NCBI GenBank assembly: GCA_016744135.1
Contig: JADGEX010000001.1
Coordinates: forward strand, 1,189,029 to 1,253,028
Length of the DNA: 64,000 nucleotides
Direction of reading: 5' to 3'
Source of the DNA: Pseudodesulfovibrio sp.
GTDB lineage: Bacteria > Desulfobacterota > Desulfovibrionia > Desulfovibrionales > Desulfovibrionaceae
Below are positions 1 through 64,000 of the stretch, in pieces; the first letter of the stretch is position 1; each line of letters opens with the position of its first letter. The notes beneath the pieces are model-generated. The model was given only the letters and a program-made list of their open reading frames with translations. It did no database searches and was not told the origin of the DNA. The position numbers and the translations under genes were made by a program.

Positions 1-1
1 C

Positions 2-3000
2 AACGGCGACTTTGGCATAGAATACCGCTATGACGACGTTTCCTGGACTCGTGGACAGCCAGGTGATGGCGAGCCATATCCCACCGGCGGTTGGACTGCA
101 GGTGATGGTTCTCATTTCGGTCTGGTCATGGGATCTGGCACTGGTGACTTCATTAATGTTGAAGACACTTCGAATGTCGGCCAAAGCGGCGTCTACGCAT
201 GGGAAGTGCGTGATGGTCAAGTCAGCGGCGAACTGCACGATTATACTGTTGCAGTCGGTGCTTCTGGCAACGTCCTGCTCAACGACTCTGACGTTGATGA
301 CAACGACATGGTCAACGAACCCGGTGAAGAGACCGATCTCTTTGTCATGGGTCTCTATTCCGCATATCCTTCAGACAACATTGACGACCAACTCGATTAC
401 GCCATGCCTACCGTTGAAGACGATCTGGGCGGCACCATCGAGTATCCGCAGGTCTCCCCCGCACAAAACTCCTTCACAGTTCAGGGACACTACGGTGAAC
501 TGACCGTCAACGCTGACGGCTCGTATGTCTATACTCTGGACGACGACAATGAAAACTCCGACCTTGAAGGGCTCAACTACGACCGTCCCGGAACCGATTC
601 CTTTACCTATGCGACCATGGACGATTCCGGTGCCATGGATTACGCCAACCTCACCTTCACGGTGAATGGGGCGAATGATGCACCTGTGGCATATGACGAT
701 GCGAACTCCATCATCGAATGGGGTGCAGGTCTCACTGACATGAATGATTTCTTGGCGGCTCGCTTCAGCGAAGGCCAGGAACCGATAGAACAGACCGACA
801 CCATCCACGGCAACGTCATCGACGGCGATGCCTTCGGCGGCGTGGCTGACACTGATGTTGATGATACGGAAATATTCGTCTCACGCATCTATACCAAGGG
901 TGAAGAAGAACAGGATATTCCTGACAGCGGCGATGGACAACCCACACTGACAGCCAGTGGCCTCGTTATTACCAATGAAGCCGATGTCTATAATGACGGC
1001 GACCAGGAAGTGACCATTGATGGTCAGTACGGTACTCTGACCATCAGAGCCGACGGCAGTTATGACTACGTCTTGAACAACGAAAACCCGAATGTTGATG
1101 CTCTGAATGTAGAAGATAGTCTCGTCGAGACATTCTACTACACCGCTCGCAACTCATATGACGACGGCGTAGAAAGCAATGAAGCCGAACTGAACATCAC
1201 CATCTACGGCAACAATGACAATCCCGAAGTCTCCATCACCCGCCCCGCTCGTTTCGACGGTGAATTCGTCGAAGACGGCGCTCACGCGGTTGGCTCTGGT
1301 GCTACGGACATTCTCGGTGGACATGGCATCCAAATATCTGACGTAGATAACGTCGGCGCTGAACTGACCGTAACCGTTACTCAGGATGTCCGCCATGAAG
1401 GCGATATCCTCAGCTTCGACGTCCTGCGGGCTAACGGGAATCCACACCCCCGCATTCAGACCATCGACGGCGACGACTTTGACGGCATTACTGTCTTCCA
1501 GTTCAAGGGCGTCCTTGTTACCATTGATAACAATACCGGCACCATCTTCATGGAAGCTGCGACCGGCAGAACTCCCGGATTCAATCAGTTCGAACAGGCC
1601 ATGAAGCGCCTCACTTTCGAAATCGATAGTGAAGACGATACTCCGAACACTGCTGATCGCGGCTTTACTGTCACGGTCAGAGACGACAATTCCGACCCGG
1701 TCGACCCGGCCGAAATTGACGGTCAAGGCGTCTACAGCGTGGATGGCGTAGCTTCTACTTCATTTACTCTGCATGTAATCGCGGCCAATGACACTCCTGT
1801 CGCAGAAGACGACGGCATCTATCAGGTCACCGAACTGAGTGACGTGACCGATGGCGGCTGCCATCTCTTTGACGGCCCCCTTGGTGTCCTTCTGGCTGAC
1901 CTCCTTGGCGTCCCAACCAGCGAACTGCCCGAAAACGTTGCTGAAGGAAATGTCCTGGCCAACGACTGGGATCCCGATCAGTTTGCTTATGGTGATGGAG
2001 GAGCTCCTGACACCGAAGACAACCCCAATGATCTGACTGACCTCAGGGTCATAGGTCTCAAGTATGACGGCGAACCGGATCAAGGTGAAGTCGCCATGGA
2101 TACAGCCATGGCCCCGACACCCGGCGACGGATTCTCACCTGTCGGCGACACCCTTGCTGATGGCGTCTTTGTTCAGGGGCTCTATGGCCGCCTGTACATG
2201 GACGATGAAGGCAACTTCCGCTACGTGGCTGACACTGAAGCGGCCAACGCCCTTGCAGAAGGCCATTCCGCCACGGAAACATTCACATACATGATTACCG
2301 ATGGAGACGCTTCTCTGTCGACCGATCCTAATGCATACAACGACCCTGATACCGACACTGCCACGGTGACCTTCCAGATTCACGGTAGCAACGATCAGGC
2401 GACCATCATCGTAGAACCCGGTGCAGATCAAGGCACCGTCACTGAAGTCGAATGGGTCGAATCACCTGTTGACCCCAATGATCCTTCTACATGGGCCAGT
2501 GGCACAGTGGCTCCCGACGACTTCACTGACAGCAATGAAGCCGTTCTCGACGAGTTCGGCAACATAGTGGTCACACCTGCGCTCGAGACTCTAGAAACCG
2601 GCGGACAATTGTTCGTGGACGACCCGGACCATCATCCGCATGATCCTGCGACATTCACCAACCTCGCTGGCACCCCCGTCCAGATCGACCTTGAAGACAC
2701 CTTCCAGCCCGATACAGATGTAACGAGCAAGGGTGGAACATTCACCATCAACGAACTTGGTGAATGGACCTACGAAATCGACAACACTCTGCCTGTCGTT
2801 CAAACAATGGGCGACGGTGAATCCTTCACCGAAACCTTCCAAGTCACGTCCTACGACGGCACGGACAGCCACACCATCACAGTGACGGTGGAAGGCTCCA
2901 ACGACGCTCCGGTCATCACCAGCATAGTTGCTCCGGTAGAAGACTTTGAAGACGGCGTCACAACAGGCTGGGACAGCAATGAAACTGGCACAATGTTCGG

Positions 3001-6000
3001 CAACACCTTCCTCGGCATGTTCGGCGAAGGCGAAGGAACAGCCAAGACCTTTGCGATCGACCACGACGCAGATACCGTCACCATCGAATTCGACATGGCG
3101 GAACATGGCTTCTGGGATCCCAACTTCCTGAATAACAACGACACCGATCACTTCATTATTGAAGTCGGTGGGCAAACCGTTGAAATTCCTCTCAGCGCGT
3201 TTGTATCCGAAACATTCACTGGTGGCTCTGCAGGCACGAGCGTCAACCTCACGACATACCCAGGTCTCGGCGGCGGCTTCCTCCATCACGTTTCAATCAC
3301 GCTGCCCGCACCGGACAGCGGCGATCTGACTCTGGACCTCTCTGCAAACATCGAGACAGAATGGTTCACCCTCTTCGGGCATCAGATCTTCCCCACAGAT
3401 GTTGAAGCATTTGCCATCGACAACGTATCTGTAGCCTCTTATGACGAAGGCGGCCTGCCGATGTTCTCGGTTATCGAAAACACTGGCGGAGACTCCAACG
3501 TTGCTCAACTTGGCTCCTCGGATGTTGAAGGCCATGCCGTCCATTACCAAATCACCGGCATCACGGATGCCAATGGCGATCCCGCTGATCCGAGCCTGTT
3601 TTCCTTCGACGGAAACACATTGGTAGCCCATGGTGGCGCAACTGGCTTCGATTATGAAACCAACTCATCCTACACTGTCACGGTCGTCCCCGTGGACGAA
3701 CAAGGCGGCGTGGGCCAGGATGTCGACATCACTGTCAACATCGGCAACCTGAACGAACCGCCTACCGGCGAAGACTTCACCATGACCGTCGGTTTGGAAG
3801 GCGGCCCGGTACCCTTCCTCGGCGCTGATGGCAGCGAAGGTGGGACTGGCGAGGATGCAGACCATGTATCCGATCCGGAAGACCCGTCCTACACTGGTCA
3901 GGAACTGGATGTCATGATCACCGATCTGCCCGACAACGGCCAGCTCGTTTACGGCCCGGGTCAGACTCCGGTCACCCAAGCTGACGTTGATAATGGCACA
4001 CAGTTCGACCTGAATCAGTTGAGTTATGTCCCCGACGGAGAAGCCATCGACGGCGTCCTCCTCGGCTCCCGCGTTGCTGGCGATGCAACTCTGGGTCAAT
4101 GGGGCGTTGAACAGCCTGATGGCTCTTACGATCTGGTCATCGACGGTGTAACCGTCACCACCAGCGTGACACGCAACGGCGACAATGCAGAACTCACTCA
4201 GTACCATGAAGGTGCAAACCACATCGGATTCGGTATTGCTGATGAACAAGGCCAGGGTCTTAACGGCACGACCGACGACGTTCTGACCGTCTCCTTCGAT
4301 GGCGCAGCGGTTTCCTACGCGGAAATCGGCTTTGACGGCTTGGGTGGTTACTTCGATCCAGACAGCCCACAAGAAGCATTTGCCACCTGGACCGCATACG
4401 ATGCGGCAGGCAACGTGGTTGCCAGCGGCGAAGTCAATAACGGCATGATCAACACCGTGCCGACGGATGGCGGCGGAAGCGGCGACCTGTTCCAATACAT
4501 GGTTATGGATGAAAGTCTGCTCGGCGAAGGTAACTCCTTCACCAGACTCGAATTCAGCACTGTGGAACATGGCAGCGAAGACGGCGCCAACTGGGAACTC
4601 CGGTACATTGATGCCGAATTCACTAACACTGATACATTCGACTACATTCCCATCGACTCCGGGCTTCCCGGAACCGACGGCGAACTGGTTGATCCTGCGG
4701 GTTCCTCAACGGTCACCGTCAACATCCTGCCCGACGCTCCTGTGAATCAGGATCCGACAGCGGTTGCTGACAGCGAATCCGTATACGAACCCGACACCGG
4801 TACCTTTGCAGGTATGGCGGAAGTCTCCGCAAACGTGCTCGACAACGACCTCGACCCGGACAACACGCCTGGCGAAATGTCCCTCACCCAGGTTGAATTC
4901 GACGGCACTACATACGACTTCACTGGCGCAGACCCGATCACCATCACAGGTGTTCATGGTACTTTGGAAATCGGTTCCAACGGTGAATACACCTATACAG
5001 CGACTGACGAGACACTGCCCGAGGGCGTGAACCCGACTGAAACCTTCAAGTACACCATGACCGATGGCGACACCGTGGACAACGACCCTGTTGCCCAGTC
5101 CGCCAACTTGGTCATTCAGGTTAATGGCCTCAACGACGCTCCTATCGCTCTCGACGATGCATATGATGCATATGAAGTGAATGACGGCGCAATCGTAACC
5201 CTCGGCAACGTGGGTAATGCTTCCGGCGGCGGCGATGACTATGATCCTGACACTGGCGAAACCGTACCCGGCACGACTCCCGATGCCATCGTTTCCTTTA
5301 GCCCTGTCGGCGATCTCCCGGCTGGCGTTTCCCTGCTGCCGAACGGCGATGTCCAGTTCGATCAGGACAACCCGGCTTACGATCACCTCGGCGTGGAAGA
5401 AACCATGGATATCACCTTCCAGTACACTGCCAATGACGGCGACACGGATTCCGTTCCCGCGACCGTCACCATCACGGTGAACGGTGCAAACGATGCTCCG
5501 GTCCTCGACCTGTCTGCAGGCACAGTGACCTTTGAAGGCGAAGAAGCCGGTTACAACAACATGCTCGGTATCTACACGATGGCCGATGGCAACCCGGTGA
5601 ACCCGGAAATCATCCTTGTCAACGTTAACGATCCGAATCTGGATATCGGCGATGTGCTCACCACCTACGGTGACGGCGCAACTCCGAACTACTTCCTGGT
5701 TTCTGTTGGCTATGGTGCAACTCCCACCGGAACTCCTGAGTTCGTATGGGATGAAGCTAATGGCGAATGGGCCATCTCCTTCGACGGCGGCACGACAACG
5801 CTCGATGCCCGCTTCGACAACATGGACCTCAACCCCAACGACCCGGAACACACCTTCGATCCTGCGGAGCTTCTGGCTGGCAGAGTCGGCGTGGACGACC
5901 AATTCCTCGAAGTTGAAGGCGCAGACGATGATGACTTCGACGATGTCCTCGCCGAAGAACACGACGGCGCAGACGGTGCCGATCACGGTCCGGTCACCTT

Positions 6001-9000
6001 TACTGAAGGCGGCGACGCTGTCGGTGTTACCGGTGCGGTGGACATCTCGGATATTGATTCCGACAACATGTCCAAGGTCGAAATCAGCTTCGAAGAGCAG
6101 CCCGGCGATGTTCTGAGCATCACCCTGCCAAGTTGGGCCTCCTTTGGCCCGGACGATGGCGATGCCGGAACCATGACGATTATTGGGGACGCCCCCAAGG
6201 CCGACTGGGAAGCCCTGCTCCAGACTCTGACCTTCGAAAACACCTCGCAAGATCCGTTAGGTGATGACCTTGATACGGAAAATACTATCGAGAACCTCCG
6301 TGACCTCTCAGTCACTGTCTACGACGATCAGGGTGCAGCCAGTAACACAGCTCACGCGTTCGTCCAGGTCATCCCGGTCAACGATCCGCCTGTCGCGGTT
6401 GACGATTTGGGTTCGGCCTCCGGCCATTACGTCCCCGGCGAAGAGACTCCCGACGGACCTCTGTACACATTCTCCGCAAATGTCGGAAACGTGTACCAGT
6501 GGGCAACCGGTGGCATCACACATACGGGTATCAAGACAGATGGTGAAGGCAACAGCATTGCCGACAAGGCAGTCGATAACAGCGGTCCAGACGAAGCGCT
6601 GACCATCAACTTCGCCCAAAGCCAAACAGCTGTCGAATTCGACATCCTGACGCATGGCAGTAGCGATCCCCTGTTTGAGGCTACAAGTGGCAGCACGACG
6701 CTGACAACTGACACGTCTCAGCCAACATACCTCATCGTGACACCCGGCACTGGCAACAGTTATGCAGTAACAACAAACGACGGCACTCCCTTCGACAGTC
6801 TGACACTGTCTCCCGAAGGTGAATCTGATCGCTTCTCGCTCAAGGGCGGTATTGAACTCACACCGGCTGACACCAGCTCGGGTGATATGCCCATCGTGGA
6901 AGGCAATGTGCTTGCCAACGATTGGGATTATGAAGATGTAGACTACCCCGAAGGCGACAACCTTGCCACACCGGAACTGGAAGGTTCAACAGAACTGACT
7001 GTCACCGGTATCGCAACAGGCGATCAGGACAACCTCCCGGATTACACCGGTGTTGACTTCACGCCTGATTCCGGAACCTTCGATACTGGCGATGACGGCG
7101 AAGGCGCCTTCATCCAAGGCACTTACGGTGTTCTGGAAATCGGTGCGAACGGCGAGTACACTTACACGCCGAATCCCGACCAGACCGGTGAGATCTCCGA
7201 AACCTTCACCTATCAGGTCAGCGACACTGAAGGTGCAGTCGATTACGGTCTGCTCAATGTCAGCGTGACTATTGAGAACGCAGCCCCCGTGGCTGACGAC
7301 GACATGCAGAATGTCCCGGAAGACATTCCGACGACTCTTGATGTCCTCGCAAACGACTCTGACCCCGATGGAGATCCGCTCTCCATTGATTCCTTTGACG
7401 CAGTGGCCACGGCCAATGCGGACGGAACCGGCGGCACTGTAGGTACCGTTACCGAGGTTGGTGGAGAATTGGTCTTCACTCCTGAAGACGGCTACAACGG
7501 ACCTGCATACTTCAACTACTCCGTTACTGACGGCGGGTTGACAGACTCTGCTCAGGTTACCTTAAACGTCACGGCAACCAACGACGATCCAGTTGCGGTC
7601 GACGACCTATACGATGACCAACCAGGTATTGAAAATGACTTCAACGTCGTGACCGAAGGTGGCACAAACTTCGAGTCCAACCCGGTCAACTACCTGTTGA
7701 TCGTGGATACCTCGGGGTCCATGTCCACCAACAATCGCATAGGTGAAGCCAAGGCTGCCCTCAACGAAATGCTGGAAACACTGCAGGAACAGATTAACAC
7801 CAGCGGCGGCTCGGTCAAGGTCGGACTTATCGACTTCGACGGAAACACAGTCACTCGTACTTACACGTTAACCGACAACCCGGCGACAACCGAATACCAA
7901 GATGCACGCAACTTTGTTGCGACATTCGACGCCCAAGGCTCAACCGACTACTTTGATGCATTAAGTGCAGCCAACACTTGGGTAGCTACCGAAGCCGGAA
8001 GTATCGAAACACAGGTCATCTTCATGTCCGACGGCTTGCCTAATAACACCAGCAACTGGCAGGGCCAAATGAACACCCTGCACTCCAACACCAATGTCAT
8101 TGGCGTTGGCATCGAAATGGGTTCCTCCAACATGCAGTACATCAACCAGATCAACGAGAACGGTAACGGTATCAACCTCGACGATCCGAGCGATCTGAAC
8201 GGCCTGTTGCAGACCATCCTGACCGAAACCAGTACAGAAGGTACAACCGCTACCGGCAACGTGCTCGACAACGACACCGACGCAGATGCAGGCGACACCC
8301 TGAGTGTTGTCTCTGTGGCTCTCGGCGAAGAATCCAGCCACGGAGCCTTTACGGCTCTCTCGGCTGTCGGCACTGATGCTGACGACGCTGACACAGCGGT
8401 CATGGTAGGCACTTACGGAACTCTGACCATCAATAGTGATGGCACATACGAATACACCCCGGATCAGCCTGCGGCCGACGCACTGTCTACCGGAGATACA
8501 GAAACTGAAGCCTTCACCTATCAGATGACTGATGGGCAAGGCGGCTATGATGAAGCCACTGTGAGCTTCCTGATCAACGGTGCAGACGACGCCCCTGTGG
8601 CAGTCAATGATGTCTTCGCCGGAATGGAACTCACTCCCGGCTACTGGCAGACCTCAACCAACACGACGACGATTAATGACGCTGACTTCACAGGTTCCAT
8701 CTCTGGTGGAGATTACAATGGTGTTGGTTTCGACATTAGCGCACGGGGTGAGGCGTTTATAGGTTGGGGCAATGCGAACGTTGTTAGGGTCGGCGGAGAT
8801 GACCTTGGTGTTAACAATCCCAACCAATGGAGGGGAGATAACAGCAACAACATCGATGGAAAGTGGGATGAGAATATGACCATCTCCTTCGATGCACCTC
8901 AGACCTCAGTAACAATTACGCTCGGCGGTACTGGAGACGGAGATACACCTTCATTCTCTGTTAGCGGCGGCAGCGGCTCATACTCAAATGGAGTATTCAC

Positions 9001-9907
9001 CGCCACCGGCAACATAACGAGCATCACAATCGGCGCTGACCACAAGAAGGACTCCTTCTATCTGGAATCCTTAAGTGCCAGCAGGACTGTCACAAGCACC
9101 GCCTGGATTGCGGCGTACATGACACCCAACGGCATAATTGGTGATGTGCTGCAGAATGACTTCGATGCCGAAGACGCGGATTATGTTGAAACCTCTGGTG
9201 CCAACACAGACCTCGTCGTACTCGGCGCAACAGGAACAGGTGGTTATGTCTCACTGGACGACACCGGTGATGGCTCTGCTACCAGCGGCACTATCCAAGG
9301 CGAATACGGAAGCCTGACTCTGAACGAAGATGGCACCTTCCAGTACAACGTGGATCCGGCTTTGGTGAACAACATCAACGGCCCCGGCGTGGAAACCTTT
9401 GAGTATCAGATTGCTGATACCGATGGCATGACCAGCACCGCAACACTGGAATTCCCCATCACAGTAGCAGGCGACAACTCGGTCATCGTTGGAACATCCG
9501 GCGACGACACCCTGTACGATGATACTGGAGATAACGTCATCTTTGGCCTTGAAGGCAGTGATGACATTCACCTCAGCGGCGGTGACGACACAGTCACTCT
9601 GGGCGAGGGTGCGGACACGATCACGATTGATCCCGCATACATCGGCGGAAACGTTGAAGTTACGGACTTCGACATCAACGCTGGTGACCAACTCGACCTA
9701 AATGCTCTTGGCAGCGGCAATCTGGCGATCACATCCGATTCCGGCAGCACCGATCTCATTCTGACTGTTTCGGGCAGCAGTGATCTGGTGATCACGCTCA
9801 ACGGGGTTGTCTCAAGCCATGACGGCATCACTGCAAATGTCGACCTTGCAACCGACAACGTGAACGACATAATCCAACAGATTATCGATTCACCTGACAA
9901 CTTCTAA
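2..9907 (+). CDS. Giant type I secreted VCBS/VWA adhesin (5'-partial)
   Basis: The frame is open from base 2, so the true start lies left of the window; 3301 residues are visible. The first ~60 residues resemble the end of a nidogen-like domain (RYDDVSW, then Gly-rich turns). About nine VCBS/cadherin-type units follow, each with a G-x-YG-x-L strand, a DG-x-Y/F-x-Y strand and an NDAPVA-type end. A VWA domain at residues ~2560-2745 carries the metal-site motif DTSGSM (2569-2574). The C-terminus has a short degenerate RTX-like stretch (~3162-3207) and an acidic/hydrophobic tail typical of type I secretion signals. The protein is very acidic, rich in Asp/Thr/Gly and nearly free of Cys, as expected for a Ca-stabilised surface adhesin. 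Downstream are a small related protein and TolC; opposite are the ABC, HlyD and LapG-like genes. The role in biofilm attachment is inferred from the family. Confidence 0.93.
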   Translation, partial: NGDFGIEYRYDDVSWTRGQPGDGEPYPTGGWTAGDGSHFGLVMGSGTGDFINVEDTSNVGQSGVYAWEVRDGQVSGELHDYTVAVGASGNVLLNDSDVDDNDMVNEPGEETDLFVMGLYSAYPSDNIDDQLDYAMPTVEDDLGGTIEYPQVSPAQNSFTVQGHYGELTVNADGSYVYTLDDDNENSDLEGLNYDRPGTDSFTYATMDDSGAMDYANLTFTVNGANDAPVAYDDANSIIEWGAGLTDMNDFLAARFSEGQEPIEQTDTIHGNVIDGDAFGGVADTDVDDTEIFVSRIYTKGEEEQDIPDSGDGQPTLTASGLVITNEADVYNDGDQEVTIDGQYGTLTIRADGSYDYVLNNENPNVDALNVEDSLVETFYYTARNSYDDGVESNEAELNITIYGNNDNPEVSITRPARFDGEFVEDGAHAVGSGATDILGGHGIQISDVDNVGAELTVTVTQDVRHEGDILSFDVLRANGNPHPRIQTIDGDDFDGITVFQFKGVLVTIDNNTGTIFMEAATGRTPGFNQFEQAMKRLTFEIDSEDDTPNTADRGFTVTVRDDNSDPVDPAEIDGQGVYSVDGVASTSFTLHVIAANDTPVAEDDGIYQVTELSDVTDGGCHLFDGPLGVLLADLLGVPTSELPENVAEGNVLANDWDPDQFAYGDGGAPDTEDNPNDLTDLRVIGLKYDGEPDQGEVAMDTAMAPTPGDGFSPVGDTLADGVFVQGLYGRLYMDDEGNFRYVADTEAANALAEGHSATETFTYMITDGDASLSTDPNAYNDPDTDTATVTFQIHGSNDQATIIVEPGADQGTVTEVEWVESPVDPNDPSTWASGTVAPDDFTDSNEAVLDEFGNIVVTPALETLETGGQLFVDDPDHHPHDPATFTNLAGTPVQIDLEDTFQPDTDVTSKGGTFTINELGEWTYEIDNTLPVVQTMGDGESFTETFQVTSYDGTDSHTITVTVEGSNDAPVITSIVAPVEDFEDGVTTGWDSNETGTMFGNTFLGMFGEGEGTAKTFAIDHDADTVTIEFDMAEHGFWDPNFLNNNDTDHFIIEVGGQTVEIPLSAFVSETFTGGSAGTSVNLTTYPGLGGGFLHHVSITLPAPDSGDLTLDLSANIETEWFTLFGHQIFPTDVEAFAIDNVSVASYDEGGLPMFSVIENTGGDSNVAQLGSSDVEGHAVHYQITGITDANGDPADPSLFSFDGNTLVAHGGATGFDYETNSSYTVTVVPVDEQGGVGQDVDITVNIGNLNEPPTGEDFTMTVGLEGGPVPFLGADGSEGGTGEDADHVSDPEDPSYTGQELDVMITDLPDNGQLVYGPGQTPVTQADVDNGTQFDLNQLSYVPDGEAIDGVLLGSRVAGDATLGQWGVEQPDGSYDLVIDGVTVTTSVTRNGDNAELTQYHEGANHIGFGIADEQGQGLNGTTDDVLTVSFDGAAVSYAEIGFDGLGGYFDPDSPQEAFATWTAYDAAGNVVASGEVNNGMINTVPTDGGGSGDLFQYMVMDESLLGEGNSFTRLEFSTVEHGSEDGANWELRYIDAEFTNTDTFDYIPIDSGLPGTDGELVDPAGSSTVTVNILPDAPVNQDPTAVADSESVYEPDTGTFAGMAEVSANVLDNDLDPDNTPGEMSLTQVEFDGTTYDFTGADPITITGVHGTLEIGSNGEYTYTATDETLPEGVNPTETFKYTMTDGDTVDNDPVAQSANLVIQVNGLNDAPIALDDAYDAYEVNDGAIVTLGNVGNASGGGDDYDPDTGETVPGTTPDAIVSFSPVGDLPAGVSLLPNGDVQFDQDNPAYDHLGVEETMDITFQYTANDGDTDSVPATVTITVNGANDAPVLDLSAGTVTFEGEEAGYNNMLGIYTMADGNPVNPEIILVNVNDPNLDIGDVLTTYGDGATPNYFLVSVGYGATPTGTPEFVWDEANGEWAISFDGGTTTLDARFDNMDLNPNDPEHTFDPAELLAGRVGVDDQFLEVEGADDDDFDDVLAEEHDGADGADHGPVTFTEGGDAVGVTGAVDISDIDSDNMSKVEISFEEQPGDVLSITLPSWASFGPDDGDAGTMTIIGDAPKADWEALLQTLTFENTSQDPLGDDLDTENTIENLRDLSVTVYDDQGAASNTAHAFVQVIPVNDPPVAVDDLGSASGHYVPGEETPDGPLYTFSANVGNVYQWATGGITHTGIKTDGEGNSIADKAVDNSGPDEALTINFAQSQTAVEFDILTHGSSDPLFEATSGSTTLTTDTSQPTYLIVTPGTGNSYAVTTNDGTPFDSLTLSPEGESDRFSLKGGIELTPADTSSGDMPIVEGNVLANDWDYEDVDYPEGDNLATPELEGSTELTVTGIATGDQDNLPDYTGVDFTPDSGTFDTGDDGEGAFIQGTYGVLEIGANGEYTYTPNPDQTGEISETFTYQVSDTEGAVDYGLLNVSVTIENAAPVADDDMQNVPEDIPTTLDVLANDSDPDGDPLSIDSFDAVATANADGTGGTVGTVTEVGGELVFTPEDGYNGPAYFNYSVTDGGLTDSAQVTLNVTATNDDPVAVDDLYDDQPGIENDFNVVTEGGTNFESNPVNYLLIVDTSGSMSTNNRIGEAKAALNEMLETLQEQINTSGGSVKVGLIDFDGNTVTRTYTLTDNPATTEYQDARNFVATFDAQGSTDYFDALSAANTWVATEAGSIETQVIFMSDGLPNNTSNWQGQMNTLHSNTNVIGVGIEMGSSNMQYINQINENGNGINLDDPSDLNGLLQTILTETSTEGTTATGNVLDNDTDADAGDTLSVVSVALGEESSHGAFTALSAVGTDADDADTAVMVGTYGTLTINSDGTYEYTPDQPAADALSTGDTETEAFTYQMTDGQGGYDEATVSFLINGADDAPVAVNDVFAGMELTPGYWQTSTNTTTINDADFTGSISGGDYNGVGFDISARGEAFIGWGNANVVRVGGDDLGVNNPNQWRGDNSNNIDGKWDENMTISFDAPQTSVTITLGGTGDGDTPSFSVSGGSGSYSNGVFTATGNITSITIGADHKKDSFYLESLSASRTVTSTAWIAAYMTPNGIIGDVLQNDFDAEDADYVETSGANTDLVVLGATGTGGYVSLDDTGDGSATSGTIQGEYGSLTLNEDGTFQYNVDPALVNNINGPGVETFEYQIADTDGMTSTATLEFPITVAGDNSVIVGTSGDDTLYDDTGDNVIFGLEGSDDIHLSGGDDTVTLGEGADTITIDPAYIGGNVEVTDFDINAGDQLDLNALGSGNLAITSDSGSTDLILTVSGSSDLVITLNGVVSSHDGITANVDLATDNVNDIIQQIIDSPDNF

Positions 9908-9919
9908 CTCTACATCAAC

Positions 9920-9948
9920 CCCGGACTCGGCCAATGGCCGAGTCCGGG
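9920..9948 (+). terminator. Perfect 13-bp hairpin after the adhesin
   Basis: The arms CCCGGACTCGGCC and GGCCGAGTCCGGG pair perfectly around an AAT loop, 12 bases after the adhesin stop. No T-run follows (CATTTACCC). It may therefore be a partial terminator or an mRNA-stabilising hairpin that sets the ratio of adhesin to the next gene, rather than a full stop. Confidence 0.6.
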
Positions 9949-9992
9949 CATTTACCCAGACACGGACAATTCTCCTTGCCAAGGAGATCAAT

Positions 9993-10778
9993 ATGACTGA
10001 CGATACGAATATGAACGACACGACGATGCTTGGCACGTATTCCCTTGAGGGAAACGTGCCTGTTGAGCCGGAAATTGTACTTGCCAACTGTATGGATACG
10101 GCCATGCTAGGCCAACTGGTATCTGTTTTTCAAGGCAATCCAGACATCCGGTTCTTCCTCATTCACGACGCACCGGAAAATGCCGTCGACCTGACAGGAG
10201 ATCTCCATTTTCTCAAAGATGGCGGAAGCTGGGTGTTGGCTAACAACAACTCCCTGCTTGGTGTACTTTTTGACAATGCGGACTTTAATCCGAATGGAAC
10301 AGAAGACACATTCTCTCTCTCTCAAAATATCGACGGCAGTTGGGCTGTGATGATGGATAACACACCCTCACTGGCAGACTTACCGCCGAGCGAACAGCTG
10401 CTCGTTGACTTGGCAGAAGATAATCTTTTTGTAGACGATAACGTTGCCGGAACAAGTACAGATCATGACAGTTTCTTCATTGATCCCTCTGTTTTGGAGC
10501 ACGGAGAAAACGAAATCATTGTCTCCAACTTCACTGTTGGTAGCGACACGCTGGAACTGCCTGAAGGCATGTCTGTCAAGGATGTAATCGTGGACACGGA
10601 ACACGACCTTACGGAAGTAATCATCGGACAAAACGATACAGGCCACGATGATATCGTAGTTAAGCTACTCGGTGTTTCCCAGCCTGATCTGCCCACGCAT
10701 GATTACGGCATTGACACCGATACTTCGACAGACGACCTTATCAATCACCTGATAAGTTCCGGTATGAACGTTGATTAA
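9993..10778 (+). CDS. Small acidic adhesin-like protein, probable type I secretion substrate
   Basis: This 261-residue acidic protein has a strong AAGGAG ribosome site six bases before its ATG and no Sec signal. Residues ~10-110 align by eye with a segment of the giant adhesin at bases ~5540-5915. Shared features are MLG-x-Y at the start, PV-x-PEI-x-L-x-N, an FL pair, and FDN-x-D-x-NPN followed by TF near the end. The segment recalls DUF4114-type domains, but I cannot confirm that. The C-terminal ~90 residues mimic the adhesin tail: a beta segment (VSNFTVGSDTLEL against VTDFDINAGDQLDL), an Asp-rich stretch, then a helix with paired Ile/Leu. It is probably exported by the same type I system. 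It could be a matrix accessory protein, a co-adhesin or a competitor for secretion. The function is unknown. Confidence 0.8.
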   Translation: MTDDTNMNDTTMLGTYSLEGNVPVEPEIVLANCMDTAMLGQLVSVFQGNPDIRFFLIHDAPENAVDLTGDLHFLKDGGSWVLANNNSLLGVLFDNADFNPNGTEDTFSLSQNIDGSWAVMMDNTPSLADLPPSEQLLVDLAEDNLFVDDNVAGTSTDHDSFFIDPSVLEHGENEIIVSNFTVGSDTLELPEGMSVKDVIVDTEHDLTEVIIGQNDTGHDDIVVKLLGVSQPDLPTHDYGIDTDTSTDDLINHLISSGMNVD

Positions 10779-10808
10779 GCACTCTCTTTAACATTCTATA
10801 AACTTCAT

Positions 10809-10840
10809 AAAAAAACCGTGATGTTCAACGCGGTTTTTTT
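10809..10840 (+). terminator. Rho-independent terminator after the small adhesin-like gene
   Basis: An A-rich arm ending in AAAAACCG pairs with CGGTTTTTTT across a ~13-base loop, giving a seven-T tail. It lies 30 bases after the stop codon and closes the adhesin transcription unit before the separate tolC-like gene. Confidence 0.75.
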
Positions 10841-11036
10841 CATGGAATACGCAATTTCCACTAATAAAAAAGCATGTTAGAATACATCGTGAAAAACGTT
10901 CTTTTCGATGCATAAAACCAGGGTGAAAACGGGAGATTTTCCCGGTCAAAACAGACTCTCAAAAAAGACCATAATATTTATATTTTCAAGTGGTTAGCAC
11001 ACACAATAAAGCTTGTGCCATTTTGCCCAAAACGTC
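10841..11036. other. Intergenic stretch before the tolC-like gene
   Basis: AT-rich non-coding DNA. The only structure I see is a small hairpin, CGGGA-N5-TCCCG, at 10930-10944. I recognise no riboswitch here. Confidence 0.5.
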
Positions 11037-11066
11037 TTGACACATATTTATAATTATGGCTATAAG
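11037..11066 (+). promoter_or_regulatory. Sigma-70 type promoter for the tolC-like gene
   Basis: A perfect -35 box TTGACA (11037-11042) and a -10 box TATAAG (11061-11066) are separated by 18 bases. The site is about 40 bases before the gene start, so the outer membrane factor can be made independently of the adhesin. Confidence 0.65.
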
Positions 11067-11108
11067 TCTACCAGTAAGTAGCTTAAATTCAATCACATGG
11101 GGTTTATC

Positions 11109-12446
11109 ATGAAAAAGATCGTTCTCGCGACTCTCCTTTTTTCCCTCCTTCTTTCCGTGCCGGCTTTCGCCCAAGCGGATGGAACGATGACACTGAAAGA
11201 CAGTGTCGTTGCGGCTGTCAAACAGCACCCGAAAATCAAGGCCATGTTGTATAACAGAGACGCCGTATCCAAGGCGCAACTGTCTGCACTGGGCCGTTTC
11301 TTCCCGTCTCTGGACTTGCAAGCTGAAGCTGGTTGGCAGGAATACAGCAGTGCTGTTACCCGTGCCACCAATGTGGACAGACATACCCGCACTCCCACAG
11401 ACATGACCGCAACTGTTACTCAGCCGATCTTTGACGGTTTTGATCGTTGGAGCGACTACAAGCGTGAAGGCGCCCGCATGACTTCCGCTGAAGGCCGTTT
11501 GGTTGATAATGTGGAAACCGTTGCTCTGGACGCCATCCGCGCCCATGTCGACGTGGTCCGCATCCGTAAGCTTGTTGCTCTGGCCGGTGAAAACATCACC
11601 GCTCACCAACAGTTGCTTGATTCTATCACCGAACGTGTTGAAGGTGGAGCCGGTAACAAGGCCGATGAAATGCAGGCTAAGGGCCGTGTTGCCCGCGCCG
11701 AGACCACTCTCGTCACCTACATCGGTGACCTTCGCTCTTCAGAGGCAGAATACGCCCGTACAGTTGGCGTCACTCCCAAAGAACTCGGCGATCCCGAATA
11801 CAACCCCGAATATATCCCCGGCACAGCTGAACAGATTCTCGATGTTACTCTGGACAACAACCCCAAGATCGCAGTGTTCAAGGCTGAGATCGAAGTGGCT
11901 GAACGTACAGTTGGTGTCCTCGAATCCACCATGTACCCAGAAATTGATGTTTACTACGCACACCGCAACACGGATGACCTCGACGGTTCGGACTCTTGGG
12001 TTCAGGACGACAAGGCAATGCTCCGTGCGAACTGGAATCTCTTCAACGGCCTCAGCGATTACAACGATGTTCGCACCGCAACCGCCCGCGTCCGTGAAGC
12101 CCAGTCCAATTTGCAAGACACTACCGATGACTTGATCCGTCAGGTTGCATCAGCTTGGGCCGAATACGAATCCAGCATCGGTCAGATCGAAAAGTACCAA
12201 GAAGCTCTCCAGTACAGCTTGGAGTCCTTGGACATGTATCTCATGCAATTCAATGTCGGTCAGCGCTCACTCTTGGACGTGCTTGATGCGACCAACGAAG
12301 TCTTCAGCAACAAGGTGCAGCTTGAAACTGCTACCAGCAACCGCAACTTCACCCTGTACAAATTCCTGGCCCTCGAAGGCCAGCTCATGAAGACTCTGGA
12401 AGTAGCTTCCAACACCTACGAAGAACTTCCTGCTACTGAACAGTAA
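11109..12446 (+). CDS. TolC-family outer membrane factor of the type I system
   Basis: The 445-residue protein starts with a Lys-Lys n-region, a Leu-rich core and an AFA-Q cleavage site, a clear Sec signal. Two long TolC-like helical hairpin repeats follow, rich in Ala/Glu/Gln/Asn, with typical late segments (RANWNLFNGLSD; NVGQRSLLDVLDA). The length is normal for TolC/LapE/AggA types. I chose the second in-frame ATG because a GGGG ribosome site lies before it and the signal peptide starts cleanly; the first ATG is at 11097. It should form the outer membrane channel for the ABC/HlyD pair encoded at 15.8-19.7 kb and export the adhesins. Confidence 0.93.
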   Translation: MKKIVLATLLFSLLLSVPAFAQADGTMTLKDSVVAAVKQHPKIKAMLYNRDAVSKAQLSALGRFFPSLDLQAEAGWQEYSSAVTRATNVDRHTRTPTDMTATVTQPIFDGFDRWSDYKREGARMTSAEGRLVDNVETVALDAIRAHVDVVRIRKLVALAGENITAHQQLLDSITERVEGGAGNKADEMQAKGRVARAETTLVTYIGDLRSSEAEYARTVGVTPKELGDPEYNPEYIPGTAEQILDVTLDNNPKIAVFKAEIEVAERTVGVLESTMYPEIDVYYAHRNTDDLDGSDSWVQDDKAMLRANWNLFNGLSDYNDVRTATARVREAQSNLQDTTDDLIRQVASAWAEYESSIGQIEKYQEALQYSLESLDMYLMQFNVGQRSLLDVLDATNEVFSNKVQLETATSNRNFTLYKFLALEGQLMKTLEVASNTYEELPATEQ

Positions 12447-12470
12447 GCGACTTACACGCGAGAACTTCAA

Positions 12471-12500
12471 GGGGCGCAGCCTGCAGGCTGCGCCCCTTTT
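12471..12500 (+). terminator. Rho-independent terminator after the tolC-like gene
   Basis: Perfect 11-bp arms GGGGCGCAGCC and GGCTGCGCCCC enclose a TGCA loop and are followed by TTTT, 24 bases after the stop codon. Confidence 0.92.
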
Positions 12501-12857
12501 GCGTGGCCAATATATTGGCAAGACTCTTAGCCTTTCTAACTCATACTTCACAACATCAGCACTCGTTCAAGACGCCATAATTTAGAAAGACAAGCCCACA
12601 TCCTCTATAATTATCCCAAGCCTCCAGCACACTCCACGGCTCAACACTCATCCCAAACAAATGCCCTCGCAAACAAGCCTCAGTAGGAACTGTTTGTGAC
12701 TAGGAAATTCATTCGCGTTCCAAATATAATTATGGAGACAAAATTCAAGGTACCGTCAAAGGTAGAAATAGCCTGGACATCAATCACGACGATTAACAAC
12801 AGACAGTAACTCAATCCCATGAAGTAAAACAGACTGTCCTCTTCAACCTCCAAAGAC
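12501..12857. other. Non-coding stretch between convergent genes
   Basis: About 360 bases between two terminators without a credible gene. It contains a perfect 14-base palindrome, GCCAATATATTGGC, at 12506-12519. The rest is AT-rich with stops in most frames. A 70-codon minus-strand frame here overlaps a terminator and looks random. Confidence 0.6.
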
Positions 12858-12889
12858 AAAGGCCTCGGCGAAGTATCGCCGAGGCCTTT
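12858..12889 (-). terminator. Terminator of the secretion/LapG operon
   Basis: The 13-bp arms AAAGGCCTCGGCG and CGCCGAGGCCTTT pair perfectly around a six-base loop. The hairpin sits 20 bases past the stop of the last minus-strand gene. Confidence 0.88.
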
Positions 12890-12908
12890 CAACCAGATGG
12901 ATTATTTT

Positions 12909-15011
12909 CTAGTCCCTAGGGGCTAACAACTTTTCTGCAACAGGAGTCTTGACGACTTCGGCAAGAGCCTGAACCACAGAGCTGTCAAACTTCGTCGACT
13001 CGCTGGAGAGGATAGCCAAAGCCTGCTCCGGCTCTTTCGCTCCACGGTAAGACCTTGGTCGGATCATGGCGCAGAATACGTTCAACACAGACAGAATACG
13101 AGCAAGCATAATGGTTTCATCGCCCATAATTTTCTTAGGATAGCCGGAGCCATCCATACGCTCGTTCATCTGATAAATAGCCAGAAGCACACCTTCGTCG
13201 ATGTCGATATCTTTGAGAATACGATAGGCGTGTTCGACATGCTCTTCCATAGTCACCATTTCCTCGTCGGTAAGCTTGCCCGGCTTGGTCAAAATCTCAT
13301 TAGGTACGAACATCTTACCTATCTGCGACAGATTGGCCGCAGTCTCGATTTCAGCAACGTCCATTTCCGACATGTGCATATACTTAGCTACTTCCACAGA
13401 CAACCCTGCCAAGAGCTTGGTATGCCCACCGAGGTACGGATCAGCTGCCTCAATAGTGCTTCCCAACGCTTCCATGGCACTCTTGATCAGACGCTTATTC
13501 TGCTCTTGCGCTGCCACGAATTCGGTGATGTCTCGATAAACTTCGACCAAACCAGCACACGACCCGCTGCTATCACAATAGGGAGATTTTGATATCTGAA
13601 ACTGATGTCGTTGAGAACGCAGGAAAATCGGCTCGTTGATTGTCTCCTTACGGTTTTCCCGCATGGCAATCTGATCAATGGACTCCAACCGCTTGGCGGT
13701 ATCAAAACCAAATACAGCAGCGGCATCCATACCAATCAATTCATCACGAGTTCGCCCAACAGCAGTGGCAAAGGCATCGTTAACATACGTATACCGTCCC
13801 ACACCGTCCTTGAGTGTAATAAACTCGTCAATATTGGCATTAATAGAATCAATGAACCGCTTTTGGTCATCTATCTGTGTTGCCAAAGCCTTAAATTCCT
13901 TGGCTATACGTTGACTCTGCACGCCAGTAAGAATCCACCATGCCAACCCTGCCACAAGAAAGGCAGTCAGAATACCCAACCCGGCCACGATGTACACGGT
14001 CCGTGTAAAATCATGAATCGGAGTGACTGCATCATCATAATCAATTTCCTGAATCAACCACCACTCAGGGCCAGGAACCCGCACACCCAGTGAATAAACT
14101 TTCTGTTCACTGTCTCCAATGCTCATCCTTGCCTCAAAGGGGATATTACCCTTCGGTCCAAAGTCGATCTGCGTCGAGACTTCCTCAAATCCTTCGGAAC
14201 TCCATGGAGTGGCTTCCTTGTATCTATCACCGTCTTTTTGCATCAAACGCGTCTTCTGCCCCTTTGCAGCCAGAGCAGAGTTCGACAACAATTCGGTAAT
14301 CTTGCCGGAAACAAGTCGTGTCATCATCAGGACACCAACGGCTCCGTCCTGCGGTCCCTCATCGGTCCCACCCACGGCATCCGGCGGATAAATAGGAACA
14401 TACACGTCCATTTCCACACCCCGGACCGTCTTCCTGAGCGGAGAATATTGTGGACTATTTTCAAAGACAGCAGCCTTAGCTGATGCAGTCTGCAGGTCAT
14501 CCATCGGTGGTAAATGACCATCAGTGGCGATATAAGCTTCACCACTCTTGCTCAAAATACGTGCATTGACGAATCCGGCATAAGTGGAAAACTCCCTGAG
14601 CATATTTTCCATCATGGGCAACTGTTCAGCCAAAACAGCGCCCTCACTTTCAACATCTTCTTCGGAGTGAATTGTTCCGAAAAGAGCTGAAAGATCCCCG
14701 TCAAAATCTTCAATCTCAGCGGCATAGAGCCGGAAAAGATCGGATTTGATCAGCCGGTCACCATGGTGGGATAAATTGCCAAGAAATGTGCCGACAACCT
14801 CCCCCCTGACATGGGTCAAAATTTCGAACCGTTTTTGCAGGTTCTCCAGTACTCCAACTTCCTTGTCTTTGACCGCTTTGTTGGCAAGAAGCAGGATGCC
14901 TACTGAAATGACCAGAACAAAAGCCAGGACAACGCCGATCTTGACGCCTTGCCCGGCTCCCCCAATGGACTTGGGGACCTCTGACGCGTTTTGTGCATTG
15001 TGTTCAGCCAT
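12909..15011 (-). CDS. Membrane Cache-PAS protein with a degenerate HD-GYP domain
   Basis: A 700-residue protein. An N-terminal membrane helix (~24-45) precedes a ~270-residue periplasmic Cache-like domain. A second helix (~325-350), a PAS domain (~375-490) and a C-terminal HD-GYP-like domain (~527-690) follow. The HD-GYP fold is plain (KPGKLTDEE, DGSGYPKKI, ARILSVL), but the metal-binding residues are lost. The HD of LHDIGK is Ser-Gln (562-563), HHER is Gln-Met-Asn-Glu (614-617) and DVFDA is Asn-Val-Phe-Cys-Ala. It should be unable to hydrolyse cyclic di-GMP and may act as a receptor or scaffold. I chose the ATG after GGAGAATTGACT. It is the last gene of the ABC-HlyD-LapG operon, 52 bases after the protease gene. 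That is where Pseudomonas has LapD, so a LapD-like job is inferred. Confidence 0.85.
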   Translation of the reverse strand: MAEHNAQNASEVPKSIGGAGQGVKIGVVLAFVLVISVGILLLANKAVKDKEVGVLENLQKRFEILTHVRGEVVGTFLGNLSHHGDRLIKSDLFRLYAAEIEDFDGDLSALFGTIHSEEDVESEGAVLAEQLPMMENMLREFSTYAGFVNARILSKSGEAYIATDGHLPPMDDLQTASAKAAVFENSPQYSPLRKTVRGVEMDVYVPIYPPDAVGGTDEGPQDGAVGVLMMTRLVSGKITELLSNSALAAKGQKTRLMQKDGDRYKEATPWSSEGFEEVSTQIDFGPKGNIPFEARMSIGDSEQKVYSLGVRVPGPEWWLIQEIDYDDAVTPIHDFTRTVYIVAGLGILTAFLVAGLAWWILTGVQSQRIAKEFKALATQIDDQKRFIDSINANIDEFITLKDGVGRYTYVNDAFATAVGRTRDELIGMDAAAVFGFDTAKRLESIDQIAMRENRKETINEPIFLRSQRHQFQISKSPYCDSSGSCAGLVEVYRDITEFVAAQEQNKRLIKSAMEALGSTIEAADPYLGGHTKLLAGLSVEVAKYMHMSEMDVAEIETAANLSQIGKMFVPNEILTKPGKLTDEEMVTMEEHVEHAYRILKDIDIDEGVLLAIYQMNERMDGSGYPKKIMGDETIMLARILSVLNVFCAMIRPRSYRGAKEPEQALAILSSESTKFDSSVVQALAEVVKTPVAEKLLAPRD

Positions 15012-15063
15012 AGTCAATTCTCCATCTGGTTTATGGTGTCGCCCTCCCGCGGGAAGGCGTGCC

Positions 15064-15765
15064 TTACTTTTTCGTCTTCGTATATGTGGACTTCTTCTTG
15101 GGAGCCACGTGCATCCACCTGAACTTCTCGTTCACGGAGTATTGCGGAATATAATGCTTATATTTCGTATGTGACAAAACCATAACGGTCTGATTGTCGA
15201 GAATAAAAATATCGTTATCGGTGTATACCGCCAAGACCGCATGCCCTATGCCACGAATCGCATCCTTAACCGCCACTATACGCATTTGATCCTGCGAAAA
15301 GCCAACTTCTTGAAGGGCATAAAACTTGGCAATCGAATAGTCTTCGCAATCACCTGATTTTCTCAGGAATTCCCATGGGGTCGCCCAATATTCACTGACC
15401 CCCCAATTAGCCTTGTCCAAACGATACGGCCATTTATTGAAAAACTTGGTCACAGCCTTAAGCTTTTCCTTATTAGGTTTACCCTTGATCTGTGACTTGA
15501 GCGCGTACCATCCTGATTTTGATGGATGATTAGCCGTCTTGGAATCTTGGAAATATCCTTTCCACGCCTGCATTTTGGTCACCACACGGGACCACTTGGG
15601 CAATTTCTGAATTTTCCCCTTGAATTCCATGGTTCCCAGCAACCGGGGCTGCTTTTGCTTTTTGGCCGCTGCCGACGCAGTGGGGGCCATTCCAAGGACT
15701 ACAACGATGAAGACCGCACACAGTGCGGTCATAGTCATCGTATGTCTCCCCAGAATAAAACGCAT
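15064..15765 (-). CDS. LapG-like periplasmic transglutaminase-type cysteine protease
   Basis: A 233-residue protein with an N-terminal hydrophobic signal ending ASA-A, placing it in the periplasm. It matches the bacterial transglutaminase-like cysteine proteinase family. The catalytic Cys140 is in SGDCEDYS, His175 in GIGHAVLAV and Asp190 in ILDNQ, with the usual order and spacing. LapG of Pseudomonas, from this family, cuts the N-terminus of the giant adhesin LapA and releases it. This gene sits 7 bases after hlyD and before the degenerate HD-GYP gene. An alternative ATG at 15738 has a better ribosome site (GGGGAGA) but loses the charged start of the signal peptide. The cleavage target, the adhesin N-terminus, is outside the window. 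Confidence 0.9.
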   Translation of the reverse strand: MRFILGRHTMTMTALCAVFIVVVLGMAPTASAAAKKQKQPRLLGTMEFKGKIQKLPKWSRVVTKMQAWKGYFQDSKTANHPSKSGWYALKSQIKGKPNKEKLKAVTKFFNKWPYRLDKANWGVSEYWATPWEFLRKSGDCEDYSIAKFYALQEVGFSQDQMRIVAVKDAIRGIGHAVLAVYTDNDIFILDNQTVMVLSHTKYKHYIPQYSVNEKFRWMHVAPKKKSTYTKTKK

Positions 15766-15772
15766 GAGGCAA

Positions 15773-17101
15773 TCAACGCTCCCTAAGTGCGTTCTGCTTT
15801 GCCTTAAGAATCGGTTTCAGGAGATAATCCAGCACCGATTTTTTACCGGTAAGGACGTCCACTCCAGCGGTCATGCCCGGAATAATGGGCAATCTTTGTC
15901 CCCGATACACAATGGCATTCTGCTTGGTACGCACTTTAACAAGATAATGATTTTCACCTTTCTCATCTTCAATGGTATCCGCACTGATATTTTCGACAGT
16001 TCCCTCAAGTCCTCCATAAATAGAAAAATCGTAAGCCGTAATCTTGACCTGAGCTTTCTGACCCGGATGCAAAAACGCGATATCTGAAGGCTTGATTTCC
16101 GCCTCAACCAACAAAGTATCGTCCAAAGGCACTACTTCCATAATGGATTCACCAGGACGAATAACACCACCGAGCGTATTAGACATGATGTGCTTAACGA
16201 TACCTCTAACCGGTGAACGAACATCTGTCCGAGTAACCCGGTCACCACCAGAACTCAGATTCTCAGTTATGGAATTCAATTCAAGCCGCCGTTCGTTAAT
16301 TTCTTCCAACGCCTGGCTCCGAAACTCTGCCTTGCGTTGCTCAACCCTACCAAGCGCCTCCTTGGCAGCCCGCTTGACGCGAGGAATACCCAAGGCCAAA
16401 GCCTCGACATCACCCCGAAGTTCGACAACGCGCTGTTCCAAAGCCAAATAATCCAACTCCGAATGAATCTGTTTTTCCACAAGAGGCTTGGCGATATTAC
16501 GCTGTTTGAGAGCGACTTCCAAGCTACGCTGAAGTTGCCGTTTACGACCAGCCATTTCACTCACTTCCTGCTGTTTCTGTTCATACTGATCTTGCAGAAG
16601 GCTCAATTCAATCTTCAACTGCTGTTGCTGTGCCCTGGAAATTCTGAGTTGATCATTCACCAACTGCGGAGCTTCTTTTTTCAATTCATCATCAAAAACA
16701 GGGTCCCTGTCTTCGACCTCGGCAACCAATCGGGCGATAGCCGCCCGATGCTCCATTGCCTTGGCAAATGCATCGCGATAATAACTGGCAGCCTGCTCGT
16801 TATGCAGGCGGCAAAGTATGTCCCCTTTGTCGACGGTCTGTCCTTCATGCACATACAATTCACTCAGAATACCACCTTCGAGGTTCTGAATTTCCTGAAT
16901 ACGCTGAGACGGAATAACCCGACCAAAACCGCGAGTGACTTCATCGAGAACTGCCAATTTAGCCCAGACGACAAAAATAATGATCAACAACAATATGGAC
17001 GTGGACATGATGTAGGCGAACCGACGACCTTTACCATACATGGCCTGGTCCACCTCACTCATGAACAGGAGTACTTCTCTTTCATCTTTATGCTTGCTCA
17101 T
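15773..17101 (-). CDS. HlyD-family periplasmic adaptor of the type I system
   Basis: The 442-residue protein has a cytoplasmic N-terminus, one membrane helix (~24-45), a split lipoyl/barrel-sandwich region and a long coiled coil rich in Gln/Glu/Leu (~130-290). The C-terminal beta-barrel carries VRSPVRGIVK and PGMTAGVDVLTGKKSVLDYLL, the typical HlyD/LapC ending. I moved the start 26 codons inward to an ATG preceded by GAGG, only 7 bases after the ABC gene stop; the longer frame would overlap that gene. It links the inner membrane ABC transporter to the TolC-like channel. Confidence 0.93.
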   Translation of the reverse strand: MSKHKDEREVLLFMSEVDQAMYGKGRRFAYIMSTSILLLIIIFVVWAKLAVLDEVTRGFGRVIPSQRIQEIQNLEGGILSELYVHEGQTVDKGDILCRLHNEQAASYYRDAFAKAMEHRAAIARLVAEVEDRDPVFDDELKKEAPQLVNDQLRISRAQQQQLKIELSLLQDQYEQKQQEVSEMAGRKRQLQRSLEVALKQRNIAKPLVEKQIHSELDYLALEQRVVELRGDVEALALGIPRVKRAAKEALGRVEQRKAEFRSQALEEINERRLELNSITENLSSGGDRVTRTDVRSPVRGIVKHIMSNTLGGVIRPGESIMEVVPLDDTLLVEAEIKPSDIAFLHPGQKAQVKITAYDFSIYGGLEGTVENISADTIEDEKGENHYLVKVRTKQNAIVYRGQRLPIIPGMTAGVDVLTGKKSVLDYLLKPILKAKQNALRER

Positions 17102-17108
17102 GACGACC

Positions 17109-19688
17109 TCAGAGGGAAACCTTGATTTTACCGGACTTAAGTCCATCCAATACGGCCTGTTTCGGCCCGTCCACAACAATTTTTCCCCGGTCCATGATGA
17201 CTAACCGATCAATGAGATCAAGCATAGAATGACGGTGGGTAATTACGATAAGCGTCTTGTCTTCGACAAACGATCTGAGTCGCTCCTTGAGTCTGAATTC
17301 CGACTGATTATCCATGTTGCTCGACGGCTCATCCATAATCAGGATTTCCGGGTCGGGCAAAACGGCGCGGGCAATGGTTACAGCCTGTCGTTGACCGCCG
17401 GACAGGGATGTTCCCCGCTCTCCGACCATCATACCAAACCCGGCTGGGTGATCCCGAACAAAATCATTCACCCCAGAAATTTCAGCCGCGTAATTAATGG
17501 ACTGATCATCTGCCTCAGGCAGACCGAAAGCAATGTTATCTTTCAACGTCCCATAAAAAAGCAAACTATCCTGAGAGATATACCCCACTTTCCTGCGAAG
17601 GTCGGCCACGTCCATCTGACGCAAATCAATATCACCAACCTGTACAGACCCTTCAACGGGTTGATACAGCCCGACGCACAATTTACCAAGGGTAGTTTTT
17701 CCAGCTCCGGTCCGACCGACGATACCGACCTTTTCACCCGGAGAAAGCTTGATATTGACATCATGCAAAACAGCCTTGTCCGTCCCCGGATAGCTGAATG
17801 AAACGCCAGTCATGGTTATGGAAGGTTCAATGGTACCATAATGGAACGTTTCCTTTTCATCGGGACGTTCGCTGGGCATTTCCATAAGCATATCCAAAGC
17901 GTTCAGCGCCATCCTGGATTGCTGGAAACGGGAAAGCAAACCGGCAACCGCACTCAACGGTGCCATGGCCCGACCCGACAGGATATTGCAGGCGATCAAC
18001 CCACCCACAGTCAGCTCTCCTTTTGAAATAAGGAACACGCCGATAATTACCACTGCCACCGAAACCATCTGGGTAATAAAAACCGAGAAGGAAATGGAAA
18101 TGTTGGCCATGATCTTAGCGCGGCTGTTGGACATGGCAGACATACCCACCACGCTCTCCCACCGAGCCTGCATACGACCTTCGGCCATACTCGTCTTGAT
18201 GGTTTCAAGCCCCTGTACAATTTCAAACAGAAGCGCATGTTTCTGTGTTGATTCCTTATAATGACTCTCAATGATACGCTGGAAAGGAATCTGAAGGAAC
18301 AGCCCCACCAAAATGACCACCGGAACCGCTATGAAAATCGGATAAGCGATTGGACCGCCGATGAAGTGAATGACAAAAATAAACAAAAACAGAAATGGCA
18401 GGTCGATAAGCGCAACCAACGATGACGACCCAAAAAACTCACGCAATGACTCAAACTCACGGATATTATTGGCCACGGCTCCTGCGGATTCCGGCATATG
18501 ATCAAGGCGGGCGGACATGAGATGGTTCATAATCCGACTGCCAATAATGACATCCGCATTGCGACCAGCCACATCAACGAAATAACTGCGCAAATTCTTC
18601 AGCAAGAAATCAAAGATGTAAGCAATGGCAATACCTATGGCCAATGCCCACAATGTTTCCATTGCATTGTTCGGAATAACACGGTCATAGACGTTCATCA
18701 CAAAAAGCGGCGAGGCTACAATGATGATATTCGTCATGATGGACGCGCCAACAACGTGTTTATAGATAGGCCAGAAACGACCAAGGACACCCCAGAACCA
18801 TCGCTTGGTCTTGAGAAGTTTCAACCCCGACACACGCTTATCAAGTTTGGAATTACGATGACAGAATATGGCATAACCAGTGTATTCTTCTTCCAATTTC
18901 TCAAGCGGCATTTCGGTCTCGGCCATACCGTGGCCAGGAATCACGACACGAGCGACCTTGTCCGTCGTCTCCACAAGCACGCAGGCATTGCCACCACGAA
19001 GAAGCAGGATACACGGAAGAATCAGTCGAGTAATAGTCCGCAACTTCTCACGATAAACAGTCTTTGCCCGAATGCCGATGCGATCTGCGGACCGAACAAT
19101 GGACGCGGCTGTAATGACGCCTTCCTGTTGCGGGATACCAGCCTTGAGCGTGGCCGAGGAAACCGGCTTACCAAGCAATCGACTTATGATGGAAAGACAA
19201 ATTACAAGCGGCGGCTGAAAATCAATATCCTTTGGCGACAATCTTTCATCAGTCTCGACTTTGATTGGCACCGGCTGACCAGGCATGGGCATACCACCGG
19301 GCATGGGCTGTCCGGGTTGTCCAGGCTGTCCGGGTTGACCAGGCTGCTGCGGTTGACCTGGCATAGGCTGCCCTTGCTGCTGTGGTTGTTGCGGTTGTCC
19401 GGGCTGCTGCGGTTGCTGAGGTTGTCCTCCAGACGCTTGAGCAGTTGACGTGCCCGCGGCCGCAACGGGGCTTTCCCCCTTTCCGGGAGCTGTCCCCACA
19501 GGCTTGGTATCCAATTGGGAGGGCTTGGCCGCCGGCTTGCTTTTGGCTTGCTTGCCAGTTGGAGGCACGGAACCCGATTTGGAAGATGTAGCAGAGGCAC
19601 TTCCAGCCGGCGCCGTTGGAGATGAAGCTCCATCAGTCCGTGTTGGCTTGGAACCATTCTTTAACGCTGATTTTTTATCAACAGACAT
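17109..19688 (-). CDS. Type I secretion ABC transporter with C39-like domain and long Pro/Gln-rich N-terminus
   Basis: The 859-residue fused permease/ATPase has four parts. Residues 1-155 are a low-complexity extension, first Ser/Ala/Lys/Pro-rich and then (88-141) made of Q-P and G-Q-P units. A peptidase-C39-like domain (~155-280) lacks an obvious catalytic Cys-His pair, as in HlyB/LapB transporters of RTX adhesins. Six membrane helices (~310-580) follow, then the ATPase with Walker A GRTGAGKTT, signature LSGGQRQ, Walker B ILIMDEPSSNMD and switch His in ITHRHS. I chose the inner ATG at 19688 because a consensus -35 box at 19795 would leave almost no leader for the ATG at 19751. It is the first gene of the operon ABC-HlyD-LapG-HD-GYP and should export the giant adhesin and its small relative. 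Confidence 0.93.
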   Translation of the reverse strand: MSVDKKSALKNGSKPTRTDGASSPTAPAGSASATSSKSGSVPPTGKQAKSKPAAKPSQLDTKPVGTAPGKGESPVAAAGTSTAQASGGQPQQPQQPGQPQQPQQQGQPMPGQPQQPGQPGQPGQPGQPMPGGMPMPGQPVPIKVETDERLSPKDIDFQPPLVICLSIISRLLGKPVSSATLKAGIPQQEGVITAASIVRSADRIGIRAKTVYREKLRTITRLILPCILLLRGGNACVLVETTDKVARVVIPGHGMAETEMPLEKLEEEYTGYAIFCHRNSKLDKRVSGLKLLKTKRWFWGVLGRFWPIYKHVVGASIMTNIIIVASPLFVMNVYDRVIPNNAMETLWALAIGIAIAYIFDFLLKNLRSYFVDVAGRNADVIIGSRIMNHLMSARLDHMPESAGAVANNIREFESLREFFGSSSLVALIDLPFLFLFIFVIHFIGGPIAYPIFIAVPVVILVGLFLQIPFQRIIESHYKESTQKHALLFEIVQGLETIKTSMAEGRMQARWESVVGMSAMSNSRAKIMANISISFSVFITQMVSVAVVIIGVFLISKGELTVGGLIACNILSGRAMAPLSAVAGLLSRFQQSRMALNALDMLMEMPSERPDEKETFHYGTIEPSITMTGVSFSYPGTDKAVLHDVNIKLSPGEKVGIVGRTGAGKTTLGKLCVGLYQPVEGSVQVGDIDLRQMDVADLRRKVGYISQDSLLFYGTLKDNIAFGLPEADDQSINYAAEISGVNDFVRDHPAGFGMMVGERGTSLSGGQRQAVTIARAVLPDPEILIMDEPSSNMDNQSEFRLKERLRSFVEDKTLIVITHRHSMLDLIDRLVIMDRGKIVVDGPKQAVLDGLKSGKIKVSL
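19266..19427 (-). repeat. Low-complexity Gln-Pro-Gly coding repeat
   Basis: Codons 88-141 of the ABC transporter gene consist almost only of CAG/CAA, CCN and GGN, giving tandem QPQQP and GQP units interrupted by PMPG. Such DNA is prone to slippage, so the length may vary between strains. It lies in the cytoplasmic extension before the C39-like domain. Confidence 0.85.
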
Positions 19689-19769
19689 AAGTTTCGCTTG
19701 GAATAAAGTGAAAATAAAGGGATCTCCCCTACCACTGGCAGGGTCGTACATTTCTTACAGTATAGGTCT

Positions 19770-19800
19770 ATAATCTTTCCTCTGTGTGGATTTTTGTCAA
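19770..19800 (-). promoter_or_regulatory. Candidate promoter of the secretion/LapG operon
   Basis: The minus strand has a perfect TTGACA at 19800-19795. About 19-22 bases on lie AT-rich candidates for the -10 element (GATTAT/TATAGA). The spacing is not ideal, so the exact -10 is uncertain. Confidence 0.4.
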
Positions 19801-19930
19801 GGAGCAATTGAGATTATACAAGCTATCCCGATATGTTTGGGGTTTTCTCCCGACTTTTTCATAAGGGTACAGCTAGGACACATAAAACAAGCTCGAAAAG
19901 GGATGAAAACATGTAGACCTAACAGAGTGT

Positions 19931-21787
19931 GTGAGTCATCATGCCGGGATAATGCTTGAACAAAAAAAACACCTCGAACAACCGCCCGTACTCCCCATGA
20001 CCCGCAAGGAAATGGAAACACTGGGCTGGCGTGAACTGGATATACTTCTGGTCACTGGCGACGGCTATGTGGACCACCCTTCTTTTGGCGCAGCTCTGCT
20101 TGGCCGATGGCTGGTGCATCACGGATTCCGCACCGGCATCGTGGCCCAACCCGCTTGGGACAAACCTGATGACGTCAATTGCATGGGCCGCCCCCGGCTT
20201 TTCGCAGGCGTGACCTCGGGTTCACTGGACTCCATGCTCGCTCATTACACCGCCTTTCGTAAAAAGCGGTCCGACGACGCATATACCCCCGGCGGCAAAG
20301 CTGGAGCACGCCCCAACAGAGCTTCCATGGCCTATACAAATGTGGTTCAACGTGCCTTTCCCGGTCTGCCTGTCATCCTTGGTGGTATCGAACCATCCTT
20401 ACGCCGTGTTTCACACTATGACTTTTGGTCTGACTCCGTCCGCAAATCCATTCTGCTGGACTCCAAAGCCACAGCCATTACATATGGCATGGCTGAAAAT
20501 TCCATTGTCACCCTCGCCGAAACCATCGAGACAATTGTCGAGGAATCCGGTGAAGTGAACATCAAGGCTCTACGCCCGCAACTGACGAATATTCCCGGAC
20601 TGGCTGTAGCTGGCTCTGCCAAGGATATACCGGATGATATTCCCATTATCACCCTGCCGTCTCATGAGGCAATCCTGGCCGACCCGCAACAACTTATCAA
20701 AGCTACAGAACTTTTGGAGCAACAAGTCCACCAGAATAAGGCTATGGTCGTACAGGAAACAACAGGACGGATGGTCATGCTCACACCTCCCGGTCCTCTG
20801 CTCGACACCGCCGGACTGGATGAACTGGCAGGCCTTGCCTTTTCCCGTCTGCCACACCCTTCGTACACGCAACGCATTCCGGCCGCAGACATGATTCAAA
20901 CCAGCGTAACCACGCATCGAGGTTGTTCTGGAGGCTGTTCATTCTGCACTCTGGCACTGCATCAAGGCAGAACCATCCGTTCACGAAGCAAAAAATCCAT
21001 CCTTGACGAGGTCAAGGCCATCACCGAGGTCAAAGGATGGAACGGCTCAATTTCTGATGTGGGCGGCCCCAGTGCCAACATGTGGGGAGCGCATTGCGCC
21101 TCGGATCAATCCAAATGCAAACGTCCCAGTTGCATGACGCCGAATGTCTGCAAACATTATCGGATAACGCAAAAGGATTTCGTCAATCTGCTCAGGTCCG
21201 TCAATGACGTACAATCTGTCAAACACGTCCGGGTAGCCTCGGGCTGGCGCATAGATCTCGCCCTGACCGACATGCCCGCGCTCGCAACCATGATTCGCGA
21301 ATTTGTGGGTGGACAAGCCAAGGTCGCACCGGAGCATCAGGTGGATCACGTCCTCAAGCTCATGCGAAAGCCTGGCTTTGATAAATTTGAAAAATTCCTT
21401 GATCTTTTTTGGCGCGAATCCCGTAAGGCCGGGAAGCAGCAATACGTCATCCCTTACCTCATGTCCGCCTTTCCCGGTTGCACCGAAGATGACATGCGCG
21501 CTTTGGGCGACTGGCTCAAGTCACAAGGGTGGAAACCAGAACAGGTGCAATGCTTTATTCCCCTGCCCGGTACTGCCGCTGCCGCTATGTTCCACGCTGA
21601 AACCGACATGAAGGGCAACCCTATTTATGTCGCCAAAAGCGATGCCGAACGGTTGCGCCAGCATGCCATCCTCATGCCCAACACAGGTAGACCGCCCAAG
21701 GGCAAAAAACAGCATGGCAAACAGCACAGGAACAATGATGATTCCTTCTCGAAACAACGACGGAATACGACTAAAAAACGCAGGTAG
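19931..21787 (+). CDS. YgiQ-family radical SAM protein
   Basis: The 618-residue protein begins with a B12-binding-like segment (ILLVTGDGYVDHPSFGAALL). It continues with the family's ILGGIEPSLRR block and a radical SAM CxxxCxxC motif (Cys332, 336, 339; HRGCSGGCSFC), then the DVGGPSANMWG and KVAPEHQ blocks. The basic C-terminal tail is usual for YgiQ. The substrate of this family is not established. The start could be the GTG at 19931 or the ATG at 19952; neither has a strong ribosome site. It is a single-gene unit between the divergent secretion operon and a convergent signalling operon. Confidence 0.9.
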   Translation: MSHHAGIMLEQKKHLEQPPVLPMTRKEMETLGWRELDILLVTGDGYVDHPSFGAALLGRWLVHHGFRTGIVAQPAWDKPDDVNCMGRPRLFAGVTSGSLDSMLAHYTAFRKKRSDDAYTPGGKAGARPNRASMAYTNVVQRAFPGLPVILGGIEPSLRRVSHYDFWSDSVRKSILLDSKATAITYGMAENSIVTLAETIETIVEESGEVNIKALRPQLTNIPGLAVAGSAKDIPDDIPIITLPSHEAILADPQQLIKATELLEQQVHQNKAMVVQETTGRMVMLTPPGPLLDTAGLDELAGLAFSRLPHPSYTQRIPAADMIQTSVTTHRGCSGGCSFCTLALHQGRTIRSRSKKSILDEVKAITEVKGWNGSISDVGGPSANMWGAHCASDQSKCKRPSCMTPNVCKHYRITQKDFVNLLRSVNDVQSVKHVRVASGWRIDLALTDMPALATMIREFVGGQAKVAPEHQVDHVLKLMRKPGFDKFEKFLDLFWRESRKAGKQQYVIPYLMSAFPGCTEDDMRALGDWLKSQGWKPEQVQCFIPLPGTAAAAMFHAETDMKGNPIYVAKSDAERLRQHAILMPNTGRPPKGKKQHGKQHRNNDDSFSKQRRNTTKKRR

Positions 21788-21820
21788 AATTTCGTCTTTT
21801 CATTGTGCTCATCGAATAAA

Positions 21821-21858
21821 AAAAGGCCCTGTCGGATATTCCGGCAGGGCCATCTTTT
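21821..21858. terminator. Bidirectional terminator between convergent genes
   Basis: The arms GGCCCTGTCGG and CCGGCAGGGCC pair with one wobble around ATATT. A-rich and T-rich flanks lie on both sides, so it can serve the YgiQ gene and the opposite operon. Confidence 0.85.
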
Positions 21859-21876
21859 GTGTTCAATGATGAAAAA

Positions 21877-22944
21877 TTATTCCAGTCCCTGCTCCATCAT
21901 ATACTTGAAAACGGTTTCGACAAACTTGCCCGACACCACATCCGGTAATGCAAAATGCGGCATTTCTTTATGAGCCATGGAGCTGGTATACGCGAACCAT
22001 ATCTCAGAAGATATTTTATCAAGAGCCGGTGTAAGCAATTTCGCCCACAACTCTCCGTGTTCACTTTGGTCCAAACCAAACGCCCGACACTGCAAAGGGC
22101 GATGTTCAAAAAGCATACACTTTCCGTCCTCAAGCAACGGACAGACTGCACCGACTTCTGACAAACAATAATCCCCGCCCTCGTCATCATCCAAATCACG
22201 CACGGCACTCCGTTCCGCCTGAGCCGTTCTCACGGCCCGCTCAATCACGGCAAGCCGTTCTTCGCCTGTCAATTCCAGATTAATCCGATGGCTGATGTGC
22301 ACAGCTTCCGCGAGTGTCAAACTGACCGGTGTTGTACAACACTGATCGTGATCTAACCCACAAGCCAAACCCTGCGTAGCCTTGCCGCTTTCTTCCAGTC
22401 GTTGCACCAATTCTTCATAATCATTGAAAAATGGTGACAAATCCACCAACCGCTTGAACCCCAAAGATGGCTCGCGAACATTCAGTTGCCCGGACTGCTT
22501 GCCATACTTACGAACGGTACGCCATTGAACGAAATTGGCGGGCTTGCTCTTGAGGCGCTTGAGGGCCTTTCCAGCCAGCTTGTGACCGAGTCCCCGCCTC
22601 AACAAATAGGCATTGAGGACAGTACCGGTTCGTCCGATCCCGTGACGACAGTGAATAAGGACCTTTTTGCCGAGATAAATAGCCTCGTCCAGCCATTCCA
22701 AAGTTTTTTCCAACTCAATGAGACTCGGGGCTTCCTCGTCATCCAACGGTAAATAATGGACCTCAAATCCGGCATCCTTCTCGATGTCATGCAAATCACA
22801 AAACTCGCCGCAAAGATTGAGGATGGCATCAACTCCTTCCGCATGAATAGCGTCAAGTTGCGGATGACTCATAGGTGCATGTCCAACACCAAGCTGATCT
22901 GTCACCCACGTGACTTGATAGGCGGATTTGCACTCCTTAGCCAT
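21877..22944 (-). CDS. Dual-specificity phosphatase fused to a YkgJ-type cysteine cluster domain
   Basis: A 355-residue fusion. Residues ~8-160 are a dual-specificity/tyrosine phosphatase with the P-loop HCRHGIGRTG (Cys99, Arg105) and upstream acidic residues that could include the general acid. Residues ~190-350 carry Cys195, 202, 203, 260, 268, 276 and 286 in the spacing of YkgJ-family metal (Zn/Fe) cluster proteins, including KCMLFEHRPLQCRAFG. The ATG after GGAGAG was chosen; it overlaps the end of the upstream PEP-synthase-like gene by 8 bases, so the two are translationally coupled. It closes the signalling operon. Substrates are unknown. Confidence 0.87.
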   Translation of the reverse strand: MAKECKSAYQVTWVTDQLGVGHAPMSHPQLDAIHAEGVDAILNLCGEFCDLHDIEKDAGFEVHYLPLDDEEAPSLIELEKTLEWLDEAIYLGKKVLIHCRHGIGRTGTVLNAYLLRRGLGHKLAGKALKRLKSKPANFVQWRTVRKYGKQSGQLNVREPSLGFKRLVDLSPFFNDYEELVQRLEESGKATQGLACGLDHDQCCTTPVSLTLAEAVHISHRINLELTGEERLAVIERAVRTAQAERSAVRDLDDDEGGDYCLSEVGAVCPLLEDGKCMLFEHRPLQCRAFGLDQSEHGELWAKLLTPALDKISSEIWFAYTSSMAHKEMPHFALPDVVSGKFVETVFKYMMEQGLE

Positions 22945-25384
22945 TTCGACTCTCCGCATCTCTGATAAACTTTTTCACCTCTTCACGGACCTGTGCTTCG
23001 TCACTCATGCGCATATCCATGAGTCGAGTCACCGCCATAAGATAGCCCAACCGTACCAGCATGCGCTGGGTCTCGTTCTCGTCCAAACGCGCGCACCGGG
23101 CATCAATCATGTCACCACGAGTTTCAGTCACGAACCCATAGCAATCGAGGACCTGTCGGATGAATTCCAGCCGCAACAAGCGTTGGTCAAACCCTGCACC
23201 ACCGCCTTTAAAACGGAAATTAACGTAGTTGGCTCCGGCATCCGAACCACACACGGAGTCAACCACCGAGAAGTGATACCCAAACCGAACCATGAGATGC
23301 AGATAATCTTCTGAAATAAGGCCATAGCTTGCCAACAGCTTGGAATCAAAACTAAATATACCACCAGAAATCTTATCGAATTCTTCCCAGTCCATATGTG
23401 TCAATTTATTCGGCCATACGACACGTTCGTCAGACAAACCATACCAGAGGGCCCACATGGGACGACATTTGATGTCATGCGGCGATACGGTCTTGCCATC
23501 ACCAGCGTTGCCGAACAAACCGCCACCAAGGTCAAGGATATACATGACCAGAGGAAGATTGGTCTGTAACCGCCTGGCTGAATGCATACCCCGGCCACGC
23601 TTGTCCATAATGGAAAACATCTCGTTCACGGATTTTTCATGGCAGAAACGGACCACGTCATGCAGACTTTTACACCCCATGGGCGTAAAATTGTCACTCT
23701 GCGGATCTGTCAAATTAAGCTTTACGGCAATGGGAGCTACTTTGGCATATTGTGTAACCACTCGCTCGGAAACTTTCTTGGCCTTTTGAGACCGGGTCAT
23801 AATCGCCTCAACGCATCCATCATAAACGGCACCGTGGGTGCCATCCACTGTAACCAACTGTCCCGGCTCGAAGGAAGTACCAAGATCTCCGACCAACACA
23901 GGCACACCCGATTCCCGAGCCACCGAGGCAAAATGACTGGCTCGACTGCCAGTCCCGGAAATAACACCATTCATGTTGCCGATGAATGTCAGCAGCGAAG
24001 GTTGCAACGTTGGTGTCACCACCACTGCTCCCTGAGGTATTGCCGCTATACGCTCACCGGAAGAAGCATAATAAATTTCGCCACATCCCACACCAGTGGA
24101 AGCACGTTCCATCCCTTCAAGAATCGGCTTGACGGACAACGGTTCATGATCCGAGGCAGCATCTTCCCGTTCCAACTGCAAGGGACGACTTTGTAGGATA
24201 AACAATTTACCGGTCACATCTTCGGCCCACTCGATATCCTGAGGACAACCAAATGCTTTTTCCAACTGCATAGCCAAACGGCCCAGTTCAACCAAAGTTT
24301 CTTCAGGCGGCAAGCCACCAGTATCCGGAGTACATTCGTTGTCGATACGGGGTGTTTCCTCACGAGTAAGGACGGCCTTGTCCGGCGAGACACTGCCATC
24401 CACCAGCCCATGCCCAAGACCACCTACACCATAGACGCCCATAGCCTCGCGCCCTCGACAATCCGGGTCCTGCGAATAGACAACACCAGCTGTCTCGGCA
24501 TCCACCATAGGCAACACCAGAACAGCCATGGCCGTCTGACTATCGGTCAATCCATTGGAAATACGATAAGCCACTGCCCGAGGACAATATTTTCCCGCCA
24601 ATACCCGTTTGTATGCTTCCAGCACATCATTGGGCGGAACATTGAGTTCCGAGGCATACTGTCCGGCAAACGAAATTTCACCGTCTTCGGCAAGAGCACT
24701 GGAACGGACTGCAATAAGATCCTCGCCCTCGATAATTTCGGATACGCCGAACCGAATACCACGAGCGATCTCTTCCGGAACTTCGGCGGCCAGAATCAAT
24801 TCCTGCATTTCGGCGGTCAACCGCGCCAACAGTTCACGATTACCAACCTCCATTTGTCGAAGCCGTCCTTCGATATCTTCACTGAGTCCATTAAAATCTA
24901 TAAAATAATTGAAGGCATTAGCTGTAACGACAAACCCTGGGGGGACGGGAGCGCGCCCTTCAACTTTAGCACGTCCAAGATTAGCCGCCTTCCCTCCGGT
25001 CAGTGTTGGAAAGGAACCAGCTTCGTCCAAAGACAGAATATAAGGCGGCCCCACTTCAGGCTGCTCAAGCTCCATTCCCATGCGCACATAAAAATCAATT
25101 TTACGAAAATATTCCGGCAAATCCATGTATCGTGTGGGATTCATTTCCATGAGCTGTCCGGCCATGGTGCCCACGGCATTGGACAACTGATTCGTCATCC
25201 AAACAGCCCGCTGCCTGTCGGCCAGACGTTTCCCATAAAACATCTCTTCAAGATCCGCGATCAATTCCAACGCGATGGCATCTTGTGCAAGCAAAGACTT
25301 GAATGCCTCATATTTGCGCCGCAACAACGTGCCCGGAGCAAAGACCTGGTAGCTCCAATGTTTGAAGAGTTGTTTTAGATACAC
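22937..25384 (-). CDS. PEP synthase/pyruvate phosphate dikinase-like protein
   Basis: The 815-residue protein holds an ATP-grasp PEP/pyruvate-binding domain (GGKAANLGRA, VPPGFVVTANAF, IAVRSSALAED, ILQSRPLQ). A swivelling phosphohistidine domain follows, with the active His in GTGSRASHFASVARESGVPVLVG-type context. It lacks the C-terminal TIM barrel of true PEP synthases; in its place is a ~270-residue region I do not recognise. I place the start at a GTG one base after the stop of the receiver gene, with GGAGA as ribosome site. The longer frame would begin inside the receiver gene. Without the barrel it may transfer phosphate to something other than pyruvate. Its place after a kinase/receiver pair suggests a role in phosphoryl signalling. 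Confidence 0.85.
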   Translation of the reverse strand: MYLKQLFKHWSYQVFAPGTLLRRKYEAFKSLLAQDAIALELIADLEEMFYGKRLADRQRAVWMTNQLSNAVGTMAGQLMEMNPTRYMDLPEYFRKIDFYVRMGMELEQPEVGPPYILSLDEAGSFPTLTGGKAANLGRAKVEGRAPVPPGFVVTANAFNYFIDFNGLSEDIEGRLRQMEVGNRELLARLTAEMQELILAAEVPEEIARGIRFGVSEIIEGEDLIAVRSSALAEDGEISFAGQYASELNVPPNDVLEAYKRVLAGKYCPRAVAYRISNGLTDSQTAMAVLVLPMVDAETAGVVYSQDPDCRGREAMGVYGVGGLGHGLVDGSVSPDKAVLTREETPRIDNECTPDTGGLPPEETLVELGRLAMQLEKAFGCPQDIEWAEDVTGKLFILQSRPLQLEREDAASDHEPLSVKPILEGMERASTGVGCGEIYYASSGERIAAIPQGAVVVTPTLQPSLLTFIGNMNGVISGTGSRASHFASVARESGVPVLVGDLGTSFEPGQLVTVDGTHGAVYDGCVEAIMTRSQKAKKVSERVVTQYAKVAPIAVKLNLTDPQSDNFTPMGCKSLHDVVRFCHEKSVNEMFSIMDKRGRGMHSARRLQTNLPLVMYILDLGGGLFGNAGDGKTVSPHDIKCRPMWALWYGLSDERVVWPNKLTHMDWEEFDKISGGIFSFDSKLLASYGLISEDYLHLMVRFGYHFSVVDSVCGSDAGANYVNFRFKGGGAGFDQRLLRLEFIRQVLDCYGFVTETRGDMIDARCARLDENETQRMLVRLGYLMAVTRLMDMRMSDEAQVREEVKKFIRDAESRNG

Positions 25385-25385
25385 G

Positions 25386-25745
25386 CTATTCTCCCAGGAC
25401 TTCCGAAACCTTGGTTTCGAGTTCTTCCTTGTTGATAGGCTTGACGCAATATTCCTGTGCTCCAAGTCGCAGCGACTCTCGAGCCGTTTCCAATGTAGGA
25501 TATCCCGTGAGCATAATTGCCTTCATGCCTGGGTTGATTTTTTTCAACTCTTCCAGGGCTTCCACGCCGGTCATTTTTTTGAGTTTAATATCAAGAATAG
25601 CCAGATCCACAGAGTTTTCTTCTGCGAATTTCAGAGCATCTTCCTCTTCAGTAAAATTAAAAACAGTATGATCTTTCCGTTCCAGAATGCGCTTAACCAG
25701 CACACCGGCATCTGAAATATCGTCCAATACAAGTATATTTGCCAT
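25386..25745 (-). CDS. Single-domain response regulator
   Basis: A 119-residue CheY-like receiver with no output domain. It has the acidic pair near residues 8-9, the phosphoacceptor Asp52 in LAILDIKL, Thr80 and Lys102 in CVKPI. It follows the histidine kinase gene by 9 bases and its stop codon almost touches the GTG of the next gene. It is the likely partner of that kinase. Confidence 0.93.
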   Translation of the reverse strand: MANILVLDDISDAGVLVKRILERKDHTVFNFTEEEDALKFAEENSVDLAILDIKLKKMTGVEALEELKKINPGMKAIMLTGYPTLETARESLRLGAQEYCVKPINKEELETKVSEVLGE

Positions 25746-25754
25746 CCAAAACTC

Positions 25755-27809
25755 CTAAGCTTCAGTGCTCCCGTCTCTGGATTGATGATCCAAAGGGAGG
25801 TTGATTTCAAAAACTGTTCCCGGCCCACAAGCACCATCGCATTCCGGGAATCCAAAACCTTCAGGCAACGGACTCATAGTCACTATTTCGCCATCATGAT
25901 CCTCGATAATACCAAACGAGACTGACAGTCCCAACCCGGTCCCCTGGCCTACGGCTTTGGTACTATAAAACGGATCAAAAATATTCTTCAATTTATCCTT
26001 GGAAATACCAACACCACAATCAGCGACCCAAACGGATACAATCCCCGCAGGAGTATCAAGTTTTGTCCTAATAAGTATGGTACCACCGTCCACACCCATG
26101 GCATCACGGGCATTGGTCAACAAATTAATCCACACCTGTTTCAATTTTTCCGGATCGCCATAAATAATGGGGTACCGATCATCCATTTCGGTCAGGATAT
26201 TCACTTTGTCCAGCTTGAAGGTATGCCGCACCAGACTCACGGCTTCCAAAACCGAATTATTAAAACACATTTCCCGCTTGGCGGAATCGGTCTGACGAGA
26301 AAATCCCAGCAGGTCGGCAACGATTTTCTTGCAAACCTTGGTCTGCTTCTCGATAATAACCAGATCGTCGTACATCTGGCCCCCCGCGTCAACATCCTCT
26401 TGCAATAACTGTGAATATCCAAGGATAATACCTAGTGGAGTATTAATTTCATGGGCCACACCACCAGCCAACAAGCCGAGAGATTCCATCTTCTGTGCTT
26501 GAATAAGCTGATTTTCATATCCCTTGATGTCTGAAATATCACGATCAGTACGGAGCAATCCGTCAATACGTCCGTCCGCATCCAGAACCGGCACACAGAC
26601 GACATGGAACCACCGCTGGCTCCCTTCTCCCTTGATCTGAATCTGGGTATCAATTCTGCGTCCAGACTGAAGGATATCACGGGCCGCCATGTGACGTTCT
26701 TCGGCTTCGCCCTCATAAAAAAGATCAAAATCGGTCTTGCCCACAACCTCAGCTATGGACACGCCGACGGAATCAGCAAACCCTTTGTTGCACGCCTGAT
26801 AACGCATGGTGGCATCCATCAAAGAGACCCGATCCGGAGTCATGTCAAGAATTGTCCGCATAAGCCGTTGCTGGTCACGCAAACTCCGGTCTGCCGAACG
26901 TAACTCGTTAATATGTGTTTTGAGGGAAACAGCCATAACATCAAAGGTTTCAGCCAGATCCTGAATTTCATCTCCAGCATTTTGCCGATACACGGAACAC
27001 ACTCGACAGGACTGCAACCGACATTGGAAATTGCTCTCATTATCGCAGTCGGGACACATTGTCCCCGCTATATACCAACATCGACGACGCGTTTCACCGT
27101 GGGCAGGACATTCTGTCAATTCACAGTTGCGTCGCTCCCAACAATGGACACCTCCAGCCGGAGAGGATTGAATATTCAAATTGCCGGTCAACATTTCTTC
27201 TGCATGAGCACGAAGCAATCCCAAACGCACAGTAACACGTCTGGCAAAATAGGTTCCGATTGACGTGGCGATAATCAAAGCCCCGGCAAACAACCCGGCC
27301 ATGAGCGTAATCTGATGTTGCACAGACCGATTGATGCGCGCCGTAGACAAACCTATTCGCACAACCCCGAGCTGACCGTCTGATACCTGAACCGGGACAG
27401 CGAAATCATACATCCGTCGAGAACCGTCTTCGAGGAGTTGAATATGAAGCTTGCCATCTTCGGCCAAACCATTAGCAGTCAAGAGATCGACAGGAAATCT
27501 CCGTTGAAATGTATGAGCCATAACATGACCGCTTTTATCCTGAACAAAGGCGTAAACAATATCTTCTACCCGGCTCTGTTCATCCACCATATTCTTCAAA
27601 CGCAGAAAATCTCTGGCTAAAATGGGATCAACGGCTCGAACAGCCAAACTCGTGGCCAACGAAGAACCACGCATTTTGCTCTCTTCGACCAGAGAATTGG
27701 CACTCATGTACCCGACCATGGGTAACAGCAAAAGAGCCATTACAATTAGTATAGCCGACATGCCCATATTGAGCTTATTGCGGAATCGAAGTCTGGGGAA
27801 AAGTCTCAT
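25755..27809 (-). CDS. Membrane sensor histidine kinase with HAMP, Cys-rich two-CW-like insert and PAS
   Basis: A 684-residue kinase with two membrane helices (~16-37 and ~167-188) around a ~130-residue periplasmic sensor. A HAMP region follows, and then nine Cys within residues 223-271, with CWERRNC, CPAHG and RCW motifs like the 'two-CW' domains seen in deltaproteobacterial receptors. Next come a PAS domain (~315-430), HisKA with His453 in GGVAHEINTPLG and a complete HATPase (N box LLTNARDAM, GTGLGLS). It follows the PhnD-like lipoprotein gene by 12 bases, so the lipoprotein may supply the ligand signal. The Cys cluster suggests metal or redox sensing; this is inference. Confidence 0.92.
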   Translation of the reverse strand: MRLFPRLRFRNKLNMGMSAILIVMALLLLPMVGYMSANSLVEESKMRGSSLATSLAVRAVDPILARDFLRLKNMVDEQSRVEDIVYAFVQDKSGHVMAHTFQRRFPVDLLTANGLAEDGKLHIQLLEDGSRRMYDFAVPVQVSDGQLGVVRIGLSTARINRSVQHQITLMAGLFAGALIIATSIGTYFARRVTVRLGLLRAHAEEMLTGNLNIQSSPAGGVHCWERRNCELTECPAHGETRRRCWYIAGTMCPDCDNESNFQCRLQSCRVCSVYRQNAGDEIQDLAETFDVMAVSLKTHINELRSADRSLRDQQRLMRTILDMTPDRVSLMDATMRYQACNKGFADSVGVSIAEVVGKTDFDLFYEGEAEERHMAARDILQSGRRIDTQIQIKGEGSQRWFHVVCVPVLDADGRIDGLLRTDRDISDIKGYENQLIQAQKMESLGLLAGGVAHEINTPLGIILGYSQLLQEDVDAGGQMYDDLVIIEKQTKVCKKIVADLLGFSRQTDSAKREMCFNNSVLEAVSLVRHTFKLDKVNILTEMDDRYPIIYGDPEKLKQVWINLLTNARDAMGVDGGTILIRTKLDTPAGIVSVWVADCGVGISKDKLKNIFDPFYSTKAVGQGTGLGLSVSFGIIEDHDGEIVTMSPLPEGFGFPECDGACGPGTVFEINLPLDHQSRDGSTEA

Positions 27810-27821
27810 GTATCAATCCGC

Positions 27822-28787
27822 CTATTGGTCCAGGCCGAGTTTACCAACCAGTTCCCTGACCGGATCGTAGTCTGAATCCTGCACAGGAATAATGCCGTGC
27901 ATACCAGCCGATGACAAAATTTCACGATCAGGTTCACGCCGATAATTCAAAGCAAACATGGCATGAGCAATTGCTTGAACAACCTCCGGATCAAGGCCTT
28001 TACGGGCTGCATAAACCCAACCGGGATACAATCGGGTTTGAGCCAGCACTCGGATATCGTCGAGATTGATCTTTCCGGCGACAACATCAAGAGTCCCCTT
28101 ACGGATAGTTCCAATATCAAATGCTCCGGCATGAACCGCCAAGACAACTTTTTCCTGCTTGCCACCCGGACCGGGAGCAAAATCAACGGTTTCGAAATCA
28201 CTCACATTGATATTATTGTCGAAAAACAACCCAAGCGGGAACAGATAACCACCGGCCGACTCAGGGTCTACGGCAATCCACCGTTTGCCACGACAATCCT
28301 CAATAGTTTTGAGATCAGGACTGTCTGCTCGACAAATTATCTGTCCTTGAAAGTCGGGGTGACCGGAAGGTTCGACTATACCAGCAAAAGCCGTGGCACC
28401 GACTTCGGCCAAGCGCGTATAAACAAAGGGATTTGAATAGGAAATATCAATCTCACCCCGCTCCACCATCTTGATGTGTTCATCAAAAGTATCAGGGAAA
28501 ATCTGCCGGAGCGGCACTCCGGTTGCCTTACGCAAATATTCGAGCAATTGGCGATGCCGTTGATAGGAAATAGTATGAGAATACTGGGGAAGATAAGCAT
28601 AGGTAATGGCCTCGACCTGTCGGGGCGCAACCAAATTCTCGCGCTTTGATAAATCGACCGTTACAGCGTCCTCATCGGAGCACCCGATCAAAGCAAAAGC
28701 CATAACCGCAAGCATCAGGAGACAACTCACACCCCAAAAGCCACGAAGGCCACATCCAAATTCTGTTTTCATCATATCCGTTTTCAT
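27822..28787 (-). CDS. PhnD-like phosphate/phosphonate-type substrate-binding lipoprotein
   Basis: The 321-residue protein has a lipoprotein signal with lipobox LIGC (Cys ~36) and a PhnD/type 2 periplasmic binding fold (ISYSNPFVYTRLAEVG, GRWIAVDPESAGGYLFP-like block). No permease or ATPase gene is nearby. Instead it heads an operon with a histidine kinase, a receiver and phosphoryl-transfer enzymes. PhnD-like proteins without a transporter often serve as sensor subunits of kinases, which I infer here. The ligand is unknown; phosphate, phosphite or another oxyanion are all possible. Confidence 0.87.
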   Translation of the reverse strand: MKTDMMKTEFGCGLRGFWGVSCLLMLAVMAFALIGCSDEDAVTVDLSKRENLVAPRQVEAITYAYLPQYSHTISYQRHRQLLEYLRKATGVPLRQIFPDTFDEHIKMVERGEIDISYSNPFVYTRLAEVGATAFAGIVEPSGHPDFQGQIICRADSPDLKTIEDCRGKRWIAVDPESAGGYLFPLGLFFDNNINVSDFETVDFAPGPGGKQEKVVLAVHAGAFDIGTIRKGTLDVVAGKINLDDIRVLAQTRLYPGWVYAARKGLDPEVVQAIAHAMFALNYRREPDREILSSAGMHGIIPVQDSDYDPVRELVGKLGLDQ

Positions 28788-28868
28788 GCACTACCTATGA
28801 GCAGTTCTTCAATGAACGCCCCGTAACAATACAGAAATTCTTCACCCAGTCCAACACGTCATAACCCT

Positions 28869-28889
28869 TGGCAATCGCCCTCATTGCCA
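28869..28889. promoter_or_regulatory. Candidate operator palindrome between divergent genes
   Basis: TGGCAAT and ATTGCCA form a perfect 7-bp inverted repeat with a 7-base spacer, between the divergent PhnD-like and PH-like genes. The binding protein is unknown. Confidence 0.35.
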
Positions 28890-28937
28890 GTATGAATACA
28901 TCAACAAACACCAACTACGCCACCAAGGAGAACATAT

Positions 28938-29450
28938 ATGGCCACTACATACAAAGTCCCCATGCACAGAGTAATTCTCGCGCTCTTCCTGATTGCTGTC
29001 ACAGCCATCGCCGCAACCGTCGCCTGGAGCTTCAACTCAGGCCTGACATGGACCGGCATCTGCCTGATCGCTGTGGCTGGCCCGCTGTCGATTTTTTATT
29101 GGTATATGCTCTACATTACACCAAAACGTGCAGCCATTACTGTTGCTGAAGAAGGTATCCTGCTGGCCGCACCGCCTTTCGCCTCCGCAGTTATCCCCTG
29201 GGCAAGTGTGGAAAAAACCTTTGAAGCCAATCTCAAGACGGACGAAGCTTTCAAAATTGTCAAAGCCAAAAAGCACATGAGCTTCGGCGGCTATAAATCT
29301 GGCGTTGTCCTGATCAAAGACGACAAGGAAGCGGTTATTGTTTCCAATCGACCGGACGTACTGTGCTTTCAAACAGCCGACCGCGTCTACTTGCTTGGCC
29401 CTTCCGATTTTGAGGGATTCAAAGAAGCTGTGGAAAAAACAGCTCCCTAG
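28938..29450 (+). CDS. Small membrane protein with a PH-like domain
   Basis: A 170-residue protein with an AAGGAG ribosome site eight bases before the ATG. Two membrane helices (~12-34 and ~40-60) precede a soluble part that looks like a bacterial PH-type beta fold: a strand with AAITVAEEGILLAAP, a WASVEK turn, then basic and aromatic strands ending in a helix. I do not recognise a named family, and the function is unknown. It is a single-gene unit with its own terminator. Confidence 0.75.
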   Translation: MATTYKVPMHRVILALFLIAVTAIAATVAWSFNSGLTWTGICLIAVAGPLSIFYWYMLYITPKRAAITVAEEGILLAAPPFASAVIPWASVEKTFEANLKTDEAFKIVKAKKHMSFGGYKSGVVLIKDDKEAVIVSNRPDVLCFQTADRVYLLGPSDFEGFKEAVEKTAP

Positions 29451-29480
29451 CACCTCGTTCCATTTTTCATTTCAAAGAAC

Positions 29481-29508
29481 AAAGCCGCCCCATGAGGGCG
29501 GCTTTTTT
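29481..29508. terminator. Bidirectional terminator
   Basis: AAAGCCGCCC and GGGCGGCTTT pair perfectly around CATGA and are followed by T's on the plus strand. It lies between convergent stops at 29450 and 29522. Confidence 0.9.
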
Positions 29509-29521
29509 GTGGTCTCGGTAA

Positions 29522-30130
29522 TCAGGATTTTTCCGGTATCGGCGTCTCGCCCTGCTGATCTTTATCATGAACCAAATCCATAAATGTCATCATATCATCG
29601 GTGGCTTCATTTTCCTTTACCTTCTGTTTGATGGTACGGAAAAATGGCAGCCACGGTTTGGCCTGACTAAAAAGTAGACGGGTAACAATATAAATCGGAA
29701 TAAAAACAAAAGCAGGGCCGACAGCACCTAAAAACGGGACAACAAAATCAACTTGCCCGAAACGGTAAAACAGCCAGCCGATAGCGAAAGGCACTACCCA
29801 CAATGAAGAGGCAAACAGTGCCATGCGAGAAAAGAAATTTTTACCGAAGGCATCGTTAGCGATGGAGTTGCATGCCTTCCAAGCGGTCTTGTCTTTGACA
29901 CCCAATGCTCTGACAGACAAATTGTGATGATCAACCATATCGCGGTTAATTTTGGCAAAATGACGTTTATTCAAAAAATAAACACCTGCCATACAAAGTT
30001 CGCCTATGACCGTCGTCAGGATACAGACCCAGATGAGACCTATGGCGAATCCCACATACGGATTATCACTAGTGCGGAATGCCCAGATCATCCAGGGATC
30101 AAGAAAATCGTAAATCATTTGGCCGGTCAT
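29522..30130 (-). CDS. Unknown four-helix membrane protein
   Basis: A 202-residue protein with about four membrane helices (~27-50, ~100-122, ~127-147 and one overlapping it) and a charged, Glu/Asp-rich C-terminal tail. A basic loop containing NKRHFAKINRDMVDHH lies between helices 1 and 2. I do not recognise a family. It is the last gene of the ferredoxin-TauE operon, 73 bases after the TauE gene, so it may assist that carrier or the redox pair upstream. Confidence 0.72.
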   Translation of the reverse strand: MTGQMIYDFLDPWMIWAFRTSDNPYVGFAIGLIWVCILTTVIGELCMAGVYFLNKRHFAKINRDMVDHHNLSVRALGVKDKTAWKACNSIANDAFGKNFFSRMALFASSLWVVPFAIGWLFYRFGQVDFVVPFLGAVGPAFVFIPIYIVTRLLFSQAKPWLPFFRTIKQKVKENEATDDMMTFMDLVHDKDQQGETPIPEKS

Positions 30131-30151
30131 GGTCTATCCTGTTTGGTTTGA

Positions 30152-30178
30152 GGAGGCCGCCCGACATGGACGGCCTCC
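30152..30178 (-). promoter_or_regulatory. Intra-operon hairpin
   Basis: GGAGGCCG and CGGCCTCC form an 8-bp stem with an 11-base loop between the TauE-like gene and the small membrane protein gene. No T-run follows on the minus strand. It is more likely an mRNA-processing or attenuation hairpin than a terminator. Confidence 0.5.
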
Positions 30179-30203
30179 ATTGTAATCTTTGATTGGTCGC
30201 GAC

Positions 30204-31331
30204 TTAGAAGGGGGGAACCAGGGAGTAACCCAAGAAGCCCTTGGAGGTGTAACGAACACCAACGTACACGGCCAGAACGATAAAGATGTACTTCAGAACT
30301 CTGTCCGGGATGAACTTGGAAGTCTTAGGTCCAATGATGGAACCGATGACAATACCGACAAGCTCAGCACCGATCAGGCCCCATGCAACCGGAGTCTGCT
30401 TGAGCAGCATGTAGGATGCAATGGAGTTGACCATACCGATGAAGACGGCCATAGCGGAAGTACCTGCAACCAAGTACATGGGCAGACCGGCCACGGAAGT
30501 CAGGAACGGCACCAGCAGGAAGCCACCACCAACACCGAGGAAGGAAGCCATGGCTGCAATGAAGAAACCACCGACAACCGGGATCAGCGGGTTGAACGTA
30601 AATTCAACACCAAAGAAGGTAAATTCACAAGCAGTAGGCGTGAACTTCTGAACCTTAACGCCCATTTCAGCCATATCGACTTCGGCGCCGTGCTGCTGCT
30701 TCTTGACGGAATTCTGGAAAGCTGTTGCAGCTTCCTTGGCAGCCTTTTTACCAGCCTGGCCTCTGGGAGTGGTCTCATAGGTGAGATAGCAACCCAGGAA
30801 CAGGACGAACAGGCCAAAGTAACCAAGGTAGGACTTCAGGCTGATCTTACCGGCGGTGAGCCAAGGCACCAACCAGGAACCAGCGACAGAACCGATGGCA
30901 AGAGCGATACCCAGGGGCAGCACCAGACGACCGGCTTTGTAGTAGTTGAAAGAAGACAAAGCTGCGGAGCAACCGACCAACCACTGGTTAGACACACGGA
31001 TGGAGTCGGTGACGACCTTGTTCATGTGTGTGCCCTTGCCGAAGCTACTTGCGTAGTCGCCAAGACCATAAATAGTGATGTGACCAACACCGGCCATGAT
31101 ACCACCGAATGCGCCGACGGTAGAGAAAATCCAACCAACCCAGATGGCCCACACAAGACCAATGATGATGTTGAGCTGCGGACCACCGGGGATGCCCAGA
31201 TAGCCAGGCTCACCCTGGGGTTTGGCTTCCGCAATTGCGTCAGCCAGACGATCGGCCCATGCAGGTTCTGCCACGAGACACATGACAGCAACCAGAGCCA
31301 GCAACAGAACTGCTTTTTTGGAACGTAACAC
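30204..31331 (-). CDS. TauE/SafE-family anion exporter with N-terminal signal-like segment
   Basis: A 375-residue membrane protein. I chose a GTG start (VLRSKKAVLL) with a very strong GAGGAGGT ribosome site; the longer frame lacks one. The first 25 residues look like a cleavable signal (AEPAWA-D). About eight membrane helices follow, with the TauE/SafE repeats FSTVGAFGGIMAGVG and ASFLGVGGGFLLVP, one in each half. The family moves sulfite, sulfoacetate and similar sulfur anions out of the cell. It sits after a four-cluster ferredoxin gene and near a molybdopterin oxidoreductase, so a sulfur oxyanion substrate is likely but unproven. Confidence 0.9.
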   Translation of the reverse strand: MLRSKKAVLLLALVAVMCLVAEPAWADRLADAIAEAKPQGEPGYLGIPGGPQLNIIIGLVWAIWVGWIFSTVGAFGGIMAGVGHITIYGLGDYASSFGKGTHMNKVVTDSIRVSNQWLVGCSAALSSFNYYKAGRLVLPLGIALAIGSVAGSWLVPWLTAGKISLKSYLGYFGLFVLFLGCYLTYETTPRGQAGKKAAKEAATAFQNSVKKQQHGAEVDMAEMGVKVQKFTPTACEFTFFGVEFTFNPLIPVVGGFFIAAMASFLGVGGGFLLVPFLTSVAGLPMYLVAGTSAMAVFIGMVNSIASYMLLKQTPVAWGLIGAELVGIVIGSIIGPKTSKFIPDRVLKYIFIVLAVYVGVRYTSKGFLGYSLVPPF

Positions 31332-31413
31332 TGTTACCTCCTCCTCTTGAATAAAGTTAAAAAGACCCCAAAATATCGCTCTCCGGCAACCCCGCCGGAA
31401 AGAATACACCAAT

Positions 31414-31863
31414 CTATTTCCGGATGAAGGTCAGAGCCTGAGCTGTACATCCGGTTACGCAGGCAGGTGTGCCACCGGCATCCACCCGATCCACGCAATA
31501 GTCACACTTCATGATCTTGCCGCTTTCCTCGTTGAACACGGGGACGGACCAAGGGCATGCTTCGACACATGCTTTGCAGCCATCACATTTGTTCAGATCA
31601 ACCAAAACAAGGCCATCCTCATCGCGTTTGTACATGGCCCCGGTGGGACATGCGGCAACACATTCAGGATTCTTGCAATGCATACAGTTCTGATACTTGA
31701 TTTTGGCGGTAGGTTTCCCATCCTTGTCAGCAATGGGACCTTCCACGGTAAGACGATTAAGGGAAATACCTACGGGCACCTTGTTCTTCACTTTGCAGTG
31801 AACCAAGCATGCGTCGCAGGCAATACACCGTTTTTTGTCAAACTTAATTCTATAACTGGCCAT
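31414..31863 (-). CDS. Four-cluster [4Fe-4S] electron-transfer protein
   Basis: A 149-residue DmsB/HycB/CooF-type ferredoxin subunit. Sixteen Cys are arranged in four CxxCxxC-xn-C groups (CIACDACLVHC, CMHCKNPEC-AACP, CDGCKACVEACP, CDYCVDR plus CVTGC). It has no signal peptide and no membrane anchor, so it is cytoplasmic. It diverges from the molybdopterin oxidoreductase gene and is the natural electron partner for it. No NrfD/PsrC-type membrane subunit is present next to either gene. Confidence 0.93.
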   Translation of the reverse strand: MASYRIKFDKKRCIACDACLVHCKVKNKVPVGISLNRLTVEGPIADKDGKPTAKIKYQNCMHCKNPECVAACPTGAMYKRDEDGLVLVDLNKCDGCKACVEACPWSVPVFNEESGKIMKCDYCVDRVDAGGTPACVTGCTAQALTFIRK

Positions 31864-31955
31864 TTTACACCTCGAAAAACTTCAGTTGGACGCGCAGTTC
31901 CTTTAAGAACCTATGGTTTGGAGAAAAAAGCGCTTATGGTCAACGCCCTTCCCGC

Positions 31956-31973
31956 TTGTGACACATTTCTCAA
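31956..31973. promoter_or_regulatory. CRP/FNR-type site 1
   Basis: TTGTGA-N6-TCTCAA, one base away from a perfect CRP/FNR palindrome, lies 93 bases before the ferredoxin start. HcpR-type regulators of sulfate reducers use TTGTGA-N6-TCACAA-like sites; assignment to HcpR is inference. Confidence 0.55.
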
Positions 31974-32021
31974 TCAAGGCACATTATAATGCATTTCAAA
32001 CCAAAAAAGGAAGAAAAATAT

Positions 32022-32037
32022 TGTGATACATTTCACA
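32022..32037. promoter_or_regulatory. CRP/FNR-type site 2, perfect palindrome
   Basis: TGTGA-TACATT-TCACA is an exact CRP-type inverted repeat, 98 bases before the oxidoreductase ATG. Together with site 1 it suggests joint control of both divergent units by a CRP/FNR-family regulator. Confidence 0.65.
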
Positions 32038-32135
32038 CGATGGTAATCTGTTGCATAGTCGTTCCCTGCAAAGCTAGGTTCCATTCTACATAAAAAAGCG
32101 CAAAGTTCCATCCGGTCTGTATCAGGAGGAGTATT

Positions 32136-34223
32136 ATGAGTAAGGAATATGTGAAAAGTATCTGTGGCATGTGCTCTGTGCGATGCCCTATTGAAGTCGA
32201 AGTGGTCGACGGTAAAGCTGAGTATATTCAGGGTAATCCAGATGCACCGGGCATCATGGGATCCCTGTGTCCTCGTGGAGCTGCCGGAACGGCCCTGACG
32301 TATGACGAAGAACGTCCCCAATATCCCATGGTTCGCACGGGCAAACGGGGTGAAGGCAAATGGAAACAAGTGTCTTGGGACGAAGCCCTAGACTATGTTG
32401 CCGACGAATTGAAACGCATTCAGGAAACATACGGCAAGGACTCCGTCCTGTTTTCCGATCGCGGTGGACCGTTCCGAGATTTCTATCGCGCATTTCTGCG
32501 TGGTATCGGCACAGCCAACTACAATAACCATGACTCCGCATGCGCTCGCAATGTCCAGAACGCTGCCTTGTCCGTCTTCGGTTTCGGTCGCAAAGGCGTT
32601 TCCTACGACCTGAAAAACGCCAAGCACGTCATCTTGCAGCAGCGTAACATTTTCGAAGCCGTGAACGTGGCTGAAGTCAACAATCTGCTCAACTCTATGG
32701 CTGACGGTTGTAAACTCTCCGTCATCGACATCCGAGCCAACGTCCCGGCCACCAAGTCCGACAACTTCTTCATGATCCGCCCCGGCACTGACTACGGCTT
32801 CAACCTCGCCGTCATCAATGTCATTATTAATGAGGAATTGTACGACAAGGACTTCGTCGCCAATTGGGTTGAAGACTTTGACCTGCTCAAAGATTTCGTC
32901 CAGCAGTACACCCCGGAATGGGCTGAAGAAGAAACCGGCATCAAGGCCGACGCCATCCGCGATTTCTGTCGCCAGTTGGCCGAAGCTGCACCGTCCATCC
33001 TTTGGCATCCAGGCTGGATGACTGCCCGTTACAACGACTCCTTCTATATGTCCCGCACAATATACATCATCAACTCCCTCATGGGTGCTATCGGTGCCAA
33101 GGGCGGCCTGCCGTTCATGAACAAGCCGGGTGATGTTGGAGCCAAGGGGCTGAATAGCTTCATGAATCTCTACCCAAAACCCGAAGGCAAACGCGCCGAC
33201 GGTGTTGGCTGGATGGAAGGCCGCAAGCACTTTGATGCTGGCCCCGGCCTGGTTCATCTCGCATATGAAGCCGCTGTTGAGGAAGAGCCATATCCTGTTA
33301 AGGCATATATCTGTCACAGGCATGATCCGCTCATGGCTTACCCCGATGCCCCGCATGTCAAAACCTTGTGGGACAACATTGAACTGCTGGTAGTCCCGAC
33401 CTTTTCCTGGTCCGACACTGCATGGAATGCCGACGTGGTGCTGCCCATCTCGCCCTATCTGGAACGCGATGACACCATCATGACCAAGAATGGTCCCAAG
33501 CCCGCTTTCCAGATTCGGAAGCGCGCTGTCCAGCCGGTCTACGACACCAAAGCCATCTGGGAAATCTACTCAGGTCTGGCAAAACGTTTTGGTCTGGAAG
33601 AACTGGTCTACGAAAACATCGAAGACATCTGGAACTTCCAGTTGGACGGCACCGGCGTATCCCTGTCCGATTTCGACGCAACCGGTATCGTTTCCCTGGC
33701 CTCTGATCCCCTGTTCAAACCTGTCAAGGAAGGGTCTTTCAAGACACCATCCGGCAAAGTCCAGATGATCGACGCCAAACTGGAAGCTGACGGTCTGCTG
33801 TCCCTGAAACCTTATGAATCCCCCGAGCGTCCGCCTGAAGGCAAGTTCCGCATCACCTTTGGTCGTTGCGCACTGCACACTCAGGGACACACCGTGAATA
33901 ACGCACTGCTCTTTGAGCGCATGCCTGAGAACATTCTCTGGATCAATACCAAACGTGCAGAAGAACTGGGTATCGAAAACGATGACTATGTTACTGTTTC
34001 CAGCGTTGATTATTCATCCAAGATCAGAGCATTTGTCACAGACTTCGTTCACCCCGAGTGTATATTCATGATCCACGGCTTCGACCATAAACTGCCGTGT
34101 GAATCCCGTGCCAAGGGCATGGGAGCCGCTGATAACCTGCTCCTCTCCAAGGGCATCAAGAAGTGGGACAAAGGTGGCGGAGCCGTCGCCATGCAGGAAC
34201 ACTTCGTGTCCGTTTCAAAATAG
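32136..34223 (+). CDS. Cytoplasmic molybdopterin oxidoreductase (PhsA/PsrA-like)
   Basis: The 695-residue protein starts after AGGAGGAG and has no Tat leader; the [4Fe-4S] Cys motif begins at residue 10 (Cys10, 13, 17, 45). A probable Mo ligand is Cys136 in HDSACARN. Blocks typical of the DMSO reductase superfamily follow (ILWHPGWMTARYND, NSLMGAIGAKGG, LPISPYLERDDT, GRCALHTQGHTVNN), along with the C-terminal MopB-binding barrel. By eye it is nearest to thiosulfate/polysulfide reductase catalytic chains, but family members outside the periplasm can act on other substrates. The divergent four-cluster ferredoxin is the likely partner. The substrate is unknown; a sulfur compound is suggested by the TauE neighbour. 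Confidence 0.9.
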   Translation: MSKEYVKSICGMCSVRCPIEVEVVDGKAEYIQGNPDAPGIMGSLCPRGAAGTALTYDEERPQYPMVRTGKRGEGKWKQVSWDEALDYVADELKRIQETYGKDSVLFSDRGGPFRDFYRAFLRGIGTANYNNHDSACARNVQNAALSVFGFGRKGVSYDLKNAKHVILQQRNIFEAVNVAEVNNLLNSMADGCKLSVIDIRANVPATKSDNFFMIRPGTDYGFNLAVINVIINEELYDKDFVANWVEDFDLLKDFVQQYTPEWAEEETGIKADAIRDFCRQLAEAAPSILWHPGWMTARYNDSFYMSRTIYIINSLMGAIGAKGGLPFMNKPGDVGAKGLNSFMNLYPKPEGKRADGVGWMEGRKHFDAGPGLVHLAYEAAVEEEPYPVKAYICHRHDPLMAYPDAPHVKTLWDNIELLVVPTFSWSDTAWNADVVLPISPYLERDDTIMTKNGPKPAFQIRKRAVQPVYDTKAIWEIYSGLAKRFGLEELVYENIEDIWNFQLDGTGVSLSDFDATGIVSLASDPLFKPVKEGSFKTPSGKVQMIDAKLEADGLLSLKPYESPERPPEGKFRITFGRCALHTQGHTVNNALLFERMPENILWINTKRAEELGIENDDYVTVSSVDYSSKIRAFVTDFVHPECIFMIHGFDHKLPCESRAKGMGAADNLLLSKGIKKWDKGGGAVAMQEHFVSVSK

Positions 34224-34253
34224 TCAAGTACCACCTCTCACCCCCAAATACGG

Positions 34254-34285
34254 AAAGGCCGGCATCACTCCTGATGCCGGCCTTT
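34254..34285. terminator. Bidirectional terminator
   Basis: AAAGGCCGGCATCA and TGATGCCGGCCTTT pair perfectly (14 bp) around CTCC, between convergent genes ending at 34223 and 34321. Confidence 0.92.
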
Positions 34286-34320
34286 CTCATTAAATACATT
34301 CAATAAACAGCAAAAAAAGA

Positions 34321-35190
34321 TCACTCTCTCGACTGAGGAACTCCTGCCAAGCTCAACGCTTCTGCCATAAAAGGAAGAAGCTCGCCAACACGCGTGGCCG
34401 GATTGGGATTCGTCATCAATCCAGCCATCCGATTTGCCATGACACTGTACAAAGCAGCTTCGACAATCGGCACACCTGATTCAATCAGAGCCGAAACCAT
34501 CCCGGTTACAGTATCACCTGTACCGCCCATGGCTTCCATTGCATCTGCAACCGGCTCCGACACCGAGTGAATGACCCCTTCATTGTTAGCAACATAATCG
34601 ACACTCCCCTTGACCAACAGCGTGCTGGCCGCATTTTCATACGCATAGGCACGGGCGATCAAATCCGGGGCATGATTTTCGTCATGCAAAATAAAACCGC
34701 GAGTATAAAAAGGATGGGGTGCAGTTTCGTCGGCCAGAAAAGCCAATTCACCAGCGTCTGGCGTAAACAAATCATAGGCCGGAGCCTGCCCGCTCATCTT
34801 AGCCGCATACATAAATCCAGCATCCGCAATGAGTCGAGGTGAAATAGCCATTTCCTGAATAGCAAGAAGCACTTTGTTATGCCAATCCACATCTGGCTGA
34901 AGATAATGGAAAACCATGGTCGAATATTCACGACTTGGCAAAACAGTCGCCAAATGAGCATACAACTCACGACTGCCGTCTCCCCTGCCTTGATCTCCCA
35001 CCAAAAAAGCATGGGGCATGGGTTCGTTTAAAAACAAAGCCGTCTCGACCGCTGCGGCCAACAAAGCCGGGGTGCCCCGATCTGGAGAAATGATCCTGCC
35101 GTTCACCAACAGTTCATTGCCTTTAATCGCCACAGGCGCATCCAGAACAGGGACGTCCAAATCTGGAACGGTTCCAACTATTGCAAGCAT
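34321..35190 (-). CDS. NAD(P)H-hydrate dehydratase/carbohydrate kinase-like protein
   Basis: A 289-residue ribokinase-fold protein with the motifs of the C-terminal NnrD-type dehydratase: DLFTPDAGELAFL (where ITPHPGE is usual), TLLVKGSVDYVA, and MGGTGDTVTGMVSALI with the GTGD anion hole and base. The N-terminal epimerase half of full-length Nnr proteins is absent. I chose the ATG at 35190 after ATGAGG; it overlaps the DUF3343 gene by 13 bases. It ends an operon of YedE, TusA and DUF3343. It may repair NAD(P)H hydrates or, given the company, phosphorylate a small sulfur or selenium metabolite; the latter is speculation. Confidence 0.8.
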   Translation of the reverse strand: MLAIVGTVPDLDVPVLDAPVAIKGNELLVNGRIISPDRGTPALLAAAVETALFLNEPMPHAFLVGDQGRGDGSRELYAHLATVLPSREYSTMVFHYLQPDVDWHNKVLLAIQEMAISPRLIADAGFMYAAKMSGQAPAYDLFTPDAGELAFLADETAPHPFYTRGFILHDENHAPDLIARAYAYENAASTLLVKGSVDYVANNEGVIHSVSEPVADAMEAMGGTGDTVTGMVSALIESGVPIVEAALYSVMANRMAGLMTNPNPATRVGELLPFMAEALSLAGVPQSRE

Positions 35191-35729
35191 ATACGCCTCA
35201 TTTCCTGACACGCAAGATCAAGTGCATACCCACATAAGGTGTGACCAATCTCTCGAGGTGTGGGCGCATCATCCAACGTCTTGCCTATCATTTGCACAGC
35301 CAGGTAGGGCACATCAGGACATCCACCCCCGGAAATATTAACGATAACCAAAGTTCTTTTATCCACTGTCAATTTCATATTGGCAGCGCGAACCATCAGA
35401 TAATCACCGAAATCCTTAACCTGATACAGATCAACCGGATCAAGCAACGGCCCGACCACGGGCACCACGTCCTGTGGCGAAGATCCGTTTTCCTCTAGAC
35501 TGCGCCGGATATTCAATTCTTCAATGAGTGGGAACTCAATCACCAGATCACACCCGGTCTGAATCTCCGCAGGCGGTCCCATGACCTTAATATCCCACCC
35601 TTCAGCCCGAAGCACCCGTTCAGCACGAATGACCTCGCTGGTATTCTCAAAGACGAGCAGCCCACGATCAGCGCGCTGCTCGCCCTTATTGCTAAACAAT
35701 TTTCGTCGGATCGTTTCAAGAAAACTCAA
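35178..35729 (-). CDS. DUF3343-containing protein (putative Se/S carrier-like)
   Basis: The 183-residue protein has an N-terminal DUF3343-like region (LLVFENTSEVIRAERVLRAEG, MGPPAEIQTGCDLVIEFP) with the single conserved Cys before the hydrophobic strand. A ~110-residue extension I do not recognise contains GGGCPDVPY and three more Cys near the end. DUF3343 proteins are usually short and sit beside TusA and YedE genes in selenium/sulfur loci, as here. The start is 3 bases after the TusA stop, so the genes are coupled. It may hand persulfide or selenide between partners. Confidence 0.78.
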   Translation of the reverse strand: MSFLETIRRKLFSNKGEQRADRGLLVFENTSEVIRAERVLRAEGWDIKVMGPPAEIQTGCDLVIEFPLIEELNIRRSLEENGSSPQDVVPVVGPLLDPVDLYQVKDFGDYLMVRAANMKLTVDKRTLVIVNISGGGCPDVPYLAVQMIGKTLDDAPTPREIGHTLCGYALDLACQEMRRICLQ

Positions 35730-35732
35730 AGG

Positions 35733-35951
35733 TTACCCCTTGGACAATTCAATGCGATATTCCTCGTCTGACTCGGAAACCACGGTAACACTCCATCCTT
35801 TGGACCCGGCAGCGCGGGACACATTTTCCATGGATGTTTCTGTATCCACCAGAATATCAACTTTGCCGGACCCTATTGCTTCTACTTTTTTCAGCATAAC
35901 CAATACCGGCTGGGGGCAAGACAAGCCGCGTGCATCTACTACTTCACTCAT
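35733..35951 (-). CDS. TusA-family sulfurtransferase
   Basis: The 72-residue protein has the CPxP motif of TusA/SirA (LSCPQPVL, Cys12) and the ferredoxin-like alpha/beta fold pattern. I used the ATG with GGAG upstream; the longer frame runs back into yedE. TusA proteins carry persulfide sulfur, and in this gene company perhaps selenium. It lies 10 bases after yedE. Confidence 0.92.
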   Translation of the reverse strand: MSEVVDARGLSCPQPVLVMLKKVEAIGSGKVDILVDTETSMENVSRAAGSKGWSVTVVSESDEEYRIELSKG

Positions 35952-35961
35952 GACGAACTCC

Positions 35962-37044
35962 TTACGCCTTTTTGCGCATGGTAAAACCAATGAACAAACA
36001 TACCGCCAGACCGATAAACACGGCAGCAATGCCATGCGGCCCCACGCCCTTGGGAGAACTTGCCAACCCGAAATTATGAGCAAACGCAGCTCCTACGATC
36101 ATGCCAAACACGAACACGGAAGCATCACCGTCGCCCTCACCCGCCATGAACAACTGTCGCCCAGGACAACCACCTGCCAAAGCAAAACACAGACCGGCCA
36201 AGACCATGCCCATGAAGTTCCACAAAGACTGGGTATGTGCCACAGGCTGTCCCTCAAAGCCCATATTGAACTGACCAAGGACAAGATTCATGACAAAAGC
36301 GGCAACCAACAGGGCAACAAACCCGGACAACAGGTGAACCTGCTTGAACAAGAGCAAATCACGAACTGCGCCCATGGTGCAAAACCGGCTCCTCTGAGCC
36401 AGCACACCAACCAAAAGACCAATACCGAGTGAGACCAGTAACGGCGCATGCATGGCACCAGGGCCTTTCAAACTATAAAACAGCACACCTGATTTGGCTT
36501 CGCCTGTCATTTGCGGATACAGGAAAAGCAACACAAGAAGCCCTGCCATAAGCAGAGGCATAAGCAGTCCCACTGAAGTATATGTCTTGTGGCTGCGTCC
36601 AAGCGAATATCCTTGCTTAAAGAAGAAGGTACCAATGCCGATGCCGACGACCAAACCAAGCAGACCGATAACCGCATTCAGATCACCACCGGCCAAACGA
36701 AGTACGGCTCGCCAAGGACATCCCAAAAAGACCAATGCGCCGATCATAGCGAATGCACCCAAAACAAAACGGACTACAGGTGCCGATCCGGCACGAGGTC
36801 GGAAATCTTTAGCCGCAAAAGCCGCAATCATGGCACCGAGTACAAAACCGATAATCTCTGGCCGGATATATTGGACCACACCGGCCCGATGCATACCGAT
36901 AGCGCCAGCAATATCACGCTCGAAACAAGCCACACAAATTCCCATGTTACCGGGATTGCCCCAGTATTGCAGCAAGGAAGCAAACAGGCCGATGACCAGC
37001 CCGACGCAGATGATGCCCATCCGCGATGAAAAGAAATTCTTCAC
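35962..37044 (-). CDS. YedE/YeeE-family transporter (putative selenium/thiosulfate-type)
   Basis: A 360-residue protein with ten or so membrane helices and the repeated YeeE/YedE signatures: GICVACFERDIAGA, FLGCPWRAVLRLAGGD, RSRFCTMGAVRD and LAGGCPGRQLF. The Cys within them are thought to pass a sulfur or selenium species along the channel. The start is a GTG with GGAGG five bases upstream; the TTG at 37056 is an alternative. It heads the operon YedE-TusA-DUF3343-kinase-like. YedE of this architecture is linked to selenium metabolism in genomic surveys, while related YeeE imports thiosulfate; I cannot decide between them. Confidence 0.9.
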   Translation of the reverse strand: MKNFFSSRMGIICVGLVIGLFASLLQYWGNPGNMGICVACFERDIAGAIGMHRAGVVQYIRPEIIGFVLGAMIAAFAAKDFRPRAGSAPVVRFVLGAFAMIGALVFLGCPWRAVLRLAGGDLNAVIGLLGLVVGIGIGTFFFKQGYSLGRSHKTYTSVGLLMPLLMAGLLVLLFLYPQMTGEAKSGVLFYSLKGPGAMHAPLLVSLGIGLLVGVLAQRSRFCTMGAVRDLLLFKQVHLLSGFVALLVAAFVMNLVLGQFNMGFEGQPVAHTQSLWNFMGMVLAGLCFALAGGCPGRQLFMAGEGDGDASVFVFGMIVGAAFAHNFGLASSPKGVGPHGIAAVFIGLAVCLFIGFTMRKKA

Positions 37045-37155
37045 ATCATCCTCCAAATCTCAATGTTAACCGCCGCGCCCCCACGACAGACCAAATGAAT
37101 AAACCCACTGAAAAGTATCGGAATTCCTTATTGAGAACCAATTGATAATACCAAA

Positions 37156-37189
37156 TACATCTATTTAAGCCATAGATGTAATCTATACT
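37156..37189 (+). promoter_or_regulatory. arsC promoter with overlapping 9-bp palindrome
   Basis: TACATCTAT and ATAGATGTA form a perfect inverted repeat (37156-37180, spacer 7). It ends 4 bases before a -10 box TATACT (37184-37189) and covers the -35 position, where no consensus -35 is visible. This fits a repressor or activator of the arsC-like gene. Confidence 0.6.
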
Positions 37190-37307
37190 AGCTCCCACTA
37201 TGACGCACAAAAGTCACACAACTCTCATTGACGCATCCAAACAGAGAGTTTTAATAATTTGGAATTGGAAATTAAAGTCAACGGCCCGAAATAGACAGGA
37301 ACACTCC

Positions 37308-37736
37308 ATGAATATTCTCTTCCTTTGCACTGGCAACTCCTGCCGTAGCCAAATGGCTGAGGGATGGACCCATCACCTCAAAGGCGATCAGGTGAACGCT
37401 TACTCAGCCGGAGTCGAAACCCATGGTATGAATCCATATGCGATCAAGGTCATGAATGAAGTCGGTATCGACATCTCCGGCAACACTTCCAAGCTCATCT
37501 CTGACTTGCCGGGAAATATCAAATTTGATTACGTCATCACCGTTTGCGGACATGCTCACGAAAACTGTCCATACTTCCCGTCCAAATCCAAAGTCATTCA
37601 TGTCGGATTCGACGATCCGCCGACGTTGGCAAAAGGACTGACCAACGAGGGAAAAATTCTGAACATTTATCGCCGCGTGCGTGACGACATCAAAATTTTT
37701 GTAAAATCTCTGCCACAGGCATTGCTCTCTGAATAA
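37308..37736 (+). CDS. arsC: Thioredoxin-type arsenate reductase / low-molecular-weight phosphatase family
   Basis: A 142-residue protein of the LMW-PTP fold with P-loop CTGNSCR (Cys8, Arg14). The further Cys pair in VCGHAHENCP is typical of thioredoxin-coupled ArsC. AGGA precedes the chosen ATG; the in-frame ATG at 37200 lies nearly at the predicted transcription start and is unlikely. No arsenite exporter or arsR gene lies beside it in the window, so this is an orphan arsC. A protein phosphatase role is less likely because of the conserved Cys triad. Confidence 0.87.
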   Translation: MNILFLCTGNSCRSQMAEGWTHHLKGDQVNAYSAGVETHGMNPYAIKVMNEVGIDISGNTSKLISDLPGNIKFDYVITVCGHAHENCPYFPSKSKVIHVGFDDPPTLAKGLTNEGKILNIYRRVRDDIKIFVKSLPQALLSE

Positions 37737-37811
37737 GAAATATTACTGTATGGACGTGGACAGCAAGGTGCTATCCACGCCAACAAAAAAACTTCAACTC
37801 GGAGTAATAAA

Positions 37812-37922
37812 ATGACTATACGTCGCTTTTCTTTCCGGGCATTCTTCTCCCCGCTCAGCGCGTGGACAGGTTGCATCGGTTACAACGAAAACACTGGCAT
37901 CCGTTTTTCGTTCTTCTCGTAA
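37812..37922 (+). CDS. Phe-rich 36-codon ORF, possible leader peptide
   Basis: ATG at 37812 is preceded by GGAG with a seven-base spacer. It encodes 36 residues with seven Phe and six Ser (start MTIRRFSFRAFF, end RFSFFS). It lies between arsC and a DASS transporter gene and is followed within 25 bases by overlapping hairpins. It could be a regulatory leader peptide or chance. Confidence 0.4.
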   Translation: MTIRRFSFRAFFSPLSAWTGCIGYNENTGIRFSFFS

Positions 37923-37946
37923 CCCAACCCTAGAACTTACCCACAT

Positions 37947-38004
37947 CCGACATTGAGGTCGGCCTTGAAATCGACCTGGAGCCTTTGACTACCAGGCCTT
38001 TTTT
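37947..38004 (+). promoter_or_regulatory. Attenuator-like set of overlapping hairpins
   Basis: Three mutually exclusive pairings are visible. CCGAC (37947) pairs with GTCGG (37958-37962). GGTCG (37957) pairs with CGACC (37972-37976). CCTGG (37975) pairs with CCAGG (37992-37996), followed by CC and six T's. The last stem is short, so termination strength is uncertain. It precedes the DASS transporter gene by 113 bases. Confidence 0.4.
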
Positions 38005-38117
38005 ATTTTCTTCTCTCAATTCTCCCATAAATTGACCAAAGATTCTCATTGTGTGTATACCTCATGCGAACACTCAATAGGCTTGCTTTTTTTTACGACT
38101 CCACCAAAGGGATTTCC

Positions 38118-39521
38118 ATGTACCGACTCGCACAGTTCTCCCCAATTATCGTGGCCGTCCTCATGGCACTCTTCCCCGCTCCCGAAGGGCTTACACCTGA
38201 AGCGTGGTATTTTTTCTCCATCTTTGTCGGCGTCGTTATCGGTCTCATTGTCGAGCCAGTTCCCGCCGCATTGGTCGGACTGGCAGGCGTAACGGTGGTC
38301 GCCATGCTCGGACTGGTGGACCCCAGTCCAGCGGCTAGTCGTTCATGGGCCTTGTCCGGCTTTTCCAATAGCGTAATTTGGCTCATCTTCGCAGCATTCA
38401 TGTTCGCATTAGGGTACCAAAAAACAGGACTAGGTAAGCGAATCAGTCTCATACTCATCAAATTTCTCGGACGAAACACCTTGGGACTAGGCTACGCCAT
38501 CGCTTTTGCCGACGGCATCCTGTCGCCCTTCATGCCCTCCAACACAGCCCGAAGCGCAGGCACCATTTACCCAGTGGTCAGCAATATCCCCCCTATGTTC
38601 AATTCCACTCCTGACCACGACCCGCGCAAGATCGGCGCATACCTCAAATGGGTCGGCATCGCCGCAACCTGCGTAACCAGTTCCATGTTCCTGACGGCAC
38701 TGGCTCCCAATCTGCTGGCCCTCGACCTCATCCAACAGGCATCTGGTGTGACTATCAGCTGGGGACATTGGGCATCTGTAATGCTCCCGGCCATGGTCCC
38801 GCTCTTTCTACTCACGCCATGGCTCGCCTATGTTATCTATCCGCCAACCCAAAAACAGTCCCCGGAAGCTCCGGCATGGGCGACCTCGGAACTCCAAAAA
38901 ATGGGCAGAATTTCCCGCAAGGAATTGATGATGCTCGGATACGCGATCCTGGCGCTGGTTCTCTGGATATTCGGCAAACAGATCGGCGTTGATTCAACCA
39001 TGGCCGCCATATTTGTCCTGACACTCATGGTCCTGACCAACATCCTCTCATGGGAAGATGTCATCACCAACAAGAGCGCGTGGAATGTCTTGGTCTGGTT
39101 CGCGACACTGGTCGCCATGGCATCGGGTCTGAGTAAAACCGGCATTCTGGATTGGCTCGGCAATCTGGTCGCGGCCTACCTCCAGGGCATGCCCCCGTCC
39201 ACAGTGGCATTGATGCTCGTGGTGCTCTTCTTCGTTCTTCACTATTTTTTCGCCAGCACCACAGCTCATACCACGGCTCTGCTGCCCCTATTCATGGCAA
39301 CGGCCGCACCGCTCATGCCCGCACCCATGCTGGCAAAACTCGCGCTTATGCTTGCCGCTTCCCTCGGCCTCATGGGGATCATCACCCCTTACGCAACCGG
39401 TCCCGCGCCCATCTGGTACGGCTCAGGCTTCATCAGTCAGGCCAGATGGTGGGCTCTCGGCGCAATCTTCGGTGCCATATTCCTTGGGACGATGGTCATA
39501 CTGACACTGGTCTACATCTAG
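38118..39521 (+). CDS. DASS-family (SLC13-like) anion symporter
   Basis: A 467-residue protein with about twelve membrane helices. It shows DASS family blocks: LSGFSNSVIWLIFAAFM, an SNTARSAGTIYPV motif typical of CitT/SodiT-type dicarboxylate carriers, and a second half ending FFASTTAHTTALLP and GIITPYATGPAPIWYGSGF. The second ATG after AAAGGGA was chosen over the upstream ATG at 38049. The likely substrates are dicarboxylates or a similar anion; the sequence does not separate them. It is a single-gene unit with its own terminator. Confidence 0.9.
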   Translation: MYRLAQFSPIIVAVLMALFPAPEGLTPEAWYFFSIFVGVVIGLIVEPVPAALVGLAGVTVVAMLGLVDPSPAASRSWALSGFSNSVIWLIFAAFMFALGYQKTGLGKRISLILIKFLGRNTLGLGYAIAFADGILSPFMPSNTARSAGTIYPVVSNIPPMFNSTPDHDPRKIGAYLKWVGIAATCVTSSMFLTALAPNLLALDLIQQASGVTISWGHWASVMLPAMVPLFLLTPWLAYVIYPPTQKQSPEAPAWATSELQKMGRISRKELMMLGYAILALVLWIFGKQIGVDSTMAAIFVLTLMVLTNILSWEDVITNKSAWNVLVWFATLVAMASGLSKTGILDWLGNLVAAYLQGMPPSTVALMLVVLFFVLHYFFASTTAHTTALLPLFMATAAPLMPAPMLAKLALMLAASLGLMGIITPYATGPAPIWYGSGFISQARWWALGAIFGAIFLGTMVILTLVYI

Positions 39522-39548
39522 AAACACTATCACGCATACAGCTCAAGG

Positions 39549-39575
39549 CCCGAAAGCACTGCTTTCGGGTCTTTT
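39549..39575 (+). terminator. Terminator of the DASS gene
   Basis: CCCGAAAGC and GCTTTCGGG pair perfectly around ACT and are followed by TCTTTT. Confidence 0.88.
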
Positions 39576-39658
39576 CAATATGTATGCTATTGTTGACTCC
39601 CTCGTCGATTCAGGAGAGGAATAGGCACTTTACGTCAACGAACAAAACAGGGCCATAC

Positions 39659-40720
39659 ATGAACATCGTATTCGTCAATTCCACCCGCAAATGGGGCGGG
39701 GTCAAAACCTGGACCGTGGACTATGCCACGGAACTGGCCGCACGCGGTCACGATGTTCGCGTTTTCGGACGCCAGACCGAACTTATCGACAAACTGCAGG
39801 CCGCTGGAATAGCCGCCCGTCAAATAGACTTCGGATTTGATTACAACCCGCTCACCATTGGTCGATTCATAGCCGCATTCCTACGATCCCGCCCGGACGT
39901 AGTCATCGGTAACATCGGCAAGGATATCAATACTGCAGGAGTAGCCGCCGCAATACTCGGCATCCCTGTTATCCAACGAGTCGGATTGCCCGGTGATATG
40001 GTTCCTTCCCCTCGCCTTCGCGCCCTGCACGCCATCACTCGACCATGGATGCTTTGTCCTAGCAAGACTGTAGCCGACGGTGTCTGGAACCGATTATCTC
40101 ACATCCCGGCCAATAAAGTTAAAATCATTCTCAATTCTAAAAAACCCGTAAACACTATTAAACCAGTTGGCGACGGGCCACTCCGTCTTGTTTCCACCAG
40201 CCAGATCAATGTGGATAAACGACATTCAGACGTACTCGATGCCCTGACTGCCATGCAGACCGGCTCTATTCACTATAATATTATCGGCACCGGGAAAATA
40301 CTTGATGAACTCCAAAACAAGTATCGAATTTTGGAGAAAAAAGACGTCATCACATGGCACGGGTTCTCTACAAACGTACAAACGCATTTGGCCGAAGCGG
40401 ATATTTTCCTGCTTCCCTCAGAGAACGAAGGAATGCCCAATGCCCTGTTGGAGGCCATGGCCGCAGGTCTCATTCCGGTTGCTCGTAACATCGGAGGCAT
40501 CAGCGAAATCTGGCCGGAGACATTGGCAGACTATCTTCTGCCTGCCAACGCTGGCCCCGACGACTTCCGTGCGATACTAGAACGACTCATGGGCTTGAAT
40601 AAAACTCAACTCAACGTACTCAAAGAAGCCAGTGTGCAGGCGTGTCGTGACACATTCAACCTCAACACAAAAATAGACGAATTTGAAACGTGGGTTCAGA
40701 CTAATATCCTTAAAAGATAG
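39659..40720 (+). CDS. GT4-type glycosyltransferase
   Basis: A 353-residue GT-B fold protein. It opens with NIVFVNSTRKWGGVKTW and has a Rossmann-like N-half with GHDVRVFGR. The C-terminal donor site is LLPSENEGMPNALLEAMAAGLIPVA, the E-x7-E signature of family GT4. The frame runs much further upstream in the DASS gene's shadow, so the start is set at the ATG where homology begins (AGGG upstream). It stands alone; the acceptor is unknown, perhaps a surface polysaccharide. Confidence 0.88.
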   Translation: MNIVFVNSTRKWGGVKTWTVDYATELAARGHDVRVFGRQTELIDKLQAAGIAARQIDFGFDYNPLTIGRFIAAFLRSRPDVVIGNIGKDINTAGVAAAILGIPVIQRVGLPGDMVPSPRLRALHAITRPWMLCPSKTVADGVWNRLSHIPANKVKIILNSKKPVNTIKPVGDGPLRLVSTSQINVDKRHSDVLDALTAMQTGSIHYNIIGTGKILDELQNKYRILEKKDVITWHGFSTNVQTHLAEADIFLLPSENEGMPNALLEAMAAGLIPVARNIGGISEIWPETLADYLLPANAGPDDFRAILERLMGLNKTQLNVLKEASVQACRDTFNLNTKIDEFETWVQTNILKR

Positions 40721-41056
40721 ATGTCATGAATCTCCCTCAGATATACATCATGCAAAGCATCAACCAAACCACCACCCCGGAACATGGCTCGGATACAACC
40801 CGCGCCTACAAATTTCTTTCGCTTCTTCCAAGACTCATTTTCTCGTACAGGCTTCGGCTTCGCCGCAGAAAACTTGCTGTAAACGCGACCTCGACTGCCT
40901 GATTATTCCCCGACACCCCACGCCTGACACTTCCACCTGCTCGATAAAGCGGACTGCATTCGGTTTCACAGGATGCCGTATACTTTCGTGCCATAGGCTA
41001 TAAACCACTGACCTCCGCTGACCAAAAATCACGGAACAACAGAAAGGATTACAATA
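40721..41056. other. Intergenic stretch before nhaC-like gene
   Basis: 336 bases without a supported gene. Frames here have no ribosome sites and poor composition. A TATACT (40979-40984) could be a -10 box but no good -35 matches it. AAAGGA before 41057 is the ribosome site of the next gene. Confidence 0.5.
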
Positions 41057-42382
41057 ATGGATCAACAATCAACACCGCGCGGAAGCGCACTGCTCCCACT
41101 CCTGTTCTTTCTCGCCCTGTTCATAGGAACAGGATCGTATTTATCCGCACAGGGTGTAAGTATGGCCTTTTATCAACTGTCCGCAGCTGTGGCCATTCTT
41201 CCGGCCATAGCTCTCTCCCTTGCCATGGGTAAAGGAAAGCTGGACAGCAAGATCAACATTTTTCTCAAAGGTGTCGGTGACATCAACATCGTCACCATGT
41301 GCATAATCTACCTGTTGGCAGGAGGATTCGCCTCAGTCGCCAAGGCCATCGGTGGCGTGGATGCCACTGTCAATCTGGGCCTGACCTTCATCCCGGCAGA
41401 GCTCGTCCTTCCGGGGCTATTCGCCATCGCCGCTTTTGTTGCCACGGCCATGGGAACATCCATGGGAACAATTGCCGCCATTGCCCCCATTGCAGCCGGA
41501 GTTGCGCAACAGACCGATATTTCCAGCGCTGTCCTCATGGGGACCATCGTGGGCGGTGCTATGTTCGGCGACAACCTCTCCATGATCTCGGACACCACCA
41601 TCGCCGCCACCCGTACTCAGGGATGCGCCATGAGCGATAAGTTCAAGATGAACGTACGCATTGTCCTACCAGCGGCATTGGCAACACTTATACTGCTAGG
41701 TCTATTCGGCTCGGCGGGTGGCGTCACCCATGTCGGCGATTGGGAATTCATCCGGGTACTGCCCTATTTGGTCATTCTGGGATTGGCGATTGCGGGCGTG
41801 AATGTCTTTGTCGTTCTGGCCTCGGGAATTGTACTAGCCGGAGTAGTCGGTCTCTATGCCGTACAGAATTACTCCCTACTTACGTTGTCCAAAGATATCT
41901 TCGCGGGTTTTACCGGCATGCATGAAATCCTCGTTCTGTCCATGCTCGTAGGCGGTCTTGGAGAACTCATCCGTTACAACGGCGGCCTGCAATGGTTGCT
42001 CGAAAAGGTCAACGCCCTTGCACTCAAGGCTGGACGCGGCAATAAACGAAGATCCGGTGAATTCGGTATTGCAGCACTGGTCTCACTGGCCGATGCCTGC
42101 ACGGCAAATAACACGGTCGCCATCATCCTTACCGGACGACTTGCCAAGGAAATCGCAACAGATACCGGCGTTGACCCACGCCGTAGCGCAAGTCTTCTGG
42201 ATATATTCTCCTGCATTGTTCAGGGCGTGACCCCATACGCGGCTCAAGTTCTCCTCGCAGGTTCCATCGCCGGAATATCCCCCGTGGATGTTGTTACGAG
42301 CAACTGGTACTGCCTCGTACTTGCCGGAATAGCTATCGTGGCTATCGTCACTGGCTGGCCCACACTCAAGAAAAAAGCGTAA
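41057..42382 (+). CDS. NhaC-family Na+/H+ antiporter
   Basis: A 441-residue protein with 11-12 membrane helices and NhaC-type motifs: ATAMGTSMGTIAAIAPIA in the first half, GAMFGDNLSMISDTTIAATRTQG, and SLADACTANNTVAIILTGRLAKEI in the second half. The family exchanges Na+ for H+, in some members coupled to organic acids. Single gene with AAAGGA upstream and a terminator behind. Confidence 0.9.
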   Translation: MDQQSTPRGSALLPLLFFLALFIGTGSYLSAQGVSMAFYQLSAAVAILPAIALSLAMGKGKLDSKINIFLKGVGDINIVTMCIIYLLAGGFASVAKAIGGVDATVNLGLTFIPAELVLPGLFAIAAFVATAMGTSMGTIAAIAPIAAGVAQQTDISSAVLMGTIVGGAMFGDNLSMISDTTIAATRTQGCAMSDKFKMNVRIVLPAALATLILLGLFGSAGGVTHVGDWEFIRVLPYLVILGLAIAGVNVFVVLASGIVLAGVVGLYAVQNYSLLTLSKDIFAGFTGMHEILVLSMLVGGLGELIRYNGGLQWLLEKVNALALKAGRGNKRRSGEFGIAALVSLADACTANNTVAIILTGRLAKEIATDTGVDPRRSASLLDIFSCIVQGVTPYAAQVLLAGSIAGISPVDVVTSNWYCLVLAGIAIVAIVTGWPTLKKKA

Positions 42383-42404
42383 CCAGGCCACACACCACAA
42401 TCAG

Positions 42405-42440
42405 AAAGGGCTGCCGTGCATATGCACGACAGCCCTTTTT
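42405..42440. terminator. Bidirectional terminator
   Basis: AAAGGGCTGCCGTGCA and TGCACGACAGCCCTTTTT pair with one mismatch around TA. It serves nhaC on the plus strand and the two-component operon ending at 42500 on the minus strand. Confidence 0.88.
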
Positions 42441-42499
42441 AACACGATTGACGACAATAAAGCGCCAGAAACCGCATCAGGCTTAAGTCTACAAACGAC

Positions 42500-42928
42500 C
42501 TACCAGCCCTTGGACTTCAGGATGTCATTCACCTTGTCAGCGGTTTTCTTTTCCACGATGACCATTTTCTTGGCCTGAGCCTTACGAATCTTTTCGGTCA
42601 AAGACTCGATGTCGGCGGGCTTCTCCATGAAGTCCATGGCACCGAGTTTCATAGCCTGAATTCCAGCCTCAAGGGTTGCCTGTCCTGTGAGCAGAATGAC
42701 CTGCATCTCAGGATGACTTTTCTTGATGACCTTGAGCATGTCGATGCCGTTCATGTCAGGCATCTGCAAGTCAAGCACGATGGCATCGTATTCGTTATTA
42801 TCCAATGCAGTGACAGCATTACCAGCGGTCTCAGCAGTGGTAACGTTCATGCCACGCAATTCCATCCGCTCGGACAGAGCTTCCAAAAATTCAACTTCGT
42901 CGTCGATAAGCAGTACTTTTTCAGCCAT
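42500..42928 (-). CDS. Response regulator with short C-terminal extension
   Basis: The 142-residue receiver has Asp9/Asp10, phosphoacceptor Asp53 (IVLDLQMP), LLTGQ and MEKPAD. After the receiver a ~25-residue Lys-rich tail (KKMVIVEKK...) follows, without a known output domain. It is the last gene of the tetR-sulP signalling operon, 30 bases after the degenerate kinase gene. Confidence 0.92.
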   Translation of the reverse strand: MAEKVLLIDDEVEFLEALSERMELRGMNVTTAETAGNAVTALDNNEYDAIVLDLQMPDMNGIDMLKVIKKSHPEMQVILLTGQATLEAGIQAMKLGAMDFMEKPADIESLTEKIRKAQAKKMVIVEKKTADKVNDILKSKGW

Positions 42929-42958
42929 TGTATTTCTCCTGAAAGGTATGATGTAATA

Positions 42959-43606
42959 TTACTCGGCCCCGTTCTGCGCCCTGAGGAACAGTTCGGTGGT
43001 CCGCAAATCTTCATCCGTCGAAACATCGACGTTCATGGTCTGCGCCATGGATGAAAACGATTCGTCATTCTTCAGTGGTACATCCTTTCCGGGAGCGGAA
43101 AGGGAGAACGATGCTCCACCATTGACGGGTTTCACGCTCACGACCAGGGAGTCGCCTGCGTCCATATTTTCAACAGCGGCTGCAATTGAGGAGTGCAGCA
43201 CCTGCATCAGATCAAAGGGGTTGGCAGACAGGGAGACCGGTTCACAGTCACCCATTGTCAACCGAATCTGCTGCATGTCGGCAAGACGAGTTGCCAATGC
43301 AGTGGTCAAATCGAGAATCTCCACAAGGTTCACTTCATGAACATCCTCATCCGTTGAATGCGCAAATGCGTTCATATTCTTGATAATGGAGTCGCCACGC
43401 CTGATCTGGCCTTGGATAGAGTTGGCGGCACTCTTCAGCCGATCGGGCTGGAGAGGAATGCCGCGTTCTGCCATAAGCGTCAAGTCCTCGATCAAGCCCG
43501 CTGCCTCATTGATGACGGCAAAAACGTTCTTGATCTCGTGCGACACGGACGCGCTAACGCGTCCGAAAAATTTAAGCCCTTCACGGGTATTCATTGTCTG
43601 TGTCAT
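42959..43606 (-). CDS. Degenerate histidine kinase: HisKA present, ATPase motifs lost
   Basis: A 215-residue cytoplasmic protein. Residues ~10-85 form a HisKA dimerisation helix pair with His23 in VSASVSHEIKNVF. The remainder looks like an eroded HATPase. The position of the N box reads MQVLHSSIAAAVENM without the key Asn pair, and no DxGxG or GxGLG loop is present. It should be phosphorylatable but unable to bind ATP normally, so a phosphotransfer role between the kinase and the flanking receivers is possible (Spo0B-like logic). The start is the ATG with GGGGG upstream, 17 bases after the preceding receiver gene. Confidence 0.82.
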   Translation of the reverse strand: MTQTMNTREGLKFFGRVSASVSHEIKNVFAVINEAAGLIEDLTLMAERGIPLQPDRLKSAANSIQGQIRRGDSIIKNMNAFAHSTDEDVHEVNLVEILDLTTALATRLADMQQIRLTMGDCEPVSLSANPFDLMQVLHSSIAAAVENMDAGDSLVVSVKPVNGGASFSLSAPGKDVPLKNDESFSSMAQTMNVDVSTDEDLRTTELFLRAQNGAE

Positions 43607-43623
43607 GAGCAAATCCCCCTGCG

Positions 43624-43974
43624 TCAGCCGACGGCTTCCTGAATTTTGGCCATCAGGTCTTCAATCTGAATAGGCTTGATCAAATAATTACACCCGGCTG
43701 CGCAGCCAGCTTTGAAATCGGATTCCGAACCATGGCCGGAAAGAAAAATATACTTCATGCCCGGATGTTCTTTGGCCAAGAGTTTCATCAGTTCCAAACC
43801 ACTGAGTTTGGGCATTTTCATATCGAGCACTGCTACGGCATATTCAGTTGCGGCAGCCATTTTCAGGGCTTCCTCTCCATTATCGGTCCAATCCGCGTCT
43901 ACATCACGAAATCCAAGTCTTTCAGCCATGGCGGAAACCAATTCCACTTCATCGTCAACCAGCAGTACTTTCAT
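43624..43974 (-). CDS. Single-domain response regulator
   Basis: A 116-residue CheY-like receiver with Asp7/Asp8, Asp51 in VAVLDMKMP, LSGHG and LIKPI. No output domain. It starts 5 bases after the sensor kinase stop, so it is very likely co-translated with that kinase. Confidence 0.93.
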   Translation of the reverse strand: MKVLLVDDEVELVSAMAERLGFRDVDADWTDNGEEALKMAAATEYAVAVLDMKMPKLSGLELMKLLAKEHPGMKYIFLSGHGSESDFKAGCAAGCNYLIKPIQIEDLMAKIQEAVG

Positions 43975-43979
43975 GTTAT

Positions 43980-45704
43980 TTACGCCTTATCTGAACCCTG
44001 AAGGGGCATTGTTATGGTAAACACCGTTCCTCGACCAACTTCACTTTCCACGGCCATGGTGCCGTCCAATTCCTGAACAAGCCCATAGGTAATAGAAAGT
44101 CCGAGACCTGTGCCACCAGTCTTCTTCTTGGTCGAAAAAAACGGATCGAAAATCTGTTTGATATCTGCTTCCGGGATACCGCATCCGTCATCTTCCACAG
44201 AAAAAACCAACCGGTTCTCAGTAATCCTGCGTGCAGAAATAGCGAGTTGCCCGCCATCGTTCATGGCCTGGAATGCGTTATTGATCAGGTTGAGAAAAAT
44301 CTGTTGCAGCTTGCCACGGTCAGACACGAACGGCGGCAGGTTTTCAGGGATATCCATGGTAATGGATATGGACCGATACTCTGCTTCCTTGCGCAAAAAG
44401 TCGATGACCTCTTCCGCCAACTCCTTGAACTCGATGGAATCCATTTCCACGTCAATATGACGGGCAAAGCTCAAAAGTCGTTTGGTAATCTTGCCGCAAC
44501 GTGCCACCGAACCGAGAATGGACTTGATATTCGCCAGCAACCGCTCGTCGTGGGCATATTCCTGCTTGAAAACAAAGAGATCGTTAATGAGTCCAGCCTT
44601 CTCATTAATAATGGCCAGTGGATTGTTTATTTCATGAGCAACACCAGCAGCCAGCCGACCAATGGAAGCCATACGGTTGGTGTGCTCCATACGATGCAAC
44701 GTCCGAGCGCGGGTCTGGTCCGCGACATAAATTTTATTAACCATGTAGGTCGCCACACCCACGATAACCAGCATGATGATAAAGATACTGACAGCCAGAA
44801 TCCACACAAGTTCCATACGTATGGTCTCAAGAGGCTTCATCAGCCCAGCAGTGTCCTTGACCACAAGAATGATAAACGGCGTGCCGCGTACATACGCATA
44901 CCCGACAGTCAAATCAGTTCCGTCCTTTGCCTTGATCTGGTTCACGCTGGTCCTTTCGGAATACGCAGGCAAAACAAGGGCAACCTTGGAAAACAATTCT
45001 CCGTGTTCTCTGGAAGGGGTCTGAATGACTCCGTCCCGATCAACAAGTATGGCATCCCCGCCACCGGGCAGATCTATGGCAGACAAAATGGCGTTAAACT
45101 TGCCAGTATCCAACGTGGCTCGAAGCACGAAATCTTTACCGGTCTTCTTGTCACGAACCCTACGCGCCACGATCAGGTGCGGTTCGTCTCGGAATCCGAG
45201 AAAAACTCCACTGATGTAGGCTCCGCCCTCCATGGTGCTATCAAACCATTCCTGCCCACTGTAATCGATACCAAGCAGATCATGCGGCCCGATATAAGCC
45301 ACCTGCCGACCTTTGGGATCAACAATACCAATATCTACGAAACCACCAAAACTGGCTTTCAACGAATCCAAGACAGATTTGAGATTCTCGCAATCACGCA
45401 AACTGGAAATACCTTGATGCTTGACCAAAAAGTCCAGCGCGTTGGTACGCTCTTCAAGGAAATAAGCGACAGTTCGCCGCGCATTGGATGTAGTTCGTGC
45501 CGTGCGCAACAGGTTTTCAGATTCAAGAGAACTCCGGGTGACGCTATAATCAATAAAAGCCATGACCAACAACGGAACCAAAGCGACAACCGCCAGAAGT
45601 GCAACGGCAAAGCGCCAGATGCGACGGTAGTTGAACAGGTTCTTGCCCGGTCCCTTGCTGGGATCGATATCCCAGAATTGCGGTCTGATTTTTGCGAATA
45701 TCAT
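43980..45704 (-). CDS. Cache-domain sensor histidine kinase
   Basis: The 574-residue protein has a cytoplasmic N-tail, a membrane helix (~30-52), a periplasmic double-Cache-like domain (~60-285), a second helix (~298-322), a HisKA domain with His357 (LAAGVAHEINNPLA) and a full HATPase (NLINNAFQAM, DDGCGI, GTGLGLS). The Cache region has GIDYSGQEWF and GVFLGFRDEPH-type blocks that usually bind small organic ligands. It is the only intact kinase of the operon and probably feeds three receivers. Confidence 0.93.
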   Translation of the reverse strand: MIFAKIRPQFWDIDPSKGPGKNLFNYRRIWRFAVALLAVVALVPLLVMAFIDYSVTRSSLESENLLRTARTTSNARRTVAYFLEERTNALDFLVKHQGISSLRDCENLKSVLDSLKASFGGFVDIGIVDPKGRQVAYIGPHDLLGIDYSGQEWFDSTMEGGAYISGVFLGFRDEPHLIVARRVRDKKTGKDFVLRATLDTGKFNAILSAIDLPGGGDAILVDRDGVIQTPSREHGELFSKVALVLPAYSERTSVNQIKAKDGTDLTVGYAYVRGTPFIILVVKDTAGLMKPLETIRMELVWILAVSIFIIMLVIVGVATYMVNKIYVADQTRARTLHRMEHTNRMASIGRLAAGVAHEINNPLAIINEKAGLINDLFVFKQEYAHDERLLANIKSILGSVARCGKITKRLLSFARHIDVEMDSIEFKELAEEVIDFLRKEAEYRSISITMDIPENLPPFVSDRGKLQQIFLNLINNAFQAMNDGGQLAISARRITENRLVFSVEDDGCGIPEADIKQIFDPFFSTKKKTGGTGLGLSITYGLVQELDGTMAVESEVGRGTVFTITMPLQGSDKA

Positions 45705-45722
45705 AACGTCACCCGGTCTTGA

Positions 45723-46940
45723 TTACTTGATTCCCTGGACTTTTTCGTTAGCCGCCTTGAGCGTTTCACTCAAGATGTCAATGTCCACGGGTTTGTGCAG
45801 ATAAGCGAATGCACCCAGTTCCATACAGATCTGACGATCCTTTTCCGAGCCATGACCAGTCAGGATGATGACCTGAATATTCGGATGGTCAGACTTGACC
45901 CTGCGCAGAACCTCGATACCGTCGATGCCAGGCATCTTGAGATCGAGAATCATGACTTCAGGTTCGTCTTCCTGCACCAGATTCAGGGCGGATTCACCAT
46001 CATAGACGACTGCGGAACCCATGTCGCGCATCATCAAACGCTCGGACAGAGTCTGGACAAACTCACGTTCATCATCAACCAACAGCACCTTGGACGGAAT
46101 GTCAAAGTCCATCTTACGATAGATATCGGTCTGATGAAAGCCTTTGCCGACCAAGGTCTCTACGCTGTCCACACCGTCAACAGCACTCACGATGTCGGCC
46201 AGTTCGCGCTCAAGGCGTTCCAGCATCAGGACATGCTTGTTAATGGTCAGAGTAACGTTCTTGTCCTTAGCGGCTACGAGCACATTATGCCCTTCGGTAG
46301 CCAGCACGGTTCCTACCTTGGCTGCCAGCAGGAAGTCGGCAACCTTGGTACGAGAAGCGTCCGTGACCTGAACAGCCTCATTGGCAAGCTGCTCAACAAT
46401 AAGGTCCACGCTACGATCCACACCAGATGTACCCACAGGTACAATTATATCATATAAAGCCTTGGACCAAGGATCGTTCACGCCCTTCAGGGATTCAACC
46501 CAGGCGGCACGATCACTGTCGTCCTTATGAATAAGCTTGAGGGCATGCTTCTCGGCAAAGCCTTCAGTTCGTTCGGCCACAGCCAGTCGTTCTTTCATCT
46601 CGGAAACGAGGCACACCTTGAGGATGTGATCGATCTCGGGAGCCGACAACTGGGATGCGAAACCGGAAAACAGAAGCTTGTCCTGATCCATCAGCTTCTT
46701 TGCCATGGCAAACCGGAGCCAGGCAACAGCCCGTTCCTTTTCATGGCTGAATGCGTTGAAAACAGAACCCTTTGCCTGAAAGGCTCGGGCCATTTTATCC
46801 TCGGACAGGCCGGAGAGTTTCGCGGCCTCGGCCACAATTTCCTGGTCGGTGACGAGGCGGTATCCCGTGGCGTCCACCACGCGTTTGACCACGACACCAG
46901 CTTCCGAGAACAGGCCGTTGAATACAGTTATAACAGACAT
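45723..46940 (-). CDS. Cytidylate kinase-like / BON-like / receiver fusion
   Basis: A 405-residue three-part protein. Residues ~1-185 resemble the cytidylate-kinase-like family (TDQEIVAEAAKLSGL, RAFQAKGSVFNAF), but the Gly-rich nucleotide loop at the start is replaced by FNGLFSEAGVV, so catalysis is doubtful. Residues ~197-266 look like a BON domain (VTLTINKHV, IVSAVDGVDSVETL). Residues ~283-405 are a normal receiver with Asp333 (MILDLKMP). It sits between sulP and the Cache kinase. It may read a nucleotide or membrane signal and adjust transport. The domain order is unusual to me; the function is unknown. Confidence 0.82.
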   Translation of the reverse strand: MSVITVFNGLFSEAGVVVKRVVDATGYRLVTDQEIVAEAAKLSGLSEDKMARAFQAKGSVFNAFSHEKERAVAWLRFAMAKKLMDQDKLLFSGFASQLSAPEIDHILKVCLVSEMKERLAVAERTEGFAEKHALKLIHKDDSDRAAWVESLKGVNDPWSKALYDIIVPVGTSGVDRSVDLIVEQLANEAVQVTDASRTKVADFLLAAKVGTVLATEGHNVLVAAKDKNVTLTINKHVLMLERLERELADIVSAVDGVDSVETLVGKGFHQTDIYRKMDFDIPSKVLLVDDEREFVQTLSERLMMRDMGSAVVYDGESALNLVQEDEPEVMILDLKMPGIDGIEVLRRVKSDHPNIQVIILTGHGSEKDRQICMELGAFAYLHKPVDIDILSETLKAANEKVQGIK

Positions 46941-46965
46941 TGTCTACTCCTTGTTTGTCTCGGAC

Positions 46966-49092
46966 TTATGCGAGACGGCAAACAGTTGTCAGCGGGCAGT
47001 TGTCTTCCTGACCGTCAGCATGCGCGCTCTCGTGAGTGGCACAAATGGCGGTTTCCATGGTCGGGTAGACGTGGTCCTTGCCAATCTTTTCAAGCAAGTG
47101 AGTGCGTTCGAGCACGGCCATGACCGCCTCGTTGACACCACACAAAGAGATGTCCAGCCCAGAGGCGCGGACACGGTCCACGATCAGGGACAGTGCTTCC
47201 TCACCGGAAGCGTCCATGTCGTTAATACCATTGGCGACGATGATGATATGCCTAAGTTTGTCATTGCCCATCATGCGATCAGTGATCTGATCTTCCAGAA
47301 AACTCGCATTGGCAAAGAACAGCGGACCGTCAAAACGGACCACGGCTATATGCTGACATTCCTTGAGACCGAACGCCGTGGCGTCGCGAAGAGACTCGTC
47401 ATCTGAACGAGACAGATTCGCGACCCTGGGGCGCATGGACTTGTACAGGAATACGGCCAGAGACAAAGCAACACCAACCATGATGCCCTTGTCCAGATGC
47501 GGCGCAAAGGCCAATGTGCACAGGAAGGACAGGATGGAAATGGCACCATCATACCACTGGGCTTTCCAGGCATGAATAAAACCGGAAGCGTTGATGAGAC
47601 CAATAACGGCCATCATAATAACTGCGGCCAACACCGCCTGAGGCAAATGGTACAGCAGCGGTGTAAAGAACAGCAATGCGATAACGACCATGAGCGAAGT
47701 AAAGACACTTGACATGCCAGTGACTGCGCCTGCCTGGAGGTTAACCGCTGATCGCGAGAATGAACCGGATGCAGGGTAGGATTTGCCACATGCGCCGAGC
47801 ATATTAGCGAGACCCTGACCGATAAGTTCCTGGTTGGGGTCAAGACGCTGACCGGTTTTGGCGGCCATGGCCTTGGCAATCGAAATGGCTTCCATGAATC
47901 CGAGCAGCGAAATGATGGCCGCGAACGGAAGCAGATGCAACATGACCTTAAGGTCCAGAGCAGGAGCCGAAATAGACGGGATACCGGAAGGCACAGTACC
48001 GACGACTGCGCCGCCGCCCATCATTTTCATATTAGAAGTATCAATCTTGGTGTTGCCAACTTTCAAACGCCAGGTGCGACCATCAACGACCATATTAGCC
48101 GGGATAGTACCCTGGGTATAAAAAGCCATGTTGCCGCCAGCTTCCTCTACACCATCAAACAGTGTTGCCCGAAGCGTAGCGCGTTGATTATGCGCTTCCA
48201 GCTTCAAACGGGAAATCTGCACGTTGATGACGCTCAGATCATGTTCGGCGTCAAGAATGCCCACAGCGTCCTTGGCACTCTTCGCTTCATCCATACGACC
48301 ATTGAGCGCGGTACGTTCAACACCCAACTGATCGATACCGGCAATGGCAGTATTGAACTTGACGATGGATTCACGAACTTCAGGAGCCTGAATAGTGTCG
48401 ACGGTAACTGTGGCGTCATGGTTGAAACCCAGCCCCCAGGACAACGCTGTGGTCACAACGACAGCCACCAGGACATTGGGAATCTTGGGGTTGATACGCT
48501 TCAGCACAATCATAATGGCAAAAGCGAGCACCCCCATGGCAAGCGTTGGTAAATGAGTATAATGAAATGCTCCTTCAACCACGCGAATGATAGTTTCATA
48601 ATGATGTTCCGCCTTATCCACATACACGCCGAACATCTTGGAAAGCTGTGAAGACGCAATGATAATGGCAGCAGCATTGGTAAAGCCGTTAACGACCGGG
48701 TGAGACAAAAAATTGACCACGAGGCCAAGTTTGAGCACGCCGAGCATGAACTGGAAAAGTCCGACCATGAGTGCAAGAAGAATTGCGTACGCGATGTATC
48801 CCTCACTACCTGCTGTTGCCAGCGGTTCAAGAGATGCTGCGGTCATGAGCGAGACGACTGCCACCGGGCCGGTTGCCAGTTGACGGCTGGAACCAAACAA
48901 CGCGGCGACAAGCGGAGGTAGAAATGATGCGTACAGGCCGTAATAGGCGGGCATGCCTGCCAACTGGGCGTACGCCATGGATTGTGGAATGAGTACAAGG
49001 GCAACCGTCAGGCCCGAAATGGCATCCGCTCTGAGCGACGCCACGTTGTACCCTTTGAACCAGTCAATGAACGGGAGTATTTTCGAAAGCAT
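46966..49092 (-). CDS. SulP-family anion transporter with a ~130-residue insertion and STAS domain
   Basis: The 708-residue SLC26/SulP protein has the signature near the N-terminus (ALVLIPQSMAYAQLAGMPAYYGLYASFLP) and the core motif SYPASGSFSRSAVN. The C-terminal STAS domain (~575-690) has DMDASGEEAL, with Ala where many SulP proteins have Ser/Thr. Between residues ~228 and 360 is an insertion absent from the usual alignment: a helical part rich in Glu/Asp/Leu, then a beta-rich part. Substrates of the family include sulfate, bicarbonate and dicarboxylates. The gene follows tetR by 15 bases (AAGGAAGAGG ribosome site) and leads into the two-component genes, which suggests transport and signalling are coupled. 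Confidence 0.9.
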   Translation of the reverse strand: MLSKILPFIDWFKGYNVASLRADAISGLTVALVLIPQSMAYAQLAGMPAYYGLYASFLPPLVAALFGSSRQLATGPVAVVSLMTAASLEPLATAGSEGYIAYAILLALMVGLFQFMLGVLKLGLVVNFLSHPVVNGFTNAAAIIIASSQLSKMFGVYVDKAEHHYETIIRVVEGAFHYTHLPTLAMGVLAFAIMIVLKRINPKIPNVLVAVVVTTALSWGLGFNHDATVTVDTIQAPEVRESIVKFNTAIAGIDQLGVERTALNGRMDEAKSAKDAVGILDAEHDLSVINVQISRLKLEAHNQRATLRATLFDGVEEAGGNMAFYTQGTIPANMVVDGRTWRLKVGNTKIDTSNMKMMGGGAVVGTVPSGIPSISAPALDLKVMLHLLPFAAIISLLGFMEAISIAKAMAAKTGQRLDPNQELIGQGLANMLGACGKSYPASGSFSRSAVNLQAGAVTGMSSVFTSLMVVIALLFFTPLLYHLPQAVLAAVIMMAVIGLINASGFIHAWKAQWYDGAISILSFLCTLAFAPHLDKGIMVGVALSLAVFLYKSMRPRVANLSRSDDESLRDATAFGLKECQHIAVVRFDGPLFFANASFLEDQITDRMMGNDKLRHIIIVANGINDMDASGEEALSLIVDRVRASGLDISLCGVNEAVMAVLERTHLLEKIGKDHVYPTMETAICATHESAHADGQEDNCPLTTVCRLA

Positions 49093-49107
49093 TCAGCCTC
49101 TTCCTTG

Positions 49108-49692
49108 CTATGGAGCCTGTAACATTCTGCGGCATGTGAGCATCAGTTCATTGAACAATGCGCCCGCATCATACAGGTTGAAGTTTTTGAATCGAACCAG
49201 ACCATCCACCATCGTAAACAAAATGAGTGCCGATTTTCGGGGATGAATATCCTGATTGATGGAATTGTCTTCCTGCCCTGTCACAATTGCCTTTTCGAAA
49301 ATATCGACCAGACAATTATAAATAGCTTCCAGATTTTTCCTGAACTCCGGGTTTGACTCGGAGAACCTGTAAAGAAAATGCCTGTGCAACAGCAAGAATT
49401 TATCTTCCAACAAACCGGCCAGGTACAGATAGAAAGAAACGACCTCCTCCGCCATCTCCAGACCAGAATTAAACGGTCTGTTCTCAAAGAACCGTTCGAA
49501 CTGATCAACAATCTCGTCCCTAGTCTTTTCCAGGATGGCCAACAGCAAGCCTTCTTTATTCTTGAAGTGATAGAAGATTGTTCCCTCAGCCACTCCGGTC
49601 AATCGGGCCAATTCCTGAACCGACGTATCCGCAAACCCCTTATTCGCGAATAGAACCGTAGCAACTTTGAGTATGGCTTCTTTCTTTTTCAT
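49108..49692 (-). CDS. TetR-family repressor
   Basis: A 194-residue protein with the N-terminal TetR helix-turn-helix (ILKVATVLFANKGF, TSVQELARLTGVAEGTIFYHFKNKEGLL) and an alpha-helical ligand domain. It is the first gene of the operon with sulP and the two-component genes. Two matching palindromes flank its promoter, so autoregulation is very likely. The ligand is unknown. Confidence 0.93.
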   Translation of the reverse strand: MKKKEAILKVATVLFANKGFADTSVQELARLTGVAEGTIFYHFKNKEGLLLAILEKTRDEIVDQFERFFENRPFNSGLEMAEEVVSFYLYLAGLLEDKFLLLHRHFLYRFSESNPEFRKNLEAIYNCLVDIFEKAIVTGQEDNSINQDIHPRKSALILFTMVDGLVRFKNFNLYDAGALFNELMLTCRRMLQAP

Positions 49693-49714
49693 GCTGTCAA
49701 ATCATCCTTTTCCG

Positions 49715-49738
49715 AAAACCGAGTGTTCACTCAGTTTT
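49715..49738. promoter_or_regulatory. TetR-type operator O1
   Basis: AAAACCGAG-N6-CTCAGTTTT, an inverted repeat with one mismatch. It overlaps the predicted transcription start of tetR and lies 23 bases before its ATG. Confidence 0.75.
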
Positions 49739-49742
49739 TCGA

Positions 49743-49772
49743 TTTATACGTTTCAATCGACTAGAATGTCAA
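49743..49772 (-). promoter_or_regulatory. Consensus promoter of the tetR-sulP operon
   Basis: On the minus strand TTGACA (49772-49767) and TATAAA (49748-49743) are separated by 18 bases. The two operators lie directly on either side. Confidence 0.8.
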
Positions 49773-49782
49773 AAAAAACACC

Positions 49783-49806
49783 AAAACTGAGTATGCGCTC
49801 AGTTTT
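49783..49806. promoter_or_regulatory. TetR-type operator O2
   Basis: AAAACTGAG-N6-CTCAGTTTT is a perfect inverted repeat; the outer CC/GG extend it to 11-bp arms (49781-49808). It shares half-sites and spacer length with O1, and the two centres are 68 bases apart. Confidence 0.8.
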
Positions 49807-49808
49807 GG

Positions 49809-50081
49809 TATTAATCAACCTTAAATCATTGAACAAGTCTCGAAGGCTCTGCGTCCGACTCAAAAAAAATATGAAAAAAAATGCGAAAAAAAGACAAATT
49901 TGCGCGCATTCGCGTCTGGAATGGCACCTTTTCTTAAAGCTTACCGCGGCATTTTCATACTTCATTACTATATAATAAGCCGTGCAATTTGCATTTTATT
50001 TACAATTGCCTGAAAAACTAGCGAGTTAGTTCGACAAAAACGAAAAAACACTGGACATTCCCATCCTATAAGAGCAAAGAG
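49809..50081. other. AT-rich intergenic stretch
   Basis: Non-coding and A-rich with several A-runs. TATAAT at 49971-49976 may be the -10 of the APC permease transcript, though no clear -35 sits before it. No gene is supported. Confidence 0.45.
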
Positions 50082-50200
50082 GACGCTGTGATTCGCTCGG
50101 GGTGACTGGAGGGTCTACCTGATGCGCTTCAAGGAGGAGGCTCTCAAGCCACACCACAAGGGGGTGCGTGTGGTATCCTGCATCGATTATTCAAATCGAC
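50082..50200 (+). promoter_or_regulatory. Structured leader before the APC permease, class unknown
   Basis: GC-rich against its AT-rich flanks. CCACACCAC and GTGCGTGTGG form a strong hairpin (~50151-50175). GATGC (50121-50125) can pair with GCATC (~50181-50185) to enclose it, suggesting a branched fold. A GGAGGGTCTACC stretch loosely recalls late parts of amino-acid riboswitches, but I cannot match it to lysine, glycine, ykkC or T-box consensus. Confidence 0.35.
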
Positions 50201-50239
50201 AGCACATTTCGACACACATCAAACAAAGTGTGACAGTAT

Positions 50240-51562
50240 ATGGAAAATTTACAGAAAAAATATGGCTTTTGGACTGCAACCGCCATGGTTGTCGGTATTG
50301 TCATAGGCTCCGGTGTCTTCTTCAAAGCGGACGATGTTCTCAAGGCGTCCGGCGGAAGTCTTTCTACCGCTCTGCTCGCATGGCTCATCGGTGGTTCAAT
50401 CATGGTTGTCACGGCTTACGTGTTTTCCAAGATCGCTACTCGCATCGAACGAGTCAACGGCGTGGTCGACTATTTTGAACAGGCCTACGGCAGAAAAGCC
50501 GGATATCTGGTCGCCTGGTTCATGACCTTTATATATTACCCAACACTGGTGGCCGTCCTCGCATGGGTTTCAGCCAACTACACAGGCGCTCTGCTGGGTA
50601 TGGACAACATTGTCTGGCCCGTCTCCTTCGTCTACCTGACCGGTTTCTTCCTGCTCAACTATTTCTCGCCGGTCCTGGCCGGTAAATGGCAAGTCACATC
50701 TACGGTCGTGAAGCTGATTCCTCTGGCTCTGGTTGCCGCAGTCGGTGGCATTGCCGGAATATCTAGCGGTATGACTCTGGACAACTTCACCAACGCTGCA
50801 CAGACTGTTGCCGGCAGCGGCGGCGGACTGGCCGTGGCAACCCTGTCCACAGCCTTCGCATACGAAGGCTGGATCATCGCCACAGTCATCAACGCCGAAC
50901 TCAAAGACGCCAAGACCACCCTGCCACGTGCTCTGGTTGTCGGCACCATCGCCGTCGTCTGCATATACATGCTCTATTATCTCGGCATTTCCGGCGTCCT
51001 GACCAACGATCAAGTTCTGGTTGCTGGCAACGATGCTCCGGTTGAAGTCATCGCCCTAATTTTCAGTAAATTGAGCGGTACCATCCTGACCGTATTCGTC
51101 ATCATCTCCTGCTTGGGGACACTCAACGGCCTGATCATGGGCTCTGCACGCGGCATGTTTTCCATCGCCTCTCGCGACATGGGACCCAAGCCTGATTTCT
51201 TCAAGCGTATCAATCCCCAAACCAACAGCACCACCACTTCGGCCCTGATCGGATACATCCTTTCCTGCCTGTGGCTGATTGTCTGGTACGGCAACTTCAT
51301 GGGATGGTGGGGCCAGTTCATGGATATTTCCGAACTGCCCATCGCATTCCTGTACGTAATCTACATCTCCATTTACATCTGGGTGATGAAAACATTCACC
51401 GACCTCGGAGCATTCAGCCGTTTCCTCTGCCCTCTGTTGGCAGGATGTGGTTCACTCTACATCATCTGGGGCGCAATCCAGAAAGACATGTTCATGCACT
51501 TTCTGATTCTCTCCCTGCTCATTCTCGGCATCGGCTTTGCGTTGATGAAGAACAAACGCTAA
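50240..51562 (+). CDS. APC-family amino acid permease
   Basis: A 440-residue protein with twelve predicted membrane helices. It has the APC helix-1 motif GIVIGSGVFFKADDVL, an EGWIIATVINAELKDAKTTLPRAL block in helix 6 and its following loop, and SARGMFSIASRDMGP. The substrate is probably an amino acid, but the sequence does not identify which. The ribosome site is weak and a long structured leader precedes it, so translation or termination control is plausible. Confidence 0.9.
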   Translation: MENLQKKYGFWTATAMVVGIVIGSGVFFKADDVLKASGGSLSTALLAWLIGGSIMVVTAYVFSKIATRIERVNGVVDYFEQAYGRKAGYLVAWFMTFIYYPTLVAVLAWVSANYTGALLGMDNIVWPVSFVYLTGFFLLNYFSPVLAGKWQVTSTVVKLIPLALVAAVGGIAGISSGMTLDNFTNAAQTVAGSGGGLAVATLSTAFAYEGWIIATVINAELKDAKTTLPRALVVGTIAVVCIYMLYYLGISGVLTNDQVLVAGNDAPVEVIALIFSKLSGTILTVFVIISCLGTLNGLIMGSARGMFSIASRDMGPKPDFFKRINPQTNSTTTSALIGYILSCLWLIVWYGNFMGWWGQFMDISELPIAFLYVIYISIYIWVMKTFTDLGAFSRFLCPLLAGCGSLYIIWGAIQKDMFMHFLILSLLILGIGFALMKNKR

Positions 51563-51584
51563 CAAAATACGACCCATTACAGCG

Positions 51585-51618
51585 GGCCGCTTTTCCGGAA
51601 TCTTCTGGAGAAGTGGCC
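51585..51618 (+). terminator. Hairpin after the APC permease
   Basis: A 15-bp stem with three G-U wobbles (GGCCGCTTTTCCGGA against TCTGGAGAAGTGGCC) around ATCT, followed by a T-rich stretch, 22 bases past the stop. Confidence 0.7.
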
Positions 51619-51658
51619 TGTCTTGTTTCCACGCTGTACTTCTTCCAATAGGGAGTTG

Positions 51659-51684
51659 ACTCAATGGTCTTTCGATGATTGAGT
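51659..51684. promoter_or_regulatory. Candidate operator, ACTCAAT inverted repeat
   Basis: ACTCAAT and ATTGAGT form a perfect 7-bp inverted repeat with a 12-base spacer, ~50 bases before a small gene that precedes the sigma-54 activator. The binding protein is unknown. Confidence 0.35.
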
Positions 51685-51736
51685 AGAACGCGCTTCACAA
51701 ATGAACTATTACTCATGTTTTCATACAGGATATATC

Positions 51737-52033
51737 ATGCCCGAACTTTCCATCAAAGACATCGAAACAAAACTGCGCTCCCTGCTTGGCGAGTCTATTC
51801 CGACTGCCCCTGCAAACAACGTCAACGAGGCGCTACGAGTTGCAGATGCACTTGAAGAAAAAGGCTATTCCTTTGGGCTGAAGGACCTCTGTGCAAAAAG
51901 TCTCTGCGACACATCATGGCAGGCCAGCTTCACCATGAACGGTCAGGACGCCATGGCCGAAAATTCCGAAGCTGCCGTGGCCATCTGCGTGGCTGCCCTT
52001 GCAGCTCTGGAAAACGAAACACCTGAGGCCTGA
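51737..52033 (+). CDS. Small conserved-looking unknown protein
   Basis: A 98-residue soluble, mostly helical protein (ELSIKDIETKLRSLLG, VNEALRVADALEEKGY, then a DLCAKSLCDTSW segment with two Cys, and an Ala-rich C-terminal helix). I do not recognise a family. The second in-frame ATG was chosen, with AGGA before it. It lies 29 bases before the sigma-54 activator gene and is probably co-transcribed with it. Confidence 0.68.
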   Translation: MPELSIKDIETKLRSLLGESIPTAPANNVNEALRVADALEEKGYSFGLKDLCAKSLCDTSWQASFTMNGQDAMAENSEAAVAICVAALAALENETPEA

Positions 52034-52062
52034 TCGAATTTCCCAGCCACAAGGAGTTCCCC

Positions 52063-53442
52063 GTGAGCCACACCGCCCCATCCTCCGCGCAATACCAGGC
52101 GATCCTGGAAAGCATCTCGGACGGCGTGTTCACCGTGGATCAATCTTGGCGGATTCTCTCATTCAACCGTGCCGCCGAAGAGATCACGGGAATTCCCCGA
52201 GAAGAAGCCATTGGCAGACGATGTTCTGAAGTCTTCCGTTCGACCATGTGCGGCGATAAATGTTGTCTGCGAGAGACACAACGCACTGGCAAACCTCTGA
52301 TCGGACGTACCGGCTACATCATTGATGCCGACGGAAACCGTATCCCCATCAGTCTGTCCACAGCGGTTTTGCGGGACACAGACGGCACTGTCATCGGCGG
52401 AGCCGAAACATTCCGAGATCTCAGCGAAGTTGAAGCATTGCGAGACGAACTCGAAGGCCGCTTTCGCGTCGGCGATCTGGTCAGTCGCAGCCCTCTCATG
52501 CAACGAGTTTTTTCTTCACTCGATCCTATCGCAGCCAGTCCGAGCACAGTGCTTATCCTCGGTGAAACCGGAACCGGCAAAGAATTGATCGCACGAACCA
52601 TCCACGCATTAAGTGACAGGTGCGACGCCCCATTCGTGGCCTTGAATTGCGGTGCGCTGCCTGAGACTCTACTTGAATCCGAATTATTCGGCTACAAGGC
52701 AGGAGCCTTCACTGGCGCACGCCGTGACAAGCCGGGACGATTTTCAACAGCAGCAGGAGGCATCCTCTTCCTTGATGAAATAGGCACCATCAGTCCAGCC
52801 ATGCAGGTGAGGCTACTCCGCGTTTTACAAGAAAAAACATTTGATCCTTTGGGCAGCATCACCCCAGAACATTCGGACGTGCGTATCATTGCGGCCACGA
52901 ACAGCGACCTCACAGAGTTAGTCAAACACGGCGATTTTCGCGAAGATTTCTTCTACCGCATCAATGTTGCCCGCGTAGACCTCCCCCCTCTACGCCAGCG
53001 AAAAGAAGATATTCCTTTATTGGTCATGGATTTTATCCAACATTTCAACGCGCTTCAGAACAAACAAGTGGAGGGTCTCGCTTCTGAGACTCTTTCCCTT
53101 CTCATGGTCCACGACTGGCCCGGCAATGTGCGAGAACTCCGCAACACCATAGAACGAGCCTTTATTGTTTGCCACGAAGGATTGATTGAACCGGGACATC
53201 TTCCCGATGAATTCCTTCGTTCTGGAAGCACACAAATTTCCATGACCACAGGTCTAGAAGCCGCTGTTCAGACAGTAGAAACTCAACTTATTCGGGACGC
53301 CGTCATACGCAACCACGGCAATCGACTGGCTGCAGCCAAGGAACTTGGCATCCACAAAAGCACACTGTTTCGCAAAATTAACCAACTCGGTATTGACCTC
53401 CCCCGTCACGACGGACGTTCTACGTCTTCTCCCAAAAAGTAG
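52063..53442 (+). CDS. PAS-containing sigma-54 dependent activator
   Basis: The 459-residue protein starts with GTG after AAGGAG. A PAS domain (~8-120) contains a tight Cys cluster (STMCGDKCCL) that could bind a metal or sense redox. The AAA+ domain (~140-380) has Walker A GETGTGKE, an intact GAFTGA loop, Walker B ILFLDEIG and the R-finger region. A Fis-type helix-turn-helix ends it (NRLAAAKELGIHKSTLFRKI). A GAGTCTC palindrome and a perfect -24/-12 promoter lie just downstream, before the NifX-like gene, so it very likely drives that cluster. Similar activators control the Orp/Mrp cluster of sulfate reducers. Confidence 0.93.
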   Translation: MSHTAPSSAQYQAILESISDGVFTVDQSWRILSFNRAAEEITGIPREEAIGRRCSEVFRSTMCGDKCCLRETQRTGKPLIGRTGYIIDADGNRIPISLSTAVLRDTDGTVIGGAETFRDLSEVEALRDELEGRFRVGDLVSRSPLMQRVFSSLDPIAASPSTVLILGETGTGKELIARTIHALSDRCDAPFVALNCGALPETLLESELFGYKAGAFTGARRDKPGRFSTAAGGILFLDEIGTISPAMQVRLLRVLQEKTFDPLGSITPEHSDVRIIAATNSDLTELVKHGDFREDFFYRINVARVDLPPLRQRKEDIPLLVMDFIQHFNALQNKQVEGLASETLSLLMVHDWPGNVRELRNTIERAFIVCHEGLIEPGHLPDEFLRSGSTQISMTTGLEAAVQTVETQLIRDAVIRNHGNRLAAAKELGIHKSTLFRKINQLGIDLPRHDGRSTSSPKK

Positions 53443-53471
53443 TTGCATATCCGCGACTCTATTTGTTTACG

Positions 53472-53491
53472 GAGTCTCTCAAACGAGACTC
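53472..53491 (+). promoter_or_regulatory. Probable activator binding site (UAS)
   Basis: GAGTCTC-N6-GAGACTC is a perfect 7-bp inverted repeat, about 100 bases upstream of the sigma-54 promoter, the usual distance for an enhancer site. Confidence 0.7.
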
Positions 53492-53574
53492 TTCAACACT
53501 ACGCACCCTTCCGACTCTCTCTCATTCATCATTTAAAACAACGCTTTAAGAGTTCTTGTTCCAAAGAGTATTTC

Positions 53575-53590
53575 TGGCACGCTTGATGCT
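53575..53590 (+). promoter_or_regulatory. Sigma-54 (-24/-12) promoter
   Basis: TGGCACGCTTGATGCT fits GG-N10-GC with the consensus TGGCACG half. It lies 29 bases before the NifX-like gene ATG. Confidence 0.88.
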
Positions 53591-53618
53591 TTTATCCTGA
53601 CAAAGGAGCAAGGCAACC

Positions 53619-54218
53619 ATGAATGCGGCCTTCAGCGTATGGGAAGATCGGATAGCTCCGGTCTTCGACGTGACCACAGAATTGGTCATCGTCGCACAGA
53701 ACCCGGATAGGACTGGAATCAAGCGAGTATCCGTACAGGACAACTCGCCGTCCACTCTAATAGCCACCCTTCTAGGGAGACATGTATCCGTTCTTGTGTG
53801 CGGCGCCATTTCGCGCCCACTACACAATGCCGTCACAGCACGAAACATTGTCGTCCACCCCTTTATCAGGGGAGGATTAGCCAAAGTTATCAATGCATGG
53901 CGGACCGGGGACCTCGAAGACGAACGTTTTCGCATGCCCGGTTGCGGGAATAGGCAAGGCCGTTGCCACGGAAATCAGGAAACTCTCCCCGGTCAGCGAG
54001 GGACAGGTCGCATGAATCGCTTTGGAAGAAGACATGGCGCCCGTCCCTTCACCTCCATGACCGAAGGCAGTAACTCTCGTAAAACCTCCGACACTGCATC
54101 CAGACAGCAACCACTGTGCCGCTGCCTACGATGCGGGCTGATTATGCCTCATGTGCCGGGGGTGCCTTGCACCGAACATCTATGCCCCAATTGTCATATA
54201 CCAATGGTACGGGCGTAA
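53619..54218 (+). CDS. NifX/NifB-like cofactor-binding domain protein with Cys-rich tail
   Basis: The 199-residue protein begins with the Fe-Mo cofactor-binding NifX-like domain (AFSVWEDRIAPVFDVTTELV, IRGGLAKVINAWRTG; ~1-100). A Gly/Arg/His-rich linker with PGCGNRQGRCHGN follows, and then a C-terminal zinc-ribbon-like segment (CRCLRCGLIMPHVPGVPC, CPNCHIP). Proteins of this kind (MTH1175/Orp group) bind Mo/Cu-S or Fe-S clusters in sulfate reducers. It is first behind the sigma-54 promoter. The Mrp-type ATPases that often accompany it are not in the window. Confidence 0.87.
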   Translation: MNAAFSVWEDRIAPVFDVTTELVIVAQNPDRTGIKRVSVQDNSPSTLIATLLGRHVSVLVCGAISRPLHNAVTARNIVVHPFIRGGLAKVINAWRTGDLEDERFRMPGCGNRQGRCHGNQETLPGQRGTGRMNRFGRRHGARPFTSMTEGSNSRKTSDTASRQQPLCRCLRCGLIMPHVPGVPCTEHLCPNCHIPMVRA

Positions 54219-54240
54219 TAACTGAAACAAGGAGGCAATC

Positions 54241-54621
54241 ATGCCAGGAAGAAATGGATCAGGACCAATGGGAATGGGTTCACGCACAGGACGAGGTCTT
54301 GGAACCTGTACCGGCGTTAACGCACCCGGATTTGACCAGCAGTACAATCAAGGATTCGGACGTGGATTTGGCATGCGTAACGGCATGGGCAATGGCATGC
54401 GTAACGGCATGGGCGGTCAGGGATTCGGATTCCGTGGCGGCCGTGGCGGTCGTGGCGGATTCGGCTATGGACAGGGAATGAACTCCGGGGTCAATGCGCA
54501 ATACGCATCCACACCCCAGAACGACCCGCAGGCTTTGAAAGATCAAGCTGCTTACCTCGAATCGGAATTGAAAACGATTCAGGAACGCATTGCAGCTCTG
54601 GAAAACGAGACTGACAAATAA
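54241..54621 (+). CDS. DUF5320-like Gly/Met/Arg-rich protein
   Basis: A 126-residue protein after AAGGAGG. It opens with MPGRNGSGPMGMGSRTGRG-type DUF5320 sequence and a single Cys. A Gly/Arg/Met/Phe-rich middle follows, and then a C-terminal coiled coil (DQAAYLESELKTIQERIAALE). Such small proteins accompany NifX-like genes. The role is unknown; a scaffold or cluster-protecting role is speculation. Confidence 0.85.
   Translation: MPGRNGSGPMGMGSRTGRGLGTCTGVNAPGFDQQYNQGFGRGFGMRNGMGNGMRNGMGGQGFGFRGGRGGRGGFGYGQGMNSGVNAQYASTPQNDPQALKDQAAYLESELKTIQERIAALENETDK
54370..54414 (+). repeat. 24-base tandem repeat in the DUF5320 gene
   Basis: A 21-base unit starting GGCATGCGTAACGGCATG occurs at 54370-54390 and identically at 54394-54414, separated by AAT. 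It encodes GMRNGMGN repeats and may vary in copy number. Confidence 0.85.
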
Positions 54622-54733
54622 TCTCGTTTAACCACACATTCAGGCGGTCGCAGGGCACAATCCCGTGGCCGCCTTACACCAGGAAAACAGTCTGGCGACG
54701 CGCTTGAAAAACTCTTCGCCACAGGGAGTAACC

Positions 54734-55108
54734 ATGACGAAAATCGGCATCATCCGCTGTGAAAAAAACGAATCAAAATGTCCGCTGACCGGGTGTATTA
54801 CCTGTCTTGCTCAGGGAAAGCAGGCTTTTTCAGCCTATGACGCCACAGAACTCGCCGGAGTATTCACCTGCCGGTGTCCGGGAGATAGCGTAGAAAACAT
54901 GGCAAAGATCCTCAAAGCCAAAGGAGCCGAAGCCATCCACGTCCCAACGTGCCTTTTCGCCAGCAAACCCGACGGGGAATGGATTATGGAGCAAGGTGGC
55001 TTCTGTCCTGACATTGATCAACTTGCAGCCCGTATCCACAAGGCTACAGGTCTCCCCTGTATTAAAGGCACTGCCCATCTGCCGGAAGGATACACTCCCG
55101 AAATTTAA
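54734..55108 (+). CDS. CGGC-domain-like protein
   Basis: A 124-residue protein with GGGAG before the chosen ATG. It matches the CGGC-type pattern: start KIGIIRCEKNESKCPLTGCITC, a central FTCRCPGDS, a later HVPTCLF, and an end with GLPCIKGTAH. The name-giving CGGC is CRC here. Nine or more Cys make metal or cluster binding likely. The function is not established for the family. It is third behind the sigma-54 promoter. Confidence 0.8.
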   Translation: MTKIGIIRCEKNESKCPLTGCITCLAQGKQAFSAYDATELAGVFTCRCPGDSVENMAKILKAKGAEAIHVPTCLFASKPDGEWIMEQGGFCPDIDQLAARIHKATGLPCIKGTAHLPEGYTPEI

Positions 55109-55142
55109 CGTTCTCGCACCACCATTAAACGAGGATAGCTTC

Positions 55143-55640
55143 ATGCTCATGACTGATCTGTTGCCCGAACAACAATGGCTTGAACTGGAAAAAACCCTGC
55201 ACAATGACTGGGGCGTCAATGCCTGCGCTTATGATGCGAACGGCATGACATTCACCGGCTTCAAAAATTTCGTCAATCCACTCTGCGCTGAAATAAAATC
55301 ACACCCTGAAGGCATTCAGGCCATCTGCTCTGTTGCCCATCAACACATGGCGAAACAAGCCAAATCTTCAGGAAAAACCGTCATTGAACAGTGCGATGCA
55401 GGCATGCTCAAAATATGTACCCCAGTGTTCAAGAACAAAGAATTTATCGGCATTGTGGGTGGCTGTGGCAGAGTACTGGCCGACAAGGAAGTAGAAAACT
55501 TCACCATCCACAAAGCGATCAACGTTCCACTGGACACTGTTGACAAATTATCCGAAGACGTACCTGTAATAAGCATGAAAAAGGCCCGCGACATGGCAAG
55601 CTTTCTGGAAGATTTTATCGAACGGATCCCCTGCGCCTGA
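55143..55640 (+). CDS. PocR-domain protein
   Basis: A 165-residue protein consisting only of a PocR-type sensory domain: early NDWGVNACAYDANG, then FVNPLCAEIKS, QAICSVAHQHM, EQCDAGMLKICTPVF and GIVGGCGRVL. PocR domains in regulators and kinases bind small molecules or Fe-S/metal ligands through such Cys. No DNA-binding or kinase part is present here, so it is a stand-alone sensor or binding protein. GAGGA lies before the ATG. Confidence 0.83.
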   Translation: MLMTDLLPEQQWLELEKTLHNDWGVNACAYDANGMTFTGFKNFVNPLCAEIKSHPEGIQAICSVAHQHMAKQAKSSGKTVIEQCDAGMLKICTPVFKNKEFIGIVGGCGRVLADKEVENFTIHKAINVPLDTVDKLSEDVPVISMKKARDMASFLEDFIERIPCA

Positions 55641-55691
55641 TCTTGTTCACGCGCTTTCGCACACGGAAAACCCAACAAGGAGAGTCTCCCG

Positions 55692-56114
55692 ATGGACACT
55701 GCACTCACCGAGGAACTGACAGCGTTCCTCGACACCTGGACCACCGACCCCAACAAGACCAAAGATTGCTTTCAGACCTTCAAAAAACATCTGGAAGGGC
55801 TGGAAGGCGTGACCCTCGACTTCGTTGCTCGCCCGGGCATCACATTTTCCCTGCGCGCGACACATGCCAATCAAAAAAAACGCAGCCTGTTCGCCATGGT
55901 TGATATCATTGACGACGACCCCGCCGATCGCTGGCTTTCGGTCTGTTTTTACAAGGAACTTGTCGATGATCCTGACGAAATCGGCGATGAAGTCCCTGAA
56001 GGTCTGATGGGCGAAGACGCCAAATGTTTCGACCTTTATGAAGGTGACGACGATAAGGTTAACTACATTAAAGATAGACTCTCTGCGGCCAGCCTCTCCG
56101 CTGCTGCGGAATAA
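55692..56114 (+). CDS. Unknown acidic cytoplasmic protein
   Basis: A 140-residue, strongly acidic alpha/beta protein after AAGGAGAG. It has no signal or membrane segment. Visible blocks are LDFVARPGITFSLRATH, LFAMVDIIDDDPADRWLSVCFY and DAKCFDLYEGDD. I do not recognise a family. It closes the sigma-54 controlled cluster. Confidence 0.75.
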   Translation: MDTALTEELTAFLDTWTTDPNKTKDCFQTFKKHLEGLEGVTLDFVARPGITFSLRATHANQKKRSLFAMVDIIDDDPADRWLSVCFYKELVDDPDEIGDEVPEGLMGEDAKCFDLYEGDDDKVNYIKDRLSAASLSAAAE

Positions 56115-56124
56115 TCTCGCCATC

Positions 56125-56174
56125 AAAAAAGCAGTGCGGCGCGAGAACCTGTGAACAGGCTCCGCGCCGCACTG
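56125..56174 (-). terminator. Large hairpin between convergent units
   Basis: CAGTGCGGCGCG (56132-56143) pairs with CGCGCCGCACTG (56163-56174) and encloses a small CCTG/CAGG hairpin. On the minus strand it is followed by six T's, so it mainly terminates the TSCPD/YitT unit. Confidence 0.87.
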
Positions 56175-56202
56175 GCGTCATACGTATTCTCGACTCTAAA
56201 AT

Positions 56203-56529
56203 CTATGCCATGCGGGCCATATGTTCGGTTAAAGCACGGCACAGCTGGTCGGCACAGGATGTTGGTTTCTTGCCACAAGTAATGCCGCTGAGCTTTTCAA
56301 TAACCTCTGAGACATCCATACCTTTGAGCAGTATGGACATGGCCTTGAGGTTTCCTTCGCACCCGCCTGTAAAACTCAAATGCACAAGTTTATGATCTTC
56401 GACGGCAAAGCGAATCATCTTGGCGCAAACGCCTTCTGGAACGTAGGTATTTGCATCGCCGGGAGCATTGCTTGCGTGGATGGAATCGAGAGGAGCCAAG
56501 GGTGTCAGTTCGATGAAAGTATTTTCCAT
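56203..56529 (-). CDS. TSCPD-domain protein
   Basis: A 108-residue protein with the TSCPD/TIGR03905-type signatures: VCAKMIRFAVED, a GGCEGNLKAMSILLKGM block, GITCGKKPTSCADQL and a C-terminal helix. The four conserved Cys probably bind a metal. The domain is also found at the end of some ribonucleotide reductases, but its role alone is unclear. It starts 22 bases after the YitT-like gene. Confidence 0.88.
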   Translation of the reverse strand: MENTFIELTPLAPLDSIHASNAPGDANTYVPEGVCAKMIRFAVEDHKLVHLSFTGGCEGNLKAMSILLKGMDVSEVIEKLSGITCGKKPTSCADQLCRALTEHMARMA

Positions 56530-56551
56530 GAGTCGGTCCAAGAGTGAATGG

Positions 56552-57415
56552 TTAATAAACTTTGCGCTTGGCGATTGACCCGCCGACAACGCTGAATGTA
56601 TTTTCGACCACAAAAATCGCATTGGGGTCGACATCAAAAACCCGCTGCTCCAAACCTCGAAGTCGCAGATTGTCAGTTATAGAAAAAACCATGTCCACCT
56701 GTTCACCCGAATAGCCGCCTGTACCGGGAAAAACAGTAGCATGATGCATGCCGCGACCAGTGATGGCCTTGACCAGATCAGCCGAATGACGAGTGACGAT
56801 ACGCACGGCCTTTCGTTGGTTGAACAAAGAAAGGACATATTCGGTCACTACGGAACTGATAAACAACATGACTAGGGAAGCAATGATCTTGTCTGGCGAA
56901 TACCAGCTCAAAGCAAATCCCATGACCAACGTATTGATCATAAAATAAAACACACCGAAACGTATGCCATACTTCTGGTTGAGGATGACAGCGATAACGT
57001 CCAGCCCTCCCCCGCCGCCATACGAACGGAGGATAATGCCGCATCCAGCGCCCATAAGCGCACCCGACGCAATGGCTGCATAAATCTCATTCTGTATTCC
57101 AAAGTCCATATGAACAACGAATGTCAGCAATGAAACTACACCCATTGAAAACATATTGAGAAAGAAAAACCGTCTGCTCACGCCTTTCCACGCCACAAGG
57201 AACAAAGGAATGTTGAGCAAAAGATACCACCACGAAAGCGACAACCGTGGTTCCATCTTCTGCACCACCACGGCAAAGCCGTACAATGTGCCAGGAATGA
57301 AATCATGATGAATAGCGACTCCATTGTATCCAACAATGTAGAGAAAAGAGCCGATCACAAGCAAAAGCACGTTCCACGCAAGTGAATCCGTAAGCAATCT
57401 CAAACGGTTAAACAT
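56552..57415 (-). CDS. YitT-family membrane protein
   Basis: A 287-residue protein with five to six membrane helices and the DUF161 repeats (YNGVAIHHDFIPGTLYGFAVVV, GIILRSYGGGGGLDVIAVIL). The C-terminal soluble DUF2179 domain (~200-287) carries VTGRGMHHATVFPGTGGYSG-type sequence. The function of YitT proteins is not established. AGGAG precedes the ATG. Confidence 0.9.
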   Translation of the reverse strand: MFNRLRLLTDSLAWNVLLLVIGSFLYIVGYNGVAIHHDFIPGTLYGFAVVVQKMEPRLSLSWWYLLLNIPLFLVAWKGVSRRFFFLNMFSMGVVSLLTFVVHMDFGIQNEIYAAIASGALMGAGCGIILRSYGGGGGLDVIAVILNQKYGIRFGVFYFMINTLVMGFALSWYSPDKIIASLVMLFISSVVTEYVLSLFNQRKAVRIVTRHSADLVKAITGRGMHHATVFPGTGGYSGEQVDMVFSITDNLRLRGLEQRVFDVDPNAIFVVENTFSVVGGSIAKRKVY

Positions 57416-57728
57416 GATTTTTTCTTCTCCTGCCTCCGAATTTTCGGGGTCACCATATAGAGCAAACAGAAGACCTGCAAGAACAATTACAACACGGACT
57501 GGAAAGAAGACACACGGTTAAATTATTGGTGTAAACAGAAAAGAACTAACCACACAAAATATTTCTCTTTCAAGAGGGAAATACAAAACTTCCACAAGGC
57601 AACAAAAACATCAAAAATGCGCTATTTTCGCCGTAAAACCGATACAATTTTTTCCTTTTAATAGGCATTCATTTGTGCTTTTTCGCACAGTCTGGAAAAG
57701 TGCGTGGTCTTTCCAAGGAGCATTTGAT
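57416..57728. other. Divergent intergenic stretch
   Basis: AT-rich non-coding DNA between divergent genes. An inverted repeat TGTGC-TTTTTC-GCACA lies at 57674-57689 and could be an operator for the activator gene. Confidence 0.45.
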
Positions 57729-57782
57729 ATGAGGGAGAACTCTGCGACGGGCACAGGTTTATACTGTCGTAAGGACGTATGA
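57729..57782 (+). CDS. Possible 17-residue leader peptide
   Basis: AAGGAG (57715-57720) is followed after eight bases by ATG; the ORF MRENSATGTGLYCRKDV stops 19 bases before the activator ATG. The activator itself lacks a good ribosome site, so translational coupling is possible. Could be chance. Confidence 0.3.
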   Translation: MRENSATGTGLYCRKDV

Positions 57783-57801
57783 ATAAAGCACCGGATACAC
57801 C

Positions 57802-59166
57802 ATGGAAAAGACAGAACACTTCGGATTAAATTTCAAGACCTTCGCCAGACTCATCGACAATCTGCACGATGAGGTCATCATCTATGACAACAACTATCGT
57901 ATGTTGTACGTCAACAAGGCGTGTGAACGACATTACGGATTCACACAGGAAGAGATGGTCGGTCTGCCTTTTTGGGAAGTCATCCGCAAACATGCGGCCT
58001 GGAACCGGCCCGCACTTCCGGCCGTGTATGAATACAAGCGCCCGATCAAGCAGGAGCAAAAAACGTATCTCGGCCTCGATGTTCTGACTATTGCCAACCC
58101 CATCATGAATGAGGAAGGCGAAATAGAATACGTGGTGCTCAACGTTCGAGACAGTGTGCATAAAGGACAAATCCCCAGTCTGGACGAACTGGAAAACAGT
58201 TTGGAGATAGAAGAGGAACCGCACCCGGAAGATCTTATATACCATAGTACAGCTATGGAAAATGTGGTGCAATCGGCACGCAAGGTGGCGAGCCTGACGG
58301 CTCCATGCCTCCTGCTCGGCGAATCAGGTTGTGGAAAAAGCCTGCTGGCAAAATTCATCCATGCCAACAGCACTCGGCAACACAAACCATTCGTGGTCGT
58401 CAACTGTGCAGCCATCCCGGAACAATTGTTCGAATCCGAACTCTTCGGCCATGTGAAAGGCGCATTTTCCGGTGCCACAAATGCCCGGGGAGGACTCTTT
58501 GCCAAGGCGTCCGGCGGCACACTCTTTCTTGATGAAATTTCAGAACTCCCATTCCCCATGCAGGCAAAGCTGCTCCATGCAGTTCAGGAAATGGAATACC
58601 GGCCAGTTGGAAGCTCACAAACCGTCCAAGCAAATGTCCGTATTCTGGCTGCATCCAACCGCAATCTCGAACGCATGGCCGCTGCTGGTGCATTTCGCCA
58701 GGACCTCTTCTTTCGGCTCAACGTCTTTGATATCACGATCCCCCCGCTGCGAGACCGAAGGGATGATATTGTCCCGCTTCTTTTCTACTTCCTCAACCAC
58801 TATGGGAAGAAGCATAACGCCTCAAAACGGCTCTCCCCGGAAGCCCAATCTCTCCTATGCCAACACTCTTGGCCGGGCAACATTCGAGAACTGGCTCATC
58901 TCATGGAACGACTCGTGGTCACCACTGAAGGTGATGCCATCACTATTGACCACCTGCCCACCACCCTCTATCAAACCTCGCCAGCGCTGCCAGAGGGCAT
59001 AGGGCACAACACTCTCGACGCAGTACTGGAATCCATAGAAAGAAAAATGATCCTCGACGCCCACGTCATGCACGGAAGCACACGCAAAGTTGCTACCGCA
59101 TTGGGCATCAGTCAAAGCCGAGCCTCTCGCCTCATCCGTAAGCACACAGAAAATACCGAGTCGTAA
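57802..59166 (+). CDS. PAS-containing sigma-54 dependent activator with GAFSGA loop
   Basis: A 454-residue protein with a PAS domain (~12-118), an AAA+ domain (~145-370; Walker A GESGCGKS, Walker B GGTLFLDEIS) and a Fis-type helix-turn-helix (TRKVATALGISQSRASRLI). The sigma-54 contact loop reads GAFSGA instead of GAFTGA; Ser keeps the hydroxyl, so activity is expected. It is followed by two GAGTC palindromes and a -24/-12 promoter before an EamA transporter and a molybdenum hydroxylase. It likely senses their substrate or a metabolite and activates them. Confidence 0.92.
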   Translation: MEKTEHFGLNFKTFARLIDNLHDEVIIYDNNYRMLYVNKACERHYGFTQEEMVGLPFWEVIRKHAAWNRPALPAVYEYKRPIKQEQKTYLGLDVLTIANPIMNEEGEIEYVVLNVRDSVHKGQIPSLDELENSLEIEEEPHPEDLIYHSTAMENVVQSARKVASLTAPCLLLGESGCGKSLLAKFIHANSTRQHKPFVVVNCAAIPEQLFESELFGHVKGAFSGATNARGGLFAKASGGTLFLDEISELPFPMQAKLLHAVQEMEYRPVGSSQTVQANVRILAASNRNLERMAAAGAFRQDLFFRLNVFDITIPPLRDRRDDIVPLLFYFLNHYGKKHNASKRLSPEAQSLLCQHSWPGNIRELAHLMERLVVTTEGDAITIDHLPTTLYQTSPALPEGIGHNTLDAVLESIERKMILDAHVMHGSTRKVATALGISQSRASRLIRKHTENTES

Positions 59167-59176
59167 TCGACTCAGC

Positions 59177-59192
59177 GAGTCTGTTGTGACTC
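59177..59192 (+). promoter_or_regulatory. UAS 1 of the EamA/Mo-hydroxylase unit
   Basis: GAGTC-TGTTGT-GACTC, a perfect inverted repeat, ~165 bases upstream of the -24/-12 promoter and 11 bases after the activator stop. Confidence 0.75.
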
Positions 59193-59236
59193 ACCCATGA
59201 TTAAAACACTCGTGCTGTCATTTTTGACATATTTGT

Positions 59237-59252
59237 GAGTCGCTTTTGACTC
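59237..59252 (+). promoter_or_regulatory. UAS 2 of the EamA/Mo-hydroxylase unit
   Basis: GAGTC-GCTTTT-GACTC, the same half-sites and spacing as UAS 1. The centres are 60 bases apart. A further palindrome TGTCA-TTTT-TGACA (59216-59229) lies between them. Confidence 0.75.
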
Positions 59253-59349
59253 ATTCCCCTCACTTACACTAATTGGACAATCAATCAGTCTATTTTCTTA
59301 ACCAGCTGAAAAAACAGTGTTTAAATTACTTTTTTCCTGTTGAACAAGT

Positions 59350-59366
59350 TGGCATATCCATTGCTT
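59350..59366 (+). promoter_or_regulatory. Sigma-54 (-24/-12) promoter
   Basis: TGGCATATCCATTGCTT fits GG-N10-GC with TTGCT at -12. It lies ~100 bases after UAS 2 and 215 bases before the EamA gene, leaving a ~200-base leader in which I see no clear structure or gene. Confidence 0.82.
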
Positions 59367-59580
59367 CTATGCAGATTATTAATAATGCACACAATGCTCT
59401 ATTGATCATATTCTGTAAGGAGGGTCATTCAAAACGGATTGAGGGAAGGATAGCAACACATTCACCGAGTCCCACATAGCATTCCAATCGTCACTGTTCC
59501 GGCATGGGGGCATATCGGACCGAAGTCCGACGGATCAATGACTCGGACATGAGTGAATGAACAAACTTCGAGGAGAAACA

Positions 59581-60495
59581 ATGTTTAAGAATCAAGTAGT
59601 CATCGGATCACTTTACGCTTTGCTGGCCACCGTCCTGTGGGCCGGTGCTTTCATTATCGCCCGCTTGGCAGTTGGCGAAATCTCACCCATGACCTTGGGC
59701 GCAACCCGCTGGGGCATGGCTCTGATTATTCTCAGCACCTTCATGTTGCCAAAAGTGAAAAAAGAATGGCCTGTCGCCAAAACATTTCTGCCGCAGATCA
59801 TCGCTGCCGCCGCATTCGGTGTGGCCGCATACTCTCCGCTCAGCTATTTCGCAGCGCAGACCACCTCGGCCATCAACCTCTCTCTCATTTCCGTAACAAC
59901 TCCCATCTTCATCGTTATCATTGCAGCCGGCATGGGCCAAAAGCAATCCTTCAACACATGGGCTGGCTGTCTCGTCGCCCTGATCGGTTCTTTCTATCTC
60001 GTCTCCGGTGGCGACATTAACCAGATCCTCGGCATGCATTTCGCCGCAGGTGACATCCTGATGCTCGGCGCCGCAGTCGGTTTCGCCATCTACAGCCTGA
60101 TCCTCAAGAAGACACCCGACGGCCTGTCCGGCGGCACCATCATGTACCTCATGTCCTTCTTCGCAGTGCTCATGCTCATCCCCTGCGTCATCTGGGAATC
60201 CACTCAACCAAGCATGGTCTTCAACATGAACGGCGTGGTCCTTTTCTCCATCACTTTCTCCGCCATCTGTTCCTCCATCATCGCGTGGTGGACTTGGAAC
60301 ATCGGCCTTGAAAAGGCCGGTCCAGAACTGTGCGGCATGATCTACTACTCCCTCCCCCTCTGGGGCGGCTTCTTCGCCTTCGTTTTCCTTGGCGAACAAA
60401 TGACATCAGTCCACTACGTCTCCGGCGCGCTGATCATTGGCGGTATCATCTGGGCCAGCCGTGGCGCCAAAAAACCCGTTGAAGACAAAGCTTAA
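59581..60495 (+). CDS. EamA-family (DMT) transporter
   Basis: A 304-residue protein with ten membrane helices in two EamA repeats (LYALLATVLWAGAFIIARLAVGE; DILMLGAAVGFAIYSLILKK). GAGGAG lies before the ATG, which is the second in-frame start. As the first gene behind the sigma-54 promoter and ahead of a molybdenum hydroxylase, it may move that enzyme's substrate or product. Substrate unknown. Confidence 0.9.
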   Translation: MFKNQVVIGSLYALLATVLWAGAFIIARLAVGEISPMTLGATRWGMALIILSTFMLPKVKKEWPVAKTFLPQIIAAAAFGVAAYSPLSYFAAQTTSAINLSLISVTTPIFIVIIAAGMGQKQSFNTWAGCLVALIGSFYLVSGGDINQILGMHFAAGDILMLGAAVGFAIYSLILKKTPDGLSGGTIMYLMSFFAVLMLIPCVIWESTQPSMVFNMNGVVLFSITFSAICSSIIAWWTWNIGLEKAGPELCGMIYYSLPLWGGFFAFVFLGEQMTSVHYVSGALIIGGIIWASRGAKKPVEDKA

Positions 60496-60516
60496 CAACA
60501 CCTGAACTCCATTAAT

Positions 60517-60540
60517 GGGGTAGGCCTTCGGGCCTGCCCC
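60517..60540 (+). terminator. TTCG-loop hairpin between eamA and the hydroxylase genes
   Basis: GGGGTAGGCC and GGCCTGCCCC pair with one wobble around a TTCG loop, 21 bases past the stop. No T-run follows, so read-through into the hydroxylase genes is likely. Confidence 0.6.
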
Positions 60541-60664
60541 GACAAATTTCCTCCTGCAGCAGCGCTGTGGGAAACGGGACAAGCGCGCCCGTAAAAAAAG
60601 GCTGCTTATCAACAACTCCGGCCGGATACAGGCCGACCGACAACGTTCGACAAAGGGAAGCATC

Positions 60665-61156
60665 ATGAACGAACAACGAAAAAAACTCATCACATTGACA
60701 GTAAACGATGAAGTTCTGTCGATCCCGGTGGAGTCGCACTGGACCCTTTCCAAAGTCCTCCGCAACGACTGTGGCCACACCGGAGCCAAGGAAGCGTGCG
60801 GCGAAGGTGCGTGCGGTGCATGTACCGTCCTCATCGACGGCGTAGCCGTTCCCTCCTGCATGGTTCTGGCCGTGGAGCAGGAAGGTAAAGTCATCGAAAC
60901 GGTTGAAGGATTGTCCAAGGACGGCAAGCTGCATCCCATTCAGGAAGCATGGCTTGAAGAATACGGCGCACAATGCGGTTTCTGCTCTCCCGGAATGATC
61001 ATGACCACCAAGTATCTGCTGAGCAAAAATTCTGATCCCACTGACGACGAAATCAAGGAAGCCCTCGGCGGCAACCTCTGTATCTGCAACAACTACGAGC
61101 ACATCATCAACGCCGTACGCAGTGCGGCCAAGAAGATGGCAAAGGAGCAGGTCTAA
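60665..61156 (+). CDS. Molybdenum hydroxylase, [2Fe-2S] subunit
   Basis: A 163-residue XdhC/CoxS/HcrC-type subunit. A plant-type [2Fe-2S] site is formed by Cys45, 50, 53 and 65. The second, alpha-helical cluster is formed by Cys104, 107, 139 and 141 (CGFCSPGM and GNLCICNNYEH). The usual GNLCRCTGY is CICNNY here. It overlaps the large-subunit gene by one base. Confidence 0.93.
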   Translation: MNEQRKKLITLTVNDEVLSIPVESHWTLSKVLRNDCGHTGAKEACGEGACGACTVLIDGVAVPSCMVLAVEQEGKVIETVEGLSKDGKLHPIQEAWLEEYGAQCGFCSPGMIMTTKYLLSKNSDPTDDEIKEALGGNLCICNNYEHIINAVRSAAKKMAKEQV

Positions 61157-63525
61157 TGGCTGAACTGACATCCATCGGCAAATCTGTCCGCCAAAAGGAC
61201 GGGCGCGCCCGCGTCACAGGCGAAGCCAAGTATTACGCCGACTTCATCCTGCCAGGCATGTTGCAAACCCGCATCCTGCGTAGCCCTTACCCGGCAGCCG
61301 ACATCATTTCCATCGACACGACCGAGGCCGAAGCCGTTCATGGTGTCCGTCTCGTCATGACCCATGAGAACTACCCCAAGGCATTCCGCAACACCCTCTA
61401 CTACGTCGGAGATCTCGTAGCCGCCGTGGTGGCGGACGATGAAACCATCGCCGAAGAAGCCATGGGACTCATCAAGGTTGAATACGAAAAGAAAAAGTTC
61501 GTCGTCAGCCTTGAAGAGGCGATGAAGAAAGACTCTCCGCAAGTTTTCGAAGGCGTTGATAACTGTCAGGACTGGGCCTTCCATGCCCTGCTCAGTGATC
61601 GCGACCCGGAAACCGGTCTGTTCAAGACCAAGACCCCGGCCGAATACAATGGCTTCGGCGACATTGAAAAGGGCTTTGAAGAAGCGGACTACATTATCGA
61701 TCAAAAAGCGCTCAAATACGCTTACTGCAAGGGACCTGCAATGGAACCTCGCGGCTGTACCGCTGACTTTGATGGCACCAAACTCCACATGTACACCCAC
61801 TCTCAGGGCATGCACGACGAAAAGCTGTGTCTGGCTCAGGCACTCGGCATTCCGTCCAGCATGGTGAACTACGTGGCACCCTTTACCGGCTCCAGCTTCG
61901 GTGGCAAAAACGCCTTCCCTCTGGACCGCAACATTGCCTCTCATTACCTCATGGTAGCAAGCCTTGCCTGTCTCGATTTGAAAAAGCCAGTCCATTGCCC
62001 ATATTCTCGTGAAGAGGAAATGGTCAGCGGTTGGTCTCGCGGTAGTCAGACCGATGTCAAAATCGGCTTCAAAAAGGATGGAACCCTGACCACCATGGAC
62101 TTGGAACACTGGCAGGAAACAGGTTCCGGCGGCGACAAGTACCCCGCCAAGAACGCCATGCTCGCCACTGGTTCTGTTCTGTACTCTCACAACTGCCAGA
62201 ACCAGCGCGGCAAGATTCACTACGTGAACACCAACCGTCAGCCCGCTGCAGGTTGGCAGGGGTATGGCGCTCCCGAAGGCACCTTTGCCGTGGAAACAAC
62301 CATGGACATCGCCTCCTACGAACTGGGCATCGATCCCGTGGAACTTCGCAAGATGAACTGCATGCGTGCAGGCGACATTGATTCCGGTTGGGACCCGCTG
62401 GTTTACAAATCTGCCCTCATTTCTTCCTCCGGCATTCGTGACTGCCTCGACGCAGGTGCGGAAGCTCTGGATTGGAAAAACACATGGCAGCACCCGGACA
62501 AAAAGACGGGCCGTATCCGTCACGGCATGGGCGTGGCCATCTTCGCCATGGGCGCAGGTCGCCCCGGCCCGGGCAACTCGTCCGAAGCCATGGTTAAAAT
62601 CTACCCCGACGGTTCTGCCGCTCTGGTCTGCGCCGTGGCCGACATCGGTCAGGGACAGCACACTGTCCAGTGTCAGATCGTAGCCGAAGTTCTCGGCCTG
62701 CCTTACAAGAAAATCGGTCTTGTCTGTCACGACACCGACTCCACACCCTTTGCCACATTGGTCGCCAACAGCTGCGGCACATGGATTCAGGGTTGGGCCA
62801 CATACGAAGCAGCCATTGATGCCAAGCATCAGGTTCTCAAACTCGCAGCAGGCGTCATGGGCGTTTCCGAAACAGAACTGGATATCAACGAAGACGGTGT
62901 CTTCATGACCAATGACACAAGCAAGGGGATAACCTTTGCCGAGGCATTCGGTACACGCGGCCACTACGGCGGCATCCATGAAATCACCGGTTACTACGTG
63001 AACAACTCTCCCCATCCCAACGGTCTCAAGGATGGCAAGAAAGATCAGGTCTACATCCCCAAGGAGAAGGGCGCACAGTTCATCTCTCTGGATATCGACA
63101 CCGAAACCGGCATGATCGAAAACGCCCGCGTGACCATGGCGCAAAATGTAGGCAAAGCCCTCAACCCGAAAATCGTTGAAGGCCAGCTCTGCACCTCCCG
63201 CCACGGCGTTGATAACGCGATGCTCGGCAACGATTGCATCATCGACAAGCGCAATGGCTGGCTCATGACTCCCAACTGGGTTGATTATCGTCACACCACC
63301 ACCATGGATTGCGACGTTGATCCCATCGTCATCGAAAAACCCGGTGATCCGACCCATCCGTTCGGAGCCACGGCCTGTGGAGAAGGCGCAGCCTGCCCCA
63401 CATTGGCCGCATTCTCCAACGCCATTTACAACGCTATCGGCGTTCGTTTGACCGAAACGCCATACACCCCTGAAAGCATCCTCATTGGCCTGGGCAAAAT
63501 CAAGGCCAGAGGGAGGAAGAAATAA
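61156..63525 (+). CDS. Molybdenum hydroxylase, Mo-cofactor large subunit
   Basis: A 789-residue xanthine dehydrogenase-family protein. The N-terminal a/b-hammerhead domain (~15-125) includes GRARVTGEAKYYADFILPGML. The Mo-binding domains contain FTGSSFGGKNAF, GWQGYGAPEGTFAVE, a GQGQHTVQCQIVAE block and, near the C-terminus, the catalytic Glu in CGEGAACPTLAAF. The substrate loops are not diagnostic to me. Aromatic acyl-CoA, purine or N-heterocycle hydroxylation or reduction are all possible. It overlaps both neighbours by one base, a tight three-subunit operon. Confidence 0.92.
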   Translation: MAELTSIGKSVRQKDGRARVTGEAKYYADFILPGMLQTRILRSPYPAADIISIDTTEAEAVHGVRLVMTHENYPKAFRNTLYYVGDLVAAVVADDETIAEEAMGLIKVEYEKKKFVVSLEEAMKKDSPQVFEGVDNCQDWAFHALLSDRDPETGLFKTKTPAEYNGFGDIEKGFEEADYIIDQKALKYAYCKGPAMEPRGCTADFDGTKLHMYTHSQGMHDEKLCLAQALGIPSSMVNYVAPFTGSSFGGKNAFPLDRNIASHYLMVASLACLDLKKPVHCPYSREEEMVSGWSRGSQTDVKIGFKKDGTLTTMDLEHWQETGSGGDKYPAKNAMLATGSVLYSHNCQNQRGKIHYVNTNRQPAAGWQGYGAPEGTFAVETTMDIASYELGIDPVELRKMNCMRAGDIDSGWDPLVYKSALISSSGIRDCLDAGAEALDWKNTWQHPDKKTGRIRHGMGVAIFAMGAGRPGPGNSSEAMVKIYPDGSAALVCAVADIGQGQHTVQCQIVAEVLGLPYKKIGLVCHDTDSTPFATLVANSCGTWIQGWATYEAAIDAKHQVLKLAAGVMGVSETELDINEDGVFMTNDTSKGITFAEAFGTRGHYGGIHEITGYYVNNSPHPNGLKDGKKDQVYIPKEKGAQFISLDIDTETGMIENARVTMAQNVGKALNPKIVEGQLCTSRHGVDNAMLGNDCIIDKRNGWLMTPNWVDYRHTTTMDCDVDPIVIEKPGDPTHPFGATACGEGAACPTLAAFSNAIYNAIGVRLTETPYTPESILIGLGKIKARGRKK

Positions 63526-64000
63526 TGAAACGTTTCAATCATTTTGACGCCACCTCTGTTGAAGAGGCGGTTTCTCTCTTAAACGGTAGTGAAGGCCCGG
63601 CCTACGTCATGGGCGGAGGCAGCGACCTCATGGGTTGCCTCAAGGACAACCTCTGGATGGAGGCCCCCGAACGGATCATCAACCTCAAGACCATCCCCGG
63701 TCTCAAGGAAATCCGCGTAGAAGATGACGGCCTGCACATCGGTGCACTCGTCACCCTAACTGAAGTCGCTGAATCCGACATGGTCAAGGAACAGTGGACC
63801 GGACTGGCCGAAGCGGCTCGCCGCACAGCATCTCCGCTGTTGCGCAACATGGGCACTATCGCCGGTAACATCTGTCAGGAAAACCGCTGCTGGTACTACC
63901 GTTACCCCGACAAAATTGGCGGTCGCATCGACTGCGTACGCAAAGGCGGCAAACGTTGTCTGGCCGTACCCGGCGACCACCGTTTCCACTCCATCTTCGG
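63525..64000 (+). CDS. Molybdenum hydroxylase, FAD subunit with extra Cys loop (3'-partial)
   Basis: The gene runs off the right edge; 158 codons are visible. The FAD-binding PCMH-type fold is clear (YVMGGGSDLMGCLKD, LLRNMGTIAGNICQ). Four Cys (117, 122, 137, 145) lie in an insertion RCWYYR...DCVRKGGKRC. 4-Hydroxybenzoyl-CoA reductase beta subunits carry an extra [4Fe-4S] cluster in a comparable loop, so a reductive, ferredoxin-linked enzyme is a possibility. The ATG overlaps the large-subunit stop (TAATG). Confidence 0.9.
   Translation, partial: MKRFNHFDATSVEEAVSLLNGSEGPAYVMGGGSDLMGCLKDNLWMEAPERIINLKTIPGLKEIRVEDDGLHIGALVTLTEVAESDMVKEQWTGLAEAARRTASPLLRNMGTIAGNICQENRCWYYRYPDKIGGRIDCVRKGGKRCLAVPGDHRFHSIF

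Follow-up and report, generated by a model that had tools for sequence, protein, structure and literature searches.

A probable Dvh (Bfs)-type adhesin retention and release locus with a degenerate HD-GYP receptor in Pseudodesulfovibrio

The window analyzed here is a 64,000-nucleotide stretch of contig C51 from the 3.97 Mb genome of a Pseudodesulfovibrio species. It contains a minus-strand operon (19751-12909) that encodes a type I secretion ABC transporter, an HlyD-family adaptor, a LapG-type cysteine protease and an HD-GYP membrane protein, and Pfam and NCBIfam matches confirm this gene content, which had been proposed in an earlier sequence-only reading. The transporter (17109..19751) belongs to the LssB subfamily (TIGR03375, 931 bits) and carries an N-terminal C39-like domain. 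The adaptor (15773..17179) matches TIGR01843 with 395 bits. Just beyond the range 12909..19688 lie two plus-strand genes, encoding a giant adhesin and a TolC-family outer membrane channel (11097..12446, TIGR01844), the latter convergent with the operon. The adhesin gene (1..9907) begins 1,604 bases 5' of the window (L002:12397), and its product is a DvhA-like VCBS/cadherin-repeat protein of 3,836 amino acids with an N-terminal retention module, a VWA domain and RTX repeats. Between the adhesin and TolC genes, on the same strand, a 261-amino acid protein (9993..10778) matched no Pfam or NCBIfam family. Judged by eye, its C-terminal tail resembles a type I secretion signal and its N-terminal part is similar to a segment of the adhesin. 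Scans for sigma-70 promoters and terminators gave no enrichment over shuffled sequences.

The protease (15064..15765, minus strand, 233 amino acids) matches Peptidase_C93 with 75 bits and is the single match to the LapG family (PF06035) in this genome. Against the NCBIfam LapG model NF045674 it scores 93 bits, below the equivalog cut-off of 320. The Cys-His-Asp triad, read earlier as intact, is present as C140, H175 and D190, as are the calcium-site residues D139 and E141, and all five are invariant across 16 aligned sequences. Hydropathy indicates one hydrophobic segment at the N-terminus (residues 4-35).

The HD-GYP protein (12909..15011, minus strand) is 700 amino acids long from an ATG at 15011. 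An alternative TTG at 15017, six bases upstream, would give 702 residues; the ATG, 52 nt past the protease stop, is the better start. Two membrane-like segments (about 18-51 and 337-367 by hydropathy) flank a periplasmic domain, and a third hydrophobic stretch (634-654) falls within the HD-GYP domain. Pfam identifies PAS_4 and HD_5 but no Cache family in this protein. The periplasmic region does, however, align with a solved structure, 9rc2 (query residues 60-331, E 2e-47). The best match in the PDB is 9rc0 (380-700, E 9e-90), and 9rbz covers residues 496-700 (E 2e-56). All three entries are deposited as HD domain/sensory box protein. We take them to be crystals of DvhD of Desulfovibrio vulgaris, 9rc2 being its dCache domain, because their extent, residues and numbering fit the description in PMC13090378. 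Together the matches span dCache, PAS and HD-GYP domains, so the architecture first read from the letters as Cache-PAS-HD-GYP holds.

The catalytic motifs of this protein are degenerate, and an alignment reproduces the earlier motif reading (Ser-Gln, Gln-Met-Asn-Glu, NVFCA) exactly. Numbered from the TTG start, the HD pair is S564-Q565, HHER is Q616-M617-N618-E619 and DVFDA is NVFCA beginning at N646, while GYP is retained. The residues that contact the nucleotide have fared differently. In D. vulgaris numbering the protein keeps Y523, L577, Y621, M646, R650, Y652, R653 and E668, with K582 replaced by Met. Thus it appears to have lost the catalytic ligands and retained the c-di-GMP pocket, and we predict that this DvhD orthologue is a c-di-GMP receptor. 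At a bridging site described for D. vulgaris P567 is kept, K520 is Ala and R569 is Glu.

The sequence-only reading had suggested a survey of which proteins neighbor LapG, and we carried it out across the order. PF06035 matched 157 of 297 genomes. Among 80 LapG loci, chosen from the matches listed so as to cover genera, a DvhD-type HD-GYP protein adjoins the protease on the same strand in 75. The exceptions are a locus with LapD (L110), a second LapG of the same genome (L111), a lone LapG (L076) and two weak LapG matches from one genome (L077 and L078). In L076 (genome G263) the LapG-type gene lies by apparent trp genes, judged by eye, and no receptor was found adjoining it. Together with that of the window the survey yields 76 receptors. 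They are not independent observations, since many come from closely related organisms and one belongs to the same species as the window. At the HD position 75 have SQ and one has CQ; HD is kept in none, and HH is absent from all 76. The alignment does detect intact motifs, as two other HD-GYP proteins in it (L095 and L096) keep HD, HHHE and DVYDA.

These counts bear on the possibility that the HD-GYP protein is still an enzyme which happens to stand beside a protease, turning over c-di-GMP or another nucleotide through altered metal ligands. The domain remains recognizable (HD_5, 134 bits), GYP is kept in the window and the glutamate of HHE is retained in 74 of the 76 receptors. However, HD and HH are lost throughout in the very alignment where L095 and L096 keep both, and the D. 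vulgaris orthologue is reported to hydrolyze no c-di-GMP whatever ion is added (PMC13090378). We therefore consider continued turnover highly improbable and return to the reading of a receptor that would bind c-di-GMP without cleaving it.

Conservation of the pocket varies by position. R650 is present in all 76 receptors, R653 and L577 in 75 each and Y652 in 69; position 646 is Met in 66 and Leu in the other ten. Y621 (59 of 76), Y523 (52), K582 (32) and E668 (20) are less constant. At the bridging site, which is known from one structure and is perhaps no defining feature, P567 is found in 66 receptors and both K520 and R569 in none; because these two residues are absent from all 76, DvhD proteins may not generally possess the third c-di-GMP site. 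In the 16 receptors of one genus (g3) GYP and Y621 are lost too. Two of these (L065 and L071) lack the GYP region and have Asn in place of Y652, and c-di-GMP binding by them is doubtful.

Beyond the order, PF06035 matched 30 of 395 genomes of the phylum, 11 of them the present genome or its family. Our sample from outside the class covers 19 loci from 17 of the other 19 genomes, with G015 of the window's own order in addition. At the 19 loci the neighbor is of the DvhD type in five (one on the opposite strand), LapD-like, as called by similarity to the LapD of G004, in nine, and neither in five, where one locus is cut by a contig end and two are weak LapG matches. HD and HH are missing from all five DvhD-type neighbors; L265 and L270 read Cys-Asn for HD. 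A further set from named genomes starts from DvhD: in the best 80 of 165 loci, a same-strand LapG is no more than 600 bases away in 73, and the other seven have 0-138 bases of upstream sequence. These loci were found with peptide patterns of the degenerate motifs and so cannot reveal an intact HD-GYP protein, a bias from which the LapG-first sets of the order and the phylum are free. The named loci include Desulfuromonadales and Rhodospirillales (Pelagibius). Seven loci of alphaproteobacterial type keep the Asp of DVFDA (DVFCA or DVYCA) and are the least changed. One of the seven is titled Anaerolineae, with a protease nearly identical to an alphaproteobacterial one. An intact HD-GYP protein beside LapG, which might represent an ancestral stage, was looked for in the LapG-first sets and none was found. 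The survey thus adds that DvhD pairing occurs at nearly all sampled LapG loci of the order, and that no HD-GYP protein found next to LapG has kept its catalytic ligands.

A true LapD elsewhere in the genome would offer this protease another partner. We rejected that candidate, as LapD_MoxY_N (PF16448) has no match in the genome, and the earlier view that the HD-GYP protein stands in LapD's position is unharmed on this point. Within the order PF16448 matched eight of 297 genomes, two strongly (G004, E 2e-45; G015, E 9e-37) and six weakly (21-26 bits), the latter all in genus g3. Both G004 (L110/L111) and G015 (L281) hold a LapD-LapG pair whose proteases fall in the LapD-paired clade of the tree described below.

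We placed 68 LapG-type proteases on a tree, with the DvhD-paired group thinned to every third sequence (43 kept). All 11 LapD-paired proteases and two lone ones sit behind a single branch of length 2.39 with support of 100/100. On its other side are all 52 DvhD-paired proteases (43 + 7 + 2) and three lone ones. The tree is midpoint-rooted, carries a long-branch warning and includes no Pseudomonas sequence. Label changes number three for LapD and four for DvhD, because the LapD group includes lone sequences and the DvhD-paired ones carry several sub-labels. As we read the tree, protease lineage and receptor type go hand in hand, and in family f5 LapD and its protease arrived as a pair. It has been proposed that DvhD replaced a lost LapD (PMC13090378), and the separation of LapD-paired from DvhD-paired proteases into distinct lineages in this sample bears on that idea.

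The retention module was recognized by position and by likeness to relatives in the genus, as no library model matched it. In the window's adhesin the cleavage site reads ETAGD (A106-G107; L002:12706-12717, 5' of the window), and the same ETAGD occurs in a second adhesin of 3,148 amino acids (L150/L289). A third adhesin of 875 amino acids (L152) has ETAAS. None of the three fits the published di-alanine consensus [T/A/P]AAG, a departure on the side of the substrate and not of the receptor and its protease. The strict form is missing from the majority of relatives in the genus as well, with ETAAG in nine of the 40 distinct adhesin N-termini fetched; 36 of the 40 have Ala-Ala (ETAA in 35, DTAA in one) and four have ETAG, three of the latter from the window's species. 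In a sister species (G168) the first adhesin has ETAAD and the second ETAGD. Cleavage of the first two adhesins is not assured, since the scissile Ala-Ala reads Ala-Gly in both, and these Ala-Gly sites may be a new finding.

Both giant adhesins could in principle escape the protease, leaving the system to regulate only the smaller adhesin and a short module-bearing protein in this species. The ETAG sites of the two giants set against ETAAS in the 875-amino acid adhesin and ETAAG in the 213-amino acid protein described below, and the Ala-Ala kept in 36 of 40 N-termini of the genus, point in this direction. However, glycine is small and may be accepted, and ETAG is also seen in L284, from a sister species, and in L286, from a further one. 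In PMC13090378 and PMC6890996 the one change that we found reported as tested, and as resistant, is Ala-Ala to Arg-Arg. We regard such an escape as unlikely, and cleavage of the adhesins by the protease remains part of the reading that we prefer.

A search with the retention module also identified a mini-adhesin of 213 amino acids outside the window (minus strand, L151:6129-6770; G000:C51:770131-770769). It consists of a retention module, the site IETAAG, an acidic linker and an adhesin-like tail, and has no repeats. Of 36 genomes in the genus, 14 have module-bearing frames of 206-258 amino acids. In all ten loci fetched (two from the same species) an FKBP-like gene, within about 3 kb, and thiC lie nearby, and in five a gene for a 340-amino acid HD-GYP protein follows. 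In close relatives the HD-GYP gene beside the mini-adhesin (L151:4811-5833, minus strand) reads by eye Tyr-Asp for HD with HHE kept, and is perhaps another partly degenerate receptor. Between two species (L151 and L154) dN/dS of the mini-adhesin is 0.09 overall, 0.03 in the module, 0.22 in the linker and 0.06 in the last 33 residues. Within the genus the mini-adhesin keeps its gene neighborhood and evolves under purifying selection, and its conservation in part of the genus may be new.

A protein search limited by length returned 29 relatives of 180-225 amino acids, those with names being called hypothetical protein; one of the 29 (P0142) resembles a cut adhesin. ETA is invariant among them and ETAAG is found in 28, P0136 having ETAGG. 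Leaving P0142 aside, we built a profile from the final 32 residues of the remaining 28 relatives and ran it against the ends of open frames, 4,967 in number, from the fetched loci and four named controls (E up to 1), which gave 35 rows. Eighteen are mini-adhesins, with several loci duplicated. The other 17, some of them duplicates, have E values of 4e-5 to 0.76 and tails that look adhesin-like by eye, and include this genome's three adhesins (E 4e-5, 0.004 and 0.04). The tail profile did not pick up the window's 261-amino acid protein. A predicted structure, confident only over residues 11-90 or so (pLDDT about 90), shows a beta domain there, then a short helix and disorder (overall mean pLDDT 64.7, pTM 0.41). 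No solved structure was recovered with the alignment profile (best E 0.17), the 29 members had no NCBIfam match at E 0.01 and the single member tested had none in Pfam. Within a limited literature collection, searches on the retention module with LapG and on HD-GYP with LapD gave no title or abstract opening on a protein of this type.

Among the four retention-module proteins found in the genome only the mini-adhesin fits [T/A/P]AAG, and it could for that reason be the preferred substrate of the protease where the giant adhesins carry Ala-Gly. It is conceivable, if rather unlikely, that it is an extra player in the system that sets the number of adhesins on the surface, either as a protease-removable cork in the same channel or as a competitor for the protease or TolC. 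In that case it would add a new type of component.

Taken together, a Dvh (Bfs)-type adhesin retention and release system very probably explains the locus, whose protease and receptor are orthologues of DvhG and DvhD of D. vulgaris. In this system the type I secretion machinery would thread the giant adhesin through TolC, with the N-terminal retention module remaining in the periplasm as a plug. DvhG could cleave behind the module and so free the adhesin. DvhD, presumably derived from an HD-GYP phosphodiesterase by loss of the metal ligands, with the c-di-GMP pocket preserved, would change the shape of its dimer at high c-di-GMP such that the periplasmic dCache domain restrains DvhG; as c-di-GMP falls, DvhG would cut. 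The genes and their order, the loss of metal ligands, the conservation of the pocket and the near-constant pairing with the protease are observed here. For the orthologous D. vulgaris system it is in print that the receptor binds c-di-GMP, does not hydrolyze it and changes conformation, that the adhesin is cleaved, and that control depends on c-di-GMP (PMC13090378, PMC11784015). We infer that DvhD controls DvhG in this species by analogy with D. vulgaris. The contact by which the receptor would restrain the protease, expressed in the sequence-only reading as sequestering LapG, is likewise inferred, and PMC13090378 offers for it an AlphaFold 3 interface only.

The dCache domain might in addition sense an outside ligand, in which case DvhD would integrate that signal with c-di-GMP. 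Cache domains are mostly ligand-sensing (PMC13090378), and the periplasmic domain has been conserved between D. vulgaris and the species studied here. However, the structure contains no ligand density and permits no decision, and a conserved surface patch may serve recruitment of DvhG instead (PMC13090378). We regard such integration as somewhat unlikely.

In D. vulgaris the membrane protein DvhD has the architecture dCache-PAS-HD-GYP, with SQ in place of HD and Met and Asn in place of the His pair. It binds c-di-GMP with an average effective Kd of 99 nM, hydrolyzes none with any ion added and alters its dimer shape upon binding (PMC13090378, Nat Commun 2026). Control of DvhG by DvhD is described in the same paper, citing a reconstitution from 2024. 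According to PMC11784015, that reconstitution (published in PNAS) showed DVU1020, whose HD-GYP domain is inactive, to bind c-di-GMP and to modulate DVU1019, the protease that cleaves DVU1012 at 106AA107. A dead HD-GYP receptor unrelated to LapD in LapD's role, as the sequence-only reading held, is thus supported here and published for the orthologue (PMC13090378, PMC11784015). The interpretation is essentially right and not new: from sequence alone it re-found a receptor replacement worked out in the laboratory and published between 2024 and 2026. The main text of PMC13090378 does not mention Pseudodesulfovibrio, and our search found no experiment on this species.

The locus shares with the Dvh/Bfs system of Desulfovibrio (Nitratidesulfovibrio) vulgaris Hildenborough (DVU1012-1020) its gene content and the order ABC transporter, HlyD, protease and receptor (DVU1017-1020). 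Both combine type I secretion, a giant adhesin with a VWA domain, a LapG-type protease and a receptor that has a periplasmic dCache domain, a PAS domain and a dead HD-GYP domain, and both receptors have SQ for HD and Met/Asn for HH. However, the operon here is convergent with the adhesin and TolC genes, DvhG lacks the linker of about 180 residues found in D. vulgaris, the Lys and Arg of the bridging site are missing and the scissile Ala-Ala is Ala-Gly in the first two adhesins. Across the HD-GYP domain the receptor is similar in sequence to the active phosphodiesterases PmGH (PDB 4mcw/4mdz) and 3'3'-cGAMP phosphodiesterase 3 of V. cholerae (5z7c). The metal ligands HD and HH of PmGH (PMC13090378) are lost in the receptor of the window. 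With the Lap system of Pseudomonas fluorescens (LapA/B/C/D/E/G) the locus shares its logic and types of parts except for the receptor, which is LapD/MoxY-HAMP-GGDEF-EAL in LapD (PMC13090378) and dCache-PAS-HD-GYP here.
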